Shown: positions 1 to 64,000 of the stretch, piece by piece | Position numbering within the stretch: position 1 is the first letter of the stretch | Layout: each line of letters opens with the position of its first letter | NCBI GenBank assembly: GCA_030651135.1 | Contig: JAUSCS010000006.1 | Span: 194,851 to 258,850 of the forward strand | Length of the DNA stretch: 64,000 bases | Direction: 5' to 3' | Origin: Candidatus Woesearchaeota archaeon | GTDB lineage: Archaea; Nanobdellota; Nanobdellia; Woesearchaeales; JACPBO01 | Translations under genes and position numbers: made by a program | The notes under the pieces: model-generated | What the model was told of the DNA's origin: nothing | What the model saw: only the letters and a program-made list of their open reading frames with translations | Databases searched by the model: none

Positions 1-632
1 GTTTGAGAGCCGTTTCCATAAACTTCCAATTTTTTTCCTTCGATGCAGCGCTGTGTAAATATGCTCGTAACCCCTCCCTCTGAATTGCCTTTTTGATATG
101 GGCCATAAGCTGTAAACGGCCTTACTATTGCAACTGGAAGCCCATACGCATTCCAATAAGATGATGCTAAATTCTCCCCGGCTATTTTTGAGGCAGAATA
201 TGGCGAGCTTGCTTTTGTCGGATGCTCTTCATCAATAGCCCTGCCTTTTGCCTCGCTATAGACATGGGCGGAGCTCATGAAAACAACCTTTGTTTTGCTT
301 TTTCTTGCTTCTTCAAGCACATTTAATGTCCCGAACACATTGTTCTGCACAGTTGCTTCAGGATCAACTATGCTGTCATGTATGTTTATGCTTGCAGCAA
401 GATGAAGGCAGACATCAATTTTGTTTTTGAAAATTTCAGATAGGATTTTTTTATTTTTTATATCTCCGACAATTAAACCTTTAAAATTTTCATTTTCTTT
501 GAATTCATCAAGGTTTTCTTTTCTTCCATTTGAAAGATTATCCAATGCAAATACATTTATTTTTTTGTCCAGCAAAGCCTTTACAACCCATCTTCCAATA
601 AACCCTGCGCCGCCAGTTACTAAAGCATTCAT
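1..632 (-). CDS. NAD-dependent sugar-nucleotide epimerase/dehydratase, 3' end cut by window
   Basis: The first 210 codons of a short-chain dehydrogenase of the extended (epimerase) type are present; the C-terminus lies beyond base 1. The N-terminus has the Rossmann motif GGAGFIG. The catalytic region shows a Ser-Ser before AHVY and the YxxxK pair as YSASK. The RPFTAYGP segment that follows is typical of UDP-sugar 4-epimerases and 4,6-dehydratases. I chose the ATG at 632, which starts MNALVTGG; the preceding gene stops 9 nt upstream, so it is probably the last visible gene of the nonulosonate operon. Its exact sugar substrate cannot be told from this part. Confidence 0.85.
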   Translation of the reverse strand, partial: MNALVTGGAGFIGRWVVKALLDKKINVFALDNLSNGRKENLDEFKENENFKGLIVGDIKNKKILSEIFKNKIDVCLHLAASINIHDSIVDPEATVQNNVFGTLNVLEEARKSKTKVVFMSSAHVYSEAKGRAIDEEHPTKASSPYSASKIAGENLASSYWNAYGLPVAIVRPFTAYGPYQKGNSEGGVTSIFTQRCIEGKKLEVYGNGSQ

Positions 633-641
633 TCTGATCCT

Positions 642-2060
642 TTACCCTTTGTATCCTATATCCCACCAATTAACAGGCAAGCCATAGCTGGCCATCTGTT
701 TTTTTATTTCACTGAAAGCATGTTCTTTAAATTTGAGAATGTCATCTGCTGTCAGGCCATTTGGCAGGCCAACAATCGTATTGCAGTCATATAATTCCCA
801 GTTTTTGTGCAATATCTTGAAATTATATTTTTCAGGATTTTTTGCCAGAGGTGTCCCGGGATTTGGAGCAAGAAGATTGAATTCAGCGCGGGAATTTTCA
901 ACAATAAGCTTAAAGGGCATCAGATCAAGCAGATCATCAAAATTCTTCTTAACAGTAGAAAAAGTTGCATCGCAGCATTTTTTTGCAACTGCCAGAGTCT
1001 GTTTCATTGTTTCCATAGTTTCGCCAGGCAGGCCAAGCATGAATCCAGAGTGGAACAGCATTTCGTTTCTTTTGAATGTTTCGGCTATTTCAAGTATCTT
1101 CTTTACAGTCATCCCTCTGCTGTTGAACTTCAAAACCTCATCAGAGCCGGATTCCATTCCAATATAAAGGTTGCTGCAGTTCGCCTTTTTCAGCAATTGC
1201 AGCACTTTGTCATTCACGCCATCAGGCCTTGTTGCAGTCCTGAACGGCAATACATTTTTCTTTTTGATCATATTTAATATTTCTTCTGCCCTCTGCATAT
1301 TTAAGCCAAGGAACTCATCTTCGAGTCTTATTTCAAGCTTTGGATTTAAAGAAAAAGCAAGTTCAAGTTCTTTCTCGATCTTTTCATAAGGCCTGTACCT
1401 TATTCCGCAGCCATGTGTATAAGGAACCTCGCAATAGCTGCATTTATGAGGGCAGCCGCGTGTGCACATCAGCACAACATAAGAATAATCGCGCATATCA
1501 ACAAGATCATAAGCCGGAACAGGTATTTCATTTTCTTTCAGTATTTCTCTGTCAGGGTTATTTATTATTTTTTTATTTTTCCTGTAAGAAATCCCTTTTA
1601 TTTTGTCAAATGACATCCCTTTTGCCAGCTCAAGCATTGTTTTTTCGCCTTCGCCTCTTGCAGCAACATCAATGAAATCATTTTTCAGAGTGTCTTCTGG
1701 TGTGTGAGTCACATGTATACCGCCTATCACAACAATTGTCTCTGGAGAAGCTTCTTTTACAGCTTTTGCGATTCTTAAAGCAGGAAGATAGGAAAGTGTT
1801 GATGATGTTATGCCGACAATTTTTGGATTTTTTCTTTTTATTTTGTTTTTAACAACAACGCATATCTCTTCTATAGAGCGCCTCAATAAAGAGGGCCTTT
1901 CAAACTGCATCTTTTTTGTGTCAAGAACTTCAACATCAACCCCATTGCCCCTTAGAAAGGCAGCTATATATAACAGGCCTTTTGGCGGAAACAGTGTCAG
2001 CCAATTTATGTCCCATGGCCTTTCCGGGAATGGCGGGTCTATTAAAAGCACTTCTGCCAT
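642..2060 (-). CDS. B12-binding-type radical SAM protein
   Basis: 472 residues. Residues 1 to about 150 form a cobalamin-binding-like Rossmann domain, starting VLLIDPP and containing VIGGIHVT and ARGEGE, as in this family. The radical SAM motif CxxxCxxC is C203, C207, C210, followed by GMESGSDEVL and GLPGET, which usually mark the SAM-binding part of the barrel. Known members do methylations and other radical chemistry on lipids and sugars; the substrate here is unknown. It starts 1 nt after the 4,6-dehydratase stop, so it belongs to the nonulosonate operon. Modification of the sugar or its lipid carrier is an inference from position. Confidence 0.85.
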   Translation of the reverse strand: MAEVLLIDPPFPERPWDINWLTLFPPKGLLYIAAFLRGNGVDVEVLDTKKMQFERPSLLRRSIEEICVVVKNKIKRKNPKIVGITSSTLSYLPALRIAKAVKEASPETIVVIGGIHVTHTPEDTLKNDFIDVAARGEGEKTMLELAKGMSFDKIKGISYRKNKKIINNPDREILKENEIPVPAYDLVDMRDYSYVVLMCTRGCPHKCSYCEVPYTHGCGIRYRPYEKIEKELELAFSLNPKLEIRLEDEFLGLNMQRAEEILNMIKKKNVLPFRTATRPDGVNDKVLQLLKKANCSNLYIGMESGSDEVLKFNSRGMTVKKILEIAETFKRNEMLFHSGFMLGLPGETMETMKQTLAVAKKCCDATFSTVKKNFDDLLDLMPFKLIVENSRAEFNLLAPNPGTPLAKNPEKYNFKILHKNWELYDCNTIVGLPNGLTADDILKFKEHAFSEIKKQMASYGLPVNWWDIGYKG

Positions 2061-2061
2061 T

Positions 2062-3075
2062 TTAAAGTATACCTTCTTTCAGGAGCATGACTTTTATTTC
2101 TTCTTTGCCGATCAACTGCGCTTTGTTTGAAACGTACAGGCTTTCGCTTATTGCCTTTGGCTTCGGATAATGTTTTGTGAAGTTTATGTCCAATTCTTTC
2201 TGTATTATCTTTGGAAGCAAAACAAACATGTCCTCCAATTCTATGATCTGCCTTGCCTCTTCATCAGTCATCAATTCCTCATACAATGTTTCACCAGGCT
2301 TTGGCCCGATTAATTTGATCTGGATTTTCCTGTTTCCTGCCAGTTCTGATATCATGACTTCGGCAATATCTTTTATTCTCATAGAAGGCATTTTCAGGAC
2401 AAATATTTCGCCGCCTTTTGCAAGCTCTGCGCATTTCATGACGAGCCTTACTGCTCCATCTATCGTCATTATGAATCTCGTCATATTGACATCAGTCAAT
2501 GTGAGAGGGCCGCCTTCCTTGATCTGATTTTTGAACAGGGGGATAACGGAGCCGTTTGAGCCAATGACATTGCCGAATCTCACAGAGGCAAAGATTGTCC
2601 TTTTTGCGCCACGATAAAAGTTGGCGCTTGTGAATAGTCTCTCTCCAAGTAATTTTGTAGCACCCATTGTGTTGTCCGGGCTTGCAGCCTTGTCGCTGCT
2701 CGTAAATATCACTTTTTCAACATTGCATTCAAGCGCTGTTTCGATTATGTTCTGCACACCCAATACATTTGTTTTTACAGCTTCCAATGGATTGTATTCA
2801 CAGGACATGACATGCTTTAGAGCTGCGCAATGAAACACAACATCAACGTTTTCCATTGCAACCTTAAGCCTGTCTTTTTCCCTTATGTTGCCGACAAAGA
2901 ACCTTAATTTTGGATTATTTAGCTCGTGCTGCAGGTCAAAAAGCCCGCTTTCATCCTGGTCAAAAAGCCTTACATACCTTGGACTGAATCTAAGGAGCTG
3001 CCTGACAAGCTCTTTTCCGATTGAGCCGACTGCTCCGGTAACCAAAATTGTTTTATTTCCGAATACATTTTTCAT
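2062..3075 (-). CDS. legB: UDP-GlcNAc 4,6-dehydratase (LegB/CapD-like)
   Basis: 337 residues, the length of soluble PseB/LegB enzymes. The Rossmann motif GAVGSIG is at 14-20. The catalytic region has TSSDKA at 125-130 and MGATK at 137-141; Met in place of the usual Tyr of YxxxK is normal in this family. The enzyme should convert UDP-GlcNAc to the 4-keto-6-deoxy sugar, the first step of the pathway whose aminotransferase lies 4 nt upstream. Stereochemistry (retaining for legionaminate, inverting for pseudaminate) cannot be read from sequence with certainty. The hydrolysing 2-epimerase in the same operon favours the legionaminate route. Confidence 0.85.
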   Translation of the reverse strand: MKNVFGNKTILVTGAVGSIGKELVRQLLRFSPRYVRLFDQDESGLFDLQHELNNPKLRFFVGNIREKDRLKVAMENVDVVFHCAALKHVMSCEYNPLEAVKTNVLGVQNIIETALECNVEKVIFTSSDKAASPDNTMGATKLLGERLFTSANFYRGAKRTIFASVRFGNVIGSNGSVIPLFKNQIKEGGPLTLTDVNMTRFIMTIDGAVRLVMKCAELAKGGEIFVLKMPSMRIKDIAEVMISELAGNRKIQIKLIGPKPGETLYEELMTDEEARQIIELEDMFVLLPKIIQKELDINFTKHYPKPKAISESLYVSNKAQLIGKEEIKVMLLKEGIL

Positions 3076-3079
3076 TTTT

Positions 3080-4198
3080 TCACCCTGATTTGCCTATAGC
3101 AATTTTTAATTTCTCGCAGACATAATCTATTTCTTCGTCCTTCATCTGCGTATAAAATGGAAGCGCGAGTGTCGAGCTGCTTACTCTTTCGCATATTGGG
3201 AAATCGCCTTCTTTGCAGCCGAACATTTTTTTGTATATTGGCTGAAGATGGATTGGAGGAAGGTAAATGTTTGTTGAAATTCCCTCTGCTTTAAGATGCT
3301 CGATTACTTTTTTCCTGTCAATATTTTTATCGAGCCTTATCACATATACAAACCAGCTTCTTTTGGTATCTTTTATTTCATCTAAGAGAGTTACGCCCTT
3401 TGCCCCTTTTAAGCTTGCAGCATATTTTTCTGCAACAGCTTCTCTCATTTTAATTATCTTGTTTATTTTTTTAAGCTGTTCAACTCCTAATGCTGCGCTC
3501 ATTTCAGTCAATCTATAATTATAGCCAATAAACTCGTGCGAAAGCCATCCGCTGCCTTCTTTTCTTCCTTGGTTTCTTAAGCTCTTCAAAAGTTCATAAA
3601 GATTTTTGTCGTTTGTGCAGATCATCCCGCCCTCTCCTGTTGTGATCTGCTTGTTCGGGTAAAACGCAAAAATGCTTGCAACTCCAAAAGTGCCTACTTT
3701 CCTGCCTTTGTATTCTGCGCAAATTGCTTCGCAGGCATCTTCTATAACAGCAAGGTTGTGTTTTTTTGCAATATTCATTATCTTGTCCATTTCGCAAGGC
3801 TGGCCGAAGATGTGGACTGCAAGAATGGCTTTTGTATTCTTTGTTATTTTTTCTTCGATCTTGTCAGGCTCCATATTCAAACTTTTTTCATCTATGTCAA
3901 CAAAAACCGGCTTTGCTCCTTCATATACAACTGAATTTGCAGATGCTATGAAGCTGAACGGCGAGGTTATGACTTCATCGCCTTCTTTTAAGCCGAGTGC
4001 TTTGATGCAAAGGTGCAAACCCGCAGTTCCTGAGTTCACAGCAGCAGCATATTTCACCCCGATAAGAGAAGCAAACATTTTTTCAAATTCAATGCTTTTA
4101 GGGCCTGAGCTAAGCTGCCCTGATTTCAATACATCCTGGACTGCTCTCATCTCTTCTTTTCCGATAAATGGTTTGCTTAATGGAATTGTTTTTATCAT
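3080..4198 (-). CDS. legC: PLP-dependent sugar aminotransferase (LegC-like, DegT/DnrJ/EryC1 family)
   Basis: 372 residues of the DegT/DnrJ/EryC1/StrS family. The NSGTAGLHL phosphate-binding region is near 55-63, the pyridoxal-contacting Asp is in IEDAC near 154, and the PLP-binding Lys is K183 in FYPNKQITTGEGG. It should put an amino group on C4 of the 4-keto-6-deoxy-UDP-GlcNAc made by the neighbouring dehydratase. The start overlaps the acetyltransferase stop by 4 nt (ATGA coupling), showing a joint translation unit. Confidence 0.88.
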   Translation of the reverse strand: MIKTIPLSKPFIGKEEMRAVQDVLKSGQLSSGPKSIEFEKMFASLIGVKYAAAVNSGTAGLHLCIKALGLKEGDEVITSPFSFIASANSVVYEGAKPVFVDIDEKSLNMEPDKIEEKITKNTKAILAVHIFGQPCEMDKIMNIAKKHNLAVIEDACEAICAEYKGRKVGTFGVASIFAFYPNKQITTGEGGMICTNDKNLYELLKSLRNQGRKEGSGWLSHEFIGYNYRLTEMSAALGVEQLKKINKIIKMREAVAEKYAASLKGAKGVTLLDEIKDTKRSWFVYVIRLDKNIDRKKVIEHLKAEGISTNIYLPPIHLQPIYKKMFGCKEGDFPICERVSSSTLALPFYTQMKDEEIDYVCEKLKIAIGKSG

Positions 4199-4608
4199 TT
4201 TGTTTCTTGTATTTTTTTAACAATTTTTGCAGGAATTCCAAGCGCAATTACGTTATCAGGAACATCTTTGTTGACAAAACTGAAAGCGCCTATTATTGAA
4301 TTCTCTCCTACTGTAACGCCGGGCATTATGACGCTGTGGCTGCCGATTCTTGCATTCTTTTTCAGGATAATTTTTCCCTTCTTGTCATCTATTGTGCTTT
4401 CGCTGTATATCGAGCAATGGCTTCCTATCTGGACATTCTCGCCAATTTCAACGCCATTCTTCGCATTTATGTAAGTGAATGCTCCGATGTCTGTGTTTTT
4501 ACCTAATTTCAAGCCATCTTTATTTTGAACCATCCAGTTCCATTTAGTAAGCTTTCCTTCCTCAATCTCCGGCATTTCCCAGTCTGTAAATCGTTCTTGT
4601 GTTTTCAT
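4195..4608 (-). CDS. legH: Left-handed beta-helix sugar N-acetyltransferase (LegH-like)
   Basis: 137 residues made of hexapeptide repeats (IGENVQIGSHCS, IGSHSVIMPGVTVGENS), the signature of trimeric left-handed beta-helix acyltransferases. It ends with the usual GIPAKIVKK. Between the aminotransferase and the 2-epimerase, its likely job is to acetylate the new 4-amino group and give the UDP-2,4-diacetamido sugar. It is shorter than PglD-type enzymes (about 200 residues) because it lacks their N-terminal Rossmann-like domain. Both ends overlap neighbouring genes by 4 nt. Confidence 0.82.
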   Translation of the reverse strand: MKTQERFTDWEMPEIEEGKLTKWNWMVQNKDGLKLGKNTDIGAFTYINAKNGVEIGENVQIGSHCSIYSESTIDDKKGKIILKKNARIGSHSVIMPGVTVGENSIIGAFSFVNKDVPDNVIALGIPAKIVKKIQETK

Positions 4609-5753
4609 TGGTACGTCAACCTCTTTTGCAGCAATTTGTTGTCTATTTTTGTTTCCGATAATATTTTTACAATTCTTTTTGCTGTTTTTCCATCTCCATA
4701 GATATTTTTGCAGCCCTTTATTCCTTTTATAAATTCTTTATCGTACAGTGCCTTTTTTATAGCACTAACAATTCGTTTTTTATTATAGCCTACATCAACA
4801 ACATTGCTGCATCGGTCTCTTCCATCCTGCCTTTCTCCAATATTGACAACAGGAAGATTGAATGATGGAGCTTCAATTATTCCGCAGCTAGAATTCCCGA
4901 TCATTACAGATGCAGTTTTCATCAAGCCCAGAAATAAAGAATGTTCGATATTTTTAAATATTTTTACGTTCTTGCATCTTCTGTACTTTTCTATAACATC
5001 TATTATTTTTCTTCCGCCGGCATCTGCATTAGGATAAATTACGATTGTTTGTTCCCCTAGTTCCTTTACCGCATCCATTGTTTCCGTCATTTGCTTATCT
5101 GCTTGTTCTGAATCGAATGACGGATGCTGCAGCACAATAATCACTGGCTTGCCTAGATCAACATTCAGTTTCTTTTCAACTGTTTTTTTATCTGCAATCT
5201 CTGAATTTAAAATCGCATCCAAGGAGGGAGCTCCAACCACAAATATTCTCCATTTTTCCTCACCCATTTTTTCTATTCTCTCTGCGCTAAACTTTGTAGC
5301 TGCCAGATGTATGCTTGCGAGCTTTGTTATGGCGTGCCTTACAGGCTCATCTATTGTAGCGCTTTTATCTCCGCCATGGATATGGGCAATTGGAATTTTC
5401 ATATAAGCGGCAGCAACAGATGCAGCGATGGACTCAGCTCTGTCACCTATTACAAGAAGGATATCTGGCTTTATTTTCTTGAATATTTTGACACACCCTT
5501 TAAGGCAGTCTGCAGCAAATTCTGCCATTGAAGTTCGATCATCGCTTTTATATATAGCATTTAGTTTATATAATGTAAAATTTTCTTTTTCAACTTCTTT
5601 CAAGCTATTTCCAAACTCATCCATAAGATGCATTCCTGTAACAATTATGGAAAGCCTGAATTCTGGATTTTTATTTATTTCACGCAAAACATTTTTCATA
5701 AGACCGAAATCCCCCCTAGTTCCGGTTATGTAAACAATATGCCTTTTTTTCAT
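4605..5753 (-). CDS. legG: Hydrolysing UDP-sugar 2-epimerase (LegG/NeuC-like)
   Basis: 382 residues of the UDP-GlcNAc 2-epimerase GT-B-like fold. Typical parts are TGTRGDFGLMKNVL at the N-terminus, GDRAE and HIHGGDKS in the middle, and GNSSCGIIEAPSFNLPVVNIGERQDGR, which is characteristic of the hydrolysing NeuC/LegG/NeuC-like branch. It should release UDP and invert C2, giving 2,4-diacetamido-2,4,6-trideoxy-mannose for the synthase encoded just upstream. The start overlaps the synthase stop by 4 nt. Confidence 0.88.
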   Translation of the reverse strand: MKKRHIVYITGTRGDFGLMKNVLREINKNPEFRLSIIVTGMHLMDEFGNSLKEVEKENFTLYKLNAIYKSDDRTSMAEFAADCLKGCVKIFKKIKPDILLVIGDRAESIAASVAAAYMKIPIAHIHGGDKSATIDEPVRHAITKLASIHLAATKFSAERIEKMGEEKWRIFVVGAPSLDAILNSEIADKKTVEKKLNVDLGKPVIIVLQHPSFDSEQADKQMTETMDAVKELGEQTIVIYPNADAGGRKIIDVIEKYRRCKNVKIFKNIEHSLFLGLMKTASVMIGNSSCGIIEAPSFNLPVVNIGERQDGRDRCSNVVDVGYNKKRIVSAIKKALYDKEFIKGIKGCKNIYGDGKTAKRIVKILSETKIDNKLLQKRLTYQ

Positions 5754-6880
5754 TTGAGATCATCCAGCATTATCATTTCATCTTTTTTTATTTCTTTTTT
5801 TGCAGTCTTCCCGATTATTTCTTCAAAATATCTTGGATGTAGCCCTGTTCCTGGCCTTTTTATTGCAATATTTTCGTTTGTTATTTTCTCATCTTTTTTT
5901 ATATCTACATCAGCGACTATGCTTTTTCTTGCTACCTTTGCAATATTTATTTCCTCAAGATATGGTTTCTTTATTCCATTTCCAAGCGCTTTTTCTATTC
6001 CCAACATTTCCTTAACAATATCTTCATATTTTTTTCCTGCTGAAAGATCTTTTTCAGTATGCCGTATTCTTTGGACCAATTCGCGCATTTCTTTTGGCTC
6101 AATGGATGCCTTATGATCAGGGCCTTCCATGTTCCTGTCAAGAGTAAAATGCTTTTCAATGACTTTTGCGCCCATTGCAACAGCAGCGACAGAGACATCA
6201 ATGCCTTCTGTGTGGTCTGAATATCCTGTTATAAGGTTGAATGTATTTTTCAGCGTAATCATTGCCCTTAGATTTACCTGTTCATATTTTACAGGGTAGC
6301 TTGTTGTGCAGTGAAGCAGCACCAGTTGGCTGTTGATCGGAAGTATTACATCAACAGCTTCTTTTATCTCATCTAATGTTGACATGCCTGTTGAAAGTAT
6401 TATTGGAAGTTTTGTTTCAGCCATATATTTTAGAATATGCAGATTTGTGAGATCTCCGCTGCCAACTTTTATGACCGGGCAAAGCTCAGCAGCCAAATCA
6501 ACATCCTTTTTTGAAGAATGTGGTGTTGTCAGGAACATTATGTTTTTTTTATCGCAGTATTTCTTCAGCCCGCGGAAGTCATCATAGCTGAGCTCAAGCT
6601 TTTTCAGCATGTTATATTGCGAATCTTTTCCAATGCTTTTTACTTGGTATTCCGCCTGCTCTGCAGAAGGTGTTACAATGTCCTCTGCTTTAAATGTCTG
6701 AAATTTTATTGCATCAGCGCCTGCATAAAAGGCAGCATCAACGAGCTTCTTTGCTGTTTCAAGGCTGCCATTGTGGTTTACCCCGGCTTCAGCTATGAAA
6801 AAGCATGGTTTGTTTAACCCAAGGATCTTATTCGCTATTTTTATATCTGCTATTCTCTCATCCATTTTATTCTTCATCAT
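5750..6880 (-). CDS. legI: Nonulosonic acid synthase (LegI/NeuB family)
   Basis: 376 residues. The TIM barrel starts with FIAEAGVNHNGS and AGADAIKFQTF, the NeuB hallmarks, and includes HCTTSYP, GYSDHT and AKVIEKHFTLD. The C-terminal 60 residues, including the RPGTGLHP segment, form the SAF (antifreeze-like) domain that caps the active site. It condenses the diacetamido hexose with phosphoenolpyruvate to a nine-carbon nonulosonic acid. The start region is ambiguous (M1, M2 or M6); the gene overlaps the end of the amidotransferase by about 14 nt. Confidence 0.9.
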   Translation of the reverse strand: MMKNKMDERIADIKIANKILGLNKPCFFIAEAGVNHNGSLETAKKLVDAAFYAGADAIKFQTFKAEDIVTPSAEQAEYQVKSIGKDSQYNMLKKLELSYDDFRGLKKYCDKKNIMFLTTPHSSKKDVDLAAELCPVIKVGSGDLTNLHILKYMAETKLPIILSTGMSTLDEIKEAVDVILPINSQLVLLHCTTSYPVKYEQVNLRAMITLKNTFNLITGYSDHTEGIDVSVAAVAMGAKVIEKHFTLDRNMEGPDHKASIEPKEMRELVQRIRHTEKDLSAGKKYEDIVKEMLGIEKALGNGIKKPYLEEINIAKVARKSIVADVDIKKDEKITNENIAIKRPGTGLHPRYFEEIIGKTAKKEIKKDEMIMLDDLK

Positions 6881-8090
6881 AAACTGCTTTTCTTAGTTTC
6901 CATTCTCCTTTCTCCTTTTTCCAGATGTGCGGAGATCTGAACTTATCAATCAATTCCCAGAACCTTTTTTCCGTCATATCCATATACTCCAACATGTCCT
7001 TGAAATATTTCTTCGGGAATTCATGATCGAATTTCTTCACCAATGCAACGCCTTCTTCTCTAGTTATTTTATTATTTCTTATCTCCTGCGATGCATCATA
7101 AGTGGCTCTTCCAATCCCGAACTTGATCAATGTAGTGTAATAATGGTATGGGTCGCTTTTGTCATCAATGCTGTTGTACTTTGAGTAAGTTCCCTCAGTC
7201 CTTTCGCTGTTTGCTTCAAAACTAGTATGCTCAACTGCAAAATAATATGCTTCCTGTGGATCCCATTTTATGTAATACCCCAGATAATGCACCTGTATTT
7301 TTTTCTTTTCATATTCTTCTGAATCCATTGGAAGGAAAGGCAGAAGGTCGTTCATGTTAAGCTTATATTGTTCAATTAGTTCTTTTATCTTAACTCCTCC
7401 CAAGTACATGTCTTCGTAATTTTTTCCTGTTGCATATTTTGCATTTCTTAATGGTGTTAGATTATCCTGCACAGGATTTCCATATTCTGCCTCATTTTCG
7501 CCGTAAAAAACTAATTGGATATTGTAAAGCGCAGCAAACTTTGCCCCAATATTTTTCTGGCCCAATATAAATGGCTGAAATGGATGCAATAGATTTTCAA
7601 AAGCCAGTTTTGTCAATAAGCGGTGGACTTTTCCATTTGGATGAAAAAGAATGTTATCAAATCCTGATCTTATCCATCTTTGATGGTTTCTCCATCCTGC
7701 ATCAGTGTACATATGCGGAGCCCATGTTACAGTTAATGGGTGCATTTTAAACTTGTATTTTAAAAGATGAGCCGCCATTACGCTGTCTTTTCCTCCTGAA
7801 CCCGGGGCAATGCAGTCATAGCTGCCGTCATTTTTTCGGAATTTGTCGCATAATGCCCATAGCTCTTCTTCCCGCTTTTTCCAATCTACTTCTTTTTCTT
7901 TTTTCTCAGCATATCGGCAGGCAGCGCAGATTCCTTCTTCATCAAACTCTATGGTGTGTGAAGAGGAATTTATATTATGCATGAACTCTGATTTTGAGCT
8001 CGGCCTTTGGTTTGAAATAACGCATCTTTTGCAAAATTTTATCTCACTTGGAAGCCCCGGATATTTGACTTCTAATTTTTCATTTTCCAT
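6867..8090 (-). CDS. N-acetyl sugar amidotransferase (PseA/WbpG-like)
   Basis: 407 residues. The N-terminus has two CxxC pairs (C20/C23 and C55/C58), probably a zinc site. The PP-loop SGGKDS at 98-103 is the ATP-pyrophosphatase motif that activates an amide oxygen. Known homologues (PseA, WbpG) turn an acetamido group into an acetamidino group, using ammonia from HisH/HisF-like partners. The HisF-HisH fusion lies directly upstream, which fits well. I chose the ATG at 8090 because a near-perfect GGAGGTGC ribosome site lies 6 nt before it, inside the last codons of the fusion gene; a GTG at 8099 is the alternative. Confidence 0.87.
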   Translation of the reverse strand: MENEKLEVKYPGLPSEIKFCKRCVISNQRPSSKSEFMHNINSSSHTIEFDEEGICAACRYAEKKEKEVDWKKREEELWALCDKFRKNDGSYDCIAPGSGGKDSVMAAHLLKYKFKMHPLTVTWAPHMYTDAGWRNHQRWIRSGFDNILFHPNGKVHRLLTKLAFENLLHPFQPFILGQKNIGAKFAALYNIQLVFYGENEAEYGNPVQDNLTPLRNAKYATGKNYEDMYLGGVKIKELIEQYKLNMNDLLPFLPMDSEEYEKKKIQVHYLGYYIKWDPQEAYYFAVEHTSFEANSERTEGTYSKYNSIDDKSDPYHYYTTLIKFGIGRATYDASQEIRNNKITREEGVALVKKFDHEFPKKYFKDMLEYMDMTEKRFWELIDKFRSPHIWKKEKGEWKLRKAVYDEE

Positions 8091-8091
8091 T

Positions 8092-9543
8092 TTATGCACC
8101 TCCTAAACTGCCAAAAACTTCAAGCATTTTTGATCCTATTTCGCCGCTTTTTTCAGGATGGAACTGGCAGCCATAAATATTTCCTTTTTTGAGCAATGAG
8201 CAGAATTCCTGCCCGCCATATTCAGTGGTTGCCAGAACATGCTCTTTGTCGTTAGGAACCACTATGAACGAATGCACAAAATAAACTTCAGAATTTTCCT
8301 GGGTTTTTGAAAGTATTGTGCTGCTCCATTTCTTTTTCTTCGGTAATATTAGAGAGTTCCAGCCAATATGCGGCACCCTGTAATTTTTTTCATTAACTTG
8401 CGATGGGTCTTTGAATTGAACAACTCTTCCTTTGATGATGTCCAGCCCTTTATTAAGCCCGAATTCTTCGCTCTCGCTCATAAGAAGCTGCGTTCCAAGG
8501 CATATTCCGAGGAGAGGCTTGCCTGAATTTACATATTTGTGCAGCGCATCAATTAAGTTTCTTTCTCTTAGCCCCTTCATTCCGTCTTCAAAAGCTCCAA
8601 CTCCAGGAAGCACAATGCTCTCAGCATTTAAGATTTCTTCTGGAGTGCTTGCAACAGCCACTTTGTGGCCAATCCTCTGAAAGCCGCTTATGACACTCTT
8701 TAAATTTCCCAGCCCATAATCAATAACGGAAATTGTTTTTTTTCCAGGATCTAAATTATTTTTTTCTTCTTTAACAGCATAATGCGATCTCACGGGGATG
8801 TTCTTATTTTTCAAATGGTCTTTTATTGCTGCAATAGTTGACTTATTATAGTGCAGTATTGATGCCATTGAAACTGCATCGCAGTTTGTTTCAGTCAGGC
8901 ATTTTTCAACATGCTCAGAATTTCCTGCGCCTCCGCATGCGATCACCGGGACAGAAACAAAAGGGACAATCTTTTTCAGGAGCTCAATATCATAACCTTT
9001 TTCTGTTCCTTCGTTGTCAACAGATGTTATCAGTAATTCTCCTGCTCCCAATTTAACAAGTTTTTTTGCCCATTCAACTGCATCAAGCCCTGTTTTCTCC
9101 CTTCCATTGTCAATGTAAGCTTCCCATTTATCCTCGCTTATTTTTTTTGCTTCGATCGAGCCTACAATGCACTGTGAGCCGAACATTTTAGCAGCCTTTG
9201 TTATCAGCTCTGGGTTCCTTGTTGCAGCTGTGTTAATGGCAACCTTATCTGCTCCTGCGCGCAGCAGCGTCTTTATGTCCTCTAAAGTTCTTATCCCGCC
9301 GCCAACAGTCATTGGAATAAATACGCCTAAAGAAGTTGCTTCTTTTACAACATCAACCAGATTGTTTCTTTCATATAAGCTTGCAACTATGTCGATGTAA
9401 AGGATCTCATCTGCCCCCTGCTCATAATATTTTCTTGCGAATTCTGCTGGCTTTCCAACTATTCTTAAGCCCTCTAAATGAATGCCCTTGACAACATTGG
9501 GGCCTTTTACATCAAGCCTCGGGATAATTCTTATTTTTTTCAT
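8092..9543 (-). CDS. HisF-HisH fusion: cyclase-like barrel plus glutamine amidotransferase
   Basis: 483 residues. Residues 1-255 are a HisF barrel: IIPRLDVKG with the catalytic Asp at D11, DIVAS near 51-55, MTVGGGIRT near 78-86, and SVDNEGTEKGYD. Residues 270-483 are a HisH class I glutaminase with nucleophile C348 in GICLGTQ, plus H462 and E464 in FHPEKSGEIG. The order is the reverse of eukaryotic His7 (HisH first). The second general acid Asp of true HisF (D130 in Thermotoga numbering, in IDAKR) is Glu here (IEAKK). With no other histidine genes around and PseA directly downstream, I infer it supplies ammonia to the amidotransferase and not to histidine synthesis. Confidence 0.9.
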   Translation of the reverse strand: MKKIRIIPRLDVKGPNVVKGIHLEGLRIVGKPAEFARKYYEQGADEILYIDIVASLYERNNLVDVVKEATSLGVFIPMTVGGGIRTLEDIKTLLRAGADKVAINTAATRNPELITKAAKMFGSQCIVGSIEAKKISEDKWEAYIDNGREKTGLDAVEWAKKLVKLGAGELLITSVDNEGTEKGYDIELLKKIVPFVSVPVIACGGAGNSEHVEKCLTETNCDAVSMASILHYNKSTIAAIKDHLKNKNIPVRSHYAVKEEKNNLDPGKKTISVIDYGLGNLKSVISGFQRIGHKVAVASTPEEILNAESIVLPGVGAFEDGMKGLRERNLIDALHKYVNSGKPLLGICLGTQLLMSESEEFGLNKGLDIIKGRVVQFKDPSQVNEKNYRVPHIGWNSLILPKKKKWSSTILSKTQENSEVYFVHSFIVVPNDKEHVLATTEYGGQEFCSLLKKGNIYGCQFHPEKSGEIGSKMLEVFGSLGGA

Positions 9544-9552
9544 TTTTTATTT

Positions 9553-10236
9553 TTATTTTTCTTTTAAATAAAATTCAGCTAATTTAAACTCAGACAGCTC
9601 ATCAATCTCAACTGATCTTTCAATAGGCATTATAGCTGCCCTGTTGTTTTTGCCATATAATGTTTTTTTGTTCATCAAAAGACCATAAGTTACACCATAA
9701 ACTGCTCCGTTTTTTGCGTAAATTTCCGGCAGATCCTGGCTTCTTGTTGCATAGCCTTTCTTGTCAATTGGGGTTGCTGTTCCGTTTTTGATTGTTGCCA
9801 TATACGCAGGATGCTGGACTGTTTTGCAGAATGTCTGCGCAGAATCTGCGCCATCTGCCATCAGCTTTATTACATTGTTTATATCTTCTTCATTTCTTAG
9901 CGGGCAGGTTGGCTGAAGCAATATTATGAAATCCGGCTTATATTGCTCTCTCTCCTCTAAAACATCCAAGACATGGGTCATTACAGGCAATGTTGGAGTA
10001 TAGTCCTGTGCAAGATTTGCAGGCCTTTCTATGATTTCTGATCCATATTTTTTTGAAACTTCAGCAATTTGAGCATCATCTGTAGAAACAATGATTCTAT
10101 TTACTAGCTTGGACTTTTTCGCAGCCTCTATGCTGTAAGCAATCAGGGGCTTGCCTGCCAAAAGCTTTATGTTTTTCCCGGGGATTCTTTTTGATCCGCC
10201 CCTTGCAGGGATTATGGCTAAAATTTTGAAGTGCAT
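9553..10236 (-). CDS. legF: CMP-nonulosonate cytidylyltransferase (LegF/NeuA-like)
   Basis: About 227 residues of the acylneuraminate cytidylyltransferase family. The CTP-binding N-terminus is IPARGGSKRIPGKNIK, followed by LLAGKPLIAYSI, VSTDD and LLQPTCPLR, all diagnostic of NeuA-type enzymes. It should activate the nonulosonic acid with CTP, giving the donor for a glycosyltransferase. I prefer the ATG at 10236; a TTG four codons earlier is possible. The start lies inside the 3' end of the radical SAM gene (19-nt overlap). Confidence 0.88.
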   Translation of the reverse strand: MHFKILAIIPARGGSKRIPGKNIKLLAGKPLIAYSIEAAKKSKLVNRIIVSTDDAQIAEVSKKYGSEIIERPANLAQDYTPTLPVMTHVLDVLEEREQYKPDFIILLQPTCPLRNEEDINNVIKLMADGADSAQTFCKTVQHPAYMATIKNGTATPIDKKGYATRSQDLPEIYAKNGAVYGVTYGLLMNKKTLYGKNNRAAIMPIERSVEIDELSEFKLAEFYLKEK

Positions 10237-11201
10237 AGTTTGCTGCAAAAAGGTATTTTTGCCCGCCCTCCTTCCTGCGAAAGTATATGTCTCAGAATTG
10301 CCATTTTCTCCCCATTCCAGATTTCTTTTAGCGTGTTCTTATTTAAGTTTCCGACTGATAATGCGCCGTTGAAATCCTGGCAGCATGCTGTAACATCGCC
10401 GTTCCAATCAATGCTCAATTTAGTCATCGCTTCTGTGCACCTGAATCCACGCATTTTTTCCCTTTCATGCAAATGCTTTGAAATTTTCTGCCTTTCCATT
10501 AATGGTTTTATTCTTTCTACATTTTCCAATCCGAGAAATGCAGTATACCAGTGATCAACATTATCAGCTATTTTGCTCCATTTGCTGTAAAATTCCTTTA
10601 TCTGGTCTTCAGTTTCATCCAATATCGTTGTTGTGACTTGTATATGGGGATGATCGAGATTTAGTTTTTTTCTTAGTTCAGCCAGCTTTTTTACATTGCT
10701 TTCGAGAAGATTATAATTCTTGTTGTTCCTTATCTTTTCATACTCTTCCTTGTTTGTCCCCTGAAAAGAGAAGATAATGCTGTCTAGTTTTGAATCAAGA
10801 ATCTTTTTTATTTTTTCATCATCAAGAAGCAGGCCGTTTGTTGTCATGTGGATTAGCAAGTTTTTGCTTTTTGCATATTTTATCATTTCAAAAATGTTTT
10901 TGTTCAGCAATGGCTCTCCGAATCTTATTAATCTTATTCCCTTGCAGCCCTCTTTTGCAGCTTCATCAGCTATTTTTTTAAACGTTGCAAAAGGCATTAT
11001 GCCTGTTTTTCTTTTCATTATCTGCCGCCAGCACATGATGCAGTCCAGATTGCAGCAGTTAGTTGCTTCAAGATCAAGAATGAAAGGAAAACTGGCCAAA
11101 TCATGAGAAAAAGGGTTTTTGAACTGCTCCATTTCATAGATTTTTTTGAACTTATTTGCTGCTTTTTCCGCTGGTTTTTGAGCCCCCATTATTGACGACA
11201 T
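10218..11201 (-). CDS. Radical SAM/SPASM protein
   Basis: 327 residues. The radical SAM cluster motif is C50, C54, C57 (CNLDCIMC). A SPASM-like C-terminal Cys-rich region includes RCTEAMTKLSIDWNGDVTACC and ends FCSKLC. This is the group of short SPASM proteins common in sugar, lipid and peptide modification clusters; the substrate is unknown. It is the first gene of the nonulosonate operon: its ATG at 11201 lies about 30 bp below a TATA-like box, with a divergent gene on the other side. Confidence 0.83.
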   Translation of the reverse strand: MSSIMGAQKPAEKAANKFKKIYEMEQFKNPFSHDLASFPFILDLEATNCCNLDCIMCWRQIMKRKTGIMPFATFKKIADEAAKEGCKGIRLIRFGEPLLNKNIFEMIKYAKSKNLLIHMTTNGLLLDDEKIKKILDSKLDSIIFSFQGTNKEEYEKIRNNKNYNLLESNVKKLAELRKKLNLDHPHIQVTTTILDETEDQIKEFYSKWSKIADNVDHWYTAFLGLENVERIKPLMERQKISKHLHEREKMRGFRCTEAMTKLSIDWNGDVTACCQDFNGALSVGNLNKNTLKEIWNGEKMAILRHILSQEGGRAKIPFCSKLCTSKF

Positions 11202-11226
11202 CTTATGCTTCCAAAGCTCTAGACCA

Positions 11227-11235
11227 TTTTTAAAG
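11227..11235 (-). promoter_or_regulatory. TATA box of the nonulosonate operon
   Basis: On the minus strand CTTTAAAAA is centred about 30 bp before the ATG at 11201, the normal place for a leaderless or short-leader archaeal promoter. Confidence 0.55.
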
Positions 11236-11267
11236 CTTATGAATTCCTTATCTACAAATCCATAAAA

Positions 11268-11274
11268 TTTAAAA
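11268..11274 (+). promoter_or_regulatory. TATA box of the B12 radical SAM gene
   Basis: TTTAAAA is centred 30 bp before the ATG at 11301. No ribosome site is seen between them, so the transcript is probably leaderless or nearly so. Confidence 0.55.
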
Positions 11275-11300
11275 GCCGTGCGTTATTCTCGGGAACTGAT

Positions 11301-12710
11301 ATGAAAGTTCTTTTAATAAATCCGCCAATACGGGAAGAAGCGCCGCCTAATTGCTTTCCTCTCGGCCTTGCTTATGTAGCTAGAGTTCTGTTGGACAATG
11401 GACACGAAGTTTCTGTTTTAGACATTAATGCGCACAGATATAAGTTTGAGCAGCTTCCTGAAGAAATAAAAAAATATGACTTTGATGTTGCCGGAATAAC
11501 CGGGCTTATAACACAATACAAGTATATCAAGAGGCTTACAATCTTATTGAAGAAGATGTATCCTGACAAAAAGGCGATTATTGGGGGCAATATTGCCTCT
11601 ACTGTTCCAAAACTGCTTCTTGAAAAGAGCTTGGCTGACATAATGGCTATTGGGGAAGGCGAGGTTACAGCTGTCGAACTCATTAATGCATTGGAGAAAA
11701 ACAAGGACCTCTCAAAAGTGGATGGCATTGCATTTAAAAAAGACGGAAAAATTGTTTTTACAAAACCAAGGCAGGTGATAGAAGATATTGACACAATCCC
11801 TTTTCCGGCTTGGGATCTTTTCCCTTTAAACATTTATTTCAAATATTCTGTAACAGGCTATACGCAGGAAAGAAACATGAACCTTCTTACAAGCAGGGGA
11901 TGCCCTTTCCATTGCACATTCTGCTATGATACTTTTGGCAAGAAAACAAGGTTCAGAAGCCCTGAAAATGTCATTGCTGAGCTTAAGGAATTGAAAAGAA
12001 GATATGGCATAACGAAATTAGACCTGTATGATGAAACTTTTACAGTCCATAAGCAAAGGGCAATGGAGATCTGCAAAAGAATGATTGATGAAAAGCTTAA
12101 TATGAAGTGGGACTGCAGCGGAAGAGTCAACTGCATTGATGAAGAATTGTTGATAATGATGAAAAAGGCAGGCGTTACGCATATATTATATGGAATTGAG
12201 TCAGGAAGCCAAAGGATGCTGAACGAAATGAAAAAAGGAGTTCTGGTAGAGCAGGCGAAAAAAGCAATAAGATCCACAAGAAAAGTAGGAATTGAATTTA
12301 TACCTACACTCATGATCGGCTTCCCAAGCGAAAGCAAGGAAACAATAGAAGAATCTGTGAACTTCTTTAAAGAGATGGGTATCTTCAGCGAAGCATTCTA
12401 TCCAACTCCGCATCCCGGAGCTCCTCTTTATGATTATGCATTGCAGAGAGGATTGATCAAGGATGAAGACAAATATCTTGAAAGCTTAACTCACTTTGGA
12501 AGATTGGTTGTTAATCTGACAAATATGCCTGATGAGAAATTAATGAGGCTGAGAAATTCAGCAGTCAGGAGGATTTTCATATCATATATATTAAAAAATA
12601 TGCACAGGGTGCCATACCAGATCATATACAGAATCAGAATAATGGGTTTGAAAGGGTTCATATCGCATCTAAATAGTTATTTTAGAAGATTTATAAGTGT
12701 GACAAATTAA
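11301..12710 (+). CDS. B12-binding-type radical SAM protein
   Basis: 469 residues. The N-terminal cobalamin-binding-like domain starts VLLINPP and includes IIGGNIAS and AIGEGE. The radical SAM motif is C201, C205, C208 (CPFHCTFC), followed by YGIESGSQRML and MIGFPSES. The C-terminal about 80 residues are basic and may contact a lipid or membrane. The gene is alone on the plus strand, divergent from the nonulosonate operon. Its stop overlaps that of the convergent TrmB gene inside a TTAA palindrome (12707-12710). The substrate is unknown. Confidence 0.85.
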   Translation: MKVLLINPPIREEAPPNCFPLGLAYVARVLLDNGHEVSVLDINAHRYKFEQLPEEIKKYDFDVAGITGLITQYKYIKRLTILLKKMYPDKKAIIGGNIASTVPKLLLEKSLADIMAIGEGEVTAVELINALEKNKDLSKVDGIAFKKDGKIVFTKPRQVIEDIDTIPFPAWDLFPLNIYFKYSVTGYTQERNMNLLTSRGCPFHCTFCYDTFGKKTRFRSPENVIAELKELKRRYGITKLDLYDETFTVHKQRAMEICKRMIDEKLNMKWDCSGRVNCIDEELLIMMKKAGVTHILYGIESGSQRMLNEMKKGVLVEQAKKAIRSTRKVGIEFIPTLMIGFPSESKETIEESVNFFKEMGIFSEAFYPTPHPGAPLYDYALQRGLIKDEDKYLESLTHFGRLVVNLTNMPDEKLMRLRNSAVRRIFISYILKNMHRVPYQIIYRIRIMGLKGFISHLNSYFRRFISVTN

Positions 12711-13450
12711 GACTTAGCGATTTTCCATAGAACTTCAAAATTACTCCTGTATGTTTCTGCCAATTCTTTGCTCTTAACTAAAATAACTATCTCTGGTTTT
12801 GTTAGCAACCAAAATGATACTTCATCGCCATGAATCGCAGTTGCAACAAAACTCTTATATATTTTTGGCAGATATTTATATCGGGAATATGGGGCAATAG
12901 GGTGCTTTTCTCCGTCAATAAAAATATATCTTGTTTTGATCTTATATTTCTCTCTTTCTTTGTAATATCTCTCATGATAAATTGGATCCAGCTCTCTTAA
13001 ATGCCCGGCAATTGCGCCAAATATAAGAAATTCTTTTTTAGTCTCTTTTGATGATTCTATAGTTTCTTTGAAAACAGTTCTAAGCCCTTCCTTGCCTTCA
13101 TAAACTTCAACTATGACTTTTTTTTCTTTGGGCAATCTTAATTTTATCAATTCTGGGATTAATTTCTCAACAGTCTCTCTTTCTTTTTCTATTTCTTCTT
13201 TTCTTAAATCCATCCACTCTAAAAGTTTTTTGGGGCTTGTAGCCATAAAGTATTTTCGGTTATTCTTAAAGACGTAGCTGACCAGTCCCTTTTTTATTAG
13301 TGAACTGATTGTATCATAGGTATTTGTCCTGGATTCATGAGTTTTTTCAGAAATTTCTGAGGCGAGAGCATCATTTACTTGCAGAAGGCTGTAATATACT
13401 TCTGCCTCTCTTCTTGAAAGTCCTAATGAAATCAGGGTTTCTGTATTCAT
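12707..13450 (-). CDS. TrmB-family transcriptional regulator
   Basis: 247 residues. The N-terminal winged helix-turn-helix (LGLSRREAEVYYSLL, then SRTNTYDTISSLIKKGLV) is the TrmB DNA-binding domain. A coiled linker (RKEEIEKERETVEKLIPEL) leads to the C-terminal effector domain starting VYEGKEGLRTVFKETIE. TrmB proteins sense sugars or metabolites and act as repressors or activators. The ATG at 13450 is 27 bp from a TTTATAAA box and the gene is divergent from a radical SAM gene. A palindrome between them is the probable operator, so this protein likely controls that neighbour and itself. Confidence 0.88.
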   Translation of the reverse strand: MNTETLISLGLSRREAEVYYSLLQVNDALASEISEKTHESRTNTYDTISSLIKKGLVSYVFKNNRKYFMATSPKKLLEWMDLRKEEIEKERETVEKLIPELIKLRLPKEKKVIVEVYEGKEGLRTVFKETIESSKETKKEFLIFGAIAGHLRELDPIYHERYYKEREKYKIKTRYIFIDGEKHPIAPYSRYKYLPKIYKSFVATAIHGDEVSFWLLTKPEIVILVKSKELAETYRSNFEVLWKIAKS

Positions 13451-13472
13451 GCAATGGAGTAAGTTTCTTCGC

Positions 13473-13480
13473 TTTATAAA
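13473..13480 (-). promoter_or_regulatory. TATA box of the TrmB-family gene
   Basis: TTTATAAA is centred 27 bp upstream of the ATG at 13450, the spacing of a leaderless archaeal promoter. Confidence 0.6.
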
Positions 13481-13491
13481 TCTTATTATTA

Positions 13492-13510
13492 TTGTCTATA
13501 AAGTAGACAA
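13492..13510. promoter_or_regulatory. Candidate TrmB operator, perfect 7-bp inverted repeat
   Basis: The sequence TTGTCTATAAAGTAGACAA has perfect 7-bp arms (TTGTCTA and TAGACAA) around a 5-bp spacer. It lies between the TrmB gene and the divergent radical SAM gene, next to the TATA-like TTAAAATA at 13517-13524. Confidence 0.55.
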
Positions 13511-13543
13511 CATAGATTAAAATACTAGTTTCTTATGATGTTA

Positions 13544-13554
13544 CTATAGAGTAG
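13544..13554 (+). promoter_or_regulatory. Second operator-like element
   Basis: CTATAGAGTAG matches CTATAAAGTAG (13496-13506) of the palindrome in 10 of 11 positions. It sits 48 bp further on, near the expected transcription start of the gene at 13575. It may be a second regulator contact. Confidence 0.35.
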
Positions 13555-13574
13555 CTAAATAATAGGAGACAAAT

Positions 13575-15227
13575 ATGATCAAAAAACAAACCGAAGTAAT
13601 ACTAGCACAGCCATCTGGGGAAGAATGGCAGCCTGGCTCTACCAGAGGCCATAGCACTTCAGATGCCTATGAATTAGCTCTGCTTAATCAAGCATTAGAA
13701 GATGCAGGCATAAGATCAGATTACATCGTTCAAAGACCGATTGGAACAAATAAGGAATTTTATCAGGGAACAAAAAGAATAACTCCTGCAGCACCAAGCT
13801 TAGAAATTTTAGCAAGTGATATCCTAAAAAGACAGCCGAAAGTTGTAGGATTGGAAGTTATGAGTTGTTATGAAGCAAATGCTAGAGAACTTGCCAGAAT
13901 GATAAAGGAGAGAAACCCAAATATAAAAATCGTTGTTGGAGGTTATCATCCTAGCGGTTATCCTGAAATATTAAATGATGCTAATGGAGCAGTTGATTTT
14001 GCAGTTCTTGGTGCAGGAGAAAAAGCACTGACATTTTTGGTTCAATCTATTTTAACAGGTAAAAATCCACTTGAAGGAAGATCACTAAGGGTTCTTCCTA
14101 AACTTGGAGACCCCCGAAGAAGAACTGCTATTAATCAAAGTGCTTATGCTGTAATTAATAATGGCAGGATTCAGTTAGTCGAGAGATTAGAGGCTGATTT
14201 AATTGCTTCTTTTGGTGACTTGAATATTCCTAAAAGAAAAATGGAATATCAAGATGGCTCAGTCTCTGGAGTTTTGGCAAGAATTACACCTGATAAACAG
14301 ATTATGGCAACAATGCAAACTAGAAGGGGATGTGATGCAGGCTGCATCTATTGCGCCTCTTCAAATGTGTATGGCACAAATGGGGAAAAACTTTTTAGCG
14401 GCTCAAACGTTAGATCCTCTTCTAATGTGGTGAGAGAATTGGCATATCTTTCAGGTTTAGGCGTTAATTTCATCTTCTTTACAGATCCAACTTTTAATGA
14501 AGACGGAAGATACATGGGAGCACTTGCTGAAGGAATTATTGAAGCAAAGAAAAAAGGGCGAGTTTCCCAAGAGATGGCTCTTTATGCTATGTTTAGGCCA
14601 TTCAGTAAAGAACAGATGGCAAAAAGAGGATTGTCTCTAAGCCAATATTCCACATTAAAGAAAGCAGGATTTACAAGAATTGCTTTTGGAGTTGAAAATC
14701 CGAGTGATGAAGTTTTAAAATCCTTTGGAAGAAACAACACCCTTTCCGATTCGGAGGAGCATTTGTCTATGATACACGATACTGGAATGTTCACCAGAGG
14801 ATTTATGATGTATGGCCATGAAGGCGAAACAATGGAATCTTTATCAAAATATTCTGAAATAATGAAGAATCTTCATGTTGATGAATGGAGACTTGCTCCT
14901 ATGACTCCCTTTGTAGGAACTTCAACAGGCGACGCTTATCTGGCTAGACAAACAAGTATTGATTTTAGCAAACATGATGCTAACTGCCCCGTTATTATTC
15001 CAGATGCTATAAGGGCTTGTTACGACCATGAAGGATCTTACGCAGAAGATGAAGCAAGAGCTTTCTTGATGAATTGGAAAAAATCAACCTTAAAATCTAT
15101 TTATTGCAGTGATGAATGGAAAAAGAGAATGAACGAAAAGCACAGAAGATTTCCAGAACTAAGAGAAGGAATTGAATTTTATTACAGATATCTTCAAGAA
15201 AATCTTGGCGAAAGATTTGGAAACTAA
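13575..15227 (+). CDS. B12-binding-type radical SAM protein under probable TrmB control
   Basis: 550 residues, longer than the other B12-type proteins here. The N-terminal cobalamin-binding-like part contains VVGLEVMSCYE and VVGGYHPSGYP. The radical SAM motif is C253, C257, C260 (CDAGCIYC), followed by FGVENPSDEVLKSFG and MYGHEGETME. The ATG at 13575 has a GGAG ribosome site 7 nt upstream, unlike the leaderless genes around it. The codons are more AT-rich and plain than in the sugar operon. The reaction is unknown; the dedicated divergent regulator suggests it responds to a metabolite. Confidence 0.85.
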   Translation: MIKKQTEVILAQPSGEEWQPGSTRGHSTSDAYELALLNQALEDAGIRSDYIVQRPIGTNKEFYQGTKRITPAAPSLEILASDILKRQPKVVGLEVMSCYEANARELARMIKERNPNIKIVVGGYHPSGYPEILNDANGAVDFAVLGAGEKALTFLVQSILTGKNPLEGRSLRVLPKLGDPRRRTAINQSAYAVINNGRIQLVERLEADLIASFGDLNIPKRKMEYQDGSVSGVLARITPDKQIMATMQTRRGCDAGCIYCASSNVYGTNGEKLFSGSNVRSSSNVVRELAYLSGLGVNFIFFTDPTFNEDGRYMGALAEGIIEAKKKGRVSQEMALYAMFRPFSKEQMAKRGLSLSQYSTLKKAGFTRIAFGVENPSDEVLKSFGRNNTLSDSEEHLSMIHDTGMFTRGFMMYGHEGETMESLSKYSEIMKNLHVDEWRLAPMTPFVGTSTGDAYLARQTSIDFSKHDANCPVIIPDAIRACYDHEGSYAEDEARAFLMNWKKSTLKSIYCSDEWKKRMNEKHRRFPELREGIEFYYRYLQENLGERFGN

Positions 15228-15235
15228 CAAACTTT

Positions 15236-15257
15236 TTTCTTTTTTATAAAAAGAAGC
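15236..15257 (+). terminator. T-rich stop signal after the radical SAM gene
   Basis: Just after the stop at 15227 come two runs of T and a small AT-only inverted repeat (TTCTTTTT and AAAAAGAA). Runs of T commonly end archaeal transcripts. Confidence 0.35.
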
Positions 15258-15363
15258 AAAACTATGAACTCTTGCCATCCTGAATCCTTCTCGCGATTGA
15301 CAAAAAACGATAATTTGCAACTTTGAGTTTTTCTATGAAAATAGGGGTTCCTTCATAATCGAA

Positions 15364-17280
15364 TTAAGAACTTATCATGTTTTCTATCAGCTTTTTAACT
15401 CTTTCTCCAGCCTTCCCATCAAGCCTGTAGCAGGATCCTTTGATGAATCTTTTCTGGGTGATTTTCAGTTTTTTTCTTGCGTTGTTATCATAAAGCGCCT
15501 TTTCTATAGCTTCTGCAACATCATTTTTCATAGCAGGGATCGCAATGCCCTCTCCGGAATAATTTGCAATGTATGTTTTGTCAAAATAATTCAATGTAAC
15601 AAGCGGCTTGCCCATGATCGCTGTTTCTGATCCAACAGTCGAGTATGTTGTTATGATAACATCTGATGCCCATATCAGCGCATATGTATCAAAGTCCTTT
15701 ATGATTTTTGCCTTAATGCCGTATTTTTCGATTATTTTTCTGTGAACATCAATATCCTGTTCTGTCGGATGCAGCTTTATGACAAGCTGGACATTTTTTA
15801 GCTTTTTAACTCCTTCAATCAAAGGCGCCATTAAGGCTTCCTGCTCTGATTCGTTAAGCTCGGGAACACTCATATAAGCAATTAATTTTTTATTTTTATC
15901 CAGCTCAAGCTCATTGAATATTTTGTTTTTGTCAAATGCTTTTATTTTTTTGGCCAGATCATCATAAAGCATATTTCCTACAACAATCAATCTTTTTTGC
16001 TCAATGCCCATTTTGAGGTAAACGTCTTTATAGCGGCTTCCAAACAATGCTATTTTATCGGTAATTAATTCTTTTCCAAATATAGGAACATCTTCTACGC
16101 CGCCGTGCTGCAATAACAGTGTTTTTATTTCCCTTGCCCTGCATGTCAGAGCAACAGTCCTCGCAAACTTTGTTATGTCTCCAAAAACAATGACTAGATC
16201 GGGCTTTTCAATTTCATATATGTTCTTCAATATTTCAATGTAATAAACAACTTCTATAAAGCCTGCTTTAAAAAAATAGGTGAAGAGTTCAAAAAGAGCT
16301 TCTGAAAAACCGCAATCGTCATATTTAATCTTGCTTCTTAAAATAGGATTTTTATTGAATTTTGAAAAATAAGAGCTAAGCTGTTTTTTCTTTTTATTTA
16401 TGTTTTTAATAGAATCTTCAGTGCAGTAATTTTTAAATACCTTATAATTCACATTTTCTTTTTCATAAGCATTTCTGTCAGATTCATTTAAGCCGATTAC
16501 GAGCAGATCGAACTTTTTCCTGCCAACAAGCTTTGCCCATGGCGCTGTAAGCTTTATGGTCCTTAAAACATCTGTAAGCACTAAAATTTTTTTTGTGTGT
16601 TTTTCTTTGCTGCGCAGCTTAACTGCCTTGATTTTCTTCAATGAAACAGGAATCATCATCTTTGCCGCAAAAGGGAGCATTGCCTTTTTGATAAATGATG
16701 AAGCTTTTGTTATTGCCGGGCTTTTGTCAGAGAACTGCATTGCGTTGTTTTTTGCAGCTATCTGCAATAAAAGGGAATTTATGCTGCCGTTAAAAACAGC
16801 AATTTCATCAAATCCGAGCTTTTTCTGCTCTTTGATGAATGAAGACAGGAACTTTATTTTTTTGAGCAATCGCGTTATGTATCTATAGGAAAAGAATATC
16901 TCAAGATCCAAAAGTGACAGCCCGTCATATTCCTGGACCCTTTTAAATTCAGGATCAAAATTAACAAGGCTTCTCGCATAATCCACTCCTTCCTTGTTTA
17001 TCGCCTTGTCCTGATTTATTTCTTCTTCAGAACTAAGCTCGTATTTCAGCAATAAAGGATTTATTTTTTTTTGCTTTAGCCTTTCATAAGTTTTTATATC
17101 AAGCGCAACAAGCTTTATCTGTTTTTCATCAGCATTTGACTTCAGCCATGGCAATATTTTTGCATTGTACAGGAAATTAAAATAAGAATCTGTAACAAAT
17201 TTGTAAGTTTTTCTTATAAGCGCATTCTCCACATTGAAATCAGGCGCATAGCTATCCAAAAAGATTAGTGTTTTTTTCAT
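15364..17280 (-). CDS. Predicted GT-B glycosyltransferase (CDP-glycerol transferase/sialyltransferase-like)
   Basis: 638 residues. The N-terminal about 350 residues are Lys-rich and not recognised. The C-terminal about 270 residues look like a GT-B donor domain: LLLQHGG, an HP motif in IKLHPTEQ, and TTYSTVGSETAIMGKPLV. The HP plus Ser/Thr-Glu pattern occurs both in CDP-glycerol glycerophosphotransferase-like enzymes and in CMP-sialic acid transferases. Because a CMP-nonulosonate pathway lies 5 kb away, this is a candidate nonulosonate transferase, but that is inference. It is probably the last gene of an operon with the two radical SAM genes upstream (1-nt gap). Confidence 0.6.
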   Translation of the reverse strand: MKKTLIFLDSYAPDFNVENALIRKTYKFVTDSYFNFLYNAKILPWLKSNADEKQIKLVALDIKTYERLKQKKINPLLLKYELSSEEEINQDKAINKEGVDYARSLVNFDPEFKRVQEYDGLSLLDLEIFFSYRYITRLLKKIKFLSSFIKEQKKLGFDEIAVFNGSINSLLLQIAAKNNAMQFSDKSPAITKASSFIKKAMLPFAAKMMIPVSLKKIKAVKLRSKEKHTKKILVLTDVLRTIKLTAPWAKLVGRKKFDLLVIGLNESDRNAYEKENVNYKVFKNYCTEDSIKNINKKKKQLSSYFSKFNKNPILRSKIKYDDCGFSEALFELFTYFFKAGFIEVVYYIEILKNIYEIEKPDLVIVFGDITKFARTVALTCRAREIKTLLLQHGGVEDVPIFGKELITDKIALFGSRYKDVYLKMGIEQKRLIVVGNMLYDDLAKKIKAFDKNKIFNELELDKNKKLIAYMSVPELNESEQEALMAPLIEGVKKLKNVQLVIKLHPTEQDIDVHRKIIEKYGIKAKIIKDFDTYALIWASDVIITTYSTVGSETAIMGKPLVTLNYFDKTYIANYSGEGIAIPAMKNDVAEAIEKALYDNNARKKLKITQKRFIKGSCYRLDGKAGERVKKLIENMISS

Positions 17281-17281
17281 C

Positions 17282-18343
17282 TTAATCAGGAAATCCGTAG
17301 CGCAGGCAGTTTGCGCATATTGTTCTTATTTTTTCTTTATTCTTTATCTTGCCTTTTTTTGAAATCAGTTCCCGTGAAAATCTGTAAATTTTACTGTTCC
17401 ATATTTTCTTAAAGCTTTGATCATTTATATTTCCGAAATCATATTTCTCCTCCCATACAGCGCAGCACGGCGCAACTGATCCGTTCCAGTTGATTGCTGC
17501 CTGCGTCCATAAAAACGGGCATGTTTTTATTTTTACTTTCCTCTCCATTTTTTCATAATCATATCTGCAGTATTTCTCGTTTAATGGAAGAAATTTCATG
17601 GCATTTTTTATCCTTGTTTTGTCATCTTCCATTATCTCTTTCCCAAAATCCGCGCGCATCATATCAAAGCTTATCTCTATTCCTAGCTCTTTTGCCATTT
17701 TCCTGGCTTTCTCGATTTCATGCTCATTCTGCCTCATAACGAGAAACTGCCAGTTGACAATAGGTGTGCTTCTTTTTAGCTCTTTTTTCTTTTTTTGTAT
17801 GCGTTTGATATTCTCAATAACTTTATTGAAATTCCCGCCAATCCTGTATTTGCTGTAAGTTTCAGGGCTTGAGCCGTCAATTGAAACAGTGAGCCAGTCA
17901 AGGCCGCTTCTCACTATTTTCTCAGCTTTTTTTTCGTTAAGCAGGTTAAGGTTGCTGCTTGTCACTGTTTTTATTTTTCTGTCATGGGCATATTTAACCA
18001 TTCTAAAAAAATCCTCATTCACAAGAGGCTCACCCCAGTTGTGGATGCTTATTTCATACAGATAAGGAGAAAGCTCGTCAATTATCTTTTTAAATGTTTC
18101 AAACTTCATTACACCCCTTGATCTGCCTTCTCTTCTCTGGCCAGCAGGACAAAGCGGGCAATGCAGATTGCAGATGCTTGAAGGATCAATATAAAGCTTG
18201 TAAGGATATCCGATAATGCAGGAGTTTTTTGTAATGTTTTTTTGGAAATGAATTAAAGCCAAATTAAAAAATCTCCTGAATGTAAAGCTTCTTGTAAAGA
18301 CAAAATGCACGAACAGGCTTTTTATTTTATTATAATTCATCAT
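17282..18343 (-). CDS. Radical SAM/SPASM protein
   Basis: About 353 residues. The radical SAM motif is C58, C62, C65 (CNLHCPLC), preceded by YIDPSS and followed by VSIDGSSPETY. A SPASM-like C-terminus has CPFLWTQAAINWNGSVAPCCAVW and a final CANC. I chose the ATG at 18343, just after the upstream stop at 18345; an earlier start at 18379 would overlap that gene by 35 nt. The N-terminal basic, hydrophobic stretch may bind membrane. It sits in an operon with a B12 radical SAM gene and a glycosyltransferase. Confidence 0.83.
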   Translation of the reverse strand: MMNYNKIKSLFVHFVFTRSFTFRRFFNLALIHFQKNITKNSCIIGYPYKLYIDPSSICNLHCPLCPAGQRREGRSRGVMKFETFKKIIDELSPYLYEISIHNWGEPLVNEDFFRMVKYAHDRKIKTVTSSNLNLLNEKKAEKIVRSGLDWLTVSIDGSSPETYSKYRIGGNFNKVIENIKRIQKKKKELKRSTPIVNWQFLVMRQNEHEIEKARKMAKELGIEISFDMMRADFGKEIMEDDKTRIKNAMKFLPLNEKYCRYDYEKMERKVKIKTCPFLWTQAAINWNGSVAPCCAVWEEKYDFGNINDQSFKKIWNSKIYRFSRELISKKGKIKNKEKIRTICANCLRYGFPD

Positions 18344-18344
18344 T

Positions 18345-19790
18345 TTAACCAACCACTCTTCCTGCAACTTTAAATGCATTCTTTGGATTTTCCAAGCTCA
18401 TCCTGAATATTTTTCTTATCAGACCAATTGGATGGTGAATTAAGTTATACTTCAAATAGCTTTTTGCTGTCCATGACCTTACAAAGCGGTCATTAAAATC
18501 ATCGTACATATCTAAAAACTCCTTGTTTCCCATCTCTCCAAAATGCGATTTTCCAGTTGTGTTGTCAACATTAAATTTGCCCCAGTCCGGGTTTATAAGG
18601 CCTTTGCTTTGCAGCATATCAAACAATTCGCTGCCTGGCAATGGAATAAAGATGTTGAATCCAATTACATCAGGCTTTGTTTCCCGTATTAAGTTTGTTG
18701 TCTTTACGAAATCCTCTTTTTCCTCGCCGGGAATTCCTACAATGATGTCAGCTAAAAATCTCAAGCCAACCTTTCTTGCAAGCTTTGCAGCAGCATAGTT
18801 CTGCTCTGCAGTTGTATGCTTCTTCATGATGTCAAGCATTTTCTGGCTGCCTGATTCAAAACCATATTCGATCTGTATGCAGCCGGCTTTTTTCATAAGC
18901 CTTAAAATATTTTCATCAACTGAATTAACCCTTACTTGAGCACACCATACAATCTTTTTGTTCAGGCCTTCTTTTATCAAAGCATTGCATAGCTCAGTTG
19001 CCCTCTGCCTGTTGCTCAAAAACATGTCTTCTGCAAAATAAATGCCTTTTACTTCGTATTTTGAAATTAAATGCTTTATTTCTCTTATTACATAATCAAC
19101 AGAATGATAGCGGAGCTTTCTTCCAAATGCAGCTGATCCTGCGCAGAATGAGCATTTATATGGGCAGCCTCTTGTTGTGAAAATATGGGTTGCTTTGACA
19201 ATAACGCCTCTTAGGACAATGTTATGTATGCTCGTGTAAAATTTCATGTCTAAAAGATGCCTTGCCGGGAATGGAAGTGCATCAAGAGCTTCAATTGGTT
19301 CTCTTGCAGGGTTTGTTATGATTTTTTTATTTATTCTGTACGAGATTCCTTTTATTTCATTAAGTTTTTTGTTTTTAACTATATCCAGAAAAGTAAATTC
19401 ACCTTCTCCTCTTATGACAATATCGATCTCCCTGCATTCTTCCAGTGTTTTTAAAGGAAGGATTGTTGCATGCGTTCCGCCAAGAATAACTGTGCAGCCA
19501 GGCAATGTTTTTTTTACAAGCTTTGCAGTTTCATAGGCATCCGGGATCAATGCAGTTGTTGCGCTTATTCCGACAATTCTTGGCTTTTCCTTTTCAAGAG
19601 TCTTCTTTGTAACATCATTGACAACAGCAATGTTTTCGCTGTTTTTGATATTAATTATCCCCCTATCTATTATCCTCGTCTTATGGCCGTTCTTTTCCAG
19701 CACAGCAGCTACATAGCTGATGCCAAGAGGCGGCCACAGCCCCATATCAACTTCGGTCCTTTTGCAGGGATAAATTAAGACAACTTCCAT
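18345..19790 (-). CDS. B12-binding-type radical SAM protein
   Basis: 481 residues. The cobalamin-binding-like N-terminus starts VVLIYPCK and has VILGGTHATI and VIRGEGEF. The radical SAM motif is C209, C213, C216 (CPYKCSFC), followed by YGFESGSQKML and IVGIPGEE. I chose the ATG at 19790 because a TTTTTAAAT box is centred 27 bp upstream; a TTG at 19802 is less likely. First gene of a three-gene operon with a SPASM protein and a glycosyltransferase. Confidence 0.85.
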   Translation of the reverse strand: MEVVLIYPCKRTEVDMGLWPPLGISYVAAVLEKNGHKTRIIDRGIINIKNSENIAVVNDVTKKTLEKEKPRIVGISATTALIPDAYETAKLVKKTLPGCTVILGGTHATILPLKTLEECREIDIVIRGEGEFTFLDIVKNKKLNEIKGISYRINKKIITNPAREPIEALDALPFPARHLLDMKFYTSIHNIVLRGVIVKATHIFTTRGCPYKCSFCAGSAAFGRKLRYHSVDYVIREIKHLISKYEVKGIYFAEDMFLSNRQRATELCNALIKEGLNKKIVWCAQVRVNSVDENILRLMKKAGCIQIEYGFESGSQKMLDIMKKHTTAEQNYAAAKLARKVGLRFLADIIVGIPGEEKEDFVKTTNLIRETKPDVIGFNIFIPLPGSELFDMLQSKGLINPDWGKFNVDNTTGKSHFGEMGNKEFLDMYDDFNDRFVRSWTAKSYLKYNLIHHPIGLIRKIFRMSLENPKNAFKVAGRVVG

Positions 19791-19812
19791 TAGTCGGTAC
19801 AATCAAAATTTC

Positions 19813-19821
19813 ATTTAAAAA
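19813..19821 (-). promoter_or_regulatory. TATA box of the B12 radical SAM operon
   Basis: TTTTTAAAT on the minus strand is centred 27 bp before the ATG at 19790. Confidence 0.55.
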
Positions 19822-19845
19822 GCTTGTGAATTGAAAATCCAAAAG

Positions 19846-19854
19846 TTTAAATAT
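19846..19854 (+). promoter_or_regulatory. TATA box of the methyltransferase gene
   Basis: TTTAAATAT is centred 26 bp before the ATG at 19876 and supports that start over an in-frame TTG at 19831, which lies upstream of this box. Confidence 0.6.
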
Positions 19855-19875
19855 CGTTGTTCTGCTCGTTGCAGT

Positions 19876-20637
19876 ATGATCAGGGATTTTTACAGGGGAT
19901 TGAAGCAGGCAATTTCTTCTATTCTTAGTCTCATCTTTACAGAAAGGGGTTTTTTGTTTTTAAGCGCTATTGACAAGTCAATAAGGTACAAAAATGTTGC
20001 AAAAGAGATTAAAAAGTTTAAGGAAAAGGATGAAAAATTAAAGATACTTGATGTCGGAGGCGGATACAGCCCATTGTGTTATTTACTGGACAAAAGGAAT
20101 TTTGATCTGACAGTGCTGGATGTGAGCAAAGAAGAACTGGAGCAATTAAAAAATAAAAAAAACATTAAAACAATCATAGCGGATGCTTCTGAAAAGATAC
20201 CTTTTGCAAACAGGTCTTTTGACATCGTTGCCTCAGTCGCATCGTTTGAGCATGTTAAAGCTGAAAAAAGAAAAAAATATATCCGAGAGCTGAAGAGGGT
20301 TGCCAAAAAGTCAGTTGTTTTATATGTGCAGACAGACAAGATTGCCGAGTATTATGACAGGAAGATCCATGGCTTCAGAACAAAGATCGGCATAAAAGAC
20401 GAATGGACAGAAGAACATATGAAATATGGGCTGCCTACAACAGAGCAGTTAAAGGCTTTTTTTCCAGATGCAAGGATTATGAAGATGCAGAATGCCTCTG
20501 TTTGGTATTGCATCATGATTATGCAGAGCACCCCTATATTTGAGCTCATATTCCCGGGCATAATTTATGCTTTAGTTTTGAGATGGTCTGATAACAGAAA
20601 GCCGTTTATTGCAACGCTTTTGAATTGGAAAAAATAA
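19876..20637 (+). CDS. SAM-dependent class I methyltransferase
   Basis: 253 residues. The SAM-binding motif I is ILDVGGGYSPL, the acidic end of strand 2 is VLDVSKEEL, and FDIVASVASFEHV is the post-motif region typical of Methyltransf_11-like enzymes. The C-terminus has two hydrophobic stretches that may contact membrane. The gene is followed after 1 nt by a family 2 glycosyltransferase, so it probably methylates a sugar or a lipid-linked intermediate. Confidence 0.8.
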   Translation: MIRDFYRGLKQAISSILSLIFTERGFLFLSAIDKSIRYKNVAKEIKKFKEKDEKLKILDVGGGYSPLCYLLDKRNFDLTVLDVSKEELEQLKNKKNIKTIIADASEKIPFANRSFDIVASVASFEHVKAEKRKKYIRELKRVAKKSVVLYVQTDKIAEYYDRKIHGFRTKIGIKDEWTEEHMKYGLPTTEQLKAFFPDARIMKMQNASVWYCIMIMQSTPIFELIFPGIIYALVLRWSDNRKPFIATLLNWKK

Positions 20638-20638
20638 A

Positions 20639-21586
20639 ATGGAAACAGCGGTAATTATTCTGAACTGGAACGGAAAAAGGTTTTTGAAGAGCTGCTTTGA
20701 TTCTTTATTAAATCAAACTTATAAAGATTTTAGGATTATTTTTGTTGATAATTGCTCAAAAGACAGCTCAGTTGATTTTATTAAAAAAAACTATAGAAAA
20801 GAATTAAAAAAAATCAAGATATTGCAATTGAACGAAAACACAGGATTTGCAAAAGGGAATAATGAAGGGATAAGAGAAGCATTAAAGGATAAAAAAACAA
20901 AATACGTTGTAACGCTGAACAATGATACAATTGCAAATAAAGATTTTTTAAAGGAATTGACCAAAAAAGCTCAAAACCGGAATATTGGTATGGTTTCGAG
21001 CAGAATTTTGTTTTTGAAGGATAAAAAAATAGATACATTAGGGTTAATGCTGTTTAAATCCGGCTTGTTCTTTGACATAAAGAATGAGGCAAACCTAAAA
21101 TATCTTTTCTGCCCTTGCGGCTGCGCAGCGCTTTACAAGAGAGAATTGCTTGAAGACATCAAATTAAATAATCAATATTTTGATGAAGACTTCTTTGCTT
21201 ATGCAGAAGATGCTGATCTTGGCTTTAGGGCAGTTCTTCGCAGCTGGAAATGCGCTTATGCAGAGAACGCAGTTGTTTATCACATGCATCAGGCAAGCTC
21301 GAGCAGGGATTTTTTGGTTTATCATATTGAAAGAAACACGATCTGGGCAATATTAAGGAATATGCCTGGTGCATTGTTCTTCAGGAACCTACCGTGGTTT
21401 ATTCTTACAAGAGCGGCAATACTTTTCAAATACCTGTTCAAAGGAAAGGCGCATTTGATCATAAAGGCAAGGCTTGATGTATTAAAGAAATTAGGTAAGG
21501 TTTTAAATGAAAGAAAAAGTATACAAAAGAATAAAAAAATAAAAAATAAAGATTTGAATAAATCAATTTCAAAAAGATTATTTTAA
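20639..21586 (+). CDS. Family 2 (GT-A) glycosyltransferase
   Basis: 315 residues. The GT2 N-terminus VIILNWNGKRFLKSCFDSLLNQTY and FVDNCSKDSS are clear; the metal-binding acidic motif is TLNNDT, and the acceptor loop has FFAYAEDADLGFR. This is the rhamnosyltransferase-like branch. The last 50 residues are very Lys-rich. It is co-transcribed with the methyltransferase. Its stop codon directly abuts the stop of the convergent GT4 gene. Confidence 0.88.
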   Translation: METAVIILNWNGKRFLKSCFDSLLNQTYKDFRIIFVDNCSKDSSVDFIKKNYRKELKKIKILQLNENTGFAKGNNEGIREALKDKKTKYVVTLNNDTIANKDFLKELTKKAQNRNIGMVSSRILFLKDKKIDTLGLMLFKSGLFFDIKNEANLKYLFCPCGCAALYKRELLEDIKLNNQYFDEDFFAYAEDADLGFRAVLRSWKCAYAENAVVYHMHQASSSRDFLVYHIERNTIWAILRNMPGALFFRNLPWFILTRAAILFKYLFKGKAHLIIKARLDVLKKLGKVLNERKSIQKNKKIKNKDLNKSISKRLF

Positions 21587-22687
21587 TTAAGCAATTTTCT
21601 TCATAAACCCGACATATTCTTTTGCAGCCCTTTCTTCGGAATATTTCTCCAGCAGTTTTCTGCCTCTTTTCCTTAATTTTTCTGTTTCAGAAGGGTTTTT
21701 TACAAGATATTTTATTTTTTCTGCAAGATCATCTGCATCTTTAAACAGCATAACTCCTTCGCTGAAAAGCTCTCTTAAAATAGGAATATCCAAGGCAAGA
21801 ACTGCGCATCCCTTGTTTACTGCTTCAAGAATAACCAGGCCAAATCCCTCATATCTGGAAGGGCAGATGAAGATGCTTGCTTTTTTGTAGAGATCTTCTT
21901 TTTCCTTTTCAGAAACAAAGCCGTGCATTGCGCAGTTATTCAGCTTGTTCTTTTTTATAAATTTTTCATAGTATCCTTTCATATATCCCTGCCCGACAAT
22001 ATCTAACGGAACATTCCTCAATTTAAGCATTGCATTGAGCAGAATGTCAACTCCTTTTCTCGGCTCCAGATGCCCGACAAACAATAATCTCAGATTTTTA
22101 TCATCTTTTTTTATTATTTTGTTTTCGTTCTTCATAGTGCAGTTTATGACTTTTATTTTTTTATTGACAATTCCTGATTTTACAAGATCTTTTTTGATTG
22201 TTTCGCAGTCAACAATAATGTAATCTGACTTTCTCAAGCAAGATCTCTGCTCAAGATGGGAAAAGAAATAAGGAAGCTGCAAGATTAGCTTAAACGGAGC
22301 ATGAACTGCATTTCTGAAAAATATTTTCAGCTCTTCAAGATGGCTGTGGTGATATGTTGTAACAGTTTTGTGCTTTTTATTGAACAAATAAATAAATCCG
22401 CTTGTTTCTGAAAAATTTATGGCATAATCTTCTGGAATATTTTCCCTGATAAACCTATTTGCCTTAAACTGGAATTCAAGCACTTTCAAAGCGCCTTTTC
22501 CGGCAATAGGCAGCGAAATAAGGCGCATGTTTTTCCCTATTTTCTTATCTGAGAATTTTTCATCGCGGTGTATGACAATAACATCATCCTTTGTGCTCTT
22601 CAGGGCATTTACAAGGTTAAAGATATGCCTGCCTGCTCCGGCTTGTATATCTGATATCTTGTCATACATTACAATGCAGATTTTCAT
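21587..22687 (-). CDS. Family 4 (GT-B) glycosyltransferase
   Basis: 366 residues. It has the N-terminal glycine-rich loop QAGAGRHIFNLVNAL, LLFVGHLEPRKGVDILLNAM, and the GT4 EX7E-type motif in CPSRYEGFGLVILEAVNKG. It transfers a nucleotide-activated sugar to a growing glycan. It is a single gene with a leaderless start at 22687, driven by the box shared with the divergent SPASM gene. Confidence 0.88.
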   Translation of the reverse strand: MKICIVMYDKISDIQAGAGRHIFNLVNALKSTKDDVIVIHRDEKFSDKKIGKNMRLISLPIAGKGALKVLEFQFKANRFIRENIPEDYAINFSETSGFIYLFNKKHKTVTTYHHSHLEELKIFFRNAVHAPFKLILQLPYFFSHLEQRSCLRKSDYIIVDCETIKKDLVKSGIVNKKIKVINCTMKNENKIIKKDDKNLRLLFVGHLEPRKGVDILLNAMLKLRNVPLDIVGQGYMKGYYEKFIKKNKLNNCAMHGFVSEKEKEDLYKKASIFICPSRYEGFGLVILEAVNKGCAVLALDIPILRELFSEGVMLFKDADDLAEKIKYLVKNPSETEKLRKRGRKLLEKYSEERAAKEYVGFMKKIA

Positions 22688-22707
22688 CGGATTTGAAAAT
22701 CACAACA

Positions 22708-22717
22708 TATTTAAATA
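22708..22717. promoter_or_regulatory. Palindromic TATA box shared by two divergent genes
   Basis: TATTTAAATA reads the same on both strands. Its centre is 25.5 bp from the ATG at 22687 (minus) and 25.5 bp from the ATG at 22738 (plus). The spacer is only 50 bp and holds no other TATA-like sequence, so one box probably serves both leaderless genes. Confidence 0.6.
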
Positions 22718-22737
22718 GTTTCTGAATTAAAGATATC

Positions 22738-23865
22738 ATGATAAACAGGCTTGCAAAGCTGTCTTTTGAAGGCATTAAAAAGGGAGTTCTGCATAGGATA
22801 CAATACAGCGCAAATAAGGCTTCTTACCCGACATTTTTAACCTATCAGTTTACTAATCTTTGCAACAGCAGATGCATAATGTGCGGAATATGGAAGAACA
22901 GAAGAAGCAATGAATTAGCAATAAAGGAAATTAAAAAAATATTTGAAAACAGGCTTTTTTCCAAAATAAGGTGGATTAATTTAACTGGAGGCGAGCCTTT
23001 TTTAAGGAATGATCTTGTTGAAACTGTTAAGATAGTGAATACGCTGCCTGATCTTGAAGGAATTGCGATTCCAACAAACGGGTTTTTAACAGATAAAATT
23101 GCCAAAGACGTAAAAACCATTTTAAGTGTTTTAAATAAAAATAAATTTTTATCCGTAACTGTATCAATTGACGGCCTTGAAAAAACTCACGACAAAATAC
23201 GCGGCATAAATGGTTGCTTTAAAAGAGCTATTTCAACGATAAAAGAGTTGAGGAAGATAAAAAACAAGAATTTCAATCTTGGCGTTGAAACAACGATTTC
23301 AAAGCTCAATCTTGGCGAATTAATGGAGTCTTACCTTTATCTTAAAAAACTTGTTCCTTATATAGGCCACACAATTGCTCTTCCTTCAGCAGGCTATTTT
23401 GGAAATTTAAATTCAAATGTTTTCATAACTAAAGAAGATTACCGGAAAATCATAAAATTTCTGAAAACAATAATAAAATACGAGCCAGAGCATGCCTTCT
23501 ATTACAATTTACTGATTGATATAATGAACGGAAAGAACAGAAAAATGTTCTGCCTTGCAGGTTTTAAAAGTGTTTTTATGAACCAGAACGGAAACTTGTA
23601 CCCCTGCGCAATATTGTCAGGTAATAAAAAATATTTTGTAGGGAATGCTATTGACAAAGATATTTTAAAGAAATGGTTTGAAAGCAATGAATTAAGAAAA
23701 AGCCTTAAAAAAGAGCAATTATGCAAAAGATGCTCGTTTTCATGCGATCTGATAAACAACATCAAAGAGGAGTTTCTGCAGTTTTCCATGTTTTTATTAA
23801 AAAATCCAAAAGTAGCTTTTGGTTTGGCGGGAAAACTGAATAAGTTTAAGGGAAGTTATTTTTAA
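22738..23865 (+). CDS. Radical SAM/SPASM protein
   Basis: 375 residues. The radical SAM motif is C42, C46, C49 (CNSRCIMC), followed by WINLTGGEPFLR and VSIDGLEKTHD, as in the PqqE/AlbA-like group. The C-terminus binds extra clusters with FCLAGFKSVFMNQNGNLYPCAILSG and CKRCSFSC. The ATG at 22738 is 25.5 bp from the shared palindromic TATA box. It may be part of glycan decoration; no peptide substrate gene is seen next to it. Confidence 0.85.
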   Translation: MINRLAKLSFEGIKKGVLHRIQYSANKASYPTFLTYQFTNLCNSRCIMCGIWKNRRSNELAIKEIKKIFENRLFSKIRWINLTGGEPFLRNDLVETVKIVNTLPDLEGIAIPTNGFLTDKIAKDVKTILSVLNKNKFLSVTVSIDGLEKTHDKIRGINGCFKRAISTIKELRKIKNKNFNLGVETTISKLNLGELMESYLYLKKLVPYIGHTIALPSAGYFGNLNSNVFITKEDYRKIIKFLKTIIKYEPEHAFYYNLLIDIMNGKNRKMFCLAGFKSVFMNQNGNLYPCAILSGNKKYFVGNAIDKDILKKWFESNELRKSLKKEQLCKRCSFSCDLINNIKEEFLQFSMFLLKNPKVAFGLAGKLNKFKGSYF

Positions 23866-23881
23866 GTTCAGGAACGACATA

Positions 23882-23890
23882 TTTTTAAAC
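23882..23890 (+). promoter_or_regulatory. TATA box of the GNAT gene
   Basis: TTTTTAAAC is centred 25 bp before the ATG at 23911; the gene is probably leaderless. Confidence 0.5.
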
Positions 23891-23910
23891 TAGAAAAAGA
23901 ATTTTAATAT

Positions 23911-24360
23911 ATGATTGAAGTTATATATACGCAACACCTGCATATTCCTGCTGCTGCAAAAATTCTTTTCGAAACTTATTATGGCTCTTTGGATTGCGCA
24001 AAAAATTATCTTAAAGGGAAAATAAAAACAAAAGAAAGTCTTGTGGCACTAGAAGGCAATAAAGTTGTTGGTGTTTTGATTTATGCACGAGATTATTCTC
24101 ATTATGCAAACTATATTCAGGATATCGCTGTATCAAAGCAATATAGGCAAAGAGGTATTGCTATGCTTTTGATGAAAAAATGCATAGAAATCAGCAAACG
24201 AGAAACGCCATCAAAACAAAAGTACCTGTTAAGCAGCACCGATGCAACCAACAAGCCATCCATTAAATTCCACTTAATGTGCGGCTTCAAAGAAATTGGC
24301 AGACTAAAATGGCTGCATTATGGCAAAGATGAAGTCTTTTTTGCGTATAAGTTATTCTAG
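23911..24360 (+). CDS. GNAT-family N-acetyltransferase
   Basis: 149 residues. The acetyl-CoA-binding motif A is IQDIAVSKQYRQRGIAMLLMKKC, with LSSTDATNKPSIKFHLMCGFKEIG behind it, as in small GNAT enzymes. The acceptor (an amino sugar, protein or antibiotic) cannot be told. It is a single leaderless gene, followed by a T/A-rich stretch and the convergent radA gene. Confidence 0.82.
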   Translation: MIEVIYTQHLHIPAAAKILFETYYGSLDCAKNYLKGKIKTKESLVALEGNKVVGVLIYARDYSHYANYIQDIAVSKQYRQRGIAMLLMKKCIEISKRETPSKQKYLLSSTDATNKPSIKFHLMCGFKEIGRLKWLHYGKDEVFFAYKLF

Positions 24361-24398
24361 TTTAATCAAAAAAAGAATATTAAAAAAATAAAAAAAGC

Positions 24399-25352
24399 TT
24401 ACTCCACAACGTCCTTTAATCCGCCTTCTTCAACAAAGAAGTTGCATTCTGCTTCTGGCAGATTCGGGCTGTCAACAAGCTTTGCCACTCTGCTTCCCTT
24501 CTTGCCTTTTCTGAGGTATATTCTGAAAGTAGAGGCATGAGCAACAATATGCCCGCCAATTGCCTGCGTTGGATCGCCGAAGAACATATCCGGCTTTGCC
24601 ATAACCTGATTCGTTACATAGACGCAGAGATTGTTTGTATCTGCAATCCTCATCAGGGTGTGCATGTGCTTGTTCAGCTTTTGCTGCCTGTCAGCCAGTG
24701 TTCCCCTTCCTACAAATTCTGCCCTGAAATGGGCTGTAAGGGAATCAATAACAACAAGCTTCACTTTCAGGCCCTGCTTTTTTATCAGGTCTTCAGTTTT
24801 TTCAGCAAGAAGCATTTGGTGATCAGAGTTGTAAGCCCGCGCAACTTTTATGTTGTTAAGCACCTGCTCTGGCTCCAATCCCGCGCCTCTTGCAAGCTGA
24901 ATTATACGCTCAGGCCTGAAGGTATTTTCAGTGTCAATGTAGACAGCAACTGCGTCCGGATCATCCTTCTGGCACATTACAGACAGTATATGCCCAACCT
25001 GTGTTTTCCCAGATCCAAATTCACCGAAGCATTCTGTGATTGCAGCTGATTCAAAGCCTCCGCCAAGCAAAGCGTCAAATGCCTTGCTTCCTACTGAGAG
25101 TTTTTTTACACCCTGCCTTTTCTGCAGCAGTTCAGCTCCTGTCTCAAATCCCATATCCAAAGATGAGCGGGCTGCCTGTATCATCTTCCTTGCTGTTGCT
25201 TCTGTAACACCTGCAATTTCAACTAACTCTGCCGGCGATGCAACTGCTACTGACATTAAATCATTATAGCCGCAAGTTTGTAATTTTTCTGCTGTTGCTG
25301 CCCCGACTCCGGGCAGATCCATTAACGCAACTTCTTTTTTTTCTTTTTTCAT
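24399..25352 (-). CDS. radA: RadA, archaeal RecA/Rad51 recombinase
   Basis: 317 residues, normal length for RadA. The N-terminal helix-hairpin-helix domain is [13 protein letters not shown] to [10 protein letters not shown]. Walker A is GEFGSGKT at 110-117 and Walker B is KLVVIDS. The DNA-binding loop region has [25 protein letters not shown]. It forms filaments on single-stranded DNA for strand exchange. I chose the ATG at 25352, preceded by GGTGAT at ribosome-site distance; an in-frame GTG at 25361 overlaps that site. It is downstream of a small gene in the same transcript. Confidence 0.95.
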
Positions 25353-25363
25353 TATGATCACCT

Positions 25364-25675
25364 TTACATTATATCTTCCAGCTCTACTTCGCCGTAATCC
25401 TCGGCTGCAGAATCGCCTTGCTCTTTTAGAACAAGGTATTCATATGCTTTCTGCGAAACTAATGCTAACTTCGGCAAATCGCCAACTCTGAAAGAAGATG
25501 TATTCTTCCATGTATTGGTTTTTTTGTCCATATAGCTTCGCTCTACCTGCACTGTGCGAAACTGAACACTTTCGCCAGTTTTGCTTTTGCCAGTGTTTTG
25601 CCATATTGTGGCAGAAATAGCTCCTGCTCTTATCTTTTTTTCCGGCTTATTGCCAGAACTTGTATCTGTTTTCAT
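25364..25675 (-). CDS. Small conserved-looking protein upstream of radA
   Basis: 103 residues. The core reads [15 protein letters not shown], then [46 protein letters not shown]. It recalls a bacterial and plasmid family of unknown function with the pattern SAxxWxN...RSYKD...W...SFxxxDLxxLA; I know no assigned activity. I chose the ATG at 25675 because GGGTGAG lies just upstream. A longer frame from TTG at 25774 has a poor, unstructured N-terminus. It precedes radA by 11 nt, which suggests a DNA repair role (inference). Confidence 0.65.
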
Positions 25676-25738
25676 ATTCTCACCCTTTTGCTTTTCGCAT
25701 TTTGTTTCATACTTCCCTTGATTATGAAGCCAGTTACA

Positions 25739-25773
25739 GCTTCCAGGAAGCGGGTGTTGCTTTCTCAGCAACA
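25739..25773 (-). other. Two hairpins in the leader of the radA operon
   Basis: Between the TATA box and the start at 25675 lies a leader of about 95 nt. It holds TGTTGCT/AGCAACA arms with a 5-nt loop (25755-25773) and GCTTCC/GGAAGC arms round one base (25739-25751). Confidence 0.45.
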
Positions 25774-25791
25774 ATATAAGGAAAGAACGCT

Positions 25792-25801
25792 TATTTAAAT
25801 A
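25792..25801 (-). promoter_or_regulatory. TATA box of the radA operon
   Basis: The palindrome TATTTAAATA lies about 120 bp before the ATG at 25675, leaving a leader of roughly 95 nt. Confidence 0.5.
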
Positions 25802-25825
25802 CCTTTTGACCGCAGGTGTCCACTG

Positions 25826-25837
25826 TGTCCAGTGGCT
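25826..25837 (+). repeat. 12-bp direct repeat, left copy flanking the restriction-modification genes
   Basis: TGTCCAGTGGCT occurs here and at 28752-28763, on either side of the restriction-modification pair. The left copy also lies in an inverted repeat (CCACTG 25820-25825 and CAGTGG 25830-25835). Confidence 0.6.
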
Positions 25838-25899
25838 AATTGAGAGTTAGGATCGAGAAAGATTGTGTTATGATCCTCTAATTTTGACGTTTTGGGGCT

Positions 25900-25915
25900 T
25901 ATAATGGCTAAAGAT
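25900..25915 (+). repeat. 16-bp direct repeat, copy 1
   Basis: TATAATGGCTAAAGAT is identical at 31213-31228. This copy spans the stop end of the specificity subunit gene. Confidence 0.6.
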
Positions 25916-26849
25916 TTGAGCTGAAGGGCAACGATTTAATATAATCCTCCATAAATTGCCAATTGGGGTTTCCGTTTTTATCTATGGGTAGTTTGATCTC
26001 ATCAAAATCCAATCTTTGTAATCTTACTTGTCTGCCAAAATCATATTTATATTGAAGTTTCTTTAAAGTTGTTGCTAAGAACAAACAAACATATTTGTTC
26101 AGAGAAATATTTTTTGGAATTAATGTATGGACATTATCATCACTAAAATATTTATAATTATGATAAAAGACATTAAAAAACATATCAATAGTTAATTTAT
26201 CTCTAAAAATTGTTTTACTATCTTTAAATTCATCATACGAAATATAATCTACAACACCATTATTTTCAGAAGTTGCTGTAATCAATGGAATATTGCCATC
26301 TGTTCTTTCTTCTTTGACTAATCTTTCACCCTTTTCAATATCAAATAAATCAACAATCTTAAAATTTTTCCAAGTTTTAATATTTAATTCTATTTTTTTA
26401 GAATTAATTGATTCTTTTTTCAACTCATTGACTTTTAATGAATATACCCAAGAAGGAATATCTTGTTTTGGTGGAATTTCTAAATCTTTTAGTGTTTTAT
26501 TTGCTTGTCTCCCATAAGAATATTTCCAAGCATTTTGTTTTAGACACATACAATAATATAATAATTCACGCTCATTTAACTTTATTTTTGGGATTAAATA
26601 ATATAAATCTCTTCCACTATAATAGGGTTCATTCTGTAAAAAACTCGCCATCACAGAACCACCGCAGGAAACTGAAATAGTATTTGCAGGATTGGGATTT
26701 ATTCCTTCAATTAATTTAACTCTTCCAACAACACCATTATTTTTTTCAGTTCTGGCTACAAAAGGAATTCCATTAGAATCTTCTTCCATGTTAGAAAATT
26801 CTAAATTAACCCCATATTTTAAATCAAAATAATCTTTTACTTTGACCAT
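25908..26849 (-). CDS. Restriction-modification specificity subunit (BcgI B-like)
   Basis: 313 residues with two similar halves, each with an NNGVV segment and a YxxGRQ segment: residues 1 to about 140 (FVARTEKNNGVVGRV ... YSYGRQANKTLKDLEIP) and 155-313 (LITATSENNGVVDYI ... YDFGRQVRLQRLDFDEIKLP). This two-fold layout is that of target-recognition domains that read a split DNA site. Its ATG follows the methylase stop directly, with GAGGAT as ribosome site. Length and partner match BcgI-type systems (B subunit about 340 residues). Confidence 0.82.
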   Translation of the reverse strand: MVKVKDYFDLKYGVNLEFSNMEEDSNGIPFVARTEKNNGVVGRVKLIEGINPNPANTISVSCGGSVMASFLQNEPYYSGRDLYYLIPKIKLNERELLYYCMCLKQNAWKYSYGRQANKTLKDLEIPPKQDIPSWVYSLKVNELKKESINSKKIELNIKTWKNFKIVDLFDIEKGERLVKEERTDGNIPLITATSENNGVVDYISYDEFKDSKTIFRDKLTIDMFFNVFYHNYKYFSDDNVHTLIPKNISLNKYVCLFLATTLKKLQYKYDFGRQVRLQRLDFDEIKLPIDKNGNPNWQFMEDYIKSLPFSSNL

Positions 26850-28658
26850 TTAATCCTCTTTATTTAAAAATTTAAATGCAATAAAATCCTTTAAAGTTTT
26901 TTCAAAATCTTTTTTGTCTAACTTAGAATAATTTGTTTTCATATATGATTCAACACACCATTCATCATTGGCAATTACGCATTTTTTAACACTGAATCCT
27001 TCAATCTCTTCTTTATTTTTATAATTTTCTAACCAATACTTTTTAATTTCCTTCCATTTATCTTTATAATCGTCTCTTCCAGATTTTCTTTTTATAAACC
27101 CATCATCTTTCCAATATCCGAAATAAGTTTTATAATTTTCAGGATGTTTTTCTTTCGCTTTGAAAACCATTATACATGTATTAACCCCAACATCAGAATT
27201 ATGAAATAGTTCTTTTGGCATAGAAAAAACAGCTTCTAATGTGTGCTCTCTCAACAATTTTTCTTTTAATGTAAGTCCAATCCCACTTTGAGCTAAAGCA
27301 CAACTCATAGGTATGATCGAAATACATAATGAACCTTTTTGAAGCATTGAAAGATTATTCAGTACAAATTCTAATTCTTCAGGATCAGTTTTAGTCGCTT
27401 TATATGGTGGATTTAAAAATCCTACATTAGGTTTAAAATTTTTAACTTGATTCATAACCTTATCATCAAAACAAGAACCTTTTATTAAATTACTTCTTCC
27501 ATCCCCATGAATATACATATTAGAACAAATTAAAGCAAAAATATCGTGTTGAAATTCAATTCCAATAATTTGTTTATGTTTAATATTTTCCTCTTTGTGA
27601 CTATCTCCCTTAGAGTCTTTAATCATTTTTCTCATAGCAGAAATTAAAAACCCGCCAGTTCCGGCACAATTATCCAAAACTATGCTATCTTTGTTCACAT
27701 TGGCTATCTCTGAAAACAGTTCTGTAACGTGCGGGGGAGTTAGAACAATCCCCAATCCTTTATCATTATTAGCATATCTTAAAAATTCAATATAAAATTG
27801 TCCAAGAACATCATAATATTTATATGTTTTCATAAAATTGTTAATCTTTTCATCTATCTCCGTGATTATATCTCTTAATTTATTTTCTTCTTTAGAAATG
27901 ATTGTATGTGTTTTAATAAAACTATAAGTTGTAATGATCTCAGTTATATGTTCATTCGGAACATCTGTAAGTTTGTTTTTAATGGTATTGATTAAATTTT
28001 CAGATAATTCTTTAGGTTTCTGAAATTTATATGCACTACAAAACGCTTTATCTGTTAAGGCAATCAGAACGCCGCTAATTAATAGACTTCTTTGTGATTC
28101 TGGAATTTTTATTGAATGTAACTTATCATTAAGAGTTTTTGAGTATTTTAGTAACTCTTGATAATCCTGATTAAACTTTTTTTCATCTGTTTTGTACCCA
28201 TTTAAATAATCATTTAAGGTTAATAACTTATCTTCTTCAAATACCTTATGAGATTCTTTAGTTTTTCTTAATTGTAAAAAATGAGAGATTCTTATATTAT
28301 TCTTATCTTCGCCACTTATTGCAATAGAGAGTACATCATACTCTTTAGATAAAAATGAAGAATACAATAAGACCCCATCTACAGCATAATCTTTATATAC
28401 ATTTCCTTCTTTAGAGCTATGAAATTGAATATTGGGTTTACACTCAACAATAATAATTAGATCATCATTTTCTTTAAATTGAATAATAAATTCAGGGTGA
28501 CCGATGCCAGTTCCACTTTTTGAGGCATTTTTTAAGAGTTTATCAATCTTGATATTTTTAGATGATTGTTCTTCAAGAATAATTTTACCTTTTTTATATG
28601 ATTCATCTTTTTTAACCCAATCTCTAAAAAAATCTTCAGTTATCCTTTCATTCACCAT
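26850..28658 (-). CDS. Nuclease-methyltransferase fusion (BcgI A-like, type IIB/IIG)
   Basis: About 602 residues. The N-terminus has a PD-(D/E)xK nuclease pattern, HPEFII followed by IIIVECK (E/CK near 72-74). The middle and C-terminus are an N6-adenine methyltransferase: motif I LDNCAGTGGF (near residue 330) and motif IV NPPY (near 415), followed by a type I HsdM-like helical part. With the specificity subunit it should both methylate and cut DNA, as in BcgI. I prefer the ATG at 28658; a TTG at 28676 is possible. The gene is more AT-rich than its neighbours and flanked by a direct repeat, which suggests transfer. Confidence 0.85.
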   Translation of the reverse strand: MVNERITEDFFRDWVKKDESYKKGKIILEEQSSKNIKIDKLLKNASKSGTGIGHPEFIIQFKENDDLIIIVECKPNIQFHSSKEGNVYKDYAVDGVLLYSSFLSKEYDVLSIAISGEDKNNIRISHFLQLRKTKESHKVFEEDKLLTLNDYLNGYKTDEKKFNQDYQELLKYSKTLNDKLHSIKIPESQRSLLISGVLIALTDKAFCSAYKFQKPKELSENLINTIKNKLTDVPNEHITEIITTYSFIKTHTIISKEENKLRDIITEIDEKINNFMKTYKYYDVLGQFYIEFLRYANNDKGLGIVLTPPHVTELFSEIANVNKDSIVLDNCAGTGGFLISAMRKMIKDSKGDSHKEENIKHKQIIGIEFQHDIFALICSNMYIHGDGRSNLIKGSCFDDKVMNQVKNFKPNVGFLNPPYKATKTDPEELEFVLNNLSMLQKGSLCISIIPMSCALAQSGIGLTLKEKLLREHTLEAVFSMPKELFHNSDVGVNTCIMVFKAKEKHPENYKTYFGYWKDDGFIKRKSGRDDYKDKWKEIKKYWLENYKNKEEIEGFSVKKCVIANDEWCVESYMKTNYSKLDKKDFEKTLKDFIAFKFLNKED

Positions 28659-28728
28659 CTTTTCCCTTTTTACCAAACGGTATACGCCATTGGTTTTAAA
28701 TTCATCTAATGTATGGGAGATAAAGAAC

Positions 28729-28737
28729 TATATAAAT
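28729..28737 (-). promoter_or_regulatory. TATA box of the restriction-modification genes
   Basis: ATTTATATA on the minus strand lies about 70 bp before the ATG at 28658; a leader of about 45 nt would follow. Confidence 0.45.
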
Positions 28738-28751
28738 GTTGTGTGCGCATA

Positions 28752-28763
28752 TGTCCAGTGGCT
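28752..28763 (+). repeat. 12-bp direct repeat, right copy
   Basis: TGTCCAGTGGCT, identical to 25826-25837, lies just outside the restriction-modification promoter. Confidence 0.6.
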
Positions 28764-28877
28764 GTGGTTACAGAATTTCCCTCATGAACGACTAAACTAT
28801 AACTGAAACTAACTGAACATAACTAAGACAGCAGTCCCCTAAGAAGCATCGGCAACGCAAAACTTTTCGGACGAAAT

Positions 28878-28900
28878 TTTACCCCACTTTGCAGGGTAAA
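28878..28900 (+). other. Isolated hairpin in a gene-free stretch
   Basis: TTTACCC and GGGTAAA form a 7-bp stem with a 9-base loop. The surrounding 28764-28945 holds no convincing gene. It could end transcripts or be a remnant of the island. Confidence 0.35.
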
Positions 28901-28945
28901 GAACTTAACAAGAATTAGTGTCAATTATTAATCGGGTGCCCAAAA

Positions 28946-29227
28946 TCAATCCTTTTTCTTAGAATGTAATTCAATCAACCGATACATTTGATTTAAATGA
29001 AATTTAGTTCTCTGCTTTCTGTAATTATCTATTTGGTCATTTGCTTTGTCATGAGATACTTCCTTTTTTAGAACATCTTTAAATTTGTTAGTGATATACT
29101 TCTCCATTTCATAAGCCGCAATACGATCGGCAGTGGCATACATTTTTTCATATAATTTCGAAATATCTCCTCTCTTGAATAATCTAATAAGGTTATCAAT
29201 CTTCAGTATGCTTAAATCTCCACTCAT
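28946..29227 (-). CDS. Small helical protein of unknown function
   Basis: About 93 residues from the ATG at 29227; a start at 29248 adds seven hydrophobic residues. It is charged and mostly helical (LIRLFKRGDISKLYEKMYATADRIAAYEMEKYI), with a basic middle (DNYRKQRTKFHLNQMYRL). No family is recognised. It lies in the accessory island between the restriction-modification genes and unrecognised plus-strand genes. Confidence 0.45.
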   Translation of the reverse strand: MSGDLSILKIDNLIRLFKRGDISKLYEKMYATADRIAAYEMEKYITNKFKDVLKKEVSHDKANDQIDNYRKQRTKFHLNQMYRLIELHSKKKD

Positions 29228-29276
29228 AAACGTTAAAATAAGCATCATCTTTAACTATTTTTGGGTGTCCTGTGCC

Positions 29277-29299
29277 TTAACTTTCTCCTCACTACGTTC
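29277..29299 (+). repeat. 23-bp repeat, copy 1
   Basis: TTAACTTTCTCCTCACT, one variable base, then CGTTC. The second copy is at 30288-30310. Together they bracket two unrecognised genes. Confidence 0.55.
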
Positions 29300-29320
29300 A
29301 GCAGTTCTTCTATCAACAGA

Positions 29321-29329
29321 TTTATAAAT
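29321..29329 (+). promoter_or_regulatory. TATA box of the gene at 29351
   Basis: TTTATAAAT is centred 26 bp before the ATG at 29351; the gene is probably leaderless. Confidence 0.55.
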
Positions 29330-29350
29330 TCTGCAGTATTCTCAGAATAA

Positions 29351-29704
29351 ATGGAAGGCATAACGCGTGAAGCGATCATTGGCGATTTTGTCGCAACGTA
29401 TAGGCAGATAGTTAAACCACTGCTCGAAAGAGATGAAATAGAAACTGCGAGGATACCCGTTGAGGATTTAGTAATCAGGTATTCTCTATATTTGAGCACA
29501 TTTGATGTTGGAAGCGGGGGAAGCCCAGAAGCACATTATCGGGTTGCCATCGGCTCTTTACAATTTTTAATTTCTGAGATACGTGAGCCAGAAATGTTTA
29601 AACGAGTTTTAAAAAAGGTTGATGCTCAGATTGGCAAAATAGACTTGCAGCTGTCTGGTAATGAGGATTACCGAATGCTGACAAAAGGGTCTTCAGATAA
29701 TTAA
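29351..29704 (+). CDS. Hypothetical protein, accessory island
   Basis: 117 residues, acidic, predicted mostly helical (AIIGDFVATYRQIVKPLLERDEIETARIP; AHYRVAIGSLQFLISEI). No signal peptide, membrane segment or known motif is seen. A TATA box at the leaderless distance supports the start. It is followed by a second unrecognised gene whose promoter lies just beyond its stop. Confidence 0.55.
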   Translation: MEGITREAIIGDFVATYRQIVKPLLERDEIETARIPVEDLVIRYSLYLSTFDVGSGGSPEAHYRVAIGSLQFLISEIREPEMFKRVLKKVDAQIGKIDLQLSGNEDYRMLTKGSSDN

Positions 29705-29713
29705 AAATAAGAT

Positions 29714-29735
29714 CTTGGGCAAAAGATTTAAAAAC
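29714..29735 (+). promoter_or_regulatory. Repeated promoter block, copy 1
   Basis: CTTGGGC, an A-rich stretch, then TTTAAAAAC. It matches 31369-31390 in 20 of 22 positions. Its TATA part is centred about 27 bp before the ATG at 29757. Confidence 0.6.
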
Positions 29736-29756
29736 GAGAATACATTCCTCTCCGAT

Positions 29757-30128
29757 ATGACGCACCCATATTTACCTGATTTTTATGAATGCCTACAGGA
29801 AAGATATAAAAGATTAGATTTAAGTCCAAAACAAAGAGCAGTTATAGATCCCATGATGCAATCTGGAACTTTGGAAGATGCAATATACAGTAGACATTCT
29901 CAGCTGGATGTTGAAACTCGAGCATTACTGCTAACTGCACAAATTGACAAATGGAATGATATTGGAATGGGTTCGCATGATATTCTTAGAATGGTATCGC
30001 CCGAACTAAGAGCAGCCATAATCCAAATGGGTTATGCTGTGAAAGTATCGCAATTTAATGAAGAGATTGGATTTCATAAACCAAATGGCTCTGCTTGGGA
30101 AGTAGGTTTGACTCTTTTAAGAAGATAA
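29757..30128 (+). CDS. Hypothetical protein, accessory island
   Basis: 123 residues from the ATG at 29757, chosen because the repeated promoter block puts its TATA element about 27 bp upstream; a TTG at 29715 lies upstream of that element. Soluble and helical, with no recognised motif (SPKQRAVIDPMMQSG, ALLLTAQIDKWNDIG). Its last codon and stop lie in a 49-nt block repeated at the end of the gene at 31415, though the two proteins do not look related. Confidence 0.55.
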   Translation: MTHPYLPDFYECLQERYKRLDLSPKQRAVIDPMMQSGTLEDAIYSRHSQLDVETRALLLTAQIDKWNDIGMGSHDILRMVSPELRAAIIQMGYAVKVSQFNEEIGFHKPNGSAWEVGLTLLRR

Positions 30129-30171
30129 AACCTTTTGCCCTTTACTTTCAAGCTTTTCAAAGAACTATTTC
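30123..30171 (+). repeat. 49-nt repeat at a gene 3' end, copy 1
   Basis: It begins GATAAAACCTTTTGC and ends CAAAGAACTATTTCA; 43 of 49 positions match 31907-31955 with no gaps. It covers the stop codon and the downstream region. Confidence 0.65.
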
Positions 30172-30287
30172 ACTTCGATCTCTTTCTCGTTTTTGCTTGG
30201 TAGAAAACCTAATTGCCGTACTTAAATTCGCTCCATCTTTGTCTAAGAAATTCAACCTGAGGTCGTCTATTTTCAATTCTATGAGAA

Positions 30288-30310
30288 TTAACTTTCTCCT
30301 CACTTCGTTC
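30288..30310 (+). repeat. 23-bp repeat, copy 2
   Basis: Second copy of the element at 29277-29299, differing by one base (CACTTCGTTC against CACTACGTTC). The stretch 30172-30363 holds no convincing gene. Confidence 0.55.
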
Positions 30311-30363
30311 GTCGAACTTTTTCACTCTGAAACTTCAACCCAATTCTGATTAAAAACTATAGA

Positions 30364-31149
30364 TCATAGAATATCAAAATCAAGAATTAAAGGGAGATGA
30401 TCTGAAATTTGAGTTTCAATAACTTTAAAATCATTCACTTTGATCTTATCATTAACAAAAATATAATCAACAACATCCCCTCCCTTGTCAGTGCCATCAT
30501 TAAAATTAGGTCTTGTTGATTTGATATTAAATTCATTTATTAAATTTCGAAATTCTTTACTAATCAGTTTAATGCCCTTCATCTCGGGCAATAGATTAAA
30601 ATCTCCTGCTATAATTGTCGGAATATTTTTTCTCTTTGCAGCCTTAAGAACATATTTGCATTGTTCTACAGCTTTTTCATTGCCCTTTTTGTCTTCTGAC
30701 CAAATTCCATGGAGATTTAATATCTGCAATTTTTTACCTTCTACATCTAATTCCACAATTATGACTGATCTTGGTTCATCGTCCCTTCTCCAATTAGTCC
30801 AATCCAGTTCGTAAGAATACTGTTTATAATAGTGCTCATTTGTTGCAGAAATAATTGGGAATTTAGACATGATTTCATTTCCTTGCTCCGCCATTCCGCC
30901 TAAATCCCTATGTATCTTTCCGTTTTTCATATATTTGTCAGTGATCCATTTTGGACCAAAGAATTTGTAAGGGAACTTTGCAATTTTTTCAATTCCAAAT
31001 TCTGATTTATACATTTCAAAGACATTTTCATCAAAATGCCTCATGATCTCCTGATATGCAACAAAGTCTGGATCATGCGATTTAATGAATTTTCCTACCT
31101 CTGTTGCATTATCAATCTTTAATCCAACGTTTAAGCTAATTAATTTCAT
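30364..31149 (-). CDS. Endonuclease/exonuclease/phosphatase (EEP) family protein
   Basis: 261 residues with the complete EEP active site: Asn in ISLNVGL, Glu in AYQEIM, His in LNLHGIW, GDFNLLPEM, DYIF and the final SDHLPLI. Members cut DNA or RNA, or remove phosphates from lipids and nucleotides. No signal peptide is seen, so it acts in the cytoplasm. The ATG at 31149 is 29 bp from a TATAAATAA box. It lies in the island next to the restriction-modification genes, so a nucleic-acid role is the simplest guess. Confidence 0.85.
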   Translation of the reverse strand: MKLISLNVGLKIDNATEVGKFIKSHDPDFVAYQEIMRHFDENVFEMYKSEFGIEKIAKFPYKFFGPKWITDKYMKNGKIHRDLGGMAEQGNEIMSKFPIISATNEHYYKQYSYELDWTNWRRDDEPRSVIIVELDVEGKKLQILNLHGIWSEDKKGNEKAVEQCKYVLKAAKRKNIPTIIAGDFNLLPEMKGIKLISKEFRNLINEFNIKSTRPNFNDGTDKGGDVVDYIFVNDKIKVNDFKVIETQISDHLPLILDFDIL

Positions 31150-31173
31150 TTTACTGTATTGGTTTGAAGTTTA

Positions 31174-31182
31174 TTATTTATA
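31174..31182 (-). promoter_or_regulatory. TATA box of the EEP gene
   Basis: TATAAATAA on the minus strand is centred 29 bp before the ATG at 31149. Confidence 0.5.
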
Positions 31183-31197
31183 ATACTTTTGATTTAA

Positions 31198-31308
31198 AGG
31201 CTTTTCAAAGCCTATAATGGCTAAAGATGAGGGAGTTTGCATACAAAGTGTTATGCTCAATTCAAAAAGACTAAAATGAGCTTCCCCCCTTCTCATTTTG
31301 TGCAAACT
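31198..31308. repeat. Cluster of three inverted repeats
   Basis: A near-perfect 16-bp palindrome AGGCTTTTCAAAGCCT (31198-31213) is followed by nested arms: AGTTTGCA (31234-31241) with TGCAAACT (31301-31308), and inside them AAAATGAG (31273-31280) with CTCATTTT (31292-31299). It fills the gap between the EEP gene and the gene at 31415. Confidence 0.55.
31213..31228 (+). repeat. 16-bp direct repeat, copy 2
   Basis: TATAATGGCTAAAGAT, identical to 25900-25915, begins at the last base of the palindrome. Confidence 0.6.
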
Positions 31309-31368
31309 GAAAGATGATCTTAGAGCCAACCCCAAATTTTTAGGAAAGTTTTTATACAAAATATTACT

Positions 31369-31390
31369 CTTGGGCGAAAGTTTTAAAAAC
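31369..31390 (+). promoter_or_regulatory. Repeated promoter block, copy 2
   Basis: CTTGGGCGAAAG then TTTTAAAAAC, 20 of 22 positions as in 29714-29735; its TATA element is about 29 bp before the ATG at 31415. Confidence 0.6.
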
Positions 31391-31414
31391 TCCACCATAT
31401 TTACTGACTTTAGA

Positions 31415-31933
31415 ATGGGAACACAGCTTGTAACTCCTCCAACAATGTATGTCTGGGAAAAACGCACACCACTTGATCTAAAATATATTCAATCCGTTCT
31501 AGGAATGACTAAAGCGCCAACTTTGGATGAACTTCAAAGAAGTGGTTTTAATCCAAGACTCGGTACACATACAATCTATACTGATGAATTTATCATATAT
31601 GCTACTAATAAAGATGCTGAATGTACTGAATGGGCAACCCCGATTATTAAAGAAAGATTGCAAAAACTTGAATTGCCTCTGCCAAATCACGAACTGAGAT
31701 TTTTACTACGATGCCCGAATAATGAATATGTAAAAATTAACCCTGAAAAAATAATGGATTTAGCAGCATTGGTGGAAATGACAACTCGTTCTGACGTTCT
31801 TTTGGTTCCGGGAACAGATATAGAAGGAAAAGTATCACCTCCGCTGTATGTGTCTGTCGATATTGTGCAAAAAGTTTGTGCTGTCGCACTGGCGAAGCTG
31901 TACCAAGATAAAATCTTTTGCTCTGTGCCTTAA
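31415..31933 (+). CDS. Hypothetical protein, accessory island
   Basis: 172 residues from the ATG at 31415, chosen from the promoter spacing; an open frame back to 31298 would run through the promoter and the inverted repeats. It is soluble, alpha/beta in character, with no known motif (YIQSVLGMTKAPTLDELQRSGFNP; LELPLPNHELRFLLRCPNNEYVK). Its last eight codons lie in the 49-nt block shared with the gene ending at 30128. Confidence 0.55.
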   Translation: MGTQLVTPPTMYVWEKRTPLDLKYIQSVLGMTKAPTLDELQRSGFNPRLGTHTIYTDEFIIYATNKDAECTEWATPIIKERLQKLELPLPNHELRFLLRCPNNEYVKINPEKIMDLAALVEMTTRSDVLLVPGTDIEGKVSPPLYVSVDIVQKVCAVALAKLYQDKIFCSVP

Positions 31934-31955
31934 AGCTTTTCAAAGAACTATTTCA
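31907..31955 (+). repeat. 49-nt repeat at a gene 3' end, copy 2
   Basis: Begins GATAAAATCTTTTGC and ends CAAAGAACTATTTCA; same length as 30123-30171 and 43 of 49 identical. Here its first half is coding. Confidence 0.65.
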
Positions 31956-32025
31956 TGTCAAAAACCACCAATCATAGATGGGCGGTATGTTGCTGTGCTT
32001 TGCCACGTCAGGTGGTTTTTGAGCA
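31956..32025. repeat. 70-nt structured repeat, copy 1
   Basis: Perfect 12-bp arms TCAAAAACCACC (31958-31969) and GGTGGTTTTTGA (32011-32022) enclose a 41-nt loop. The reverse complement aligns without gaps to 37880-37949. It lies in the spacer between two convergent genes. Confidence 0.65.
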
Positions 32026-32066
32026 CACAGATATTCCACTTATTGATTTGTGGTTGGCTTTGCTAA

Positions 32067-33101
32067 CTACCTATTGGAGATTGGCGGAATATCTCGTGCT
32101 TCTATCTCTTTCTTCAGTCTTTCGATCTCTTCAGAAGGATCAACATTCGGGAATACGAGCTGCGATATGAGCTCCAGTCTTCCAAACATCGCATTCTTGA
32201 CAACCCTGCCCACAACCTTGATCTGTTTTCCCTTCAGCTCGGTTTTCACTGCTTCAAACTCAGGAATATTTTCCCTGTATTTTGTGATCTCTTCCTCATT
32301 CTTGCTCAGCAGAGCGTTTGCCTGCTTTTTGAAAAACACAACCCTTATGTTGTCTGTTCCGTCATCCAAAAACGTATTCATAACATAAGAATAAGCTGGC
32401 TCAACTATGCCGTGCTCCTCGCACATAAAATTGTTTGACAGCATCCTTGCCCTTTTCTCGCATTTCGGGCAGACTTCAAAGAACTTGGGATCAGAAACAT
32501 CCACTATTGTGCCGAACAGCTCTACATTCGGCTCGCTTTCTTTCAGCTCATTTATCTTTTTTCTTTTCGCCTGTATCTTCATTTCTGTTTCTTTTATCTC
32601 ATCTATCGCTTCGCCAGGCGGGCTTATGATAAGCTTGCTCTTGTCATTGATATGCACTTCCAGCCTGCCAAAATTCTCCCTTACATAGCCGCCGACAATC
32701 TTGATTACATCACCCTGCTTCATCTTTTCAAGGTTATTCACCTGGTCATTCCAGAGCACAATCCTTACGCTGCCTGTTTCATCCCCCATCACAAGTGATG
32801 CAACCTTTCCGCTTCTTTCTCCAGATATGAACTCTCTCAATTCATATATCTCTGTAATTTTTCCTACAGTTTCAACATTCCTCATGCCGGCAAGAATATT
32901 TTTAATTTTTAATTTTCCAGAAACCTGCTCGAAGATCTTGACACCAAGGTCATTCGCCACAATATGGGCTGCCCCTTCCCTCGATATAAGGCCAGAAAGA
33001 TGCTTTAGTTTTTCCTTGATCTTATCTTCAATCTCGTTATCGCTTAAATTTGTCTTCTCCTTTATCTTCTCAATTATAGTCTCTACAGGTATTTTAATCA
33101 A
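32067..33101 (-). CDS. rpa: Replication protein A, archaeal ssDNA-binding protein
   Basis: 344 residues. Residues 5-60 are the helical N-terminal part seen in archaeal RPA (LSGLISREGAAHIVANDLGV). OB folds follow near 70-160 and 190-290. The second contains a zinc finger with C211, C214, C227 and H230. It coats single-stranded DNA in replication and repair. The start is TTG at 33101, supported by GGTGG at ribosome-site distance and by good agreement of the N-terminus with the family. It is oriented like the envelope genes upstream but 60 bp separate them. Confidence 0.88.
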   Translation of the reverse strand: MIKIPVETIIEKIKEKTNLSDNEIEDKIKEKLKHLSGLISREGAAHIVANDLGVKIFEQVSGKLKIKNILAGMRNVETVGKITEIYELREFISGERSGKVASLVMGDETGSVRIVLWNDQVNNLEKMKQGDVIKIVGGYVRENFGRLEVHINDKSKLIISPPGEAIDEIKETEMKIQAKRKKINELKESEPNVELFGTIVDVSDPKFFEVCPKCEKRARMLSNNFMCEEHGIVEPAYSYVMNTFLDDGTDNIRVVFFKKQANALLSKNEEEITKYRENIPEFEAVKTELKGKQIKVVGRVVKNAMFGRLELISQLVFPNVDPSEEIERLKKEIEARDIPPISNR

Positions 33102-33161
33102 TTAAGCCACCAGGATTCAGGTTAAGCGCATTATTTATAAAGTTTTGTATAATGCAGAATA

Positions 33162-35735
33162 CTATGAGATTGTTATTGTTTTTAAGTTTTTATCATTTAA
33201 ATCTGAAATTTTATTTGGTGTTTCATCTGTTGCTATAACCGCAAAATAATAAGTTCCGGCAGCCAGATTGTCAAGTGGATAGCTCAGATCAGACAATGCT
33301 GCAATCGGTAAATCAGCAGGCTCTATTGCGGTTTTAAGTGCTGTAAATTTATAAATTTCATATTTGTTGAAATCATTTATATTTGTTCCATCATAATTCT
33401 TATCAACAGCCAACCAGGATAAAGTTAGTTTTTTGGTTGCAGAATCGTATATTGGCGTATTCATCATTACTCTTCCGGGAGCCAGATCATCCGCCACATT
33501 TCCCTGCGCAGTTTCAAGCTCTTGCCCTGCTGAAACGCCATCGATCTCATTGTCGCTGAAATCAACTGCAGCAACTGCAAGATTATACTTTTCACCATCA
33601 TCAAGGCCGCTCAGAATATAAATAAACTCCTCTCCCCATAAGTGTAATTTTCCTTTTTCTAATGCTTTATTGTACTTATCATAAACGCAAGGTTCGCCTT
33701 CTTTTACATAATTGCAGTTTTCTAAATCAATATCGCTGATTTCCTCATATTCAGTTGCATCAATTTTTTCTTTTTTATCTACATTGTCGCCACGTTCATC
33801 TTTCAAATTATGATTTTCAATTTTAGTTTCTTTTATGTTATTTTTTGTATAATAAATATTAAAATATTTGATGTCATTCGCTTCTTTTTCATCAATCTTG
33901 TCCCACGTCAGGATCAAAGAATTCTGGGCTTTTGGCTGATCTATTGCTTCCAGATTCTTAATTGGCGGCGGCGGGGTTGTATCGCCAAAGTCAATGGCAA
34001 AGCTATAAACAATGTTCTTTTCTTCAACCTTATCAGCTATTTTGTCATAGACAAGAAATTTCTTCTCATTGTTTGTTACGCAGAAATTTGCCTGCCTTTC
34101 CGAAACAGAGCATGAACTACCAATCTTGTTTTCTGAAAAACTTACTAGTTCTGATCTTTTATACATTTTTAACATATCTAGATTAAAGTCATACCTTTTA
34201 TTTAAAAAAACAACCCCAAAAAATCCTAAATCCCCGCTATACGCTTCGCTCTTTAACCTTATTGCAGCTTTTCCATCGCCATCATATTTTATTATAAAAT
34301 CAATGTATTTTTGCAGATCAAAAACTAATTGTTTATTTGAATCTTCTATTGCTATTGTTGGTCCGATTGCATCTATAGTTTCGCTAAACTTGTTCAGGGT
34401 AGCTGTGATTTTATTGCCGTCATTTGCCATCCTTATCTTAAATTCCTTGTTCTTAGGCCCATCTTTCAGCTTGAATTCGCAGCTGCAATCTGTCATCTCT
34501 GATGCAAGGCATCTTTGGTAATAGCTCAAGAATTCAGAGAAAACCTTCTCTTCTTCTGTTCCGCAGTCTGCTGACCAGCTGAATGTTTTTGAATCAAATT
34601 TTTTAATTTCATTATTCGCGCAGGTGTTCAGATCTTCCTTTGAACATTTTGCAATCAAATCCTTTACATTTTCTTTTATTAAGGAATAATCATCCAGGCT
34701 GTAATCAATGGCAAGATCAAATGAAGGCTTTATAGCATAAGTTACCTTGTTTTCAATTGCCTTGCATGTTAGCGAATCTTTATTAAAAGTTACATCCCCA
34801 TATTTTCCATTCTTCAATAAAGGATGCGAGAAATAGTTCAGCGGATTTACATAATTGCCTATTTTCATGCTTGCTGTTGCATCTTCATCAATAACAGCCA
34901 ATGCCAATATATCTAATTTCAATATATCAGTGTTTGCTTTGCCTATAAGATCCTGCGTCTTTATCTCATTGCCTTCGTTCACATTTATTGTCTTAAGGTT
35001 CCTGTATTCAACTTTTATTTTGTTCCCTGCATTATCCACAAGAACACTGTCAGCTGTCACTTTCTCAACCTTTCCAGTTAAAACAGCAAAAACATCTGAA
35101 TCTTTTCTTAAAACTACCTCAATATGATCTATGTTTTCTTTCCTCGTTGAATCATACCCAAAGCATTCCTCGACATACGGCTTGTCATCACTTGTCGGCC
35201 ATGCAAAGCCCCGCGGCTTATTAGTCGATTCAGAATATGACCTCGACGTATAGATGTTCTGCAATGCAATGCCGATAATTTTTAATTTTTCATTAAACGC
35301 AAAAGCATAGTTGTTTTCTGGAATAAAAATATCCTTGTAATTTGACAAATAGGGATTTAAATTCTTATTCAAGAACGAAGAAAGATTCAATTTTATGGAT
35401 TCTTCATCCGGATAGCATGCTTTATCCTTGGTTGTCCATAATGCATAGATGCCGTATTCCCCGCAGTCAGGCTTGTTGTTATAGCCGCCATTGGCTGCAA
35501 GATCATAGATTGACTGGTATGCTGAAAATTTAGCGGCTGTATCAATATACATCATCGCCTTCTCGCCTTTTCGATATTCGTTAAGGAGATTGGCTTCTCT
35601 TTCACCAATTTCTTTTTCATCAAAATTTTTCACCTTTTCCAATATCGTAAGGAGTGCCAATACCAAAATTGCCACAGCTATAAAAACAAGAAACATATTG
35701 AAAAACATTATTGATTTTTTATTCAACTTTTTCAT
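33162..35735 (-). CDS. Membrane-anchored protein with degenerate LytM/M23 domain and fibronectin III domains
   Basis: 857 residues. A membrane segment at 9-31 follows KKLNKKS. Residues 178-302 match the LytM/M23 peptidase layout: WP start, FGYDS, HIEVV, DVFAVLTGKVEKV, YRNLKTINVNEGNEIKTQDLIGKA and YVNPLNYF. Catalysis is unlikely, because HxGxD is HIEVV (the Asp is lost) and the HxH motif is LDI. Near 600-715 and 760-857 are fibronectin III-like domains (ILTWDKIDEKEANDIKYFNIYYT). The bulk should be outside the cell. It is the last gene of a coupled set of four and overlaps its upstream neighbour by 4 nt. Confidence 0.72.
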   Translation of the reverse strand: MKKLNKKSIMFFNMFLVFIAVAILVLALLTILEKVKNFDEKEIGEREANLLNEYRKGEKAMMYIDTAAKFSAYQSIYDLAANGGYNNKPDCGEYGIYALWTTKDKACYPDEESIKLNLSSFLNKNLNPYLSNYKDIFIPENNYAFAFNEKLKIIGIALQNIYTSRSYSESTNKPRGFAWPTSDDKPYVEECFGYDSTRKENIDHIEVVLRKDSDVFAVLTGKVEKVTADSVLVDNAGNKIKVEYRNLKTINVNEGNEIKTQDLIGKANTDILKLDILALAVIDEDATASMKIGNYVNPLNYFSHPLLKNGKYGDVTFNKDSLTCKAIENKVTYAIKPSFDLAIDYSLDDYSLIKENVKDLIAKCSKEDLNTCANNEIKKFDSKTFSWSADCGTEEEKVFSEFLSYYQRCLASEMTDCSCEFKLKDGPKNKEFKIRMANDGNKITATLNKFSETIDAIGPTIAIEDSNKQLVFDLQKYIDFIIKYDGDGKAAIRLKSEAYSGDLGFFGVVFLNKRYDFNLDMLKMYKRSELVSFSENKIGSSCSVSERQANFCVTNNEKKFLVYDKIADKVEEKNIVYSFAIDFGDTTPPPPIKNLEAIDQPKAQNSLILTWDKIDEKEANDIKYFNIYYTKNNIKETKIENHNLKDERGDNVDKKEKIDATEYEEISDIDLENCNYVKEGEPCVYDKYNKALEKGKLHLWGEEFIYILSGLDDGEKYNLAVAAVDFSDNEIDGVSAGQELETAQGNVADDLAPGRVMMNTPIYDSATKKLTLSWLAVDKNYDGTNINDFNKYEIYKFTALKTAIEPADLPIAALSDLSYPLDNLAAGTYYFAVIATDETPNKISDLNDKNLKTITIS

Positions 35736-36304
35736 TTTTTATAAAGCGGATCATCCAATACGGCCCCCCTGCCTTTTTTCCAGAGTTCAATCTTAAGATA
35801 ATTATCATCTGACGGAATAGATAAATCTGCTGTAGATGACAATATGTAATTTAAACCGCCTAAGTTTGCGCCCATGCTTCCGTCTTCATCAAACAATAGT
35901 TTATCTTCAGGCTCTAAATAAATCTTAATCTTCCAACCTCTCCAGTCATTGCTTCCATCAATGAAAAATATGGGATCAAAAAAATCTTTGAATATTGGAC
36001 GTAGTTGTTTCAAGTTATCATCCAAGTAATATCTAATTATTAATTCTGACATTGTTGCTTCTGGTGCCATATTTGGAATTTTTTGCTTGCCGATAACAGA
36101 GCTAACTGGTGTTCTAAAATAAGAATAAAGTAATGAAGATTCGGAGATAACATTAATGCCTGTTAAGACCCTTTCTTTATCGACTTTTACAGCAAAATAA
36201 AAAAGAGCGACAAAAATCATAAGAATAATAAAATAAGCGATCCATGCAAAGAAATCAACTAATGCTCCTGCATAGCCTTTTTTGTTTAGTTTTTTAAATT
36301 TCAT
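35732..36304 (-). CDS. Pilin-like single-pass membrane protein
   Basis: 190 residues. The N-terminus KFKKLNKKGYAGALVDFFAW leads into a hydrophobic stretch (residues 14-41), the layout of archaeal class III (prepilin-like) signals. The remaining 150 residues are extracellular if anchored, acidic, with SNDWRGWKIKIYLEPEDKLLFD. No family recognised. Coupled to the LytM-like gene (4-nt overlap) and 1 nt after the stop of the gene upstream. Confidence 0.65.
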   Translation of the reverse strand: MKFKKLNKKGYAGALVDFFAWIAYFIILMIFVALFYFAVKVDKERVLTGINVISESSLLYSYFRTPVSSVIGKQKIPNMAPEATMSELIIRYYLDDNLKQLRPIFKDFFDPIFFIDGSNDWRGWKIKIYLEPEDKLLFDEDGSMGANLGGLNYILSSTADLSIPSDDNYLKIELWKKGRGAVLDDPLYKK

Positions 36305-36305
36305 C

Positions 36306-36815
36306 TTAACCTTTATGTGTTACAATATCCATTTCCAGTTTTGCCGGTGTAAATTTGCCATTATCATATATTAAAACATAAAATATCCTAAATTCGCGCC
36401 TGTAGCCGGATGCAAAAGAAATCGGCTGGATGTTATTGTAAGTTTTCTCGTTATATATCAGCGATTTTATTTCCTTGTCTTTCTCATCAAGCAATCTTAT
36501 TTTTGCCGCTATTATTGCATTGCCTTTTTCATCAGTATCCTCATCATCATAGTATATTGCTGTTTCGAGATGGGCTGAATCGAATTTTTGCAGATCTACA
36601 ATGCCAGGATATGCCCTGTCTGTTTCCGGGCTGTTATAAGTTATGCCGTCAGGCGAATAAAGGATCCTGTTTGCCAGTAAAGCAATCCTCAGGTCAGTTG
36701 TTTCATTCTTGAGATTGAAGAAAAATGTTATGAGGAAAAGGATTGAGAATACAATTGTCACTATAAAAAGCAGTCTTTGTATCCATATCACTGTGTTAAA
36801 GCTTATTTCAACCAT
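36306..36815 (-). CDS. Single-pass membrane protein of the LytM/amidase-like operon
   Basis: 169 residues with one membrane segment at about 10-33 and a 135-residue beta-rich outer part (LLANRILYSPDGITYNSPETDRAYPGIVDL, ETAIYYDDEDTDEKGNAIIAAKI). No known domain. Its start overlaps the amidase-like gene stop by 8 nt, so the four genes 33162-37764 are probably made together. Confidence 0.65.
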   Translation of the reverse strand: MVEISFNTVIWIQRLLFIVTIVFSILFLITFFFNLKNETTDLRIALLANRILYSPDGITYNSPETDRAYPGIVDLQKFDSAHLETAIYYDDEDTDEKGNAIIAAKIRLLDEKDKEIKSLIYNEKTYNNIQPISFASGYRREFRIFYVLIYDNGKFTPAKLEMDIVTHKG

Positions 36816-37764
36816 TTTCGTAGTACTTTGTTAATGCCGCCGATATTGCTTCGCCAATATAATCTGCATCGTCCAATAATTTTGTTTGTGTTTCCCGGTC
36901 ATTATCAAATTCTATTAAAACTGAAAGCTTGTTCTGGTTAAGTATTGCATTGCTTGATGTTGGAATTATTGACAAGCCGTTTGAAGCCGGAAGATCTTTG
37001 CTTCTTAAAAGGTAATTTAAAACATAGCATGCCAGTTTCCTTGTTGTTGCTTCGTTTTCATTCGGTATGAATGCCTTTATTGTGTTTTTTGAATCTGTTT
37101 TGGCTATTGAATTAAGAAGTATTACCGCTTCTGGCTTTGCAGCTGCTATCTGGGCTTCAACTGTATCGCTGTGAGCCGGATCATCTATCATCTCTTTTTT
37201 TCCAAATGGCCCTTTTATATTTATATGTTCTAATTTCTTTATAATATCCTGGCTTTGCCCTGCGCTATAACCCGGATCAATTACAATGATCTTGTCATTT
37301 ACAGTGCCCTTTATTTCAACAGTCGGGCATCTTAGAGCTTCAGGCAGCGCATCCTGCATATTTGATGCCTTGAATTCAATGCCTGTTTTCGAAAATAATG
37401 CTTCTTGTGACAGATCAATATCTGAAAGCGAAGGATCGATATACTTGTCAATGCCAAAGGGGAATTGCTTGTATTCCTGTTTGTCTTTTTTACTAGCTAC
37501 TCTTACAAATGGCCTGTCTGTTGTTATGAACGTCATCACAAAAGGCTCGGGTGTTTTAACTTTGTAAAGCATATAAGCAGTTCCAGGAGCAGATTGCATT
37601 GTATCCAGCAGTAATGCAGTATCTGTTGCTGTTGCTCTCTTTTCAAAAGACGTGTCTTTTGCCAGCACATTGACCTCCCACAGGAGGAAGAGAAGAACTG
37701 CAACAAGGATCACCAGCTCTATTATGACATAGAGCATCAGCTGAATGACCCCTTTTTTGTTCAT
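36808..37764 (-). CDS. Membrane-anchored degenerate amidase_3-like protein
   Basis: 318 residues. The N-terminus MNKKGVIQLML plus the membrane segment (10-32) is pilin-like. Residues 158-318 follow the N-acetylmuramoyl-L-alanine amidase (amidase_3) pattern: IIVIDPGYSAGQS for IVIDPGHGG, VILLNSIAKTDS for SIHANA, TTRKLACYVL, and SVLIEFDNDRE for VLVELGFISN. The zinc-binding His are replaced (DPGY166; LNSIA), so hydrolysis is unlikely. First gene of the four-gene set; a TTAATAAATAA-like box is about 24 bp upstream. Confidence 0.68.
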   Translation of the reverse strand: MNKKGVIQLMLYVIIELVILVAVLLFLLWEVNVLAKDTSFEKRATATDTALLLDTMQSAPGTAYMLYKVKTPEPFVMTFITTDRPFVRVASKKDKQEYKQFPFGIDKYIDPSLSDIDLSQEALFSKTGIEFKASNMQDALPEALRCPTVEIKGTVNDKIIVIDPGYSAGQSQDIIKKLEHINIKGPFGKKEMIDDPAHSDTVEAQIAAAKPEAVILLNSIAKTDSKNTIKAFIPNENEATTRKLACYVLNYLLRSKDLPASNGLSIIPTSSNAILNQNKLSVLIEFDNDRETQTKLLDDADYIGEAISAALTKYYENG

Positions 37765-37879
37765 AACTTGATCTATAAGGGGTTATTTATTAAGTTTTTT
37801 AAAAATGTCAAAAATTTTCACCAATCTTGGTTTGTTGGCTGAAAGCCATTCCCTTTTGTTTGTGTAAAATTTTTGAGCA

Positions 37880-37949
37880 TGCTCGAAAACTACTTGATTC
37901 AGTGAATAGTAGCAACATTCCACCGGTCTGTGATGGGTGGTTTTCGACA
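37880..37949. repeat. 70-nt structured repeat, copy 2
   Basis: TCGAAAACTACT (37883-37894) pairs with GGTGGTTTTCGA (37936-37947), with two G-U pairs if read as plus-strand RNA. It has the same length as 31956-32025 and is in the opposite orientation. It lies between two divergent genes. Confidence 0.65.
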
Positions 37950-37951
37950 AA

Positions 37952-37960
37952 TTTATAAAT
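37952..37960 (+). promoter_or_regulatory. TATA box of the lipoprotein gene
   Basis: TTTATAAAT is centred 27 bp before the ATG at 37983, which supports that start over an ATG at 37959 inside the box. Confidence 0.6.
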
Positions 37961-37982
37961 GGGGGGCATAATATGCCCTTAC

Positions 37983-38555
37983 ATGAGAGTTGCAAGAAAT
38001 TTAACGGTGATTGTTGCCGGATTAGGACTTATTTATTTATGTGGTTGTGGAAACAGAACAGACACCGGTAAGAGTGAATCTGCATATTCGGCCGGAGTTC
38101 GCCAAGATAAACGTGTTTTAAGTGAAAGTGGTGTTAAAACAGCATTTGAAAACTATATCACATCTTGCGAATGGTTGTACCAAGAACGCATATTTGGGGG
38201 TTTAAGTATTATTGAAAAGCCTAAAAAGAAAGGTAATGACTTAATCGCAATCTTAAGTAAGGATGATGAAAAAATAAAGATAAAGCTGACAATAATGCAT
38301 GTGGGGTATTGTGATATTACAGAACAATTTGCAAGAGAGAACCATGTAGGCGAGATTTTTATTGGTTTAAAAGTGGGAAGTGTGGGTTATATTTTACTTG
38401 CCCGCGATAAGCCAATACAAAAAAATTCAGTATTTTTTAAAATTCCAAAAGGAGGAATTCAGTGGAAAGCAGAAGAACAATACCGTATGGATATGGAAAA
38501 TATATGTGAAAAAGTTTTTCCTTGGCAACAAGAATATTATAATAATAGGCAATAA
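37983..38555 (+). CDS. Predicted lipoprotein of unknown function
   Basis: 190 residues. The N-terminal hydrophobic stretch ends in a lipobox-like LCGC with C22 as the lipid-modified residue. The mature part has a mixed alpha/beta pattern (GVKTAFENYITSCEWLYQERIFGG; VGEIFIGLKVGSVGYILLARDK) without known motifs. It is a single leaderless plus-strand gene inserted between two minus-strand envelope gene sets, next to the structured repeat, which may indicate later arrival. Confidence 0.6.
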   Translation: MRVARNLTVIVAGLGLIYLCGCGNRTDTGKSESAYSAGVRQDKRVLSESGVKTAFENYITSCEWLYQERIFGGLSIIEKPKKKGNDLIAILSKDDEKIKIKLTIMHVGYCDITEQFARENHVGEIFIGLKVGSVGYILLARDKPIQKNSVFFKIPKGGIQWKAEEQYRMDMENICEKVFPWQQEYYNNRQ

Positions 38556-38595
38556 TAAAATTCTATAAACAGAATGTTGTCATTAAATGGTTTTT

Positions 38596-39363
38596 TTATC
38601 CCTGCAATCTATCGCAGGACAGTCTTTCTATGTTTTCATAAGGTACAACATAAATGTCATAGAAACTTTTTGACGGTTCTGCTCCTGTGATTTTTTTTAT
38701 CATTTTTTCACTGATTTTGCTTGCCCAGCTATCTTCGATAGCATAAATAACAACGCCATACTCGCCTTTAGATTTCAAAGTCGTACTGCCTGCAATATTG
38801 CCCCAATGAACAATATCCAGCACTTTTCGAAGATCTATCGACTCTATAAAAAAATCATTCCTGCTCTTTTCTGGAAGCGATCCTTTTAGATAGTCATAAT
38901 AATAAGCGTCTTTTTCTTCAGAAATCTTTTTATTTTTTAAAAAATCTACAAATTCATCTTCTGAAATGCTTCCTTCTGTTTCAAAACTAAATTTAGAACA
39001 AACAAAACATACTGCTTTGAAGACAAACCCTGCTTTTGTAAAAGGATCCTTCTTCCCTTCTCCAAACTGGCGCCAGCATTTGCGCATCAATTCTGCAATC
39101 TGCTTCATTGCATCTTCTTTTTTCTTCTCGTCAGTTGCTCCCTGGGGCTTGATCTGCCCGGCATCGTACATCTCGCATTTTATTTCAAGGATAGTTGATG
39201 ACTTGTCAGCAGCAATGACTGATGTCAAACAGACATCCTCGCCGCCCTGGCGCATAGTTGCCTTTATGATCACGCCGAATATTGCAAGGAGTATGACGAA
39301 GATAATTAATGCAAGGATTATGGGATTTATTTCTTCCATTGCCTTTTTGTTAGATTTTTTCAT
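38596..39363 (-). CDS. Pilin-like protein with CxxC and VPY motif, paralogue 1
   Basis: 255 residues. KKSNKKAMEEINPII followed by a hydrophobic segment (14-35) is a class III-like signal. The outer part has AMKQIAELMRKCWRQFG, a CxxC in VCFVC, YYDYLKGSLP and a terminal VVPYENIERLSC. The same order of motifs occurs in the gene at 41929, so the two are paralogues. The paired cysteines suggest disulfides or a metal. It starts 1 nt after the gene upstream. Confidence 0.65.
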   Translation of the reverse strand: MKKSNKKAMEEINPIILALIIFVILLAIFGVIIKATMRQGGEDVCLTSVIAADKSSTILEIKCEMYDAGQIKPQGATDEKKKEDAMKQIAELMRKCWRQFGEGKKDPFTKAGFVFKAVCFVCSKFSFETEGSISEDEFVDFLKNKKISEEKDAYYYDYLKGSLPEKSRNDFFIESIDLRKVLDIVHWGNIAGSTTLKSKGEYGVVIYAIEDSWASKISEKMIKKITGAEPSKSFYDIYVVPYENIERLSCDRLQG

Positions 39364-39364
39364 T

Positions 39365-39841
39365 TTATGTGTCCTTTATATAGACTGTGTTGCCTACTCT
39401 CCACACGATTACGTTTTTTACATTACCTCCATATGGGCTTTTCCTGTTCCATCCCGAAATTATGCTGCTCTCTATTAAGTTATTATATTTGCCCTCTATT
39501 ACCACATTATATTTAAAATGCTTTTTTGCAGAGAACAGACCTGGCTTGTTCATTTTTCTAATACATAAGCATTTATCGCAGCATCCTGTATCAGCAACAC
39601 GCGAAACCAACTCGTATTCGGGCTGTATATAATAAGGCACAAGTTTTTCATCAGCTGTTGCCTTCTCAACTGCCGGAACAAGAATCTGGTAAAATGTATT
39701 TAATGTAGCTAAGTCTGGCTTTGGAATGGATGCTGAAAAAAGAAGCCACATAAGCCAGAACAGCAATATTAGAAATATGGCCGCTATCACTAGGCTGATT
39801 ATTGTTTTTAAGGGAAGATCAATAGTTGCTTTTTTGTTCAT
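39365..39841 (-). CDS. Pilin-like membrane protein
   Basis: 158 residues. MNKKATIDLPLKTIISLVIAAIFLILLFWLMWLLF is a pilin-like N-terminus and membrane helix in three parts (charged, short linker, hydrophobic). The outer part has a Cys cluster TGCCDKCLC near 92-100, then a beta-rich end (YNVVIEGKYNNLIESSI). No family recognised. It abuts both neighbours (1-nt gaps). Confidence 0.62.
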   Translation of the reverse strand: MNKKATIDLPLKTIISLVIAAIFLILLFWLMWLLFSASIPKPDLATLNTFYQILVPAVEKATADEKLVPYYIQPEYELVSRVADTGCCDKCLCIRKMNKPGLFSAKKHFKYNVVIEGKYNNLIESSIISGWNRKSPYGGNVKNVIVWRVGNTVYIKDT

Positions 39842-39842
39842 T

Positions 39843-40232
39843 TTATGAGCTGCAGCAGCAAAGCTCTACTTTTTCAGGATTGAGTGTAGCCGCTGCTCTT
39901 ACTGTTTTTTCTGACGGGCAGCTGTATTTGCCTTTTTCAGCACTTTGTGCAGGACCACAACCCTCATGCCCATCCTTTCTATTTACATCGCTGCAGCCGC
40001 TTACTTTGTCATAGTTGCACGGCTTCCCCTGGGTTATTGCGCCTAAGCACCATGATGCTGCATTCGCCTGTCCGCCTGCTGTGTCTGTCTGCCCCCTGAA
40101 TATTGCTGCTATTCTTCCAGTTCCACCCATGAAGATGAAGATCAGAACAGCAAGAACAACTAATGCAAGAACAGCCCATATAATGGGCCCAAACATGAAC
40201 TCCGCAGCTTTTTTGTTTTTTATGATTGTCAT
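39843..40232 (-). CDS. Small pilin-like Cys-rich protein
   Basis: 129 residues from the ATG at 40232, chosen because GAGGTGC lies 3-9 nt upstream; an ATG at 40253 is less likely. MTIIKNKKAAEFMFGPIIW begins a class III-like signal and membrane helix. The outer part has eight or more Cys (WCLGAITQGKPCNYDKVSGCSD; GCGPAQ; ending ELCCCSS). It has its own AT-rich promoter near 40275-40283. Confidence 0.65.
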   Translation of the reverse strand: MTIIKNKKAAEFMFGPIIWAVLALVVLAVLIFIFMGGTGRIAAIFRGQTDTAGGQANAASWCLGAITQGKPCNYDKVSGCSDVNRKDGHEGCGPAQSAEKGKYSCPSEKTVRAAATLNPEKVELCCCSS

Positions 40233-40319
40233 TTTGCACCTCTTTTGAATCATAAGGGATTTAGAAAAGCCTGTATTTAAAGTTTTGTAAAAAAAACAAA
40301 AAATAAATGAGAAAAATTA

Positions 40320-40625
40320 TTATTTAGTTATAGGTATGCAGCAAAAATTGTCTGATTTTTTATCCTTATTATCGTCTTTTTCACAATCTGTGCCTCTCAG
40401 TATTGTCCAATCTGCACTTTTTTCAGCGGCACAATCTGCAGATGTTCCGGCAGCATTTGGTTTTACACATTCTCCACCCTTATCTACGCAGCTCTGCACA
40501 GCCAGGCTGAATCCACCCAATCTTCCTGTAAATATGGCAAACAGAACAACTAAAACAATCAATGCCAATGCAGCTATAATTATGACATTAACAGACATAT
40601 CCATTCCTTTTTTGTTGCTTTTCAT
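40320..40625 (-). CDS. Small pilin-like Cys-rich protein
   Basis: 101 residues. KSNKKGMDMSVNVII plus a hydrophobic segment (12-35) is pilin-like. The outer part has Cys in SCVDKGGEC, ADCAAE, DCEKD and FCCIP, similar in size and Cys pattern to the gene downstream. GAGGTG lies a few bases before the ATG, and a TTTAAATAT box lies near 40669-40677, so it may be separately expressed at high level. Confidence 0.65.
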   Translation of the reverse strand: MKSNKKGMDMSVNVIIIAALALIVLVVLFAIFTGRLGGFSLAVQSCVDKGGECVKPNAAGTSADCAAEKSADWTILRGTDCEKDDNKDKKSDNFCCIPITK

Positions 40626-40690
40626 CTTAACACCTCTTATTTATGATACTCTGATATTTGTAGCAGTAATATTTAAAGGTTTCTATGAGT

Positions 40691-41749
40691 TTAAGGGTTT
40701 TGGAGCTGCATTATTACGCAAGGGCTTCCTGCTACCGAATTATCTTTTGCCAGCGCATAGTTGCCATTTGGCAGATCTTTGTCAGTTGGGCATAATGAAG
40801 TTGCTGATTTTTGGATTTCTTTTTTTGGATAATATGCGTAATTCAATAGAAGTTCTGAGCCTTCCTGTTTGAGTGTATAGTCTGCTGGAAGCTCTAATTT
40901 TACAGTTTTCGTAGATCCTGTTCCGCTGTTGACATCATTGATCTCTTTAACAAAAGATTCAAATTTCTCATTTGCTTCAACTACATTCTTGGGAGCGGTG
41001 CATTCTTCTATATCATCCCATTTTGCTCCGCCGCGCTCTATTTGTTTTTTCGCAAGAAACCCTGTTTTTTCTAAACTGTATTTATAGATATAGTTGGTAA
41101 ACTCATCTAGCCAGATGGTGCTATATTCATCGTCTTTTGTAGAAGTTCCCAGATATGTGCCTGCGCTTAACTGAATACCGCCTATTCCTTGGTCTTTTCT
41201 TACTTCTTGCGTTGCAAATATGGATATTTTTATTTTTTCAGTAAAATCATCAAACTTAGGATATTTTACTCCGTTTCTAGTCTCCCAATTAACGGAATAT
41301 TCTTGTTTTGCAAGTAATTTGTCATTGTTAATGATAAGTAACTTAGCTGCCGTGTCTTTTTCCATATTCTCAAACTGGAATGTTTCAGAATTTGTTGTTT
41401 TATATATTCCAGTAAACTTTACAAGATTAATTTCCACATTCCCGCCGCTTTCAGTCAGCTCTATTGCATACCCTGCAGGCAGCCTGCTCTCCAATGAAGT
41501 TATCTCGCATCTGCATTCTGTGAAAGGGCTGAGTTTGCATGCCTGATATTGATTTACGAAAATATTGTAAAAATCGTAATTCGTCAATGGCTCTATATTC
41601 TGGTTTTGGCCGGGAACATCAAATCCAAGAATGGCTCTTATGCCGGCGAATGCCGTGCTGTTCCAGAAGAAAATGATAACAACCACGACTAATAAAACAA
41701 TAATTGCTTTTATAATCGGGCTTAATTGAAAATCCCCTTTTTTTTTCAT
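40691..41749 (-). CDS. Pilin-like membrane protein, large outer domain
   Basis: 352 residues from the ATG at 41749, which overlaps the stop of the 49-residue gene as ATGA. MKKKGDFQLSPIIKAIIVLLVVVVIIFFW is the pilin-like start. The outer domain is beta-rich with several Cys (CKLSPFTECRCEI; IEECTAP; SLCPTDKD; SPCVIMQL). An upstream in-frame extension to 41872 would run through the small gene and is rejected. No known family. Confidence 0.65.
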   Translation of the reverse strand: MKKKGDFQLSPIIKAIIVLLVVVVIIFFWNSTAFAGIRAILGFDVPGQNQNIEPLTNYDFYNIFVNQYQACKLSPFTECRCEITSLESRLPAGYAIELTESGGNVEINLVKFTGIYKTTNSETFQFENMEKDTAAKLLIINNDKLLAKQEYSVNWETRNGVKYPKFDDFTEKIKISIFATQEVRKDQGIGGIQLSAGTYLGTSTKDDEYSTIWLDEFTNYIYKYSLEKTGFLAKKQIERGGAKWDDIEECTAPKNVVEANEKFESFVKEINDVNSGTGSTKTVKLELPADYTLKQEGSELLLNYAYYPKKEIQKSATSLCPTDKDLPNGNYALAKDNSVAGSPCVIMQLQNP

Positions 41750-41895
41750 CCGCCAAATATCTTTTTTATTCCTTCCCATAATTCCCATCCTTTTCCTGAA
41801 AGCATACCGACTATTATCAGCAATGCAAGAAGAATTGCCAGCATAATCAGCAAGCCGCCTAAAACATTCCATTCAAGCGCTTTCTTGTTTGCCAT
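41746..41895 (-). CDS. 49-residue single-pass membrane protein
   Basis: It starts MANKKALEWNVLGGLL, has one membrane helix (about 12-32) and ends WELWEGIKKIFGG. The NKKA start matches the pilin-like family of this region. Its TGA overlaps the ATG of the next gene as ATGA, which is strong support for a real, coupled gene. It could be a minor pilin-like subunit or an assembly factor. Confidence 0.65.
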   Translation of the reverse strand: MANKKALEWNVLGGLLIMLAILLALLIIVGMLSGKGWELWEGIKKIFGG

Positions 41896-41928
41896 TTTAA
41901 ATTAAAGTCTTGTTTTCATTATATAAAC

Positions 41929-42807
41929 TTAACTGAAATAGCCTTCGAACGGCTCAACTCCCAGATCGATGCATTTTACCGATAAGCGCGAATAATCATA
42001 AGGTACAAGCAAAACCATTGGCGCATAGCCGCCTAACTGACCTGCCGCCATTATGCCGCCAGTTCCTGCCCCGATGGCAGCAGCGCCGCCAACAACAATA
42101 AGCGTAGTCCATGTTATTACGTTTATTCCAGGCACTAATGAAAGGACTGCAATTACGCCTGTAGTCGCTACACCCGCACCTATGCCGCCTCCAATTCCGA
42201 GGCCTTTCAAAATTCCCTCCCAGTTAGTTTCTTTAGTGGCATACAGCACTGTAGCATACCTGACTTTTGTCGAAATCTTTGTTTTGTCTTCTCTGTAATA
42301 TTTAATAATGTCATCTGTTGCCGGAGCTCCATTAAAATACTCATAATATGTCCTGTCATCTCCTGAAGGGTTGTGCTCTGCAAGGTAAAGCGCAAATCCG
42401 TCAATGTCTTCAGAAAACCCTTCAAATGTATTTATTGAGCAGACAGCGCAGAATTCATATTTATTTACAAAGGGATCCAATGGCGGCTGTTTATTTGCTC
42501 CGAACTTGTCCCAGCACCTTTTCATTGTCTGAGCAAGCTGCTCCCTTGCAGCATCTTTGTTCTTGGAATCTTTTATTGTGATTGGAATTGCTTTGCATTC
42601 TTTCAGGTCTTTCCCCATACCTGTTCTCGCAGCAATATCGACTGCCTTCGAGCATTTCTCATCTTCACCAACTCCGCGAGCTGCATCTGCCCACCCTTTC
42701 ATATATAGAAGACCAAAGACAGCAAGAAAAACAACGCCAAGTATTAGGCTTATAAGCGCAGCATTCCATATGTCTTTGGTTGTTCCCATTCCTTTCTTAT
42801 TTCGCAT
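41929..42807 (-). CDS. Pilin-like protein with CxxC and VPY motif, paralogue 2
   Basis: 292 residues. MRNKKGMGTTKDIWNAALISLILGVVFLAVFGLLY is the pilin-like start. The outer part matches the gene at 38596: QLAQTMKRCWDKFG, FCAVC, TYYEYFNGAP and a final LLVPYDYSRLSVKC. Unlike it, this one has an inserted Gly/Ala-rich hydrophobic segment (about residues 203-262), possibly a membrane hairpin. Its ATG lies inside the end of a 39-residue gene. Confidence 0.66.
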   Translation of the reverse strand: MRNKKGMGTTKDIWNAALISLILGVVFLAVFGLLYMKGWADAARGVGEDEKCSKAVDIAARTGMGKDLKECKAIPITIKDSKNKDAAREQLAQTMKRCWDKFGANKQPPLDPFVNKYEFCAVCSINTFEGFSEDIDGFALYLAEHNPSGDDRTYYEYFNGAPATDDIIKYYREDKTKISTKVRYATVLYATKETNWEGILKGLGIGGGIGAGVATTGVIAVLSLVPGINVITWTTLIVVGGAAAIGAGTGGIMAAGQLGGYAPMVLLVPYDYSRLSVKCIDLGVEPFEGYFS

Positions 42808-42916
42808 TAAAAACTCCTCCGAGCTTCATGCCAACAATCACAATAAGCAGGATAAAGAAAATCACTGCAAGTATTATTACAACCAATTCCTGCGTCATTG
42901 ATTTTTTTGATTTCAT
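42797..42916 (-). CDS. 39-residue single-pass membrane protein
   Basis: It starts MKSKKSMTQELVVIILAVIFFI and ends VGMKLGGVFNAK. The KKS start and single helix fit the pilin-like family. It overlaps the next gene by 11 nt and follows a TATA box at 42953-42962, so it is the first gene of the set 42916-38596. Confidence 0.6.
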   Translation of the reverse strand: MKSKKSMTQELVVIILAVIFFILLIVIVGMKLGGVFNAK

Positions 42917-42952
42917 GCTATCGCCTTCTTTTTGTCATACGCCATAAACAGA

Positions 42953-42962
42953 TATTTAAATC
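42953..42962 (-). promoter_or_regulatory. TATA box of the 38.6-42.9 kb set
   Basis: ATTTAAATAT-like sequence on the minus strand, centred about 41 bp before the ATG at 42916; a leader of about 15 nt would follow. Confidence 0.5.
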
Positions 42963-42990
42963 TTTGTTTAAATTGGCTAAAAACAAATAA

Positions 42991-43000
42991 TTTTTAAATG
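42991..43000 (+). promoter_or_regulatory. TATA box of the lipase-SUMF1 gene
   Basis: TTTTTAAATG is centred 26 bp before the ATG at 43021; leaderless spacing. Confidence 0.55.
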
Positions 43001-43020
43001 CGCAGCATAATTAAACTGAA

Positions 43021-44805
43021 ATGCTTGAAAAACTCGCAAGTTCCAAATGGGCAAAGCGGTTTATAACTCTGGCCGGTAGCTTATTCATTGGCAGTTCTGT
43101 TTTATTTAATCAAATGAACGCATCTGCTGAAGAAGCTGTCTTGACAGTCCTCTGCCACGGCATAAAGAGCCAGCCCGACAGCATGAAAAAACTAGAGGAT
43201 GCTATTGAAGACCAGTCTGCTGTTGTCAATGTTTATTATCCGAGCACAGAGCAGAGGATAAAGAACTTTGCGTACAACTTAGATGTTGCAATAAAGGACA
43301 AGTTAGTCAAGCTTAAGGAGCAGGATATTGATGTAAACAGTATTGTTTTAGTTGGTCACAGCATGGGCAGCATTGTTGAAAGATATTACATAGAATGCGG
43401 CAATGCCGGTTTTGCAGATGTTGTTTCGAAAGTCAAGGCAGTGGTTTTGATTGCACCGCCAAATCATGGAAGTCCATTAGCTGATGCCGCGTGTTATCAT
43501 GCGGCATTGAAAGGTGAGAGATCTGATTTAATCCCCCCTTCAATCATTGAACTGGTAGAATCAGCCAAGCCAACAGATGATAAAGCAGTTATTTTTATAA
43601 AGGAACTTTTTCTTACACCTGCAAATCGGTCAAACAAAACAATGGGCGTATCAAGTGCAATTAATTTTGCTGATTCCAACTGGGGAAAAACATCTGTTTA
43701 CGAATTGAATAGTTTTGAAGATGGCTTTATCAAAAAAGAATTAAATAAATTTGGCTTAAAGCAAGGCGTTTATTATTGCGTTGTTGCAGGAACTGATAAC
43801 AACGTTCCGACAACCATTTTGATCAACGGTCCTAGCGATGGTGTTGTTCCTGTTGAAAGCGCAGACATACGTGATTTAGTTAAGAACAAAGAAAACTACA
43901 GATTCGAAACTGTGAAAGCAAATCATCTGAATATTACTGAGAATAAAGATGCGATAAGGATTGTGAAAGAAGTTGTGAGTAAATTTCTCTTTCCATCAGA
44001 AAAATTTTTCCCAGATGGCTGGACTTCAGAACAATGCATGGTAAAAACAGCTACGCATCATGGCGATGAAGAACAGCAAATTACTTATCATAAAAATACC
44101 ATAGGAATGAAGTTTGTGTTGATCCCTCCAGGAAAGTTTATGATGGGTAGTGAAAAAGGAAAAACTGATGAGCGACCAGTACACCCAATAAGAATAACCA
44201 AACCCTTCTATATGGGTGCTTACGAAGTAACATATGCCCAATACAAAATGGTTACTGGTAAAAATCATCCTATTTTTGAAAATAGATTTGGGTATGCCCC
44301 CATGGATTGGGTGTCGCGGTCTGATGCTGTACTGTTTTGCACTTTACTCTCAAAAAAAGAGAAGACAACATATCGTTTGCCAACAGAAGCTGAGTGGGAG
44401 TATGTATGCCGTGCAGGTTCAGCTACTGAATTCTACTTTGCGAATGACGATGGGCATATTAGAACAAGTGAGGGTTTAGTTAAGAAATTTACATGGTCCG
44501 AGGAAAATGGACCCCGCCATATAGGTGAGACAAGAGCAAATCCGTGGGGAGTATATGATATGACAGTAAATTTTTGGGAATGGTGCCAAGATTTTTATGC
44601 AAAGGACTACTACTGCCAAAGCCCAATTGATGATCCCTTTGGGCCTGAACTCCCAGAATTTCCATCTCATCCGATGTACGTAGCAAGAGGAGGGGTATAT
44701 GGTACTCTGGATGGGGGAGGAGCACGATCTGCATTCCGTTCTCGTCATTATGATGAAGTTGCTGGCGATTTAGGTTTTCGTGTAATTGTAACGATAAAAA
44801 AATGA
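43021..44805 (+). CDS. Secreted alpha/beta hydrolase (lipase-like) fused to SUMF1/FGE-type domain
   Basis: 594 residues. Residues 1-36 look like a signal peptide ending NASA. Residues 38 to about 330 are a lipase/esterase fold: nucleophile elbow GHSMG with S114, Asp in GPSDGVVPVE, His in KANHLNIT. Residues about 350-594 are a SUMF1-type domain: MKFVLIPPGKFMMGS, YEVTYAQYKMVTG, RLPTEAEWEYVCRAG, NPWGVYDMTVNFWEWCQDFY, RGGVYGTLDGGGARSAFRSR, GFRVIV. The Cys pair of true formylglycine-generating enzymes is missing from the RGG region. I know of no described archaeal protein with this pairing. Plus-strand single gene between minus-strand envelope sets, suggesting insertion. Confidence 0.82.
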   Translation: MLEKLASSKWAKRFITLAGSLFIGSSVLFNQMNASAEEAVLTVLCHGIKSQPDSMKKLEDAIEDQSAVVNVYYPSTEQRIKNFAYNLDVAIKDKLVKLKEQDIDVNSIVLVGHSMGSIVERYYIECGNAGFADVVSKVKAVVLIAPPNHGSPLADAACYHAALKGERSDLIPPSIIELVESAKPTDDKAVIFIKELFLTPANRSNKTMGVSSAINFADSNWGKTSVYELNSFEDGFIKKELNKFGLKQGVYYCVVAGTDNNVPTTILINGPSDGVVPVESADIRDLVKNKENYRFETVKANHLNITENKDAIRIVKEVVSKFLFPSEKFFPDGWTSEQCMVKTATHHGDEEQQITYHKNTIGMKFVLIPPGKFMMGSEKGKTDERPVHPIRITKPFYMGAYEVTYAQYKMVTGKNHPIFENRFGYAPMDWVSRSDAVLFCTLLSKKEKTTYRLPTEAEWEYVCRAGSATEFYFANDDGHIRTSEGLVKKFTWSEENGPRHIGETRANPWGVYDMTVNFWEWCQDFYAKDYYCQSPIDDPFGPELPEFPSHPMYVARGGVYGTLDGGGARSAFRSRHYDEVAGDLGFRVIVTIKK

Positions 44806-44919
44806 ACCACTATCTAGCTAAAGCAGATGTATTTGTCAAGCTGTTTTTAAAATTGTTTGATTAAAAGTAGCAAAACAATCAGTCATATTAAATTGGCGAT
44901 TTTCAATAAAAATCTTTTT

Positions 44920-45456
44920 TCATCCCCCGCAAATATCCAGCCTGAAATAAAGCAATCCAGATGCTGACTGCAGAGGCTGGTTTGCGCTGTACCATGTTGT
45001 GCAGTTGCCCTCAGTTATATTTAACATTATGTTCTCAGTGCATTTTATTTCATCAGCCACTCTGTTTGCTTTGCATGCTGTAAATTTGAATGCATCGCGG
45101 TCAAATCTGTCTTTTAAAGTAGGATAAAGTATTTGTGTTCTAACAATAGAATTAACATGCTGGCATGAATACTGCCCTGTTGTAGCACAAAGTACATCTC
45201 CCCTGCCATTGCCTGATTTTGCGCAGTCTGCATAAAGCTCCCAGATCTCGTAATCATTGCAGTCTGTTGTTGTTCCGAGCAATGTCGACAGAGTATTTGA
45301 AGCAAGCTCTGACTTAATGTATCTTTCCCTTATTGTTGAACCCTGCTTTGAAAAAATGTAAATCACTGCAAAAAGCAAGGCAAATGTTATAAGTACAACT
45401 ACGATAACCAATCCAAGAACTTCTGTCTGTGATTTTTTGTTTAATTTGGCTGCCAT
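44920..45456 (-). CDS. Pilin-like Cys-containing membrane protein
   Basis: 178 residues. KLNKKSQTEVLGLVIVVVLITFALLFAVIYIF is a classic class III-like signal, with Q and E after the cut region. The outer part has eight Cys (DCNDYEIWELYADCAKSG; VLCATTGQYSCQHV; ACKANRVADEIKC) and ends LDICGG. It is the last gene of the 45-63 kb run and overlaps its upstream gene by 16 nt. Confidence 0.68.
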   Translation of the reverse strand: MAAKLNKKSQTEVLGLVIVVVLITFALLFAVIYIFSKQGSTIRERYIKSELASNTLSTLLGTTTDCNDYEIWELYADCAKSGNGRGDVLCATTGQYSCQHVNSIVRTQILYPTLKDRFDRDAFKFTACKANRVADEIKCTENIMLNITEGNCTTWYSANQPLQSASGLLYFRLDICGG

Positions 45457-45944
45457 GATTGTATTGTCAATACTCCGAAGTTTTTTTTGTCTTCTACGGC
45501 ATTATAAATACTGATCGGAATATAAGTTAGGTAATATGTTGAATAGTTGGCGGTTTTATTGTAAAGAACCCATTCACCATCTGGTAGAGTAAGTTGTGGG
45601 TAAATCTGATTGATTTTTATAACGCTAAACCCGAAAAGGTCAAAGTAGTAATTGTCCTGCAGCGTGGAATCTGCCGCAATCAGCTCGTTGAATGCCATGA
45701 TTTTATACAAATCAAAACTTATGTAAGTTATATTCTTGTAAGTCTGCTGAAGCTCTGGCAGGAATTGTATTAAATTGGCTATTTCAATTGACTGCTGCCT
45801 GAACTGCTCTTTTGTGCTTTCTTGTACTTCGCCTGTCTGGAATTTTGCATAGAAGATCATTCCAATAAAGACCAGTACTATGAATATAAAGATCACCATT
45901 ATCGTTTCTCCCATTTTCATCAGTTGGGCTTTTGTTTTTTTCAT
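45441..45944 (-). CDS. Pilin-like membrane protein
   Basis: 167 residues. KKTKAQLMKMGETIMVIFIFIVLVFIGMIFY gives a membrane helix at about 14-33; ETIM after KMG resembles other members here. The outer part is helical then beta-rich and has no Cys (STKEQFRQQSIEIANLIQFLPELQQ). It follows its upstream gene after 1 nt. Confidence 0.63.
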   Translation of the reverse strand: MKKTKAQLMKMGETIMVIFIFIVLVFIGMIFYAKFQTGEVQESTKEQFRQQSIEIANLIQFLPELQQTYKNITYISFDLYKIMAFNELIAADSTLQDNYYFDLFGFSVIKINQIYPQLTLPDGEWVLYNKTANYSTYYLTYIPISIYNAVEDKKNFGVLTIQSWQPN

Positions 45945-45945
45945 T

Positions 45946-47019
45946 TCAGTAGATTAAAGGGCAGGAATCTGATTCTGCATCTGAGTTTTTTTGGACCAAA
46001 TCATTTGCATTTGTTTTTATTGTTTCTATGTTTGCCACTCCAAAACCAGTGTTTAACTGCAAGATTATACTATCAAGTGCAGTCGTGGTATAATAAGAGC
46101 AAGATGTTATCAAAGTTGGTTCTGTGCTAAGAATGTCATTTCTGTTTTTATACAATTCCGCCATTATTTTATATTTTTTGAACGCCTTTTCCATATTGCA
46201 CTTGTAGTTTTCAGCATCTTCTGCGAATGCTGCTCCGATTAAAGAAGGTGTTTCGATAAAAGGAAGAGGATCATCACCTTGTTCTTGAAAGTATCTTGAA
46301 ATATCTGTGTTATACTTATAAAATTTAATCCCGTCGTCGTTTATGTTAATTGCGGTAATCTGGTTTTTTATTTTATCAAAAAAGTCTGGAAAACTGGGCG
46401 CAATATTGCCCGAATGTGTTTGATAAAAAAAGATAAATTTTATTTTATAATTATTTGTATTTTGAATAGTTCCTATTTCGCTATAGTCTGTTATTTCTTT
46501 CAATATTTTTTCAGGCAATAAAGTATAAAATTCATTTGCTTTGGCTTCTGTTTCTGGCTGCGCAGCATCTTTAACCAATATATACCTCACTTCAGGGCTC
46601 GTTATATACAGAAAATTCATAATGAAAAAAGGAGATTTCCATTTCATTGTGTAAGTCACCATCTCTCTTCCTTTTATGAAATCCGGGGAAAACAAGACTG
46701 TTGTTGCCAATGACTCTGAAACCCCTGTTTTTTCTATGTTAAAGGATGATGTCGCATCTTCGCAGACAAAATTAATCTTTTTATTAGGCGTTCTTATCAG
46801 ATTTTCCCTGCTTTCTTCTGTTCCGAGCTTTGAGTGCGTTATTATCGTCCTCAAATTGTTCCTGACATCCTTTGCGAGATTAGTTTCAGCAAGACCTCTC
46901 TGCCAGTTGACAATCGCTATAAAAAACAAAAGAATAAGCGAGCCTGCAATCATTACAAAGATCCAGTTGAACTGAACCTCAATCATCGCTTTTCTTTTAA
47001 GATTCCGAGATTTCAACAT
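45946..47019 (-). CDS. Pilin-like membrane protein, large outer domain
   Basis: 357 residues. LKRKAMIEVQFNWIFVMIAGSLILLFFIAIVNW is the pilin-like start with Glu after RKAMI, the best match here to the class III pattern. The outer domain includes NINDDGIKFYKYN, a NYKCNMEKAFKKYKIMAELYK helix and a late SCSYY. No family recognised. It overlaps the gene upstream by 23 nt. Confidence 0.63.
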   Translation of the reverse strand: MLKSRNLKRKAMIEVQFNWIFVMIAGSLILLFFIAIVNWQRGLAETNLAKDVRNNLRTIITHSKLGTEESRENLIRTPNKKINFVCEDATSSFNIEKTGVSESLATTVLFSPDFIKGREMVTYTMKWKSPFFIMNFLYITSPEVRYILVKDAAQPETEAKANEFYTLLPEKILKEITDYSEIGTIQNTNNYKIKFIFFYQTHSGNIAPSFPDFFDKIKNQITAININDDGIKFYKYNTDISRYFQEQGDDPLPFIETPSLIGAAFAEDAENYKCNMEKAFKKYKIMAELYKNRNDILSTEPTLITSCSYYTTTALDSIILQLNTGFGVANIETIKTNANDLVQKNSDAESDSCPLIY

Positions 47020-47506
47020 AGTTGCCCCTGCCTGTTATTCTGAATGCTACTCTGCCAGAAGAGGTATCTGTGCATAAAAACAAAGGGTTTGCAGAATCTG
47101 TAGGATCTGGGTCCGGAATATTGATTTTTCCTACATAAAATGATTCGGCTGATGCCCTACTTTTAATCAAGAAGATATTTTTTTGAATACCCGAACTGAT
47201 GCTATTTTTTATTATGGGGTTTAAGTTAGCAGGAGGTGATGGGCTGCCTATTAAGTCATCATCAACAAAGCACATCTGATTATATCCTACAGGGAGCTTT
47301 AAGTCCAACAGCTCAGAGCTGCCTGCTTCTGTCGATATTGCGCCTATATCGCGCTCCAAGGCTGTCTTAAACCGGATAAAATCCGCCTCTGTTGATTTCA
47401 CCATCAAATCGCTGATTGCCTTGAAGCCGAAAATCATGACCAATCCTATTACGAGCAATGCAAGCATGAAAACAAACACAAGATTTTGAACTTCTGCTTT
47501 TGCCAT
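46997..47506 (-). CDS. Pilin-like membrane protein
   Basis: 169 residues from the ATG at 47506, four bases after the stop of the giant gene; earlier starts (47521, 47524) overlap it. MAKAEVQNLVFVFMLALLVIGLVMIFGF is the pilin-like start. The outer part is of mixed alpha/beta character (RFKTALERDIGAISTEAGSSELLDLKLPVGYNQMCFVDDD). Confidence 0.62.
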   Translation of the reverse strand: MAKAEVQNLVFVFMLALLVIGLVMIFGFKAISDLMVKSTEADFIRFKTALERDIGAISTEAGSSELLDLKLPVGYNQMCFVDDDLIGSPSPPANLNPIIKNSISSGIQKNIFLIKSRASAESFYVGKINIPDPDPTDSANPLFLCTDTSSGRVAFRITGRGNYVEISES

Positions 47507-47510
47507 GTTC

Positions 47511-50500
47511 TTATTCCGCATCAAGATTGGACAAAATTTTCTTTGCCTGCTCCTCAGATATCAATTTTTGTCCAGCAAGGTCTGACAACAGGAACTTTGC
47601 ATCTGATTTTGTTATTTTATCCAGCTTCATCAGCTGCAATAATATCTCTTCTGCAAGATTTTTTGTGATTTTCTTGGTTTTAAAAAGATTAGAAAATGTT
47701 TTGCTGAGATCTTGCTTGGCCATTCCTTTTGATTCTGTAAGTGCAAGCAGCTTCTTTGCATAGTCGCCTTTCAAGTTTTTAGCTGCTATTTCTTTCAGCC
47801 TTCTGAATGCATCATCTTTTTTTGAAGGCTTGGCTGCTTTTTTGGATTTGACAGGTTTTTTAATTTCTTTTTCTAAAGTGCCTTTTGGCTTTTCAGCTAA
47901 TTTCCTTAATCTGGCAAATATGTCGCTTGGCTTTGCTGCTTCAGGCGCTGTTTTTGCTTCTTCTTTCATTTCTGTTATTTCAGGTTTTATTTCTTTCTTT
48001 ATCTCGCTTTTTTCTTTTATCTCTTCTTTCATTTTTTCTGCTGGCTTTTCAACTATTTTTTCCAGTGGTTTTTCTTCATCAAATGACTTAAATATTTTCT
48101 CTCTTTCTTTTGCTTCTGCCGCCCGTTTTATTTCCCTGGATCGTTGTACAGGCTGTGCAGGCCTTTGAATGAATCCTGGTTTTGCCTCAGGTCTTGAAAG
48201 TGATATTGGCTGCTGCATCCTTGGCGCATAATATGGTTTTTTCTTCTGCAAGTAGGGCGCATAATAATATGCATAGAATGCATAGCCTCCTCCACTGAGT
48301 GCTGCAAGTATAATGAGTGTTAATAATATCGGGAACCAATTAAAGCCTCCGCCTTCGGCTTCAAGCCTGCATGACGCGCTGCATCCGTCTCCGCTTGCTG
48401 TATTGCCATCATCACATTCCTCGCCTGCATCTTTAAAGCCGTTGCCGCATACTGCTGTTACATTAACTCTTTCATTGCAATAACCATTCAGGCAGTAATT
48501 TGTTGTGCAGTCTCTTGAAATTAAGCATACTTTTCCAACTTGGCATTTCGAACATGCTGCGCCGCCGCAGTCTTTGTCTGTTTCATCACTATTTTTTATA
48601 TTGTCGCTGCATGTCTGAGTTATGCATTTTTTACTCGGGCTGCAATAATTCGTTATGCAATCGCTGTTGTCCAGGCAATTTTTCCCAGAATCGCATGAAT
48701 CGCAGCCTCCGCCGCAGTCAATGTCTGTTTCATCTCCGCTTAATTTGGCATCTTTGCAGTTATCAAGGTCTTTTTTGCATATGCCGGATTTGCATTTTAA
48801 ACTGGTTGCGCAGTCGCTGGTTTGGATGCATTTCTTGCCTTCTGTGCAGTCTGGGCAGCTTCCGCCGCAGTCTTTGTCAGTTTCATCGCCATTTTGAACA
48901 TTATCGCTGCATGAAGGAGTTGTGCACTTCTTAGTTGAATTCGGGCAATAGCCGCTCAGGCAGTCTGAATTTATCAGGCAGTTTTTGCTGTTTGTGCAGC
49001 CTATGCATTGTTTGCCGCAGTCCACATCTGTTTCTGTGTCGCTTTCAAATAAGAGATCCACGCAATGGCTAGGTAGCTTTAATATATCGACTGTTACGCC
49101 ATCGCTTGCCTTGATGTCGCTTGTCCAGTTTGCATAGTCCACTGCCTTTACTTTAAACTTATAGCTCCTTAGATTTGTCAAATTGAGCTTTGTGCCGTTA
49201 GTTTGCGCCCAGTTTGGCTCGTTATCTTTAGTTAACCAATACCATTGATCATCTATTGAGCTTGCTGTCCAATTCACAACCACATTCAAATAGCTGTCTT
49301 CCAGCAAATACATATAATACCATATCCCTGATCCTACATCTGTGCCGTGCCATTTTGCCTGCAGCCTGTCTGTGAAATATGAAAATTGCGTATTGTTGGC
49401 CAGGTTGCTGGAATCATCAACGTAGCTCATATTCGGCTTATTCGTGTCAACTACGAAAGTGATTGTTACTGGATCAGACCATACGCCGGCAGCGATGCAC
49501 TTCGCATAATATGTGTTTGAGCCTTCCTGCTGGTTAGGCGTATGCTTGTGGCGGTAGCCTGTTGTTTCCGAGAATGAATATATTATTGAAGAGCTGCTCA
49601 TACCCCAATAGCATTCTGAATTTTTGTTTGTTCCGATATCTATCTTTGTCTGGTTTGTATTGCTGTAAGTTGGAGAATAAATCGTTATTGCAGTTGGAGC
49701 GCTCAGGTTTACAACAAAGCTTATAGTTGATGTTGCAGATGTCCAGCCGGCGAGATTCTCGCATGCAGCATAATAAGTGTAGCTTCTTTCTTCTGTTGGA
49801 AGGTATAATATTTTGTTATGTATTGTATCAAATTGCTTCTGGGTGTAGCTTGAAAAGTTTCCTTCCATCTGGGAATAATTCTGCGTTGCATTGCTGTATT
49901 TGCATATTGCTGCCTCGTTTGTCTGAACTTTCAATGTTGCATTAGGCGGAGCTTCTACTATGAGTGAGGGATTTGCATATGCTGTTATTATCTGCGGCAG
50001 TGATGAATCAACCCTGATTACAAATGTTTGGCTCATTATGCCGCGCTGCGTATCATTGCATTTTACATAAAAGTTATGTGTATTTTCATCTGTAATGTAA
50101 AGGTTGTATAATTCGTGCAGTGTTGAGTTTGAAATATCAAAGCCCGCCATGTTATTGAAGGACTGAACTGATATGTCAAGAGACTGCCTGCATTGCACAG
50201 CCTTGTCTGTCCCAATTGTTATATTGAACCGCGGAGTTGGTGAAACGTTGTATGGTGGATAAAGCATCGTTATTGTTAATGGAACTGCATCGACTTCAAA
50301 TGTGCTGATTGACTGAACAACGCTTCCTGCATAATCATGCGCAGTTATTATCAATGTTTTGCTGCCGTCTGAGAAGTTCTGTGATTTTGTGAATAGTTTG
50401 TTATCTGAAGTTGTGAATGTTGCCGGGATTAATGAAACTGCATCGACTAAAACATCATCCAATATTACTGCTTCGCTAAAATTAAATCTCATTGAAAGAT

Positions 50501-53500
50501 TTGACTGATTTGAGTACGCGCCATTTAATGGGCTTTGCAATGTTATTGTTGGAAGAACAGTATCAACTATAAATCTAATAACTTTTGGCTCAGTCATCGG
50601 AATTCCATTTGTGTACTTGGCATAAATTGTGAGTGTATAATTTCCATTAGAAAGGTTTCCAATAAAGCTCAATGTAAAGTTTTGTGCTGGCGCAGTTGTT
50701 GTTGGGAAAACTATTGATGTGTTTATGCCCTCTATTTTTGCTTCGGTGAGTATTGATGAACTATCAAAGTCTATCTTTATATTTGGAGCCGGGATGTTTA
50801 TGTATTGCAGATTGTTTAATTCTGAAGTAGATATGTTCTTTATACCCAAAACAAGTTTTACAATATTCGGGCCAGAGTTGCCATTCCATATGCACCTGTT
50901 GCTCGTATTGCTGCATATGTCTGCAGGAGAGCAGTCTGCATCAACAAGGCATTTTTTGTTTCTGCTGCAGTATTTGCCTTCCGCATTGCATATATTGCCT
51001 CCGCAGTCAACATCTGTTTCATTGTCATTCTGATATGTGTCTGAGCAAGTTGGAAGCTGGCATGTATTGCTTGCAGGATTGCAGAAGCTTGAACTGCAGT
51101 CTGCATTGCTTGTGCAGTTTTTGTTTTCTGTGCATGAATCACATGAGCCGCCGCAGTCAATATCTGTTTCGCCATAATTTTCAATTCCATCAGTGCAATG
51201 TTCCGGGAATTTAGATGGATCAATTATTATGCCATTGCTGCCCATTACCGTGCTCCATAAGCCGACATAGTTCTTGGCTTTGGCTGTGAAATAATACTTG
51301 TTGCCCGGTACAAGGGTTAATCCAGTTATTGCGCGCCAATCATCACTCAAATCAGTTGTATCTGTCCAATTTATGATTGTTTGTGCAGTATTATTATTTT
51401 TAAGAGTATATTGGTATAGTGTCACCCACGTGAAGTCTTCAGAAGCATTCCATTTAACTCTTAGCTCATCAGTCTTCCATGCATATTCCGCTAAACTTAT
51501 ATTTGTTAAGCCAGTTATGTCTGCTGAATCGTCCACATAGCTCATCACAGGCAGAGTGGGGTCTGCTACAATTGTTAAAGTATAAACAGGCGTCCATGTT
51601 CCGCCTGAAGCGCATTTTATGTAATATAAATTTGGGCCTTGTGAGAGAGTTACACTGGCAGTGTGCCTATAGTGGTCTATTGTGCTCAATGAGCTTATGA
51701 TGTTGTCGAGTGTTGTGCCAAGCAGGCATTCCGACTTCTTGTTGGTTGTTATGTTTATTTTCCCCGACAATGCGCTGGTGTAATTTACCGTATAATCTGT
51801 TATGTTCAATGCCTTTGACAAGTCAACTGAAAATGTTATGGGTGCTGTTGTTGAAGGCAATCCTGAATAGCCTTCGCAGGCAACGTAATATGTGTACGTA
51901 TAAACTTGCGCTGCTGCTGAGAGCTCTATTGTTGCATTGTGCATCGTATTGAAGCTTTCCTCATCATAGCCTGGGAATTTGCCCTCCATTGATGCATAAT
52001 CTGATGTTGTGCTGCTGTATTTGCAGAGTGTTGGATCAAAATATGTTTCCACAAAAAGCGTTATATTCGGAGGGATTTCTACAACAGGGTCTGGGGCAGC
52101 GTAATTGGCAGTTATTGTCGGAGACTGATTTATAACTGTGAGATTAAGCGCTTTTGAAACTTCAGGATAATAATTGTCATTGCACCTCACATATAAAAAG
52201 TGCTTATTAAGGTCGGATATTTGGCTGAAGCCAGTTACTGTATGGTTAAACCCATTTGATGATGTAAAGTTGTTCATGTTTGAATAAGTGAGGTTTGAAT
52301 CTAGGTAATATTTGCATGCTGCAACATCATCAGTATTAACTATGACATCGAATGTTAAGGTGGAGGCAAAGCCGAAACGGGGCCTTAGCATTGTGATGTT
52401 CAATGGCAGAGCATTTATTGTGAATGTTGTTGTGCTTGAAACTGCATTTCCTGCATAATCATGGGCTGTTATTATTAATGTTTTTTGCCCATCTGAAAAT
52501 TGCTGTGATTTTGTGAATAATTTGCTGTCCGTCGATGAAAATTGAGATGTGTTTAATGAGATGGTGTTGACTGTAACATCGTCTAAGAATACTTTTTCGC
52601 TGAAGTTAATTGTTATTGAAGTTGTTGATGCTGCCGAATAGTTGCCGTTTATTGGATTCAGCACAGTTATTGTTGGCGGAGTTGTGTCAACTATAAATGT
52701 TTTTGTAAATGTTGTCGGCATTGCCGTATCAAAATCATCTTTTGCCCTCACTGAAAATGTATAAACGCCTTCGCTTAATGCTGCTGTCGGGATAAATGTA
52801 TAGGTGATGCTATCTGACGAATAAGTATTGAATATTATGTCTGCTGCTGAACTGTTTATTTTTGACAAAATTATTGTTGCAGGCTCATCAAATAGTGTGG
52901 TTATTGCCGGCAATGCACTCTTTGTGTAAATGATTTCATTTACTTCTGTGCCGTCTGTTATGCTTAGGTTAAGTACGTGGGGTGGGGTTGGCACTGGAGT
53001 AATAAGAATGTTTTGAACGATCCCCAGATTATGCGCAGGATCTTCTGTATAATATTTTATAATATTGTTGTCCTGAGTTGCTGAATCGCCATCATTTGTC
53101 AGTTCGAACAGGAATGCCTGGGTTGCACCATCATAAGTGAAAACAGTATAGTCATTAATGTAGAACTTCAACTGTGTTGTTGAATTAGTATAAGGATGCT
53201 GTGCTACAATGCAATCTGCCTCGTCGCTGCCATAGTGGCAAAGATATGTCCTGTAATCTGATGCTGAAACTCTCCTGCTGTAGTCTGATTTTGATGTTTG
53301 GTCATAAATCTGAATGTCTAAGTACTTGTATGAATTGTCTATGTCTTTTACCGGAACAATTGTTGTTGTTGGCTTAAAGTAATCTGCTTCGCAAACTGCA
53401 TCATCATCTAAGCAATCTTGGGTATAGTTGTTGTCTGCATTTTTATGGCAGGCCCCATTGAGATTTAATTCGCATACGCCAATAGAACAGTTATCAGGGC

Positions 53501-55007
53501 TTCTAGTTGTGATTGTATTGCTTGCATCTAATGTTATGTGCTGATCTCCGCATTCTGTTTCGCTATAATTTAAACAGGTCATTACATTGCAGCTGATTGC
53601 AACTGAGCCATTAGTGTAGCAAGGATAATTGGGTGTTGATAATGCTCCGGATTTTTGCGAAGTGCATATATCAAATATCTCGTTGTATGCCTGAAGATTT
53701 GAAGCTGCACTTGTTCCCTCAAGATTGCATAATTCGCAATTGCTTTTGTCGAGATCAACACAGACGCCTATTCCAATTTCATCAATTGTATCTGTCCACT
53801 GGCAACTCCCTACATTGCAGTTATTGCTTTCGCATGCTGATTCTGATTTATAATCATAGCAGAGCATGCTTGGATTGCAGTCATAGCAGTAATCTGTAAT
53901 TGACGGAGATTTATCATAAAAGCAGTATTTTGGCGAAGTTATGCCTTCGCAGAGAGATCTGCCGAAGAAGATCGCATACGGATTTGCGCTTACATTCGAG
54001 CATTGCCCTGCCTTCAGGCAGGATGCTGTTGCGCCATCTGCCACACACACATCTGCATAAGTTGACGAGCATGGCGGATCAGGTCCAACCAACATATTAC
54101 TATCATCACAGTCATACGCATTGTTGAAGCGGCTGCTGTAGCGTGTTTTGACATCAAGCAGGAAAAGATTGTCGCTTGCGCTACTAAATCCTCTATCGAT
54201 TAAATAGTCTTTGAACTCAAGATAGCTTGAATTATGCAGGCAGAATTTGTCGCTGAGCTTGTGCCAGCATTCTATGTTGCCTGTTGTGGCATTTAAATAG
54301 CGCGGCCCTGAAGCTCCTGATAATGCATAATCTGCAACTATCTTGTAAGTGTAGTTTGTATCCCACAATACATCGCTATCGATATAGAAATTATTCGGCG
54401 TTGTTGCAATTTGGGTGTATGAAGCGCAGCTGTTTGTTGTGCATCTTGAAATAGTGTACTGGCTTACTGTGCAGCCCGCATAAAAGTTAAGCTGCATTCC
54501 TAACTCGCCTTTGGGGTATGTCACTGTTACATTAGGCGGCTGCGTGTATGTTACATCATTGCATGTTCCTGTTGGCAGCGGAGGTGGCGGAGGGGTGGCG
54601 CATACATCCGTACATGTTCTTCCGTCATAAGCTGTGAATGTCTGGGCTGCAATTATTGGGCATTCTGCTTCTACAACATAACTTGTTCCGCCAGGGCAGC
54701 AGCAGCCGAGTGTTGTACACTGCGATATTTCAGAGTATGGTTGTGTGCTGCTGTAATAATTGGACTGACAGTCTGAATATGCTGACGGCCCATAGCCAGT
54801 TGCAGCAGAATAATAATATGGATAATCTGCTTCAGGTGTCGGGCAGCAGTCTGCCAAAGCAGCGTCTGTGCAGATCCTTGATCCTGCATTTGAATTATAG
54901 CAGGTTTGCTGCGCCTGCGGAAGCGTGAACTCAGCCAATAATGTTATGAATGCTGCTGCAAAAAATACGAGCATCGCTATTTTTATTTTATTATTTTTCA
55001 TTTTCAT
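47511..55007 (-). CDS. Giant Cys-rich, Ig-like repeat surface protein with C-terminal anchor
   Basis: 2498 residues. Signal peptide 1-32; a Cys-rich N-terminal region follows. Ig-like/fibronectin-like domains form two long similar arrays (about 770-1260 and 1490-1975), each followed by a Cys-rich array with ETDxDCGGxC repeats (about 1270-1390 and 1980-2190). A DUF4215-like CGNGFKDAGEECDDGNTASGDGCSASC ends the outer part. One membrane helix (about 2222-2245) leads to a Lys/Glu/Pro-rich inner tail of 250 residues. Probable adhesin or surface scaffold. It overlaps its upstream gene by 4 nt, so it is co-expressed with the pilin-like genes on both sides. Confidence 0.8.
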   Translation of the reverse strand: MKMKNNKIKIAMLVFFAAAFITLLAEFTLPQAQQTCYNSNAGSRICTDAALADCCPTPEADYPYYYSAATGYGPSAYSDCQSNYYSSTQPYSEISQCTTLGCCCPGGTSYVVEAECPIIAAQTFTAYDGRTCTDVCATPPPPPLPTGTCNDVTYTQPPNVTVTYPKGELGMQLNFYAGCTVSQYTISRCTTNSCASYTQIATTPNNFYIDSDVLWDTNYTYKIVADYALSGASGPRYLNATTGNIECWHKLSDKFCLHNSSYLEFKDYLIDRGFSSASDNLFLLDVKTRYSSRFNNAYDCDDSNMLVGPDPPCSSTYADVCVADGATASCLKAGQCSNVSANPYAIFFGRSLCEGITSPKYCFYDKSPSITDYCYDCNPSMLCYDYKSESACESNNCNVGSCQWTDTIDEIGIGVCVDLDKSNCELCNLEGTSAASNLQAYNEIFDICTSQKSGALSTPNYPCYTNGSVAISCNVMTCLNYSETECGDQHITLDASNTITTRSPDNCSIGVCELNLNGACHKNADNNYTQDCLDDDAVCEADYFKPTTTIVPVKDIDNSYKYLDIQIYDQTSKSDYSRRVSASDYRTYLCHYGSDEADCIVAQHPYTNSTTQLKFYINDYTVFTYDGATQAFLFELTNDGDSATQDNNIIKYYTEDPAHNLGIVQNILITPVPTPPHVLNLSITDGTEVNEIIYTKSALPAITTLFDEPATIILSKINSSAADIIFNTYSSDSITYTFIPTAALSEGVYTFSVRAKDDFDTAMPTTFTKTFIVDTTPPTITVLNPINGNYSAASTTSITINFSEKVFLDDVTVNTISLNTSQFSSTDSKLFTKSQQFSDGQKTLIITAHDYAGNAVSSTTTFTINALPLNITMLRPRFGFASTLTFDVIVNTDDVAACKYYLDSNLTYSNMNNFTSSNGFNHTVTGFSQISDLNKHFLYVRCNDNYYPEVSKALNLTVINQSPTITANYAAPDPVVEIPPNITLFVETYFDPTLCKYSSTTSDYASMEGKFPGYDEESFNTMHNATIELSAAAQVYTYTYYVACEGYSGLPSTTAPITFSVDLSKALNITDYTVNYTSALSGKINITTNKKSECLLGTTLDNIISSLSTIDHYRHTASVTLSQGPNLYYIKCASGGTWTPVYTLTIVADPTLPVMSYVDDSADITGLTNISLAEYAWKTDELRVKWNASEDFTWVTLYQYTLKNNNTAQTIINWTDTTDLSDDWRAITGLTLVPGNKYYFTAKAKNYVGLWSTVMGSNGIIIDPSKFPEHCTDGIENYGETDIDCGGSCDSCTENKNCTSNADCSSSFCNPASNTCQLPTCSDTYQNDNETDVDCGGNICNAEGKYCSRNKKCLVDADCSPADICSNTSNRCIWNGNSGPNIVKLVLGIKNISTSELNNLQYINIPAPNIKIDFDSSSILTEAKIEGINTSIVFPTTTAPAQNFTLSFIGNLSNGNYTLTIYAKYTNGIPMTEPKVIRFIVDTVLPTITLQSPLNGAYSNQSNLSMRFNFSEAVILDDVLVDAVSLIPATFTTSDNKLFTKSQNFSDGSKTLIITAHDYAGSVVQSISTFEVDAVPLTITMLYPPYNVSPTPRFNITIGTDKAVQCRQSLDISVQSFNNMAGFDISNSTLHELYNLYITDENTHNFYVKCNDTQRGIMSQTFVIRVDSSLPQIITAYANPSLIVEAPPNATLKVQTNEAAICKYSNATQNYSQMEGNFSSYTQKQFDTIHNKILYLPTEERSYTYYAACENLAGWTSATSTISFVVNLSAPTAITIYSPTYSNTNQTKIDIGTNKNSECYWGMSSSSIIYSFSETTGYRHKHTPNQQEGSNTYYAKCIAAGVWSDPVTITFVVDTNKPNMSYVDDSSNLANNTQFSYFTDRLQAKWHGTDVGSGIWYYMYLLEDSYLNVVVNWTASSIDDQWYWLTKDNEPNWAQTNGTKLNLTNLRSYKFKVKAVDYANWTSDIKASDGVTVDILKLPSHCVDLLFESDTETDVDCGKQCIGCTNSKNCLINSDCLSGYCPNSTKKCTTPSCSDNVQNGDETDKDCGGSCPDCTEGKKCIQTSDCATSLKCKSGICKKDLDNCKDAKLSGDETDIDCGGGCDSCDSGKNCLDNSDCITNYCSPSKKCITQTCSDNIKNSDETDKDCGGAACSKCQVGKVCLISRDCTTNYCLNGYCNERVNVTAVCGNGFKDAGEECDDGNTASGDGCSASCRLEAEGGGFNWFPILLTLIILAALSGGGYAFYAYYYAPYLQKKKPYYAPRMQQPISLSRPEAKPGFIQRPAQPVQRSREIKRAAEAKEREKIFKSFDEEKPLEKIVEKPAEKMKEEIKEKSEIKKEIKPEITEMKEEAKTAPEAAKPSDIFARLRKLAEKPKGTLEKEIKKPVKSKKAAKPSKKDDAFRRLKEIAAKNLKGDYAKKLLALTESKGMAKQDLSKTFSNLFKTKKITKNLAEEILLQLMKLDKITKSDAKFLLSDLAGQKLISEEQAKKILSNLDAE

Positions 55008-56251
55008 GATATTGTGAGCGCTATTAACTGGTAATCTGACAGCTCCCCGTCAGTTGCATTGACTAATATGCTCAGGCCATTGTTTTTATCTGTATCTGTT
55101 ATTGTATAAGTGGGCTGAAGAGGATATGCGATGTTATTTTTATAATAAACAAAACTAATTGCATCTTCATCAGGGTCATCTGCAATTATAGTTTCACTTT
55201 CCCATGTTGTGCTTCCGCTTATTTTGGTTATGTTATTCAGCATATCTGTGGTTATTAGGTCATCTGCCACAAATGTCATCCCTGTTGGCGGCCCTGAAAT
55301 CAGTTGCAATGCTGGCATTCTGTTTTTCCTTGCAAACCTCATAATATAAGGCTCGTTCCATATCTTTGACTGCGTATCCATTATTGATATTAAGTCATCT
55401 TTATTATAATAGTCCCTTGTGACCACAACCTGCATTTCGCTGCTGCTTAGCGTGCTTGGATTGAAGTCAATGTCTGTTATGTCTTTGTTTATGAGGACTT
55501 TAACAAATTCTCCATATATCTTTTTCAGCCTTACTTTCTGGTTTGAGTTGAATTTGCTGATCTTCACTTTTTGGCCTGTTGCTGTTTTTGTTATTTCCAG
55601 AGGAAATCTGAGATTCACTGAAACATCTTTTTTTCCGATAATTGTTGATGTATTTGGCGCTTCTGCAATGACACTGAATCCCTGCGGCTGGAAAACGCTG
55701 AAATCTGTGCAGTTTCGGATGTGTGTGTTAACGTACTCCTCCAATTGCCTTTGCAATGAATGGGATCCCTGGTTTTTATATAATGGCGGGAATTTGTCTT
55801 CACCGTAAATTTTGAATGATGGCGGGTTGTTTGGGTAATCCGGCCATGGGTATGTTGGCGGCTCAATGGATAATGGAGGTACTGAAACTCCTAAAGGCAT
55901 TATTGCATAAGGTATTATGTAACTGCCATCCTTCACATAAAATTTGCCTACCTCATCTGCACGGTAATCTTTTTCTGTTCCGCCCTGCGAACTGAATATC
56001 CTTCCTCCCTGCTTTCCCAATAACTGCAAAGCATCTGCTGAGACCTTGTCAAGGCAGAATGTTACATAATTTTGTATCGGGTTTATCTCTTTAATCTGTT
56101 CTTCTGTCAGCTGGGCTTCTCCACCGGCTTCTTCTCTTGCTGCATAATTTATGATATAAAACACCAGCCCGAAGATGATTAAGATGACTATTCCGATTAT
56201 CATGAAGACGGTTATCTGCGATTTCTTGTTAAAATTATTTTTCGGGTTCAT
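55004..56251 (-). CDS. Pilin-like protein with large outer domain
   Basis: 415 residues. NNFNKKSQITVFMIIGIVILIIFGLVFYII is the pilin-like start. The outer domain has YVTFCLDKVSADALQLLGKQGG, the Pro-rich PPLSIEPPTYPWPDYPNNPPS, a long basic beta domain and an Ig/cadherin-like end (DPDEDAISFVYYKN, TDGELSDYQLIALTIS). Similar proteins occur, to my knowledge, in other DPANN archaea without a known role. It overlaps the gene upstream by 17 nt. Confidence 0.66.
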   Translation of the reverse strand: MNPKNNFNKKSQITVFMIIGIVILIIFGLVFYIINYAAREEAGGEAQLTEEQIKEINPIQNYVTFCLDKVSADALQLLGKQGGRIFSSQGGTEKDYRADEVGKFYVKDGSYIIPYAIMPLGVSVPPLSIEPPTYPWPDYPNNPPSFKIYGEDKFPPLYKNQGSHSLQRQLEEYVNTHIRNCTDFSVFQPQGFSVIAEAPNTSTIIGKKDVSVNLRFPLEITKTATGQKVKISKFNSNQKVRLKKIYGEFVKVLINKDITDIDFNPSTLSSSEMQVVVTRDYYNKDDLISIMDTQSKIWNEPYIMRFARKNRMPALQLISGPPTGMTFVADDLITTDMLNNITKISGSTTWESETIIADDPDEDAISFVYYKNNIAYPLQPTYTITDTDKNNGLSILVNATDGELSDYQLIALTIS

Positions 56252-56969
56252 TTTTTGTTTTATTTTTTATATCTTCAATGATTTCATAAACCAAATGCTT
56301 TGGCCAGCCTAGTTTTATGAGCCCTTTTTCAATCTGCTCAGCTTTGTAGCCTTTTTTAAGAGCGCCTTCAATATATTTTTTCAGCTTTTCATTTTTATCA
56401 AGCTGCTTTTTCTCTTCCAGCTTTTTGAAAAAGTTATTCCTCATTCTTTCAAGGATGAAGAAGATTGCTGCAATTATAGCTATTACTGCTGCGATTATTA
56501 TTGAAAATGCACTGATTTTTATTTTTACCTTTCCTTTTGCAGGGCAGTCTTGCAGGCATGATGATGAACTTTCGTCCTGTCCGCATATGTTGTTGCCGCA
56601 TTTATTTGCATATCTGCCGACATCTACGTCTAATGCCCTTATTCCGTTTTGATCAAATATCTCGATCCTTTTTCCGTTTTCAAAATATGGCGTTCTCACT
56701 GTTGTTTTATTCCCGAACATTGAAAACTTGAATGAATCCAGGATCTGGTTTTCAAAAGAGCTTATTTCCATTCTGTATCCTTTCTCAGGCTCTACCCTTG
56801 CAGGAGCCTTGCCGCCAATTACGTAGACGTGATCTAGGACAAGTTTTCCATTTTGAAGCTCAAGGGTGATTTCATAATGCTTGTCATTTGTTTGGACTTT
56901 TGCAGCCTGGACTAGAGCTATGTTTAATAAGAACAATACAATGACCAAAAATGTTTTTGTTTTGTTCAT
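56235..56969 (-). CDS. Single-pass surface protein with inner helical motif
   Basis: 244 residues. Signal peptide 1-22; a beta-rich outer domain; a Cys patch CGNNICGQDESSSSCLQDC (124-142); a membrane helix at about 150-173; then an inner tail. The tail has EGALKKGYKAEQIEKGLIKLGWPKHLVYEI (201-230), which resembles residues 12-40 of the protein encoded at 62513. The shared motif could dock both to the same inner partner. It precedes the 415-residue gene in the operon. Confidence 0.68.
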   Translation of the reverse strand: MNKTKTFLVIVLFLLNIALVQAAKVQTNDKHYEITLELQNGKLVLDHVYVIGGKAPARVEPEKGYRMEISSFENQILDSFKFSMFGNKTTVRTPYFENGKRIEIFDQNGIRALDVDVGRYANKCGNNICGQDESSSSCLQDCPAKGKVKIKISAFSIIIAAVIAIIAAIFFILERMRNNFFKKLEEKKQLDKNEKLKKYIEGALKKGYKAEQIEKGLIKLGWPKHLVYEIIEDIKNKTKNEPEK

Positions 56970-57095
56970 GTTTTTTTGTTTGTTTAATCTCTTTTTGGTT
57001 TTGATTGTTTTTTTATCTCAAACTGAATTTTCATGCTAAGTTTTTAGGTATTAGTTTTATTTTTGCCTGCTTTTTGTTTATCCTTATTTTATTAG

Positions 57096-57530
57096 TTATC
57101 TGCAACAACGCACATATACACTTGCTTTATCGCAATTGCTATTTGCATCCTCAGTAGCACATAACCAACCATTTCCTACTGGATAGTCAAACATAGCTGC
57201 ATCTGGCCACCACCCAACTTGACATCCGCCACCAGTCATTGTCCAACCAGCTTCACAGCTAATATCCGCTGTACACCTGACGGTTCCGGTTGAAAGCAAA
57301 GAAGTTAAAGTTGTACATTCCTTAAATCCTTCAAAATCCCCGCCATCAATCGCGCTCTGCAATGTCTTTGCAACTCCGCCAACAGTGACCATCAATTCGC
57401 CTCCGCTATGGCCGAACGTATCCGGCGTTGTTGTTCCATAACCTATGACCAATACAATGCCCGCTACAGCCAACACAAAAGCCATCAAAATATACAAATG
57501 TTTTTTTGCGATGTTCATTTTTATTTCCAT
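57096..57530 (-). CDS. Small secreted or anchored Cys-containing protein
   Basis: 144 residues. A hydrophobic segment (about 11-31) follows a short basic start. The outer part carries Cys in FKECTTL, VRCTADISCEAGWTMTGGGC, WLCATEDANSNCDKASVYVRCC; the WTMTGGGC and final CC resemble the ends of neighbouring Cys-rich proteins. GGGTGAGC lies just before the ATG. It follows the 87-residue gene after 22 nt; a 126-nt T-rich gap with no gene comes after it. Confidence 0.6.
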   Translation of the reverse strand: MEIKMNIAKKHLYILMAFVLAVAGIVLVIGYGTTTPDTFGHSGGELMVTVGGVAKTLQSAIDGGDFEGFKECTTLTSLLSTGTVRCTADISCEAGWTMTGGGCQVGWWPDAAMFDYPVGNGWLCATEDANSNCDKASVYVRCCR

Positions 57531-57552
57531 TTTAGCTCACCCTTTTTAGTTT

Positions 57553-57816
57553 TTATTCAGTTGTATTTTGATTGTTTGCAGCATTAAGGCAGCCCACATC
57601 TATGAAATTAAATGTTTGATTTCCCGCAAACAGGCTGACGGGCTGGCAGTTTCTTGATTGTTGGATTATTGCTACAATGCTATTCTGCAATCCTAGATTA
57701 TATCCATTCTGCTGTGCAGCAAAAATCTGTCCGTTATACCATGAATTTGCCAATAAAGCAAGAATTATGATGACTAAAACAGCTATTACAATGTAAAGTA
57801 TTTTTGTCTTTTCCAT
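57553..57816 (-). CDS. Small single-pass membrane protein
   Basis: 87 residues from the ATG at 57816, chosen because GAGGTG lies 7 nt upstream; a start at 57852 is possible. MEKTKILYIVIAVLVIIILALLANSWYNG is one membrane helix. The outer part is short (QNGYNLGLQNSIVAIIQQSRNCQPV) and has two Cys. Membrane-anchored accessory of the surface operon; function unknown. Confidence 0.6.
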   Translation of the reverse strand: MEKTKILYIVIAVLVIIILALLANSWYNGQIFAAQQNGYNLGLQNSIVAIIQQSRNCQPVSLFAGNQTFNFIDVGCLNAANNQNTTE

Positions 57817-57853
57817 CTTTTTCACCTCTTTGGTTTCAATTTTGTTTTTCATT

Positions 57854-59137
57854 TTATTTGCAGCATATCTTCAGGCTATAAAAATCGCATCTTGCAACAT
57901 GAGTGTTGTAAACAGGCCGTGCTGTTGCCTGCGCCAGTGAAGCGATGCAAGTCTCATCTGAATTGCAGCTTCCATCCCTATATGCGCATTGTGTTGTGTC
58001 TGGCGAAACGCAGATATTTGTTGAATATGTGTCCACTGCTGCATCTGGCTCTGCTGCATGAGCATTAGATGCTGCATTAAGCTTCAATATTCTTGTCCCG
58101 CAGCTGTTGCTTGTGAACTTGCTGCTTGGACAGCAGACCTTGTATGCTTCGTTGCATGACTGCGACGCATGTGAATTAGTTTCAGCATTCATTGAAAATA
58201 TGCAAGTCTGATCTGCAGTGCATGATGATGCAACTGCGCATTCTGCTGCTTCAGGGTTTATTGAAAATGGAGCAGATGCTGTATCTGTCAAAACAGGTGT
58301 GTTTGAAGTTGCTGTTATTTCTGCTGTATGAGCGCCAGTTGGTGCATTTACTGAATCCCACATAGTCATGTATTCGTTTCCGCCTTGGCTTGTAAGCACA
58401 AGATCATCTGCCAATCCAGGGCTGTTTATGTCTACAGCTACATCCACGCCAGACTGCGTATTATCAACAACAGTTGCTGTAATCTCAAACATTGTTCCAG
58501 ATGATGATGTCATGGGCGTAACTTGAACATTTGTTATTTCCGGCGGATTAGGGTTTATTGTAACAGTGACTGTATCAGGCTGGCTGTAAAGCTCGCCATC
58601 ATAGGCTGTTAATTGGAATTCATAAGTTCCTTCTTGTGTTGCTGTAAATGATGGCTTTTGAGCGGTTGTTGATGACAGTGTTATAGAAGTGCCTGATGTT
58701 TGCACCCAATTATAGGATAATTGCTCTCCTTCCGGGTCAGAACTGCCAGAGCCATCCAACTGCGTTATTGTATTTATAGCAGAGCTTTTATCCGTGCCAG
58801 CATTTGCTATTGGCGCAGCATTAGGAACCAAAACATTGACCACGATTTTATCCGCAGCAGTTTTTCCATCTGCATCAGTAACTGTTAATGTTGCTTCATA
58901 AACTCCTGATGTCAAATAAGTGTGAGAGGGATTTTGCTCGTTGCTAGTTGTTCCATCACCAAAATCCCAATAATAAGAAGCCACGGGATTGGTTGATATT
59001 GCATCGCCGATAAAATCAACTGTAAAGGGGGCAGAGCCGCTGACTGTCTTTGCCGGTGTGGTTATTTTAATTAAGAGCAACAGTACAATTACTGCAAAGA
59101 TGACCTTAAAGCTGTTTTTTAATTTTCCATTTTCCAT
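57854..59137 (-). CDS. Surface protein with PKD domains
   Basis: 427 residues. Membrane anchor or signal at about 8-27. A PKD domain (SYYWDFGDGTTSNEQNPSHTY) is followed by a second Ig-like domain (IANAGTDKSSAINTITQLDGSGSSDPEG), a third near 200-290 and a Cys-rich end (CAVASSCTADQTCIF; CNEAYKVCC; SLKICCK). The PKD domains are common in archaeal surface layers and bind proteins or glycans. It abuts neighbours by 1-nt gaps. Confidence 0.8.
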   Translation of the reverse strand: MENGKLKNSFKVIFAVIVLLLLIKITTPAKTVSGSAPFTVDFIGDAISTNPVASYYWDFGDGTTSNEQNPSHTYLTSGVYEATLTVTDADGKTAADKIVVNVLVPNAAPIANAGTDKSSAINTITQLDGSGSSDPEGEQLSYNWVQTSGTSITLSSTTAQKPSFTATQEGTYEFQLTAYDGELYSQPDTVTVTINPNPPEITNVQVTPMTSSSGTMFEITATVVDNTQSGVDVAVDINSPGLADDLVLTSQGGNEYMTMWDSVNAPTGAHTAEITATSNTPVLTDTASAPFSINPEAAECAVASSCTADQTCIFSMNAETNSHASQSCNEAYKVCCPSSKFTSNSCGTRILKLNAASNAHAAEPDAAVDTYSTNICVSPDTTQCAYRDGSCNSDETCIASLAQATARPVYNTHVARCDFYSLKICCK

Positions 59138-59138
59138 T

Positions 59139-62100
59139 TCAACCAGTATCCGCTATTGCATATAGTATATCAATTGATCCGCCTGTCCCCTGGATCCTTA
59201 ATTTTGAAGTGAAATCCCGCCATAAGTCGAATACAGCATCTGTTATCTTGTCTGCAAATGGCTTGGCTGCAATGTAAAATTTATCATCATCTTTGTAGCA
59301 TATGTATTTATTTGTCCTGTTGACATAATCATCACATATATTTAATGCGCTGAATCCTGTATAATTTATCACAAGGTATTTTGTTATAACGCCAGTAGCA
59401 TCAGGTATATTGTTTTCTATCAATGCAAAAATAGATTTATCTGTTGTTCTGAGCATGTATAGATGGCTGAAATCCTTTGTTTGGTTTATGAAAGAGTAAT
59501 CAAATGATACTGGATTGCCGCCAAAATCAAATGAAGGCTGCAAAATAATATTTATGAAGCTGTGTAATGCAAGTATTGGGTTTTCAAGGAAAATAAGCGA
59601 TAATGTTTTCAGATATGATGATGTAATTGTTGTCGGCATTGAAAATGCTGCATTGCTGTAAATCAATGTTTTTGAGGCATTGTTGTACCATGCTTTAGTG
59701 TTAGCATCGCATGAGTGGAATTGGCCATCATTTGTAACGGTGCAGCTCGATAATCCCAATACATCAATAAAGGCAGATATATTAGTATTCAATGTTATGC
59801 CGAATAATATTTTATCACTGTAATTCAAAATACAGACCTGATTTGCGCATGGCTGGTTGATCTGGCTGCCAAAAGTGCATGTATTCGAAATATAATCCTT
59901 TGCATTCTTTGTTCCAGTTATTATGTAATTATAATAATTCAGAACATTTGCATAATCATCGCAGAATAAAGTATATTCTGAGCTTCCTGCCAGCCTGATC
60001 ATTGTCAATGCCAGCTGCTTTGTCCTTGTTGTCCAGTTTCCATTTTCGCAGTAATGATCCAGAATGAACTGCCCGCCATTTATGCATTGCGGCGGTGATG
60101 AGCCAAAATAAGCTTCTGGATTGCTGTTGTTTTCATAAGTTCCAGACGGATTGACAAGGCATTGCGGCTGCTCTGGGCAGTACCCTGCTGCATTGTCCCA
60201 TGTTTTCTTCGGATAAGCATCTTCCCACTCTCCATTGATGCATCGTTTATTTTCATATGCCTGCGCATAAGGATTTCCTGCTTGATCATCAACGCAGATT
60301 GTTCCATTAAAGCACTGTGAGTCCTGGCAGCATGCTGTTGTAGATTCTGAAGGTGAACTTGAGCTGTGATTGATGATTAAACCGCCATTTGAAAGCCATT
60401 CTTCCAAGTAACCGCAATAAAAGCCGCCCCTGTTTGTGCAAAAAGCGTCATTTATTATCAAATTACCTGTATGCTGCGTGTCTTGCTTCGCTTGCAAAGC
60501 AGTAGGAAGATCGCAGCCGTAGAACTGGCCGCTAATGCTTACTATTTTCTTCCCTCCTTTGAAAGAAACGTCATCAAACCACGCTCTTTGGCCAGATGCT
60601 GCTGATAAAAAGATTTTAATATACCCATTTCCTAATCCGGGAGTATAAGTTAAATTGTAAGGATTCCAACCCACAGACACTGCTGCTGAATTTTCTAACG
60701 CTGTGCTTGGGCTTGCAGAGTTTTTATTTGCATCGTATAAATTTATTTTTGCATTTACATTGCCGCTATAATAGTATGTTAGCGTGTAAGTAACGCCATC
60801 AGTCACAGGAATGAAGTCGCTTTCTATTGATGCGCCGTTCAGCAGCTGAACTGCCGTTGGACGCGTTGTGCCGCCATTATAGCTGCTGATGTCTCCTGTT
60901 CTTGTCCAAGATTTTAAGTTATAAGCATCTACCCACTCCACCAAGCCAGAATTTTTAACCAATTCATTTGAAGACAAAATTGTGTTGTTGTTTATGGTCC
61001 TTTCATCCCAGCAGTTCTTGCTGTACAGTGGGTTCATAAGATCATTATATGCTTCATGAGGGTCTTCTCCGCAGCATAAGCTTCCTGTATAGCTGAATCC
61101 TGCTGATGTGCAGCTGCCTTCAGAATAAATGTCAAGGTCATTTGACCATAGTTTTTTGTCTGCTGTATCAACACAGTAATAAGTTTGACCGGGCCCATAT
61201 TCTATAATGGCGGGGCTTGTATACGCAGTTACAGTTGTGGTTGTTTTTACAACATCTCCTGTCTTGTTCCTTACTCCTTCGCCTGCGCCTCTGCATATGG
61301 GCGCTCCAGATGTGCTGTCAGAATATGCCTGTCCGTTTCCTCTGCATTCATAAATATTATAGGCACCATATGCATTGGAGCACATATATCCATGCGATTG
61401 CGTACTGGTAGGTGATGTTGCTATATCTATAGGACCGCCATAAAAATGAGGGCATGCTTGCCAGATGCCATTCGTATTTGAAACGTACATTGTGCCGGAA
61501 GCATTTATAATGTCACCCCTGCAGTCATCTGCTTTGAGCCATTCCCATGTGCTGTTTGTGCATATTATGCTGTTGTCTGAAGTTCTGTAACCTATATCGC
61601 TAGAATCATCGCCGCAGCATGCTGACGCTGTGCTGGACCAAGCTCTAAGTGCGGGATTATCCGCTTCTCCGCCAACAGGACATGCCGAGCAAGCTTCTTC
61701 ACTCAAATCAGGATTGTCCGTTATGTCATCACCGCAGCAGTTGTCTTGTGTTGTACTGATGTCTCCGTCGGCATTTATCCATATGTAGCCCCCACTTACG
61801 CATACTCCTTCACTGTAATCAGTATCCTCTTCATAATCACAGAGTTGGTTTTGATTGCTATCCATGCATGCTAAGAATTCTAATTCTCCTCCAACTATTT
61901 GATTTGTATAAACATATACTTTAGTGTCGTTTGTTTGTGTTGTAAATCCGTCTACACCAACTAATTCTTGTGATAATGAAGCTATTTTTTTTGATTCTGT
62001 ATATGTTATTGACGAACTACCGCTGAGAATTTCGTAATCACCGGCATCTGTTATATATGTAAGAGAGACATGTGAGTCGCCACCGCCGCCATCCCAGTTA

Positions 62101-62516
62101 CCTGCTGCTGTTTCAATTGTGTCTCCTGCTTTCACATCCATCTGGAGATCAAAATCAGATGTGCCATCACAGCCAATTGTGGCAATATAAGTCCCTTCTC
62201 TCGTACAATAAACAAACTGGTTGTCGCCGGGTGTTCCGCATGTTGCGCTCTCTCCGAAATAATCACAAACCCCCGTTGTTATTTTTTCTCCATCTTCGAG
62301 TTTTGTCAGGTATATTTTAAAATCGTCATCAACGCTGCCCAGGTCTATTTGTCCATCACATCCTGCCGAAAACGTGTTGCTATCGCCCGATGCTGTTGCA
62401 AAAAATGTATTTGTTAGAGAGTTGCAATCAGAGTAAACAATATAATCAAAAGAAACATCGCCAAAAACTACTTTCGACATCATTAACAAAAATAAAATTA
62501 TGATGAGTTTTTTCAT
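59139..62516 (-). CDS. Large Cys-rich secreted protein
   Basis: 1125 residues. Signal peptide 1-19 (IIILFLLMMSKVVFG). Many CC and CxC-like sites are spread over the N-terminal 800 residues (CCGDDITDNPDLSEEACSAC; CCGDDSSDIGYR; CCGEDPHEAY; ACCQDSQCFNGTICVDD). A carbohydrate-binding-like stretch (TYTLTYYYSGNVNAKINLYDANKN) is near 590. The last 250 residues have few Cys and no clear membrane helix. No catalytic motif seen. It overlaps its upstream gene by 4 nt. Confidence 0.72.
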   Translation of the reverse strand: MKKLIIILFLLMMSKVVFGDVSFDYIVYSDCNSLTNTFFATASGDSNTFSAGCDGQIDLGSVDDDFKIYLTKLEDGEKITTGVCDYFGESATCGTPGDNQFVYCTREGTYIATIGCDGTSDFDLQMDVKAGDTIETAAGNWDGGGGDSHVSLTYITDAGDYEILSGSSSITYTESKKIASLSQELVGVDGFTTQTNDTKVYVYTNQIVGGELEFLACMDSNQNQLCDYEEDTDYSEGVCVSGGYIWINADGDISTTQDNCCGDDITDNPDLSEEACSACPVGGEADNPALRAWSSTASACCGDDSSDIGYRTSDNSIICTNSTWEWLKADDCRGDIINASGTMYVSNTNGIWQACPHFYGGPIDIATSPTSTQSHGYMCSNAYGAYNIYECRGNGQAYSDSTSGAPICRGAGEGVRNKTGDVVKTTTTVTAYTSPAIIEYGPGQTYYCVDTADKKLWSNDLDIYSEGSCTSAGFSYTGSLCCGEDPHEAYNDLMNPLYSKNCWDERTINNNTILSSNELVKNSGLVEWVDAYNLKSWTRTGDISSYNGGTTRPTAVQLLNGASIESDFIPVTDGVTYTLTYYYSGNVNAKINLYDANKNSASPSTALENSAAVSVGWNPYNLTYTPGLGNGYIKIFLSAASGQRAWFDDVSFKGGKKIVSISGQFYGCDLPTALQAKQDTQHTGNLIINDAFCTNRGGFYCGYLEEWLSNGGLIINHSSSSPSESTTACCQDSQCFNGTICVDDQAGNPYAQAYENKRCINGEWEDAYPKKTWDNAAGYCPEQPQCLVNPSGTYENNSNPEAYFGSSPPQCINGGQFILDHYCENGNWTTRTKQLALTMIRLAGSSEYTLFCDDYANVLNYYNYIITGTKNAKDYISNTCTFGSQINQPCANQVCILNYSDKILFGITLNTNISAFIDVLGLSSCTVTNDGQFHSCDANTKAWYNNASKTLIYSNAAFSMPTTITSSYLKTLSLIFLENPILALHSFINIILQPSFDFGGNPVSFDYSFINQTKDFSHLYMLRTTDKSIFALIENNIPDATGVITKYLVINYTGFSALNICDDYVNRTNKYICYKDDDKFYIAAKPFADKITDAVFDLWRDFTSKLRIQGTGGSIDILYAIADTG

Positions 62517-63211
62517 GGCATTTCACCCAAACATCTTTCTTTAAGTTGCGGACTTGTAATCTCCATGCAAATAGCGGCGTCTTTTGTTTTCTTTGCAAGC
62601 ATATATATGCACGAATCTGCCTTGTTTTCTTCATCAGATTGTAATTGTTTGCATAGCTCTATGTTCGTTGTGTTGATAGCAACATCATACATGCAGCTAT
62701 TCCTTAAACGAGAGTCTGCAATATCATTGCAAAGCTCTAAGTTATTGGTCTTAGCAGCATATGTGCGGAGACAAAATTCTTGTTCAGATTCATTTTCCAA
62801 TAAATCACAATGGTTTTGTTTGCTTTGAACTGAAATAAGCGCAAAGCAATCTTTTCTCATATTCGCATTTTTAATTTCTTCACATAATGCAGGATTATTT
62901 TTAACAAGTGCTTGATCTCTGATAGAGAAATCTTCTGTTTGAACGTTTGATGTTTCCGGTGTTTTTTCCATTAGTTTAAGAACCAAGATGAATGCCATGA
63001 TGATAAAAATAATAACCATGAGGATTACGAACAGGGATTTGAAATTAGTCATTTTGGTCTCTGGCTTTTCTATTGGCTTAATTGACCCAGTTATTTCGTC
63101 TACAGCATTCTTTGGGTAGCCTGCTGTTAATAGTGCTTTTTTGATTCTTTCAATAGGACTGCCTTTTTTTAATTGTTTTTTGACGTAATCAACAACATCT
63201 TGGTTTGCCAT
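62513..63211 (-). CDS. Single-pass membrane protein with ten evenly spaced Cys
   Basis: 232 residues. Residues 5-42 are an inner helical motif (VKKQLKKGSPIERIKKALLTAGYPKNAVDEI); a membrane helix follows at 58-80. The outer part has Cys at 110, 122, 135, 147, 161, 173, 187, 201, 215, 227: steps of 12 to 14, about five repeats of the form CxxI ... RxxC. This suggests a disulfide-laced helical array. It is the second gene of the run, after the RHH gene (17-nt gap). Confidence 0.72.
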   Translation of the reverse strand: MANQDVVDYVKKQLKKGSPIERIKKALLTAGYPKNAVDEITGSIKPIEKPETKMTNFKSLFVILMVIIFIIMAFILVLKLMEKTPETSNVQTEDFSIRDQALVKNNPALCEEIKNANMRKDCFALISVQSKQNHCDLLENESEQEFCLRTYAAKTNNLELCNDIADSRLRNSCMYDVAINTTNIELCKQLQSDEENKADSCIYMLAKKTKDAAICMEITSPQLKERCLGEMP

Positions 63212-63228
63212 TTATAATGCCTCTTTTG

Positions 63229-63375
63229 TTAGTCTTTTTTGTTTTTATCCCCTTTTTTCAGCTTTTCCTCTATTGCTTCGTGTATGAATTGAATCAGTGT
63301 CTTATTCTGGAGAACAGCGTTTAGCTTGGCTTTTTTGTGAAGCTCGTCATCAATCTCGATGTTTATTCTTGTCAT
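63229..63375 (-). CDS. Ribbon-helix-helix (CopG/Arc-like) regulator
   Basis: 48 residues: MTRINIEIDDELHKKAKLNA then VLQNKTLIQFIHEAIEEKLKK. This is the beta strand plus two helices of RHH proteins, which bind DNA as dimers. Such small proteins often bind tandem repeats, and five 9-bp repeats lie just upstream. As it stands first in the run 63375-44920, it probably controls itself and the surface genes. Confidence 0.78.
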   Translation of the reverse strand: MTRINIEIDDELHKKAKLNAVLQNKTLIQFIHEAIEEKLKKGDKNKKD

Positions 63376-63382
63376 TTGAAAT

Positions 63383-63427
63383 AACTTATTTAACTTAGTT
63401 AACTTAGTTTACTTAGTTTACTTGTTT
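63383..63427. promoter_or_regulatory. Five 9-bp iterons upstream of the RHH gene
   Basis: Five head-to-tail units of the form AACTTAGTT, two perfect and three with one to three changes. They reach to within 8 bp of the RHH start and touch the TATA-like box at 63424-63433. Confidence 0.6.
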
Positions 63428-63433
63428 TAAATA
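63424..63433 (-). promoter_or_regulatory. TATA box of the RHH-surface gene run
   Basis: TATTTAAAAC on the minus strand is centred 54 bp before the ATG at 63375; the expected transcription start falls within the iterons. A second palindromic box TATTTAAATA lies at 63471-63480. Confidence 0.45.
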
Positions 63434-63489
63434 ATTAAGTTACTGATAACGGCTAATCTGGAAGTTCTTGTATTTAAATATTGCGGAAA

Positions 63490-64000
63490 TTACCTGAGAA
63501 GTTCGAAAAAAGACTTCAAATCGTGCCATCCCCTCATCTCGTAAGGAGCTGCAGCAAAGGAAGCGATCATTGTATTAACCTTGTACTTCCTGCACAGCTC
63601 AATGTTCTGGATCATCCTGCCTATGATCTGCGCCCTAAGCATGCCCTCTGAGCCAAGGATCGAATTAAATGAAAATCCTATTGTCTTTCCCTTTTCTTTT
63701 GCTATTGCGCACAATATATGGTTTAAGCCGGAATCCCTGTGATGGATGAAATCCCTTCTGCCAGTCTCTTCAAATGCAAATATAATGTCTGCTTTTGTTT
63801 TTTCAAGAACATATCTGTTGTCCTCTGCTGCTTTGACTAAGATCAATGTATCATCTTCTTTTTTTACTCTTTTAAAATGCTGTATCAGGGCAATATTCAG
63901 CTTTATTTTCGTATTTTTCTGTAATTCTTCTAAATTAGCAGCATCTTTTTTATTTTTATAAACAAAATATAATTCATCATAATCCAGCTTTTCAGCTATT
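63490..64000 (-). CDS. rnp3: RNase P protein component 3 (Rpp30), 5' end cut by window
   Basis: The last 169 codons are visible; the frame runs open to the window edge (IAEKLDYDELYFVYKNK). The C-terminal two thirds match Rpp30: ADIIFAFEETGRRDFIHHRDSGLNHILCAIAKEKGKTIGFSFNSIL and MIQNIELCRKYKVNTMIASFA, and near the end MRGWHDLKSFFELL. Rpp30 binds the catalytic RNA of RNase P and helps mature tRNA 5' ends. An internal TTG at 63846 should not be taken as the start. Confidence 0.9.
   Translation of the reverse strand, partial: IAEKLDYDELYFVYKNKKDAANLEELQKNTKIKLNIALIQHFKRVKKEDDTLILVKAAEDNRYVLEKTKADIIFAFEETGRRDFIHHRDSGLNHILCAIAKEKGKTIGFSFNSILGSEGMLRAQIIGRMIQNIELCRKYKVNTMIASFAAAPYEMRGWHDLKSFFELLR

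Follow-up and report, generated by a model that had tools for sequence, protein, structure and literature searches.

A conserved four-gene operon of Woesearchaeota encodes a predicted surface complex with an exchangeable slot for murein-hydrolase domains

Introduction

In bacteria, degenerate LytM factors such as EnvC and NlpD switch on amidases at division. The same two fold families, including a degenerate LytM domain, occur together in an operon of four genes (A, B, C and D, hereafter the quartet) of a Woesearchaeota archaeon, which the original prediction took for a retained pair of this kind, perhaps acting in division or host attachment. The quartet differs from EnvC/NlpD with AmiA/B/C in that it has neither an active amidase partner nor a recognised FtsEX context, and in that its domains are individually replaceable. 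SpoIIQ is likewise membrane-anchored, and its zinc site is lost in Bacillus subtilis and intact in Clostridium difficile, a situation that recurs among quartet relatives (PMC4982068); however, architecture, partners and organism all differ, and the M23-like domain of D is only distantly related to it.

Single lytic transglycosylases (SLT/GH23) of DPANN archaea, including the ‘vampiristic’ Woesearchaeota, have already been reported (PMC8204110, PMC9723730). They come from the same lineages as the quartet, carry surface SLT domains and have been proposed to act on bacterial walls, and some D proteins plausibly belong to this family. As far as the available text of these reports goes, however, they cover single SLT proteins and do not describe the quartet, a slot with several folds, an amidase_3 subunit or dead versions. 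The bacteria-killing peptidoglycan hydrolases of archaea are also comparable, being diverse bacterial-type hydrolases of murein-free archaea that are prominent in Nanoarchaeota and show domain shuffling (PMC12352652). That survey demanded both a catalytic and a wall-binding domain, whereas the quartet modules are membrane-anchored, lack a known binding domain and appear to sit inside a conserved multi-protein complex. We found no description of the quartet operon or of its slot in the literature.

Results

The window analysed here is a stretch of 64,000 nt from Candidatus Woesearchaeota archaeon (assembly GCA_030651135.1, contig JAUSCS010000006.1, positions 194,851-258,850 of the forward strand). 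The open reading frames of A, B, C and D all lie on the minus strand, each abutting or overlapping the next (Table 1), which bears out the location and the single operon originally proposed; the two small membrane proteins foreseen are B and C, single-TM proteins that sit between A and D. Before the TM, the N-termini carry KKG in A and C and KKS in D, a motif absent from B; it was considered as a possible class III signal of type IV pilins or pseudopilins, and the genome does encode a prepilin peptidase. Within the second set of single-TM proteins, the 178-aa protein is C-like and the 415-aa protein D_N-like. A relative of D_mid is also present in the neighbouring 393-aa protein.

Table 1. Positions of the quartet, its domains and conserved neighbours in the window.
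Feature	Position	Strand	Description	Evidence
Gene A	36808..37764	(-)	318 aa; TM helix, conserved N-terminal domain (residues 1-135), degenerate amidase_3-like domain (residues 153-318)	ORF, family, synteny, AF2, Foldseek, hhalign
Amidase_3-like pseudo-domain of A	36811..37308	(-)	First His to Tyr, second His to Asn, last Glu kept	Alignment, hhalign, dN/dS
Gene B	36306..36815	(-)	169 aa, single-TM, conserved quartet member	Homologues in 50 other loci
Gene C	35732..36304	(-)	190 aa, single-TM, conserved quartet member	ORF, homologues
Gene D	33162..35735	(-)	857 aa; TM and D_N, M23-like slot, Cys-rich D_mid, two fn3 domains	
D_N	35241..35735	(-)	Conserved N-terminal domain of D (residues 1-165)	Alignment; phylum genome counts
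Slot of D	34800..35240	(-)	Residues 166-312; degenerate M23/LytM-like, SpoIIQ-like, Asp and HxH lost	Profiles, alignment, dN/dS
D_mid	33996..34799	(-)	Conserved Cys-containing domain of D, starts YxxKPSF	Homologue comparison
Two fibronectin type III domains of D	33165..33995	(-)		Pfam; Foldseek
RPA	32067..33101	(-)	Single-stranded DNA-binding OB-fold protein, downstream neighbour	Pfam; homologues in 46 other loci; gene order
RadA recombinase	24399..25361	(-)	Downstream neighbour	Pfam Rad51; homologues in 31 other loci
Conserved single-TM proteins upstream of A	38596..42807	(-)	255, 158, 136, 101, 393, 292 aa	Homologues in 31-49 other loci
Second conserved single-TM set	44920..56251	(-)	178, 167, 357, 175, 415 aa; flanking a 2498-aa Ig-like surface protein	Homologues; Pfam

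The motifs IDPGY, LLNSIAK and VLIEFDNDRE, from which an amidase_3-like domain without zinc His had been proposed, are all located in A. While a Pfam search of A gave zero Amidase_3 (PF01520) match, hhalign matched the domain to the intact amidase_3 domains of relatives (97.3%, E 1.9e-11). A Foldseek search with the AF2 model of A returned N-acetylmuramoyl-L-alanine amidases as the best PDB matches (5emi, E 5.6e-4), and EnvC-bound AmiB was among the structural matches. The alignment agrees with the proposed loss: both His of the catalytic H-E-H-E are replaced, and only the last Glu is clearly retained.

FGYDS, HIEVV, DVFAVLTGKV and YVNPLNYF, the motifs behind the proposed LytM/M23-like domain, all map to D. 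Its M23 (PF01551) score, 21.5 bits for the protein and 25.1 bits in the genome search, falls below the Pfam cut-off of 28.7, whereas hhalign against the 8 intact M23 domains of the same slot gave 97% (E 1.1e-10). SpoIIQ is the best match of the D domain both in the PDB (E 0.004) and in NCBIfam. As foreseen for the Asp and HxH, the alignment shows that zinc ligands are missing: the Asp, the YxHL His and HxH are all gone, the last by deletion, and one His (HIEVV) is retained near the first ligand position. Structure prediction, amidase-like for A, left the M23-like region of D with a pLDDT below 50 and no usable model because no usable alignment row covered the region, and the predicted M23 fold there is assigned by profiles only.

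The ligand losses in both pseudo-domains are common to the window species and its sister species G024, where the Asp and HxH of D are also absent. Between the two species we found dN/dS values of 0.22 (0.13-0.36) for the amidase_3-like domain of A and 0.17 (0.09-0.29) for the M23-like domain of D, indicating that in the window's genus both modules lack catalytic residues yet are under purifying selection. This combination suggests that the modules of the window are most likely wall-binding or structural pseudoenzymes, like SpoIIQ of Bacillus subtilis.

The synteny of the quartet (A_N, B, C and D_N adjacent and in order) was found at about 55 loci of Woesearchaeota and relatives, and many of these loci have archaeal RPA/RadA on the same contig. 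The D_N domain is present in 207 of the 279 genomes sampled from the phylum, the surveyed genomes being mostly MAGs. In a single pattern scan across the whole genome collection, built on a 7-row alignment as D_N sequences taken together diverged too strongly, D_N matched solely Woesearchaeota, Nanoarchaeota, Pacearchaeota and one uncultured archaeon. The HMM of the C family drifted onto generic TM proteins, and C homologues were accepted only at E <1e-8. A sequence search found no D_N relative with a solved structure, and a Pfam search of A-D no recognised wall-binding domain. The best reading of these data is that A-B-C-D is a membrane-anchored surface complex conserved in Woesearchaeota and relatives. 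In many quartets the slot is empty and A is short, which rules out hydrolysis as the central role of B, C and the N-terminal domains.

Between the conserved base D_N and the conserved Cys-rich top D_mid, the enzyme module of D is often exchanged: relatives carry M23, SLT, M15/VanY, NlpC/P60, Amidase_2, M74, a phosphoesterase or nothing. Enzymes supported by Pfam are M23 in 8, SLT in 5 (plus 1 behind an M23), VanY/M15 in 4, M74 in 3, NlpC/P60 in 2, Amidase_2 in 2 and Metallophos in 1. Catalytic motifs were detected by pattern in 28 of the 31 slot inserts, the pattern for SLT being weak. On a quick tree of 49 scaffolds, whose deep branches are poorly supported, slot type changed 28 times compared with 30.9 +/- 1.7 times with shuffled labels, which is near random. 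Furthermore, well-supported sister scaffolds hold differing enzymes, namely M23 and Amidase_2 (L098/L099), Amidase_2 and M15 (L104/L114), and M23 and an NlpC-like domain (L101/L094).

The amidase_3 domain of A has an intact zinc site in 7 of 26 loci and is degenerate in most, a prevalence that suggests a non-catalytic role for A generally. Four of the seven intact amidases accompany an empty slot and three an intact M23; none of the loci examined joins an intact amidase to a degenerate M23, the combination that the EnvC model needs. Nor does the slot support an inherited activator-amidase pair, since among relatives it is either empty or occupied by any of six further Pfam fold families. The original prediction had named homologues with complete zinc sites acting on a known wall polymer as counting against it, and relatives do have the complete sites in M23 slot domains and in A amidase domains. 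A survey of the conserved neighbours returned surface proteins, RPA and RadA, with no division gene recognised among them. What stands of that prediction is a degenerate M23 and a degenerate amidase_3, membrane-anchored and encoded by one operon of an archaeon, with host attachment as a possible role; an inherited activator-amidase pair acting in division is not supported.

The idea that the hydrolase families are confined to the quartet operon was dropped, M23 and SLT being scattered through the phylum. M23 and Amidase_3 are nevertheless enriched beside D, with 21 of 83 and 16 of 25 matches, respectively, lying at most 4 kb from it (chance expectation about 0.55 and 0.17).

Discussion

We propose that A-B-C-D may form an extracellular membrane-anchored complex whose A and D subunits would hold murein-hydrolase modules against the walls of other cells. 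From sequence comparison, the probable interpretation is a surface complex that directs an exchangeable murein-hydrolase slot at the walls of other cells and that has taken a binding or structural form in the window. The substrate would most likely be the peptidoglycan of bacteria that are contacted, attacked or scavenged from, given that murein synthesis is not apparent in these archaea. More speculatively, the quartet might be a dedicated bacterial-wall-engaging surface machine in most of the archaeal class, with a hot-swappable enzyme tip, arms-race-like evolution and, in the window, a shift from cutting to gripping; we put this forward tentatively. If true, many DPANN archaea take bacteria as hosts or prey, and the tip has changed in this way in the window's lineage.

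A conserved and recognisable operon offers a molecular handle on the question of whether DPANN archaea live as parasites or predators of bacteria. Genomes can be sorted by the form of their quartet (cutting, non-cutting or empty), and a slot with several unrelated kinds of murein hydrolase predicts domains worth expressing. The loss of catalytic residues from a domain that is kept provides a natural series for the study of pseudoenzymes.

Hydrolases of the VirB1/PrgK type open the wall locally in type IV secretion. The quartet could similarly open the wall so that a transfer machine reaches a neighbour (DNA uptake, a conjugation-like process or protein secretion), with RPA and RadA handling incoming single-stranded DNA. 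The conserved RPA and RadA neighbours, the many small single-TM proteins of the conserved block, a very weak PrgK match (E 0.52) and a T2SSE-type ATPase and prepilin peptidase encoded in the genome are consistent with such a machine. However, transport ATPase, channel and relaxase all went unrecognised in the window's block, and RPA and RadA are housekeeping proteins whose adjacency may be accidental; we regard this explanation as unlikely, though credible.

The enzymes may instead target a non-bacterial polymer, either pseudomurein in methanogen hosts or glycoproteins on the archaeon's own surface, as the known DPANN hosts are archaea (PMC8204110). Taken together, however, the folds of the slot (SLT, M15, M74, NlpC/P60, M23, amidases) are those of the usual murein hydrolases of bacteria, and murein and pseudomurein differ in their chemistry (PMC12352652). 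A match of D to pseudomurein endopeptidase (Pei, PF12386) was very weak (E 0.067) and was discarded as within chance. This target therefore seems to us quite unlikely.

That both domains are functionless, dying relics in the window's genus would fit the loss of several ligands, including the deletion around HxH, and the common empty slots, which show the domains to be dispensable in many lineages; with dN/dS near 0.2, upper bounds of 0.29 and 0.36 and reading frames intact in two species, we consider it improbable. Retention of an EnvC/NlpD-like module for archaeal cell division is highly improbable, even though the fold identities are correct and AmiB appears among the structural matches, since both partners are catalytically dead in the window, the slot is swapped for unrelated folds, intact amidases of the family are never seen beside a degenerate M23 in the loci examined, and the neighbours include no recognised division gene.

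Elsewhere in the genome assembly, contig C7 carries an intact M23 and contigs C1 and C4 carry two SEDS genes, which looked like wall genes of an archaeon; the contigs are short, with frames resembling MurG, MraY, bacterial RpoC and PNPase, and these genes were set aside as bacterial contamination.

Conserved membrane proteins A to D and their exchangeable hydrolase slot

We found that a conserved quartet of membrane proteins, A to D, has a site at which murein-hydrolase folds are exchanged, and that species of the window's genus share a loss of catalytic residues. The motifs and coordinates of the original prediction are correct for this operon. Each protein has one N-terminal transmembrane helix, preceded in A, C and D by a basic stretch, and judging by this topology the remainder should be extracellular.

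Features of the window and of one related locus
Feature	Coordinates	Strand	Description
Quartet	33162-37764	minus	four abutting genes, 5'->3' order A-B-C-D
A			318 aa; ends in amidase_3-like domain (153-318)
B			169 aa
C			190 aa
D			857 aa; D_N 1-165, M23-like 166-312, Cys-rich 313-580, two fn3 domains
Sugar genes	4605-10248		like NeuC, NeuB, NeuA, N-acetyl sugar amidotransferase (by eye)
Restriction genes	25908-28676		like type I restriction-modification pair
Interrupting genes	29351-31955; 37911-38555	plus	break up minus-strand operons
Repeats	30122; 31905		51 nt, 88%
Inverted repeat	31956; 37911		39 nt, 82%
Lipase/esterase type	43021-44805	plus	594 aa; joined to formylglycine-enzyme-like domain (by eye)
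Surface protein	47511-55007		2498 aa; Cys-rich, bacterial Ig-like domains
D_N-like protein	55004-56251		415 aa; N-terminus D_N-like, E 1e-11
A-type protein	L070:5408-9844		1479 aa

Across 279 genomes of the phylum, single-sequence searches with A gave hits in 70 and those with D in 128, and a profile of D_N, the conserved N-terminal domain of D, reached 207. The order A-B-C-D was seen in forty loci (up to 20 kb each) and in 19 named loci from Woesearchaeota, Nanoarchaeota, Pacearchaeota and one uncultured archaeon. RPA and RadA usually follow the quartet, and small membrane proteins forming a second conserved group usually precede it.

The exchange slot runs from D_N to the conserved YxxKPSF start of the Cys-rich domain. 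In relatives it holds M23 (8), SLT (5 by Pfam, 2 by eye), M15/VanY (4 by Pfam, 2 by eye), NlpC/P60 (2 by Pfam, 3 by eye), M74 (3), Amidase_2 (2) or a metallophosphoesterase (1), and it is empty in 15. Furthermore, one genome (G078) has an Amidase_3 match immediately behind D_N in a shared 702-aa frame, and at split loci a separate next gene carries the Cys-rich and fn3 parts. By motif tests, with a permissive SLT pattern, 28 of 31 inserts have their catalytic residues; the M23 insert of L087 lacks the first His. Genes downstream carry GH25, GDSL, M15_4 and 3D domains.

A tree of D_N, B and the N-terminal domain of A with 49 rows shows 28 changes of slot type, close to the 30.9 +/- 1.7 obtained with shuffled labels, indicating that slot content is almost independent of the scaffold. 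Because this is a quick tree with weak deep branches, the firmer evidence is that several well-supported sister pairs carry different slot enzymes. M23 and SLT are also common outside the operon in these genomes, but 21 of 83 M23 matches (expected about 0.55) and 16 of 25 Amidase_3 matches (expected about 0.17) are found within 4 kb of a D_N.

Inactive domains in the window

The M23-like domain of D scores below the Pfam M23 cut-off (21.5 versus 28.7 bits). It matches SpoIIQ in NCBIfam (E 6.9e-6, far under that model's own cut-off) and in the PDB (E 0.004), and hhalign gave 97% against the eight M23 domains at the same position in relatives. AF2 gave no usable model of this region. In the alignment the domain lacks its zinc ligands: Asp, the His of YxHL and all of HxH. 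The amidase_3-like domain of A has no Pfam match; hhalign gave 97.3% against seven intact relatives, the top PDB matches of the AF2 model of A are the amidases 5emi, 7rag, 8c0j and 4rn7, and both zinc His of the domain are lost.

Among 26 loci whose A has an amidase domain, H-E-H-E is kept in seven (L065, L067, L075, L080, L084, L085 and L095), the remainder being degenerate to varying degree; in further loci A is its N-terminal domain alone. The original prediction took the two inactive domains for a pair retained in a structural or regulatory role, pointing to the amidase-activating EnvC and NlpD of bacteria. In the loci examined, wherever the amidase is intact the slot is either empty or holds an intact M23, never a degenerate one, which counts against an EnvC-type activator pair. 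A, too, can apparently take up extra modules, as the long C-terminal extension of the L070 protein reads like Amidase_2.

In a two-species estimate between the window and its sister species, the M23-like domain has a dN/dS of 0.17 (95% bootstrap 0.09-0.29) and the amidase-like domain one of 0.22 (0.13-0.36); D_N stands at 0.07 and the fn3 part at 0.27. This constraint favours a retained non-catalytic function over a relic.

Possible targets and contaminant contigs

As no murein pathway of the organism's own was seen, the modules would act extracellularly on bacterial peptidoglycan; in the window's genus they probably bind or scaffold. A precedent for a LytM domain gone structural is the SpoIIQ of B. 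subtilis, to which we liken the M23-like domain: this SpoIIQ is degenerate, and that of C. difficile keeps its zinc site (PMC4982068). The SEDS and Mur-type genes of this assembly were rejected as a murein pathway of the archaeon, being on bacterial contaminant contigs. Three contigs of the window's assembly, C1 (10.7 kb), C4 (38 kb) and C7 (5.1 kb), and the loci L127-L129 carry frames like bacterial RpoC, MurG, MraY and PNPase, together with FtsW/RodA and an intact M23. These contigs are bacterial contamination, probably patescibacterial, in line with the assembly's stated 3% contamination.

Previous studies have described large SLT proteins (fam00969) in Woesearchaeota and Pacearchaeota (PMC8204110), proposed a vampiristic life (PMC9723730) and reported bacteria-killing archaeal hydrolases (PMC12352652). 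In the accessible parts of open-licence papers we found no description of the operon, the slot or the dead versions, which does not by itself prove novelty.

Neighbourhood of the quartet

The interrupting plus-strand genes, bordered by the repeats listed, look as if they were inserted cassettes, and no homologues were found in the other loci compared. In most relatives RPA and RadA are close together; here the putative restriction genes have been inserted between the two. By eye, the sugar genes would form an archaeal nonulosonic (sialic-like) acid cluster near the surface-protein block. The 2498-aa protein lies within the second membrane-protein set, and giant proteins of differing sequence occupy similar positions in other loci. 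The 415-aa protein is a D paralogue, suggesting two related membrane complexes in one block. The 594-aa protein is also found in the sister species (G024).
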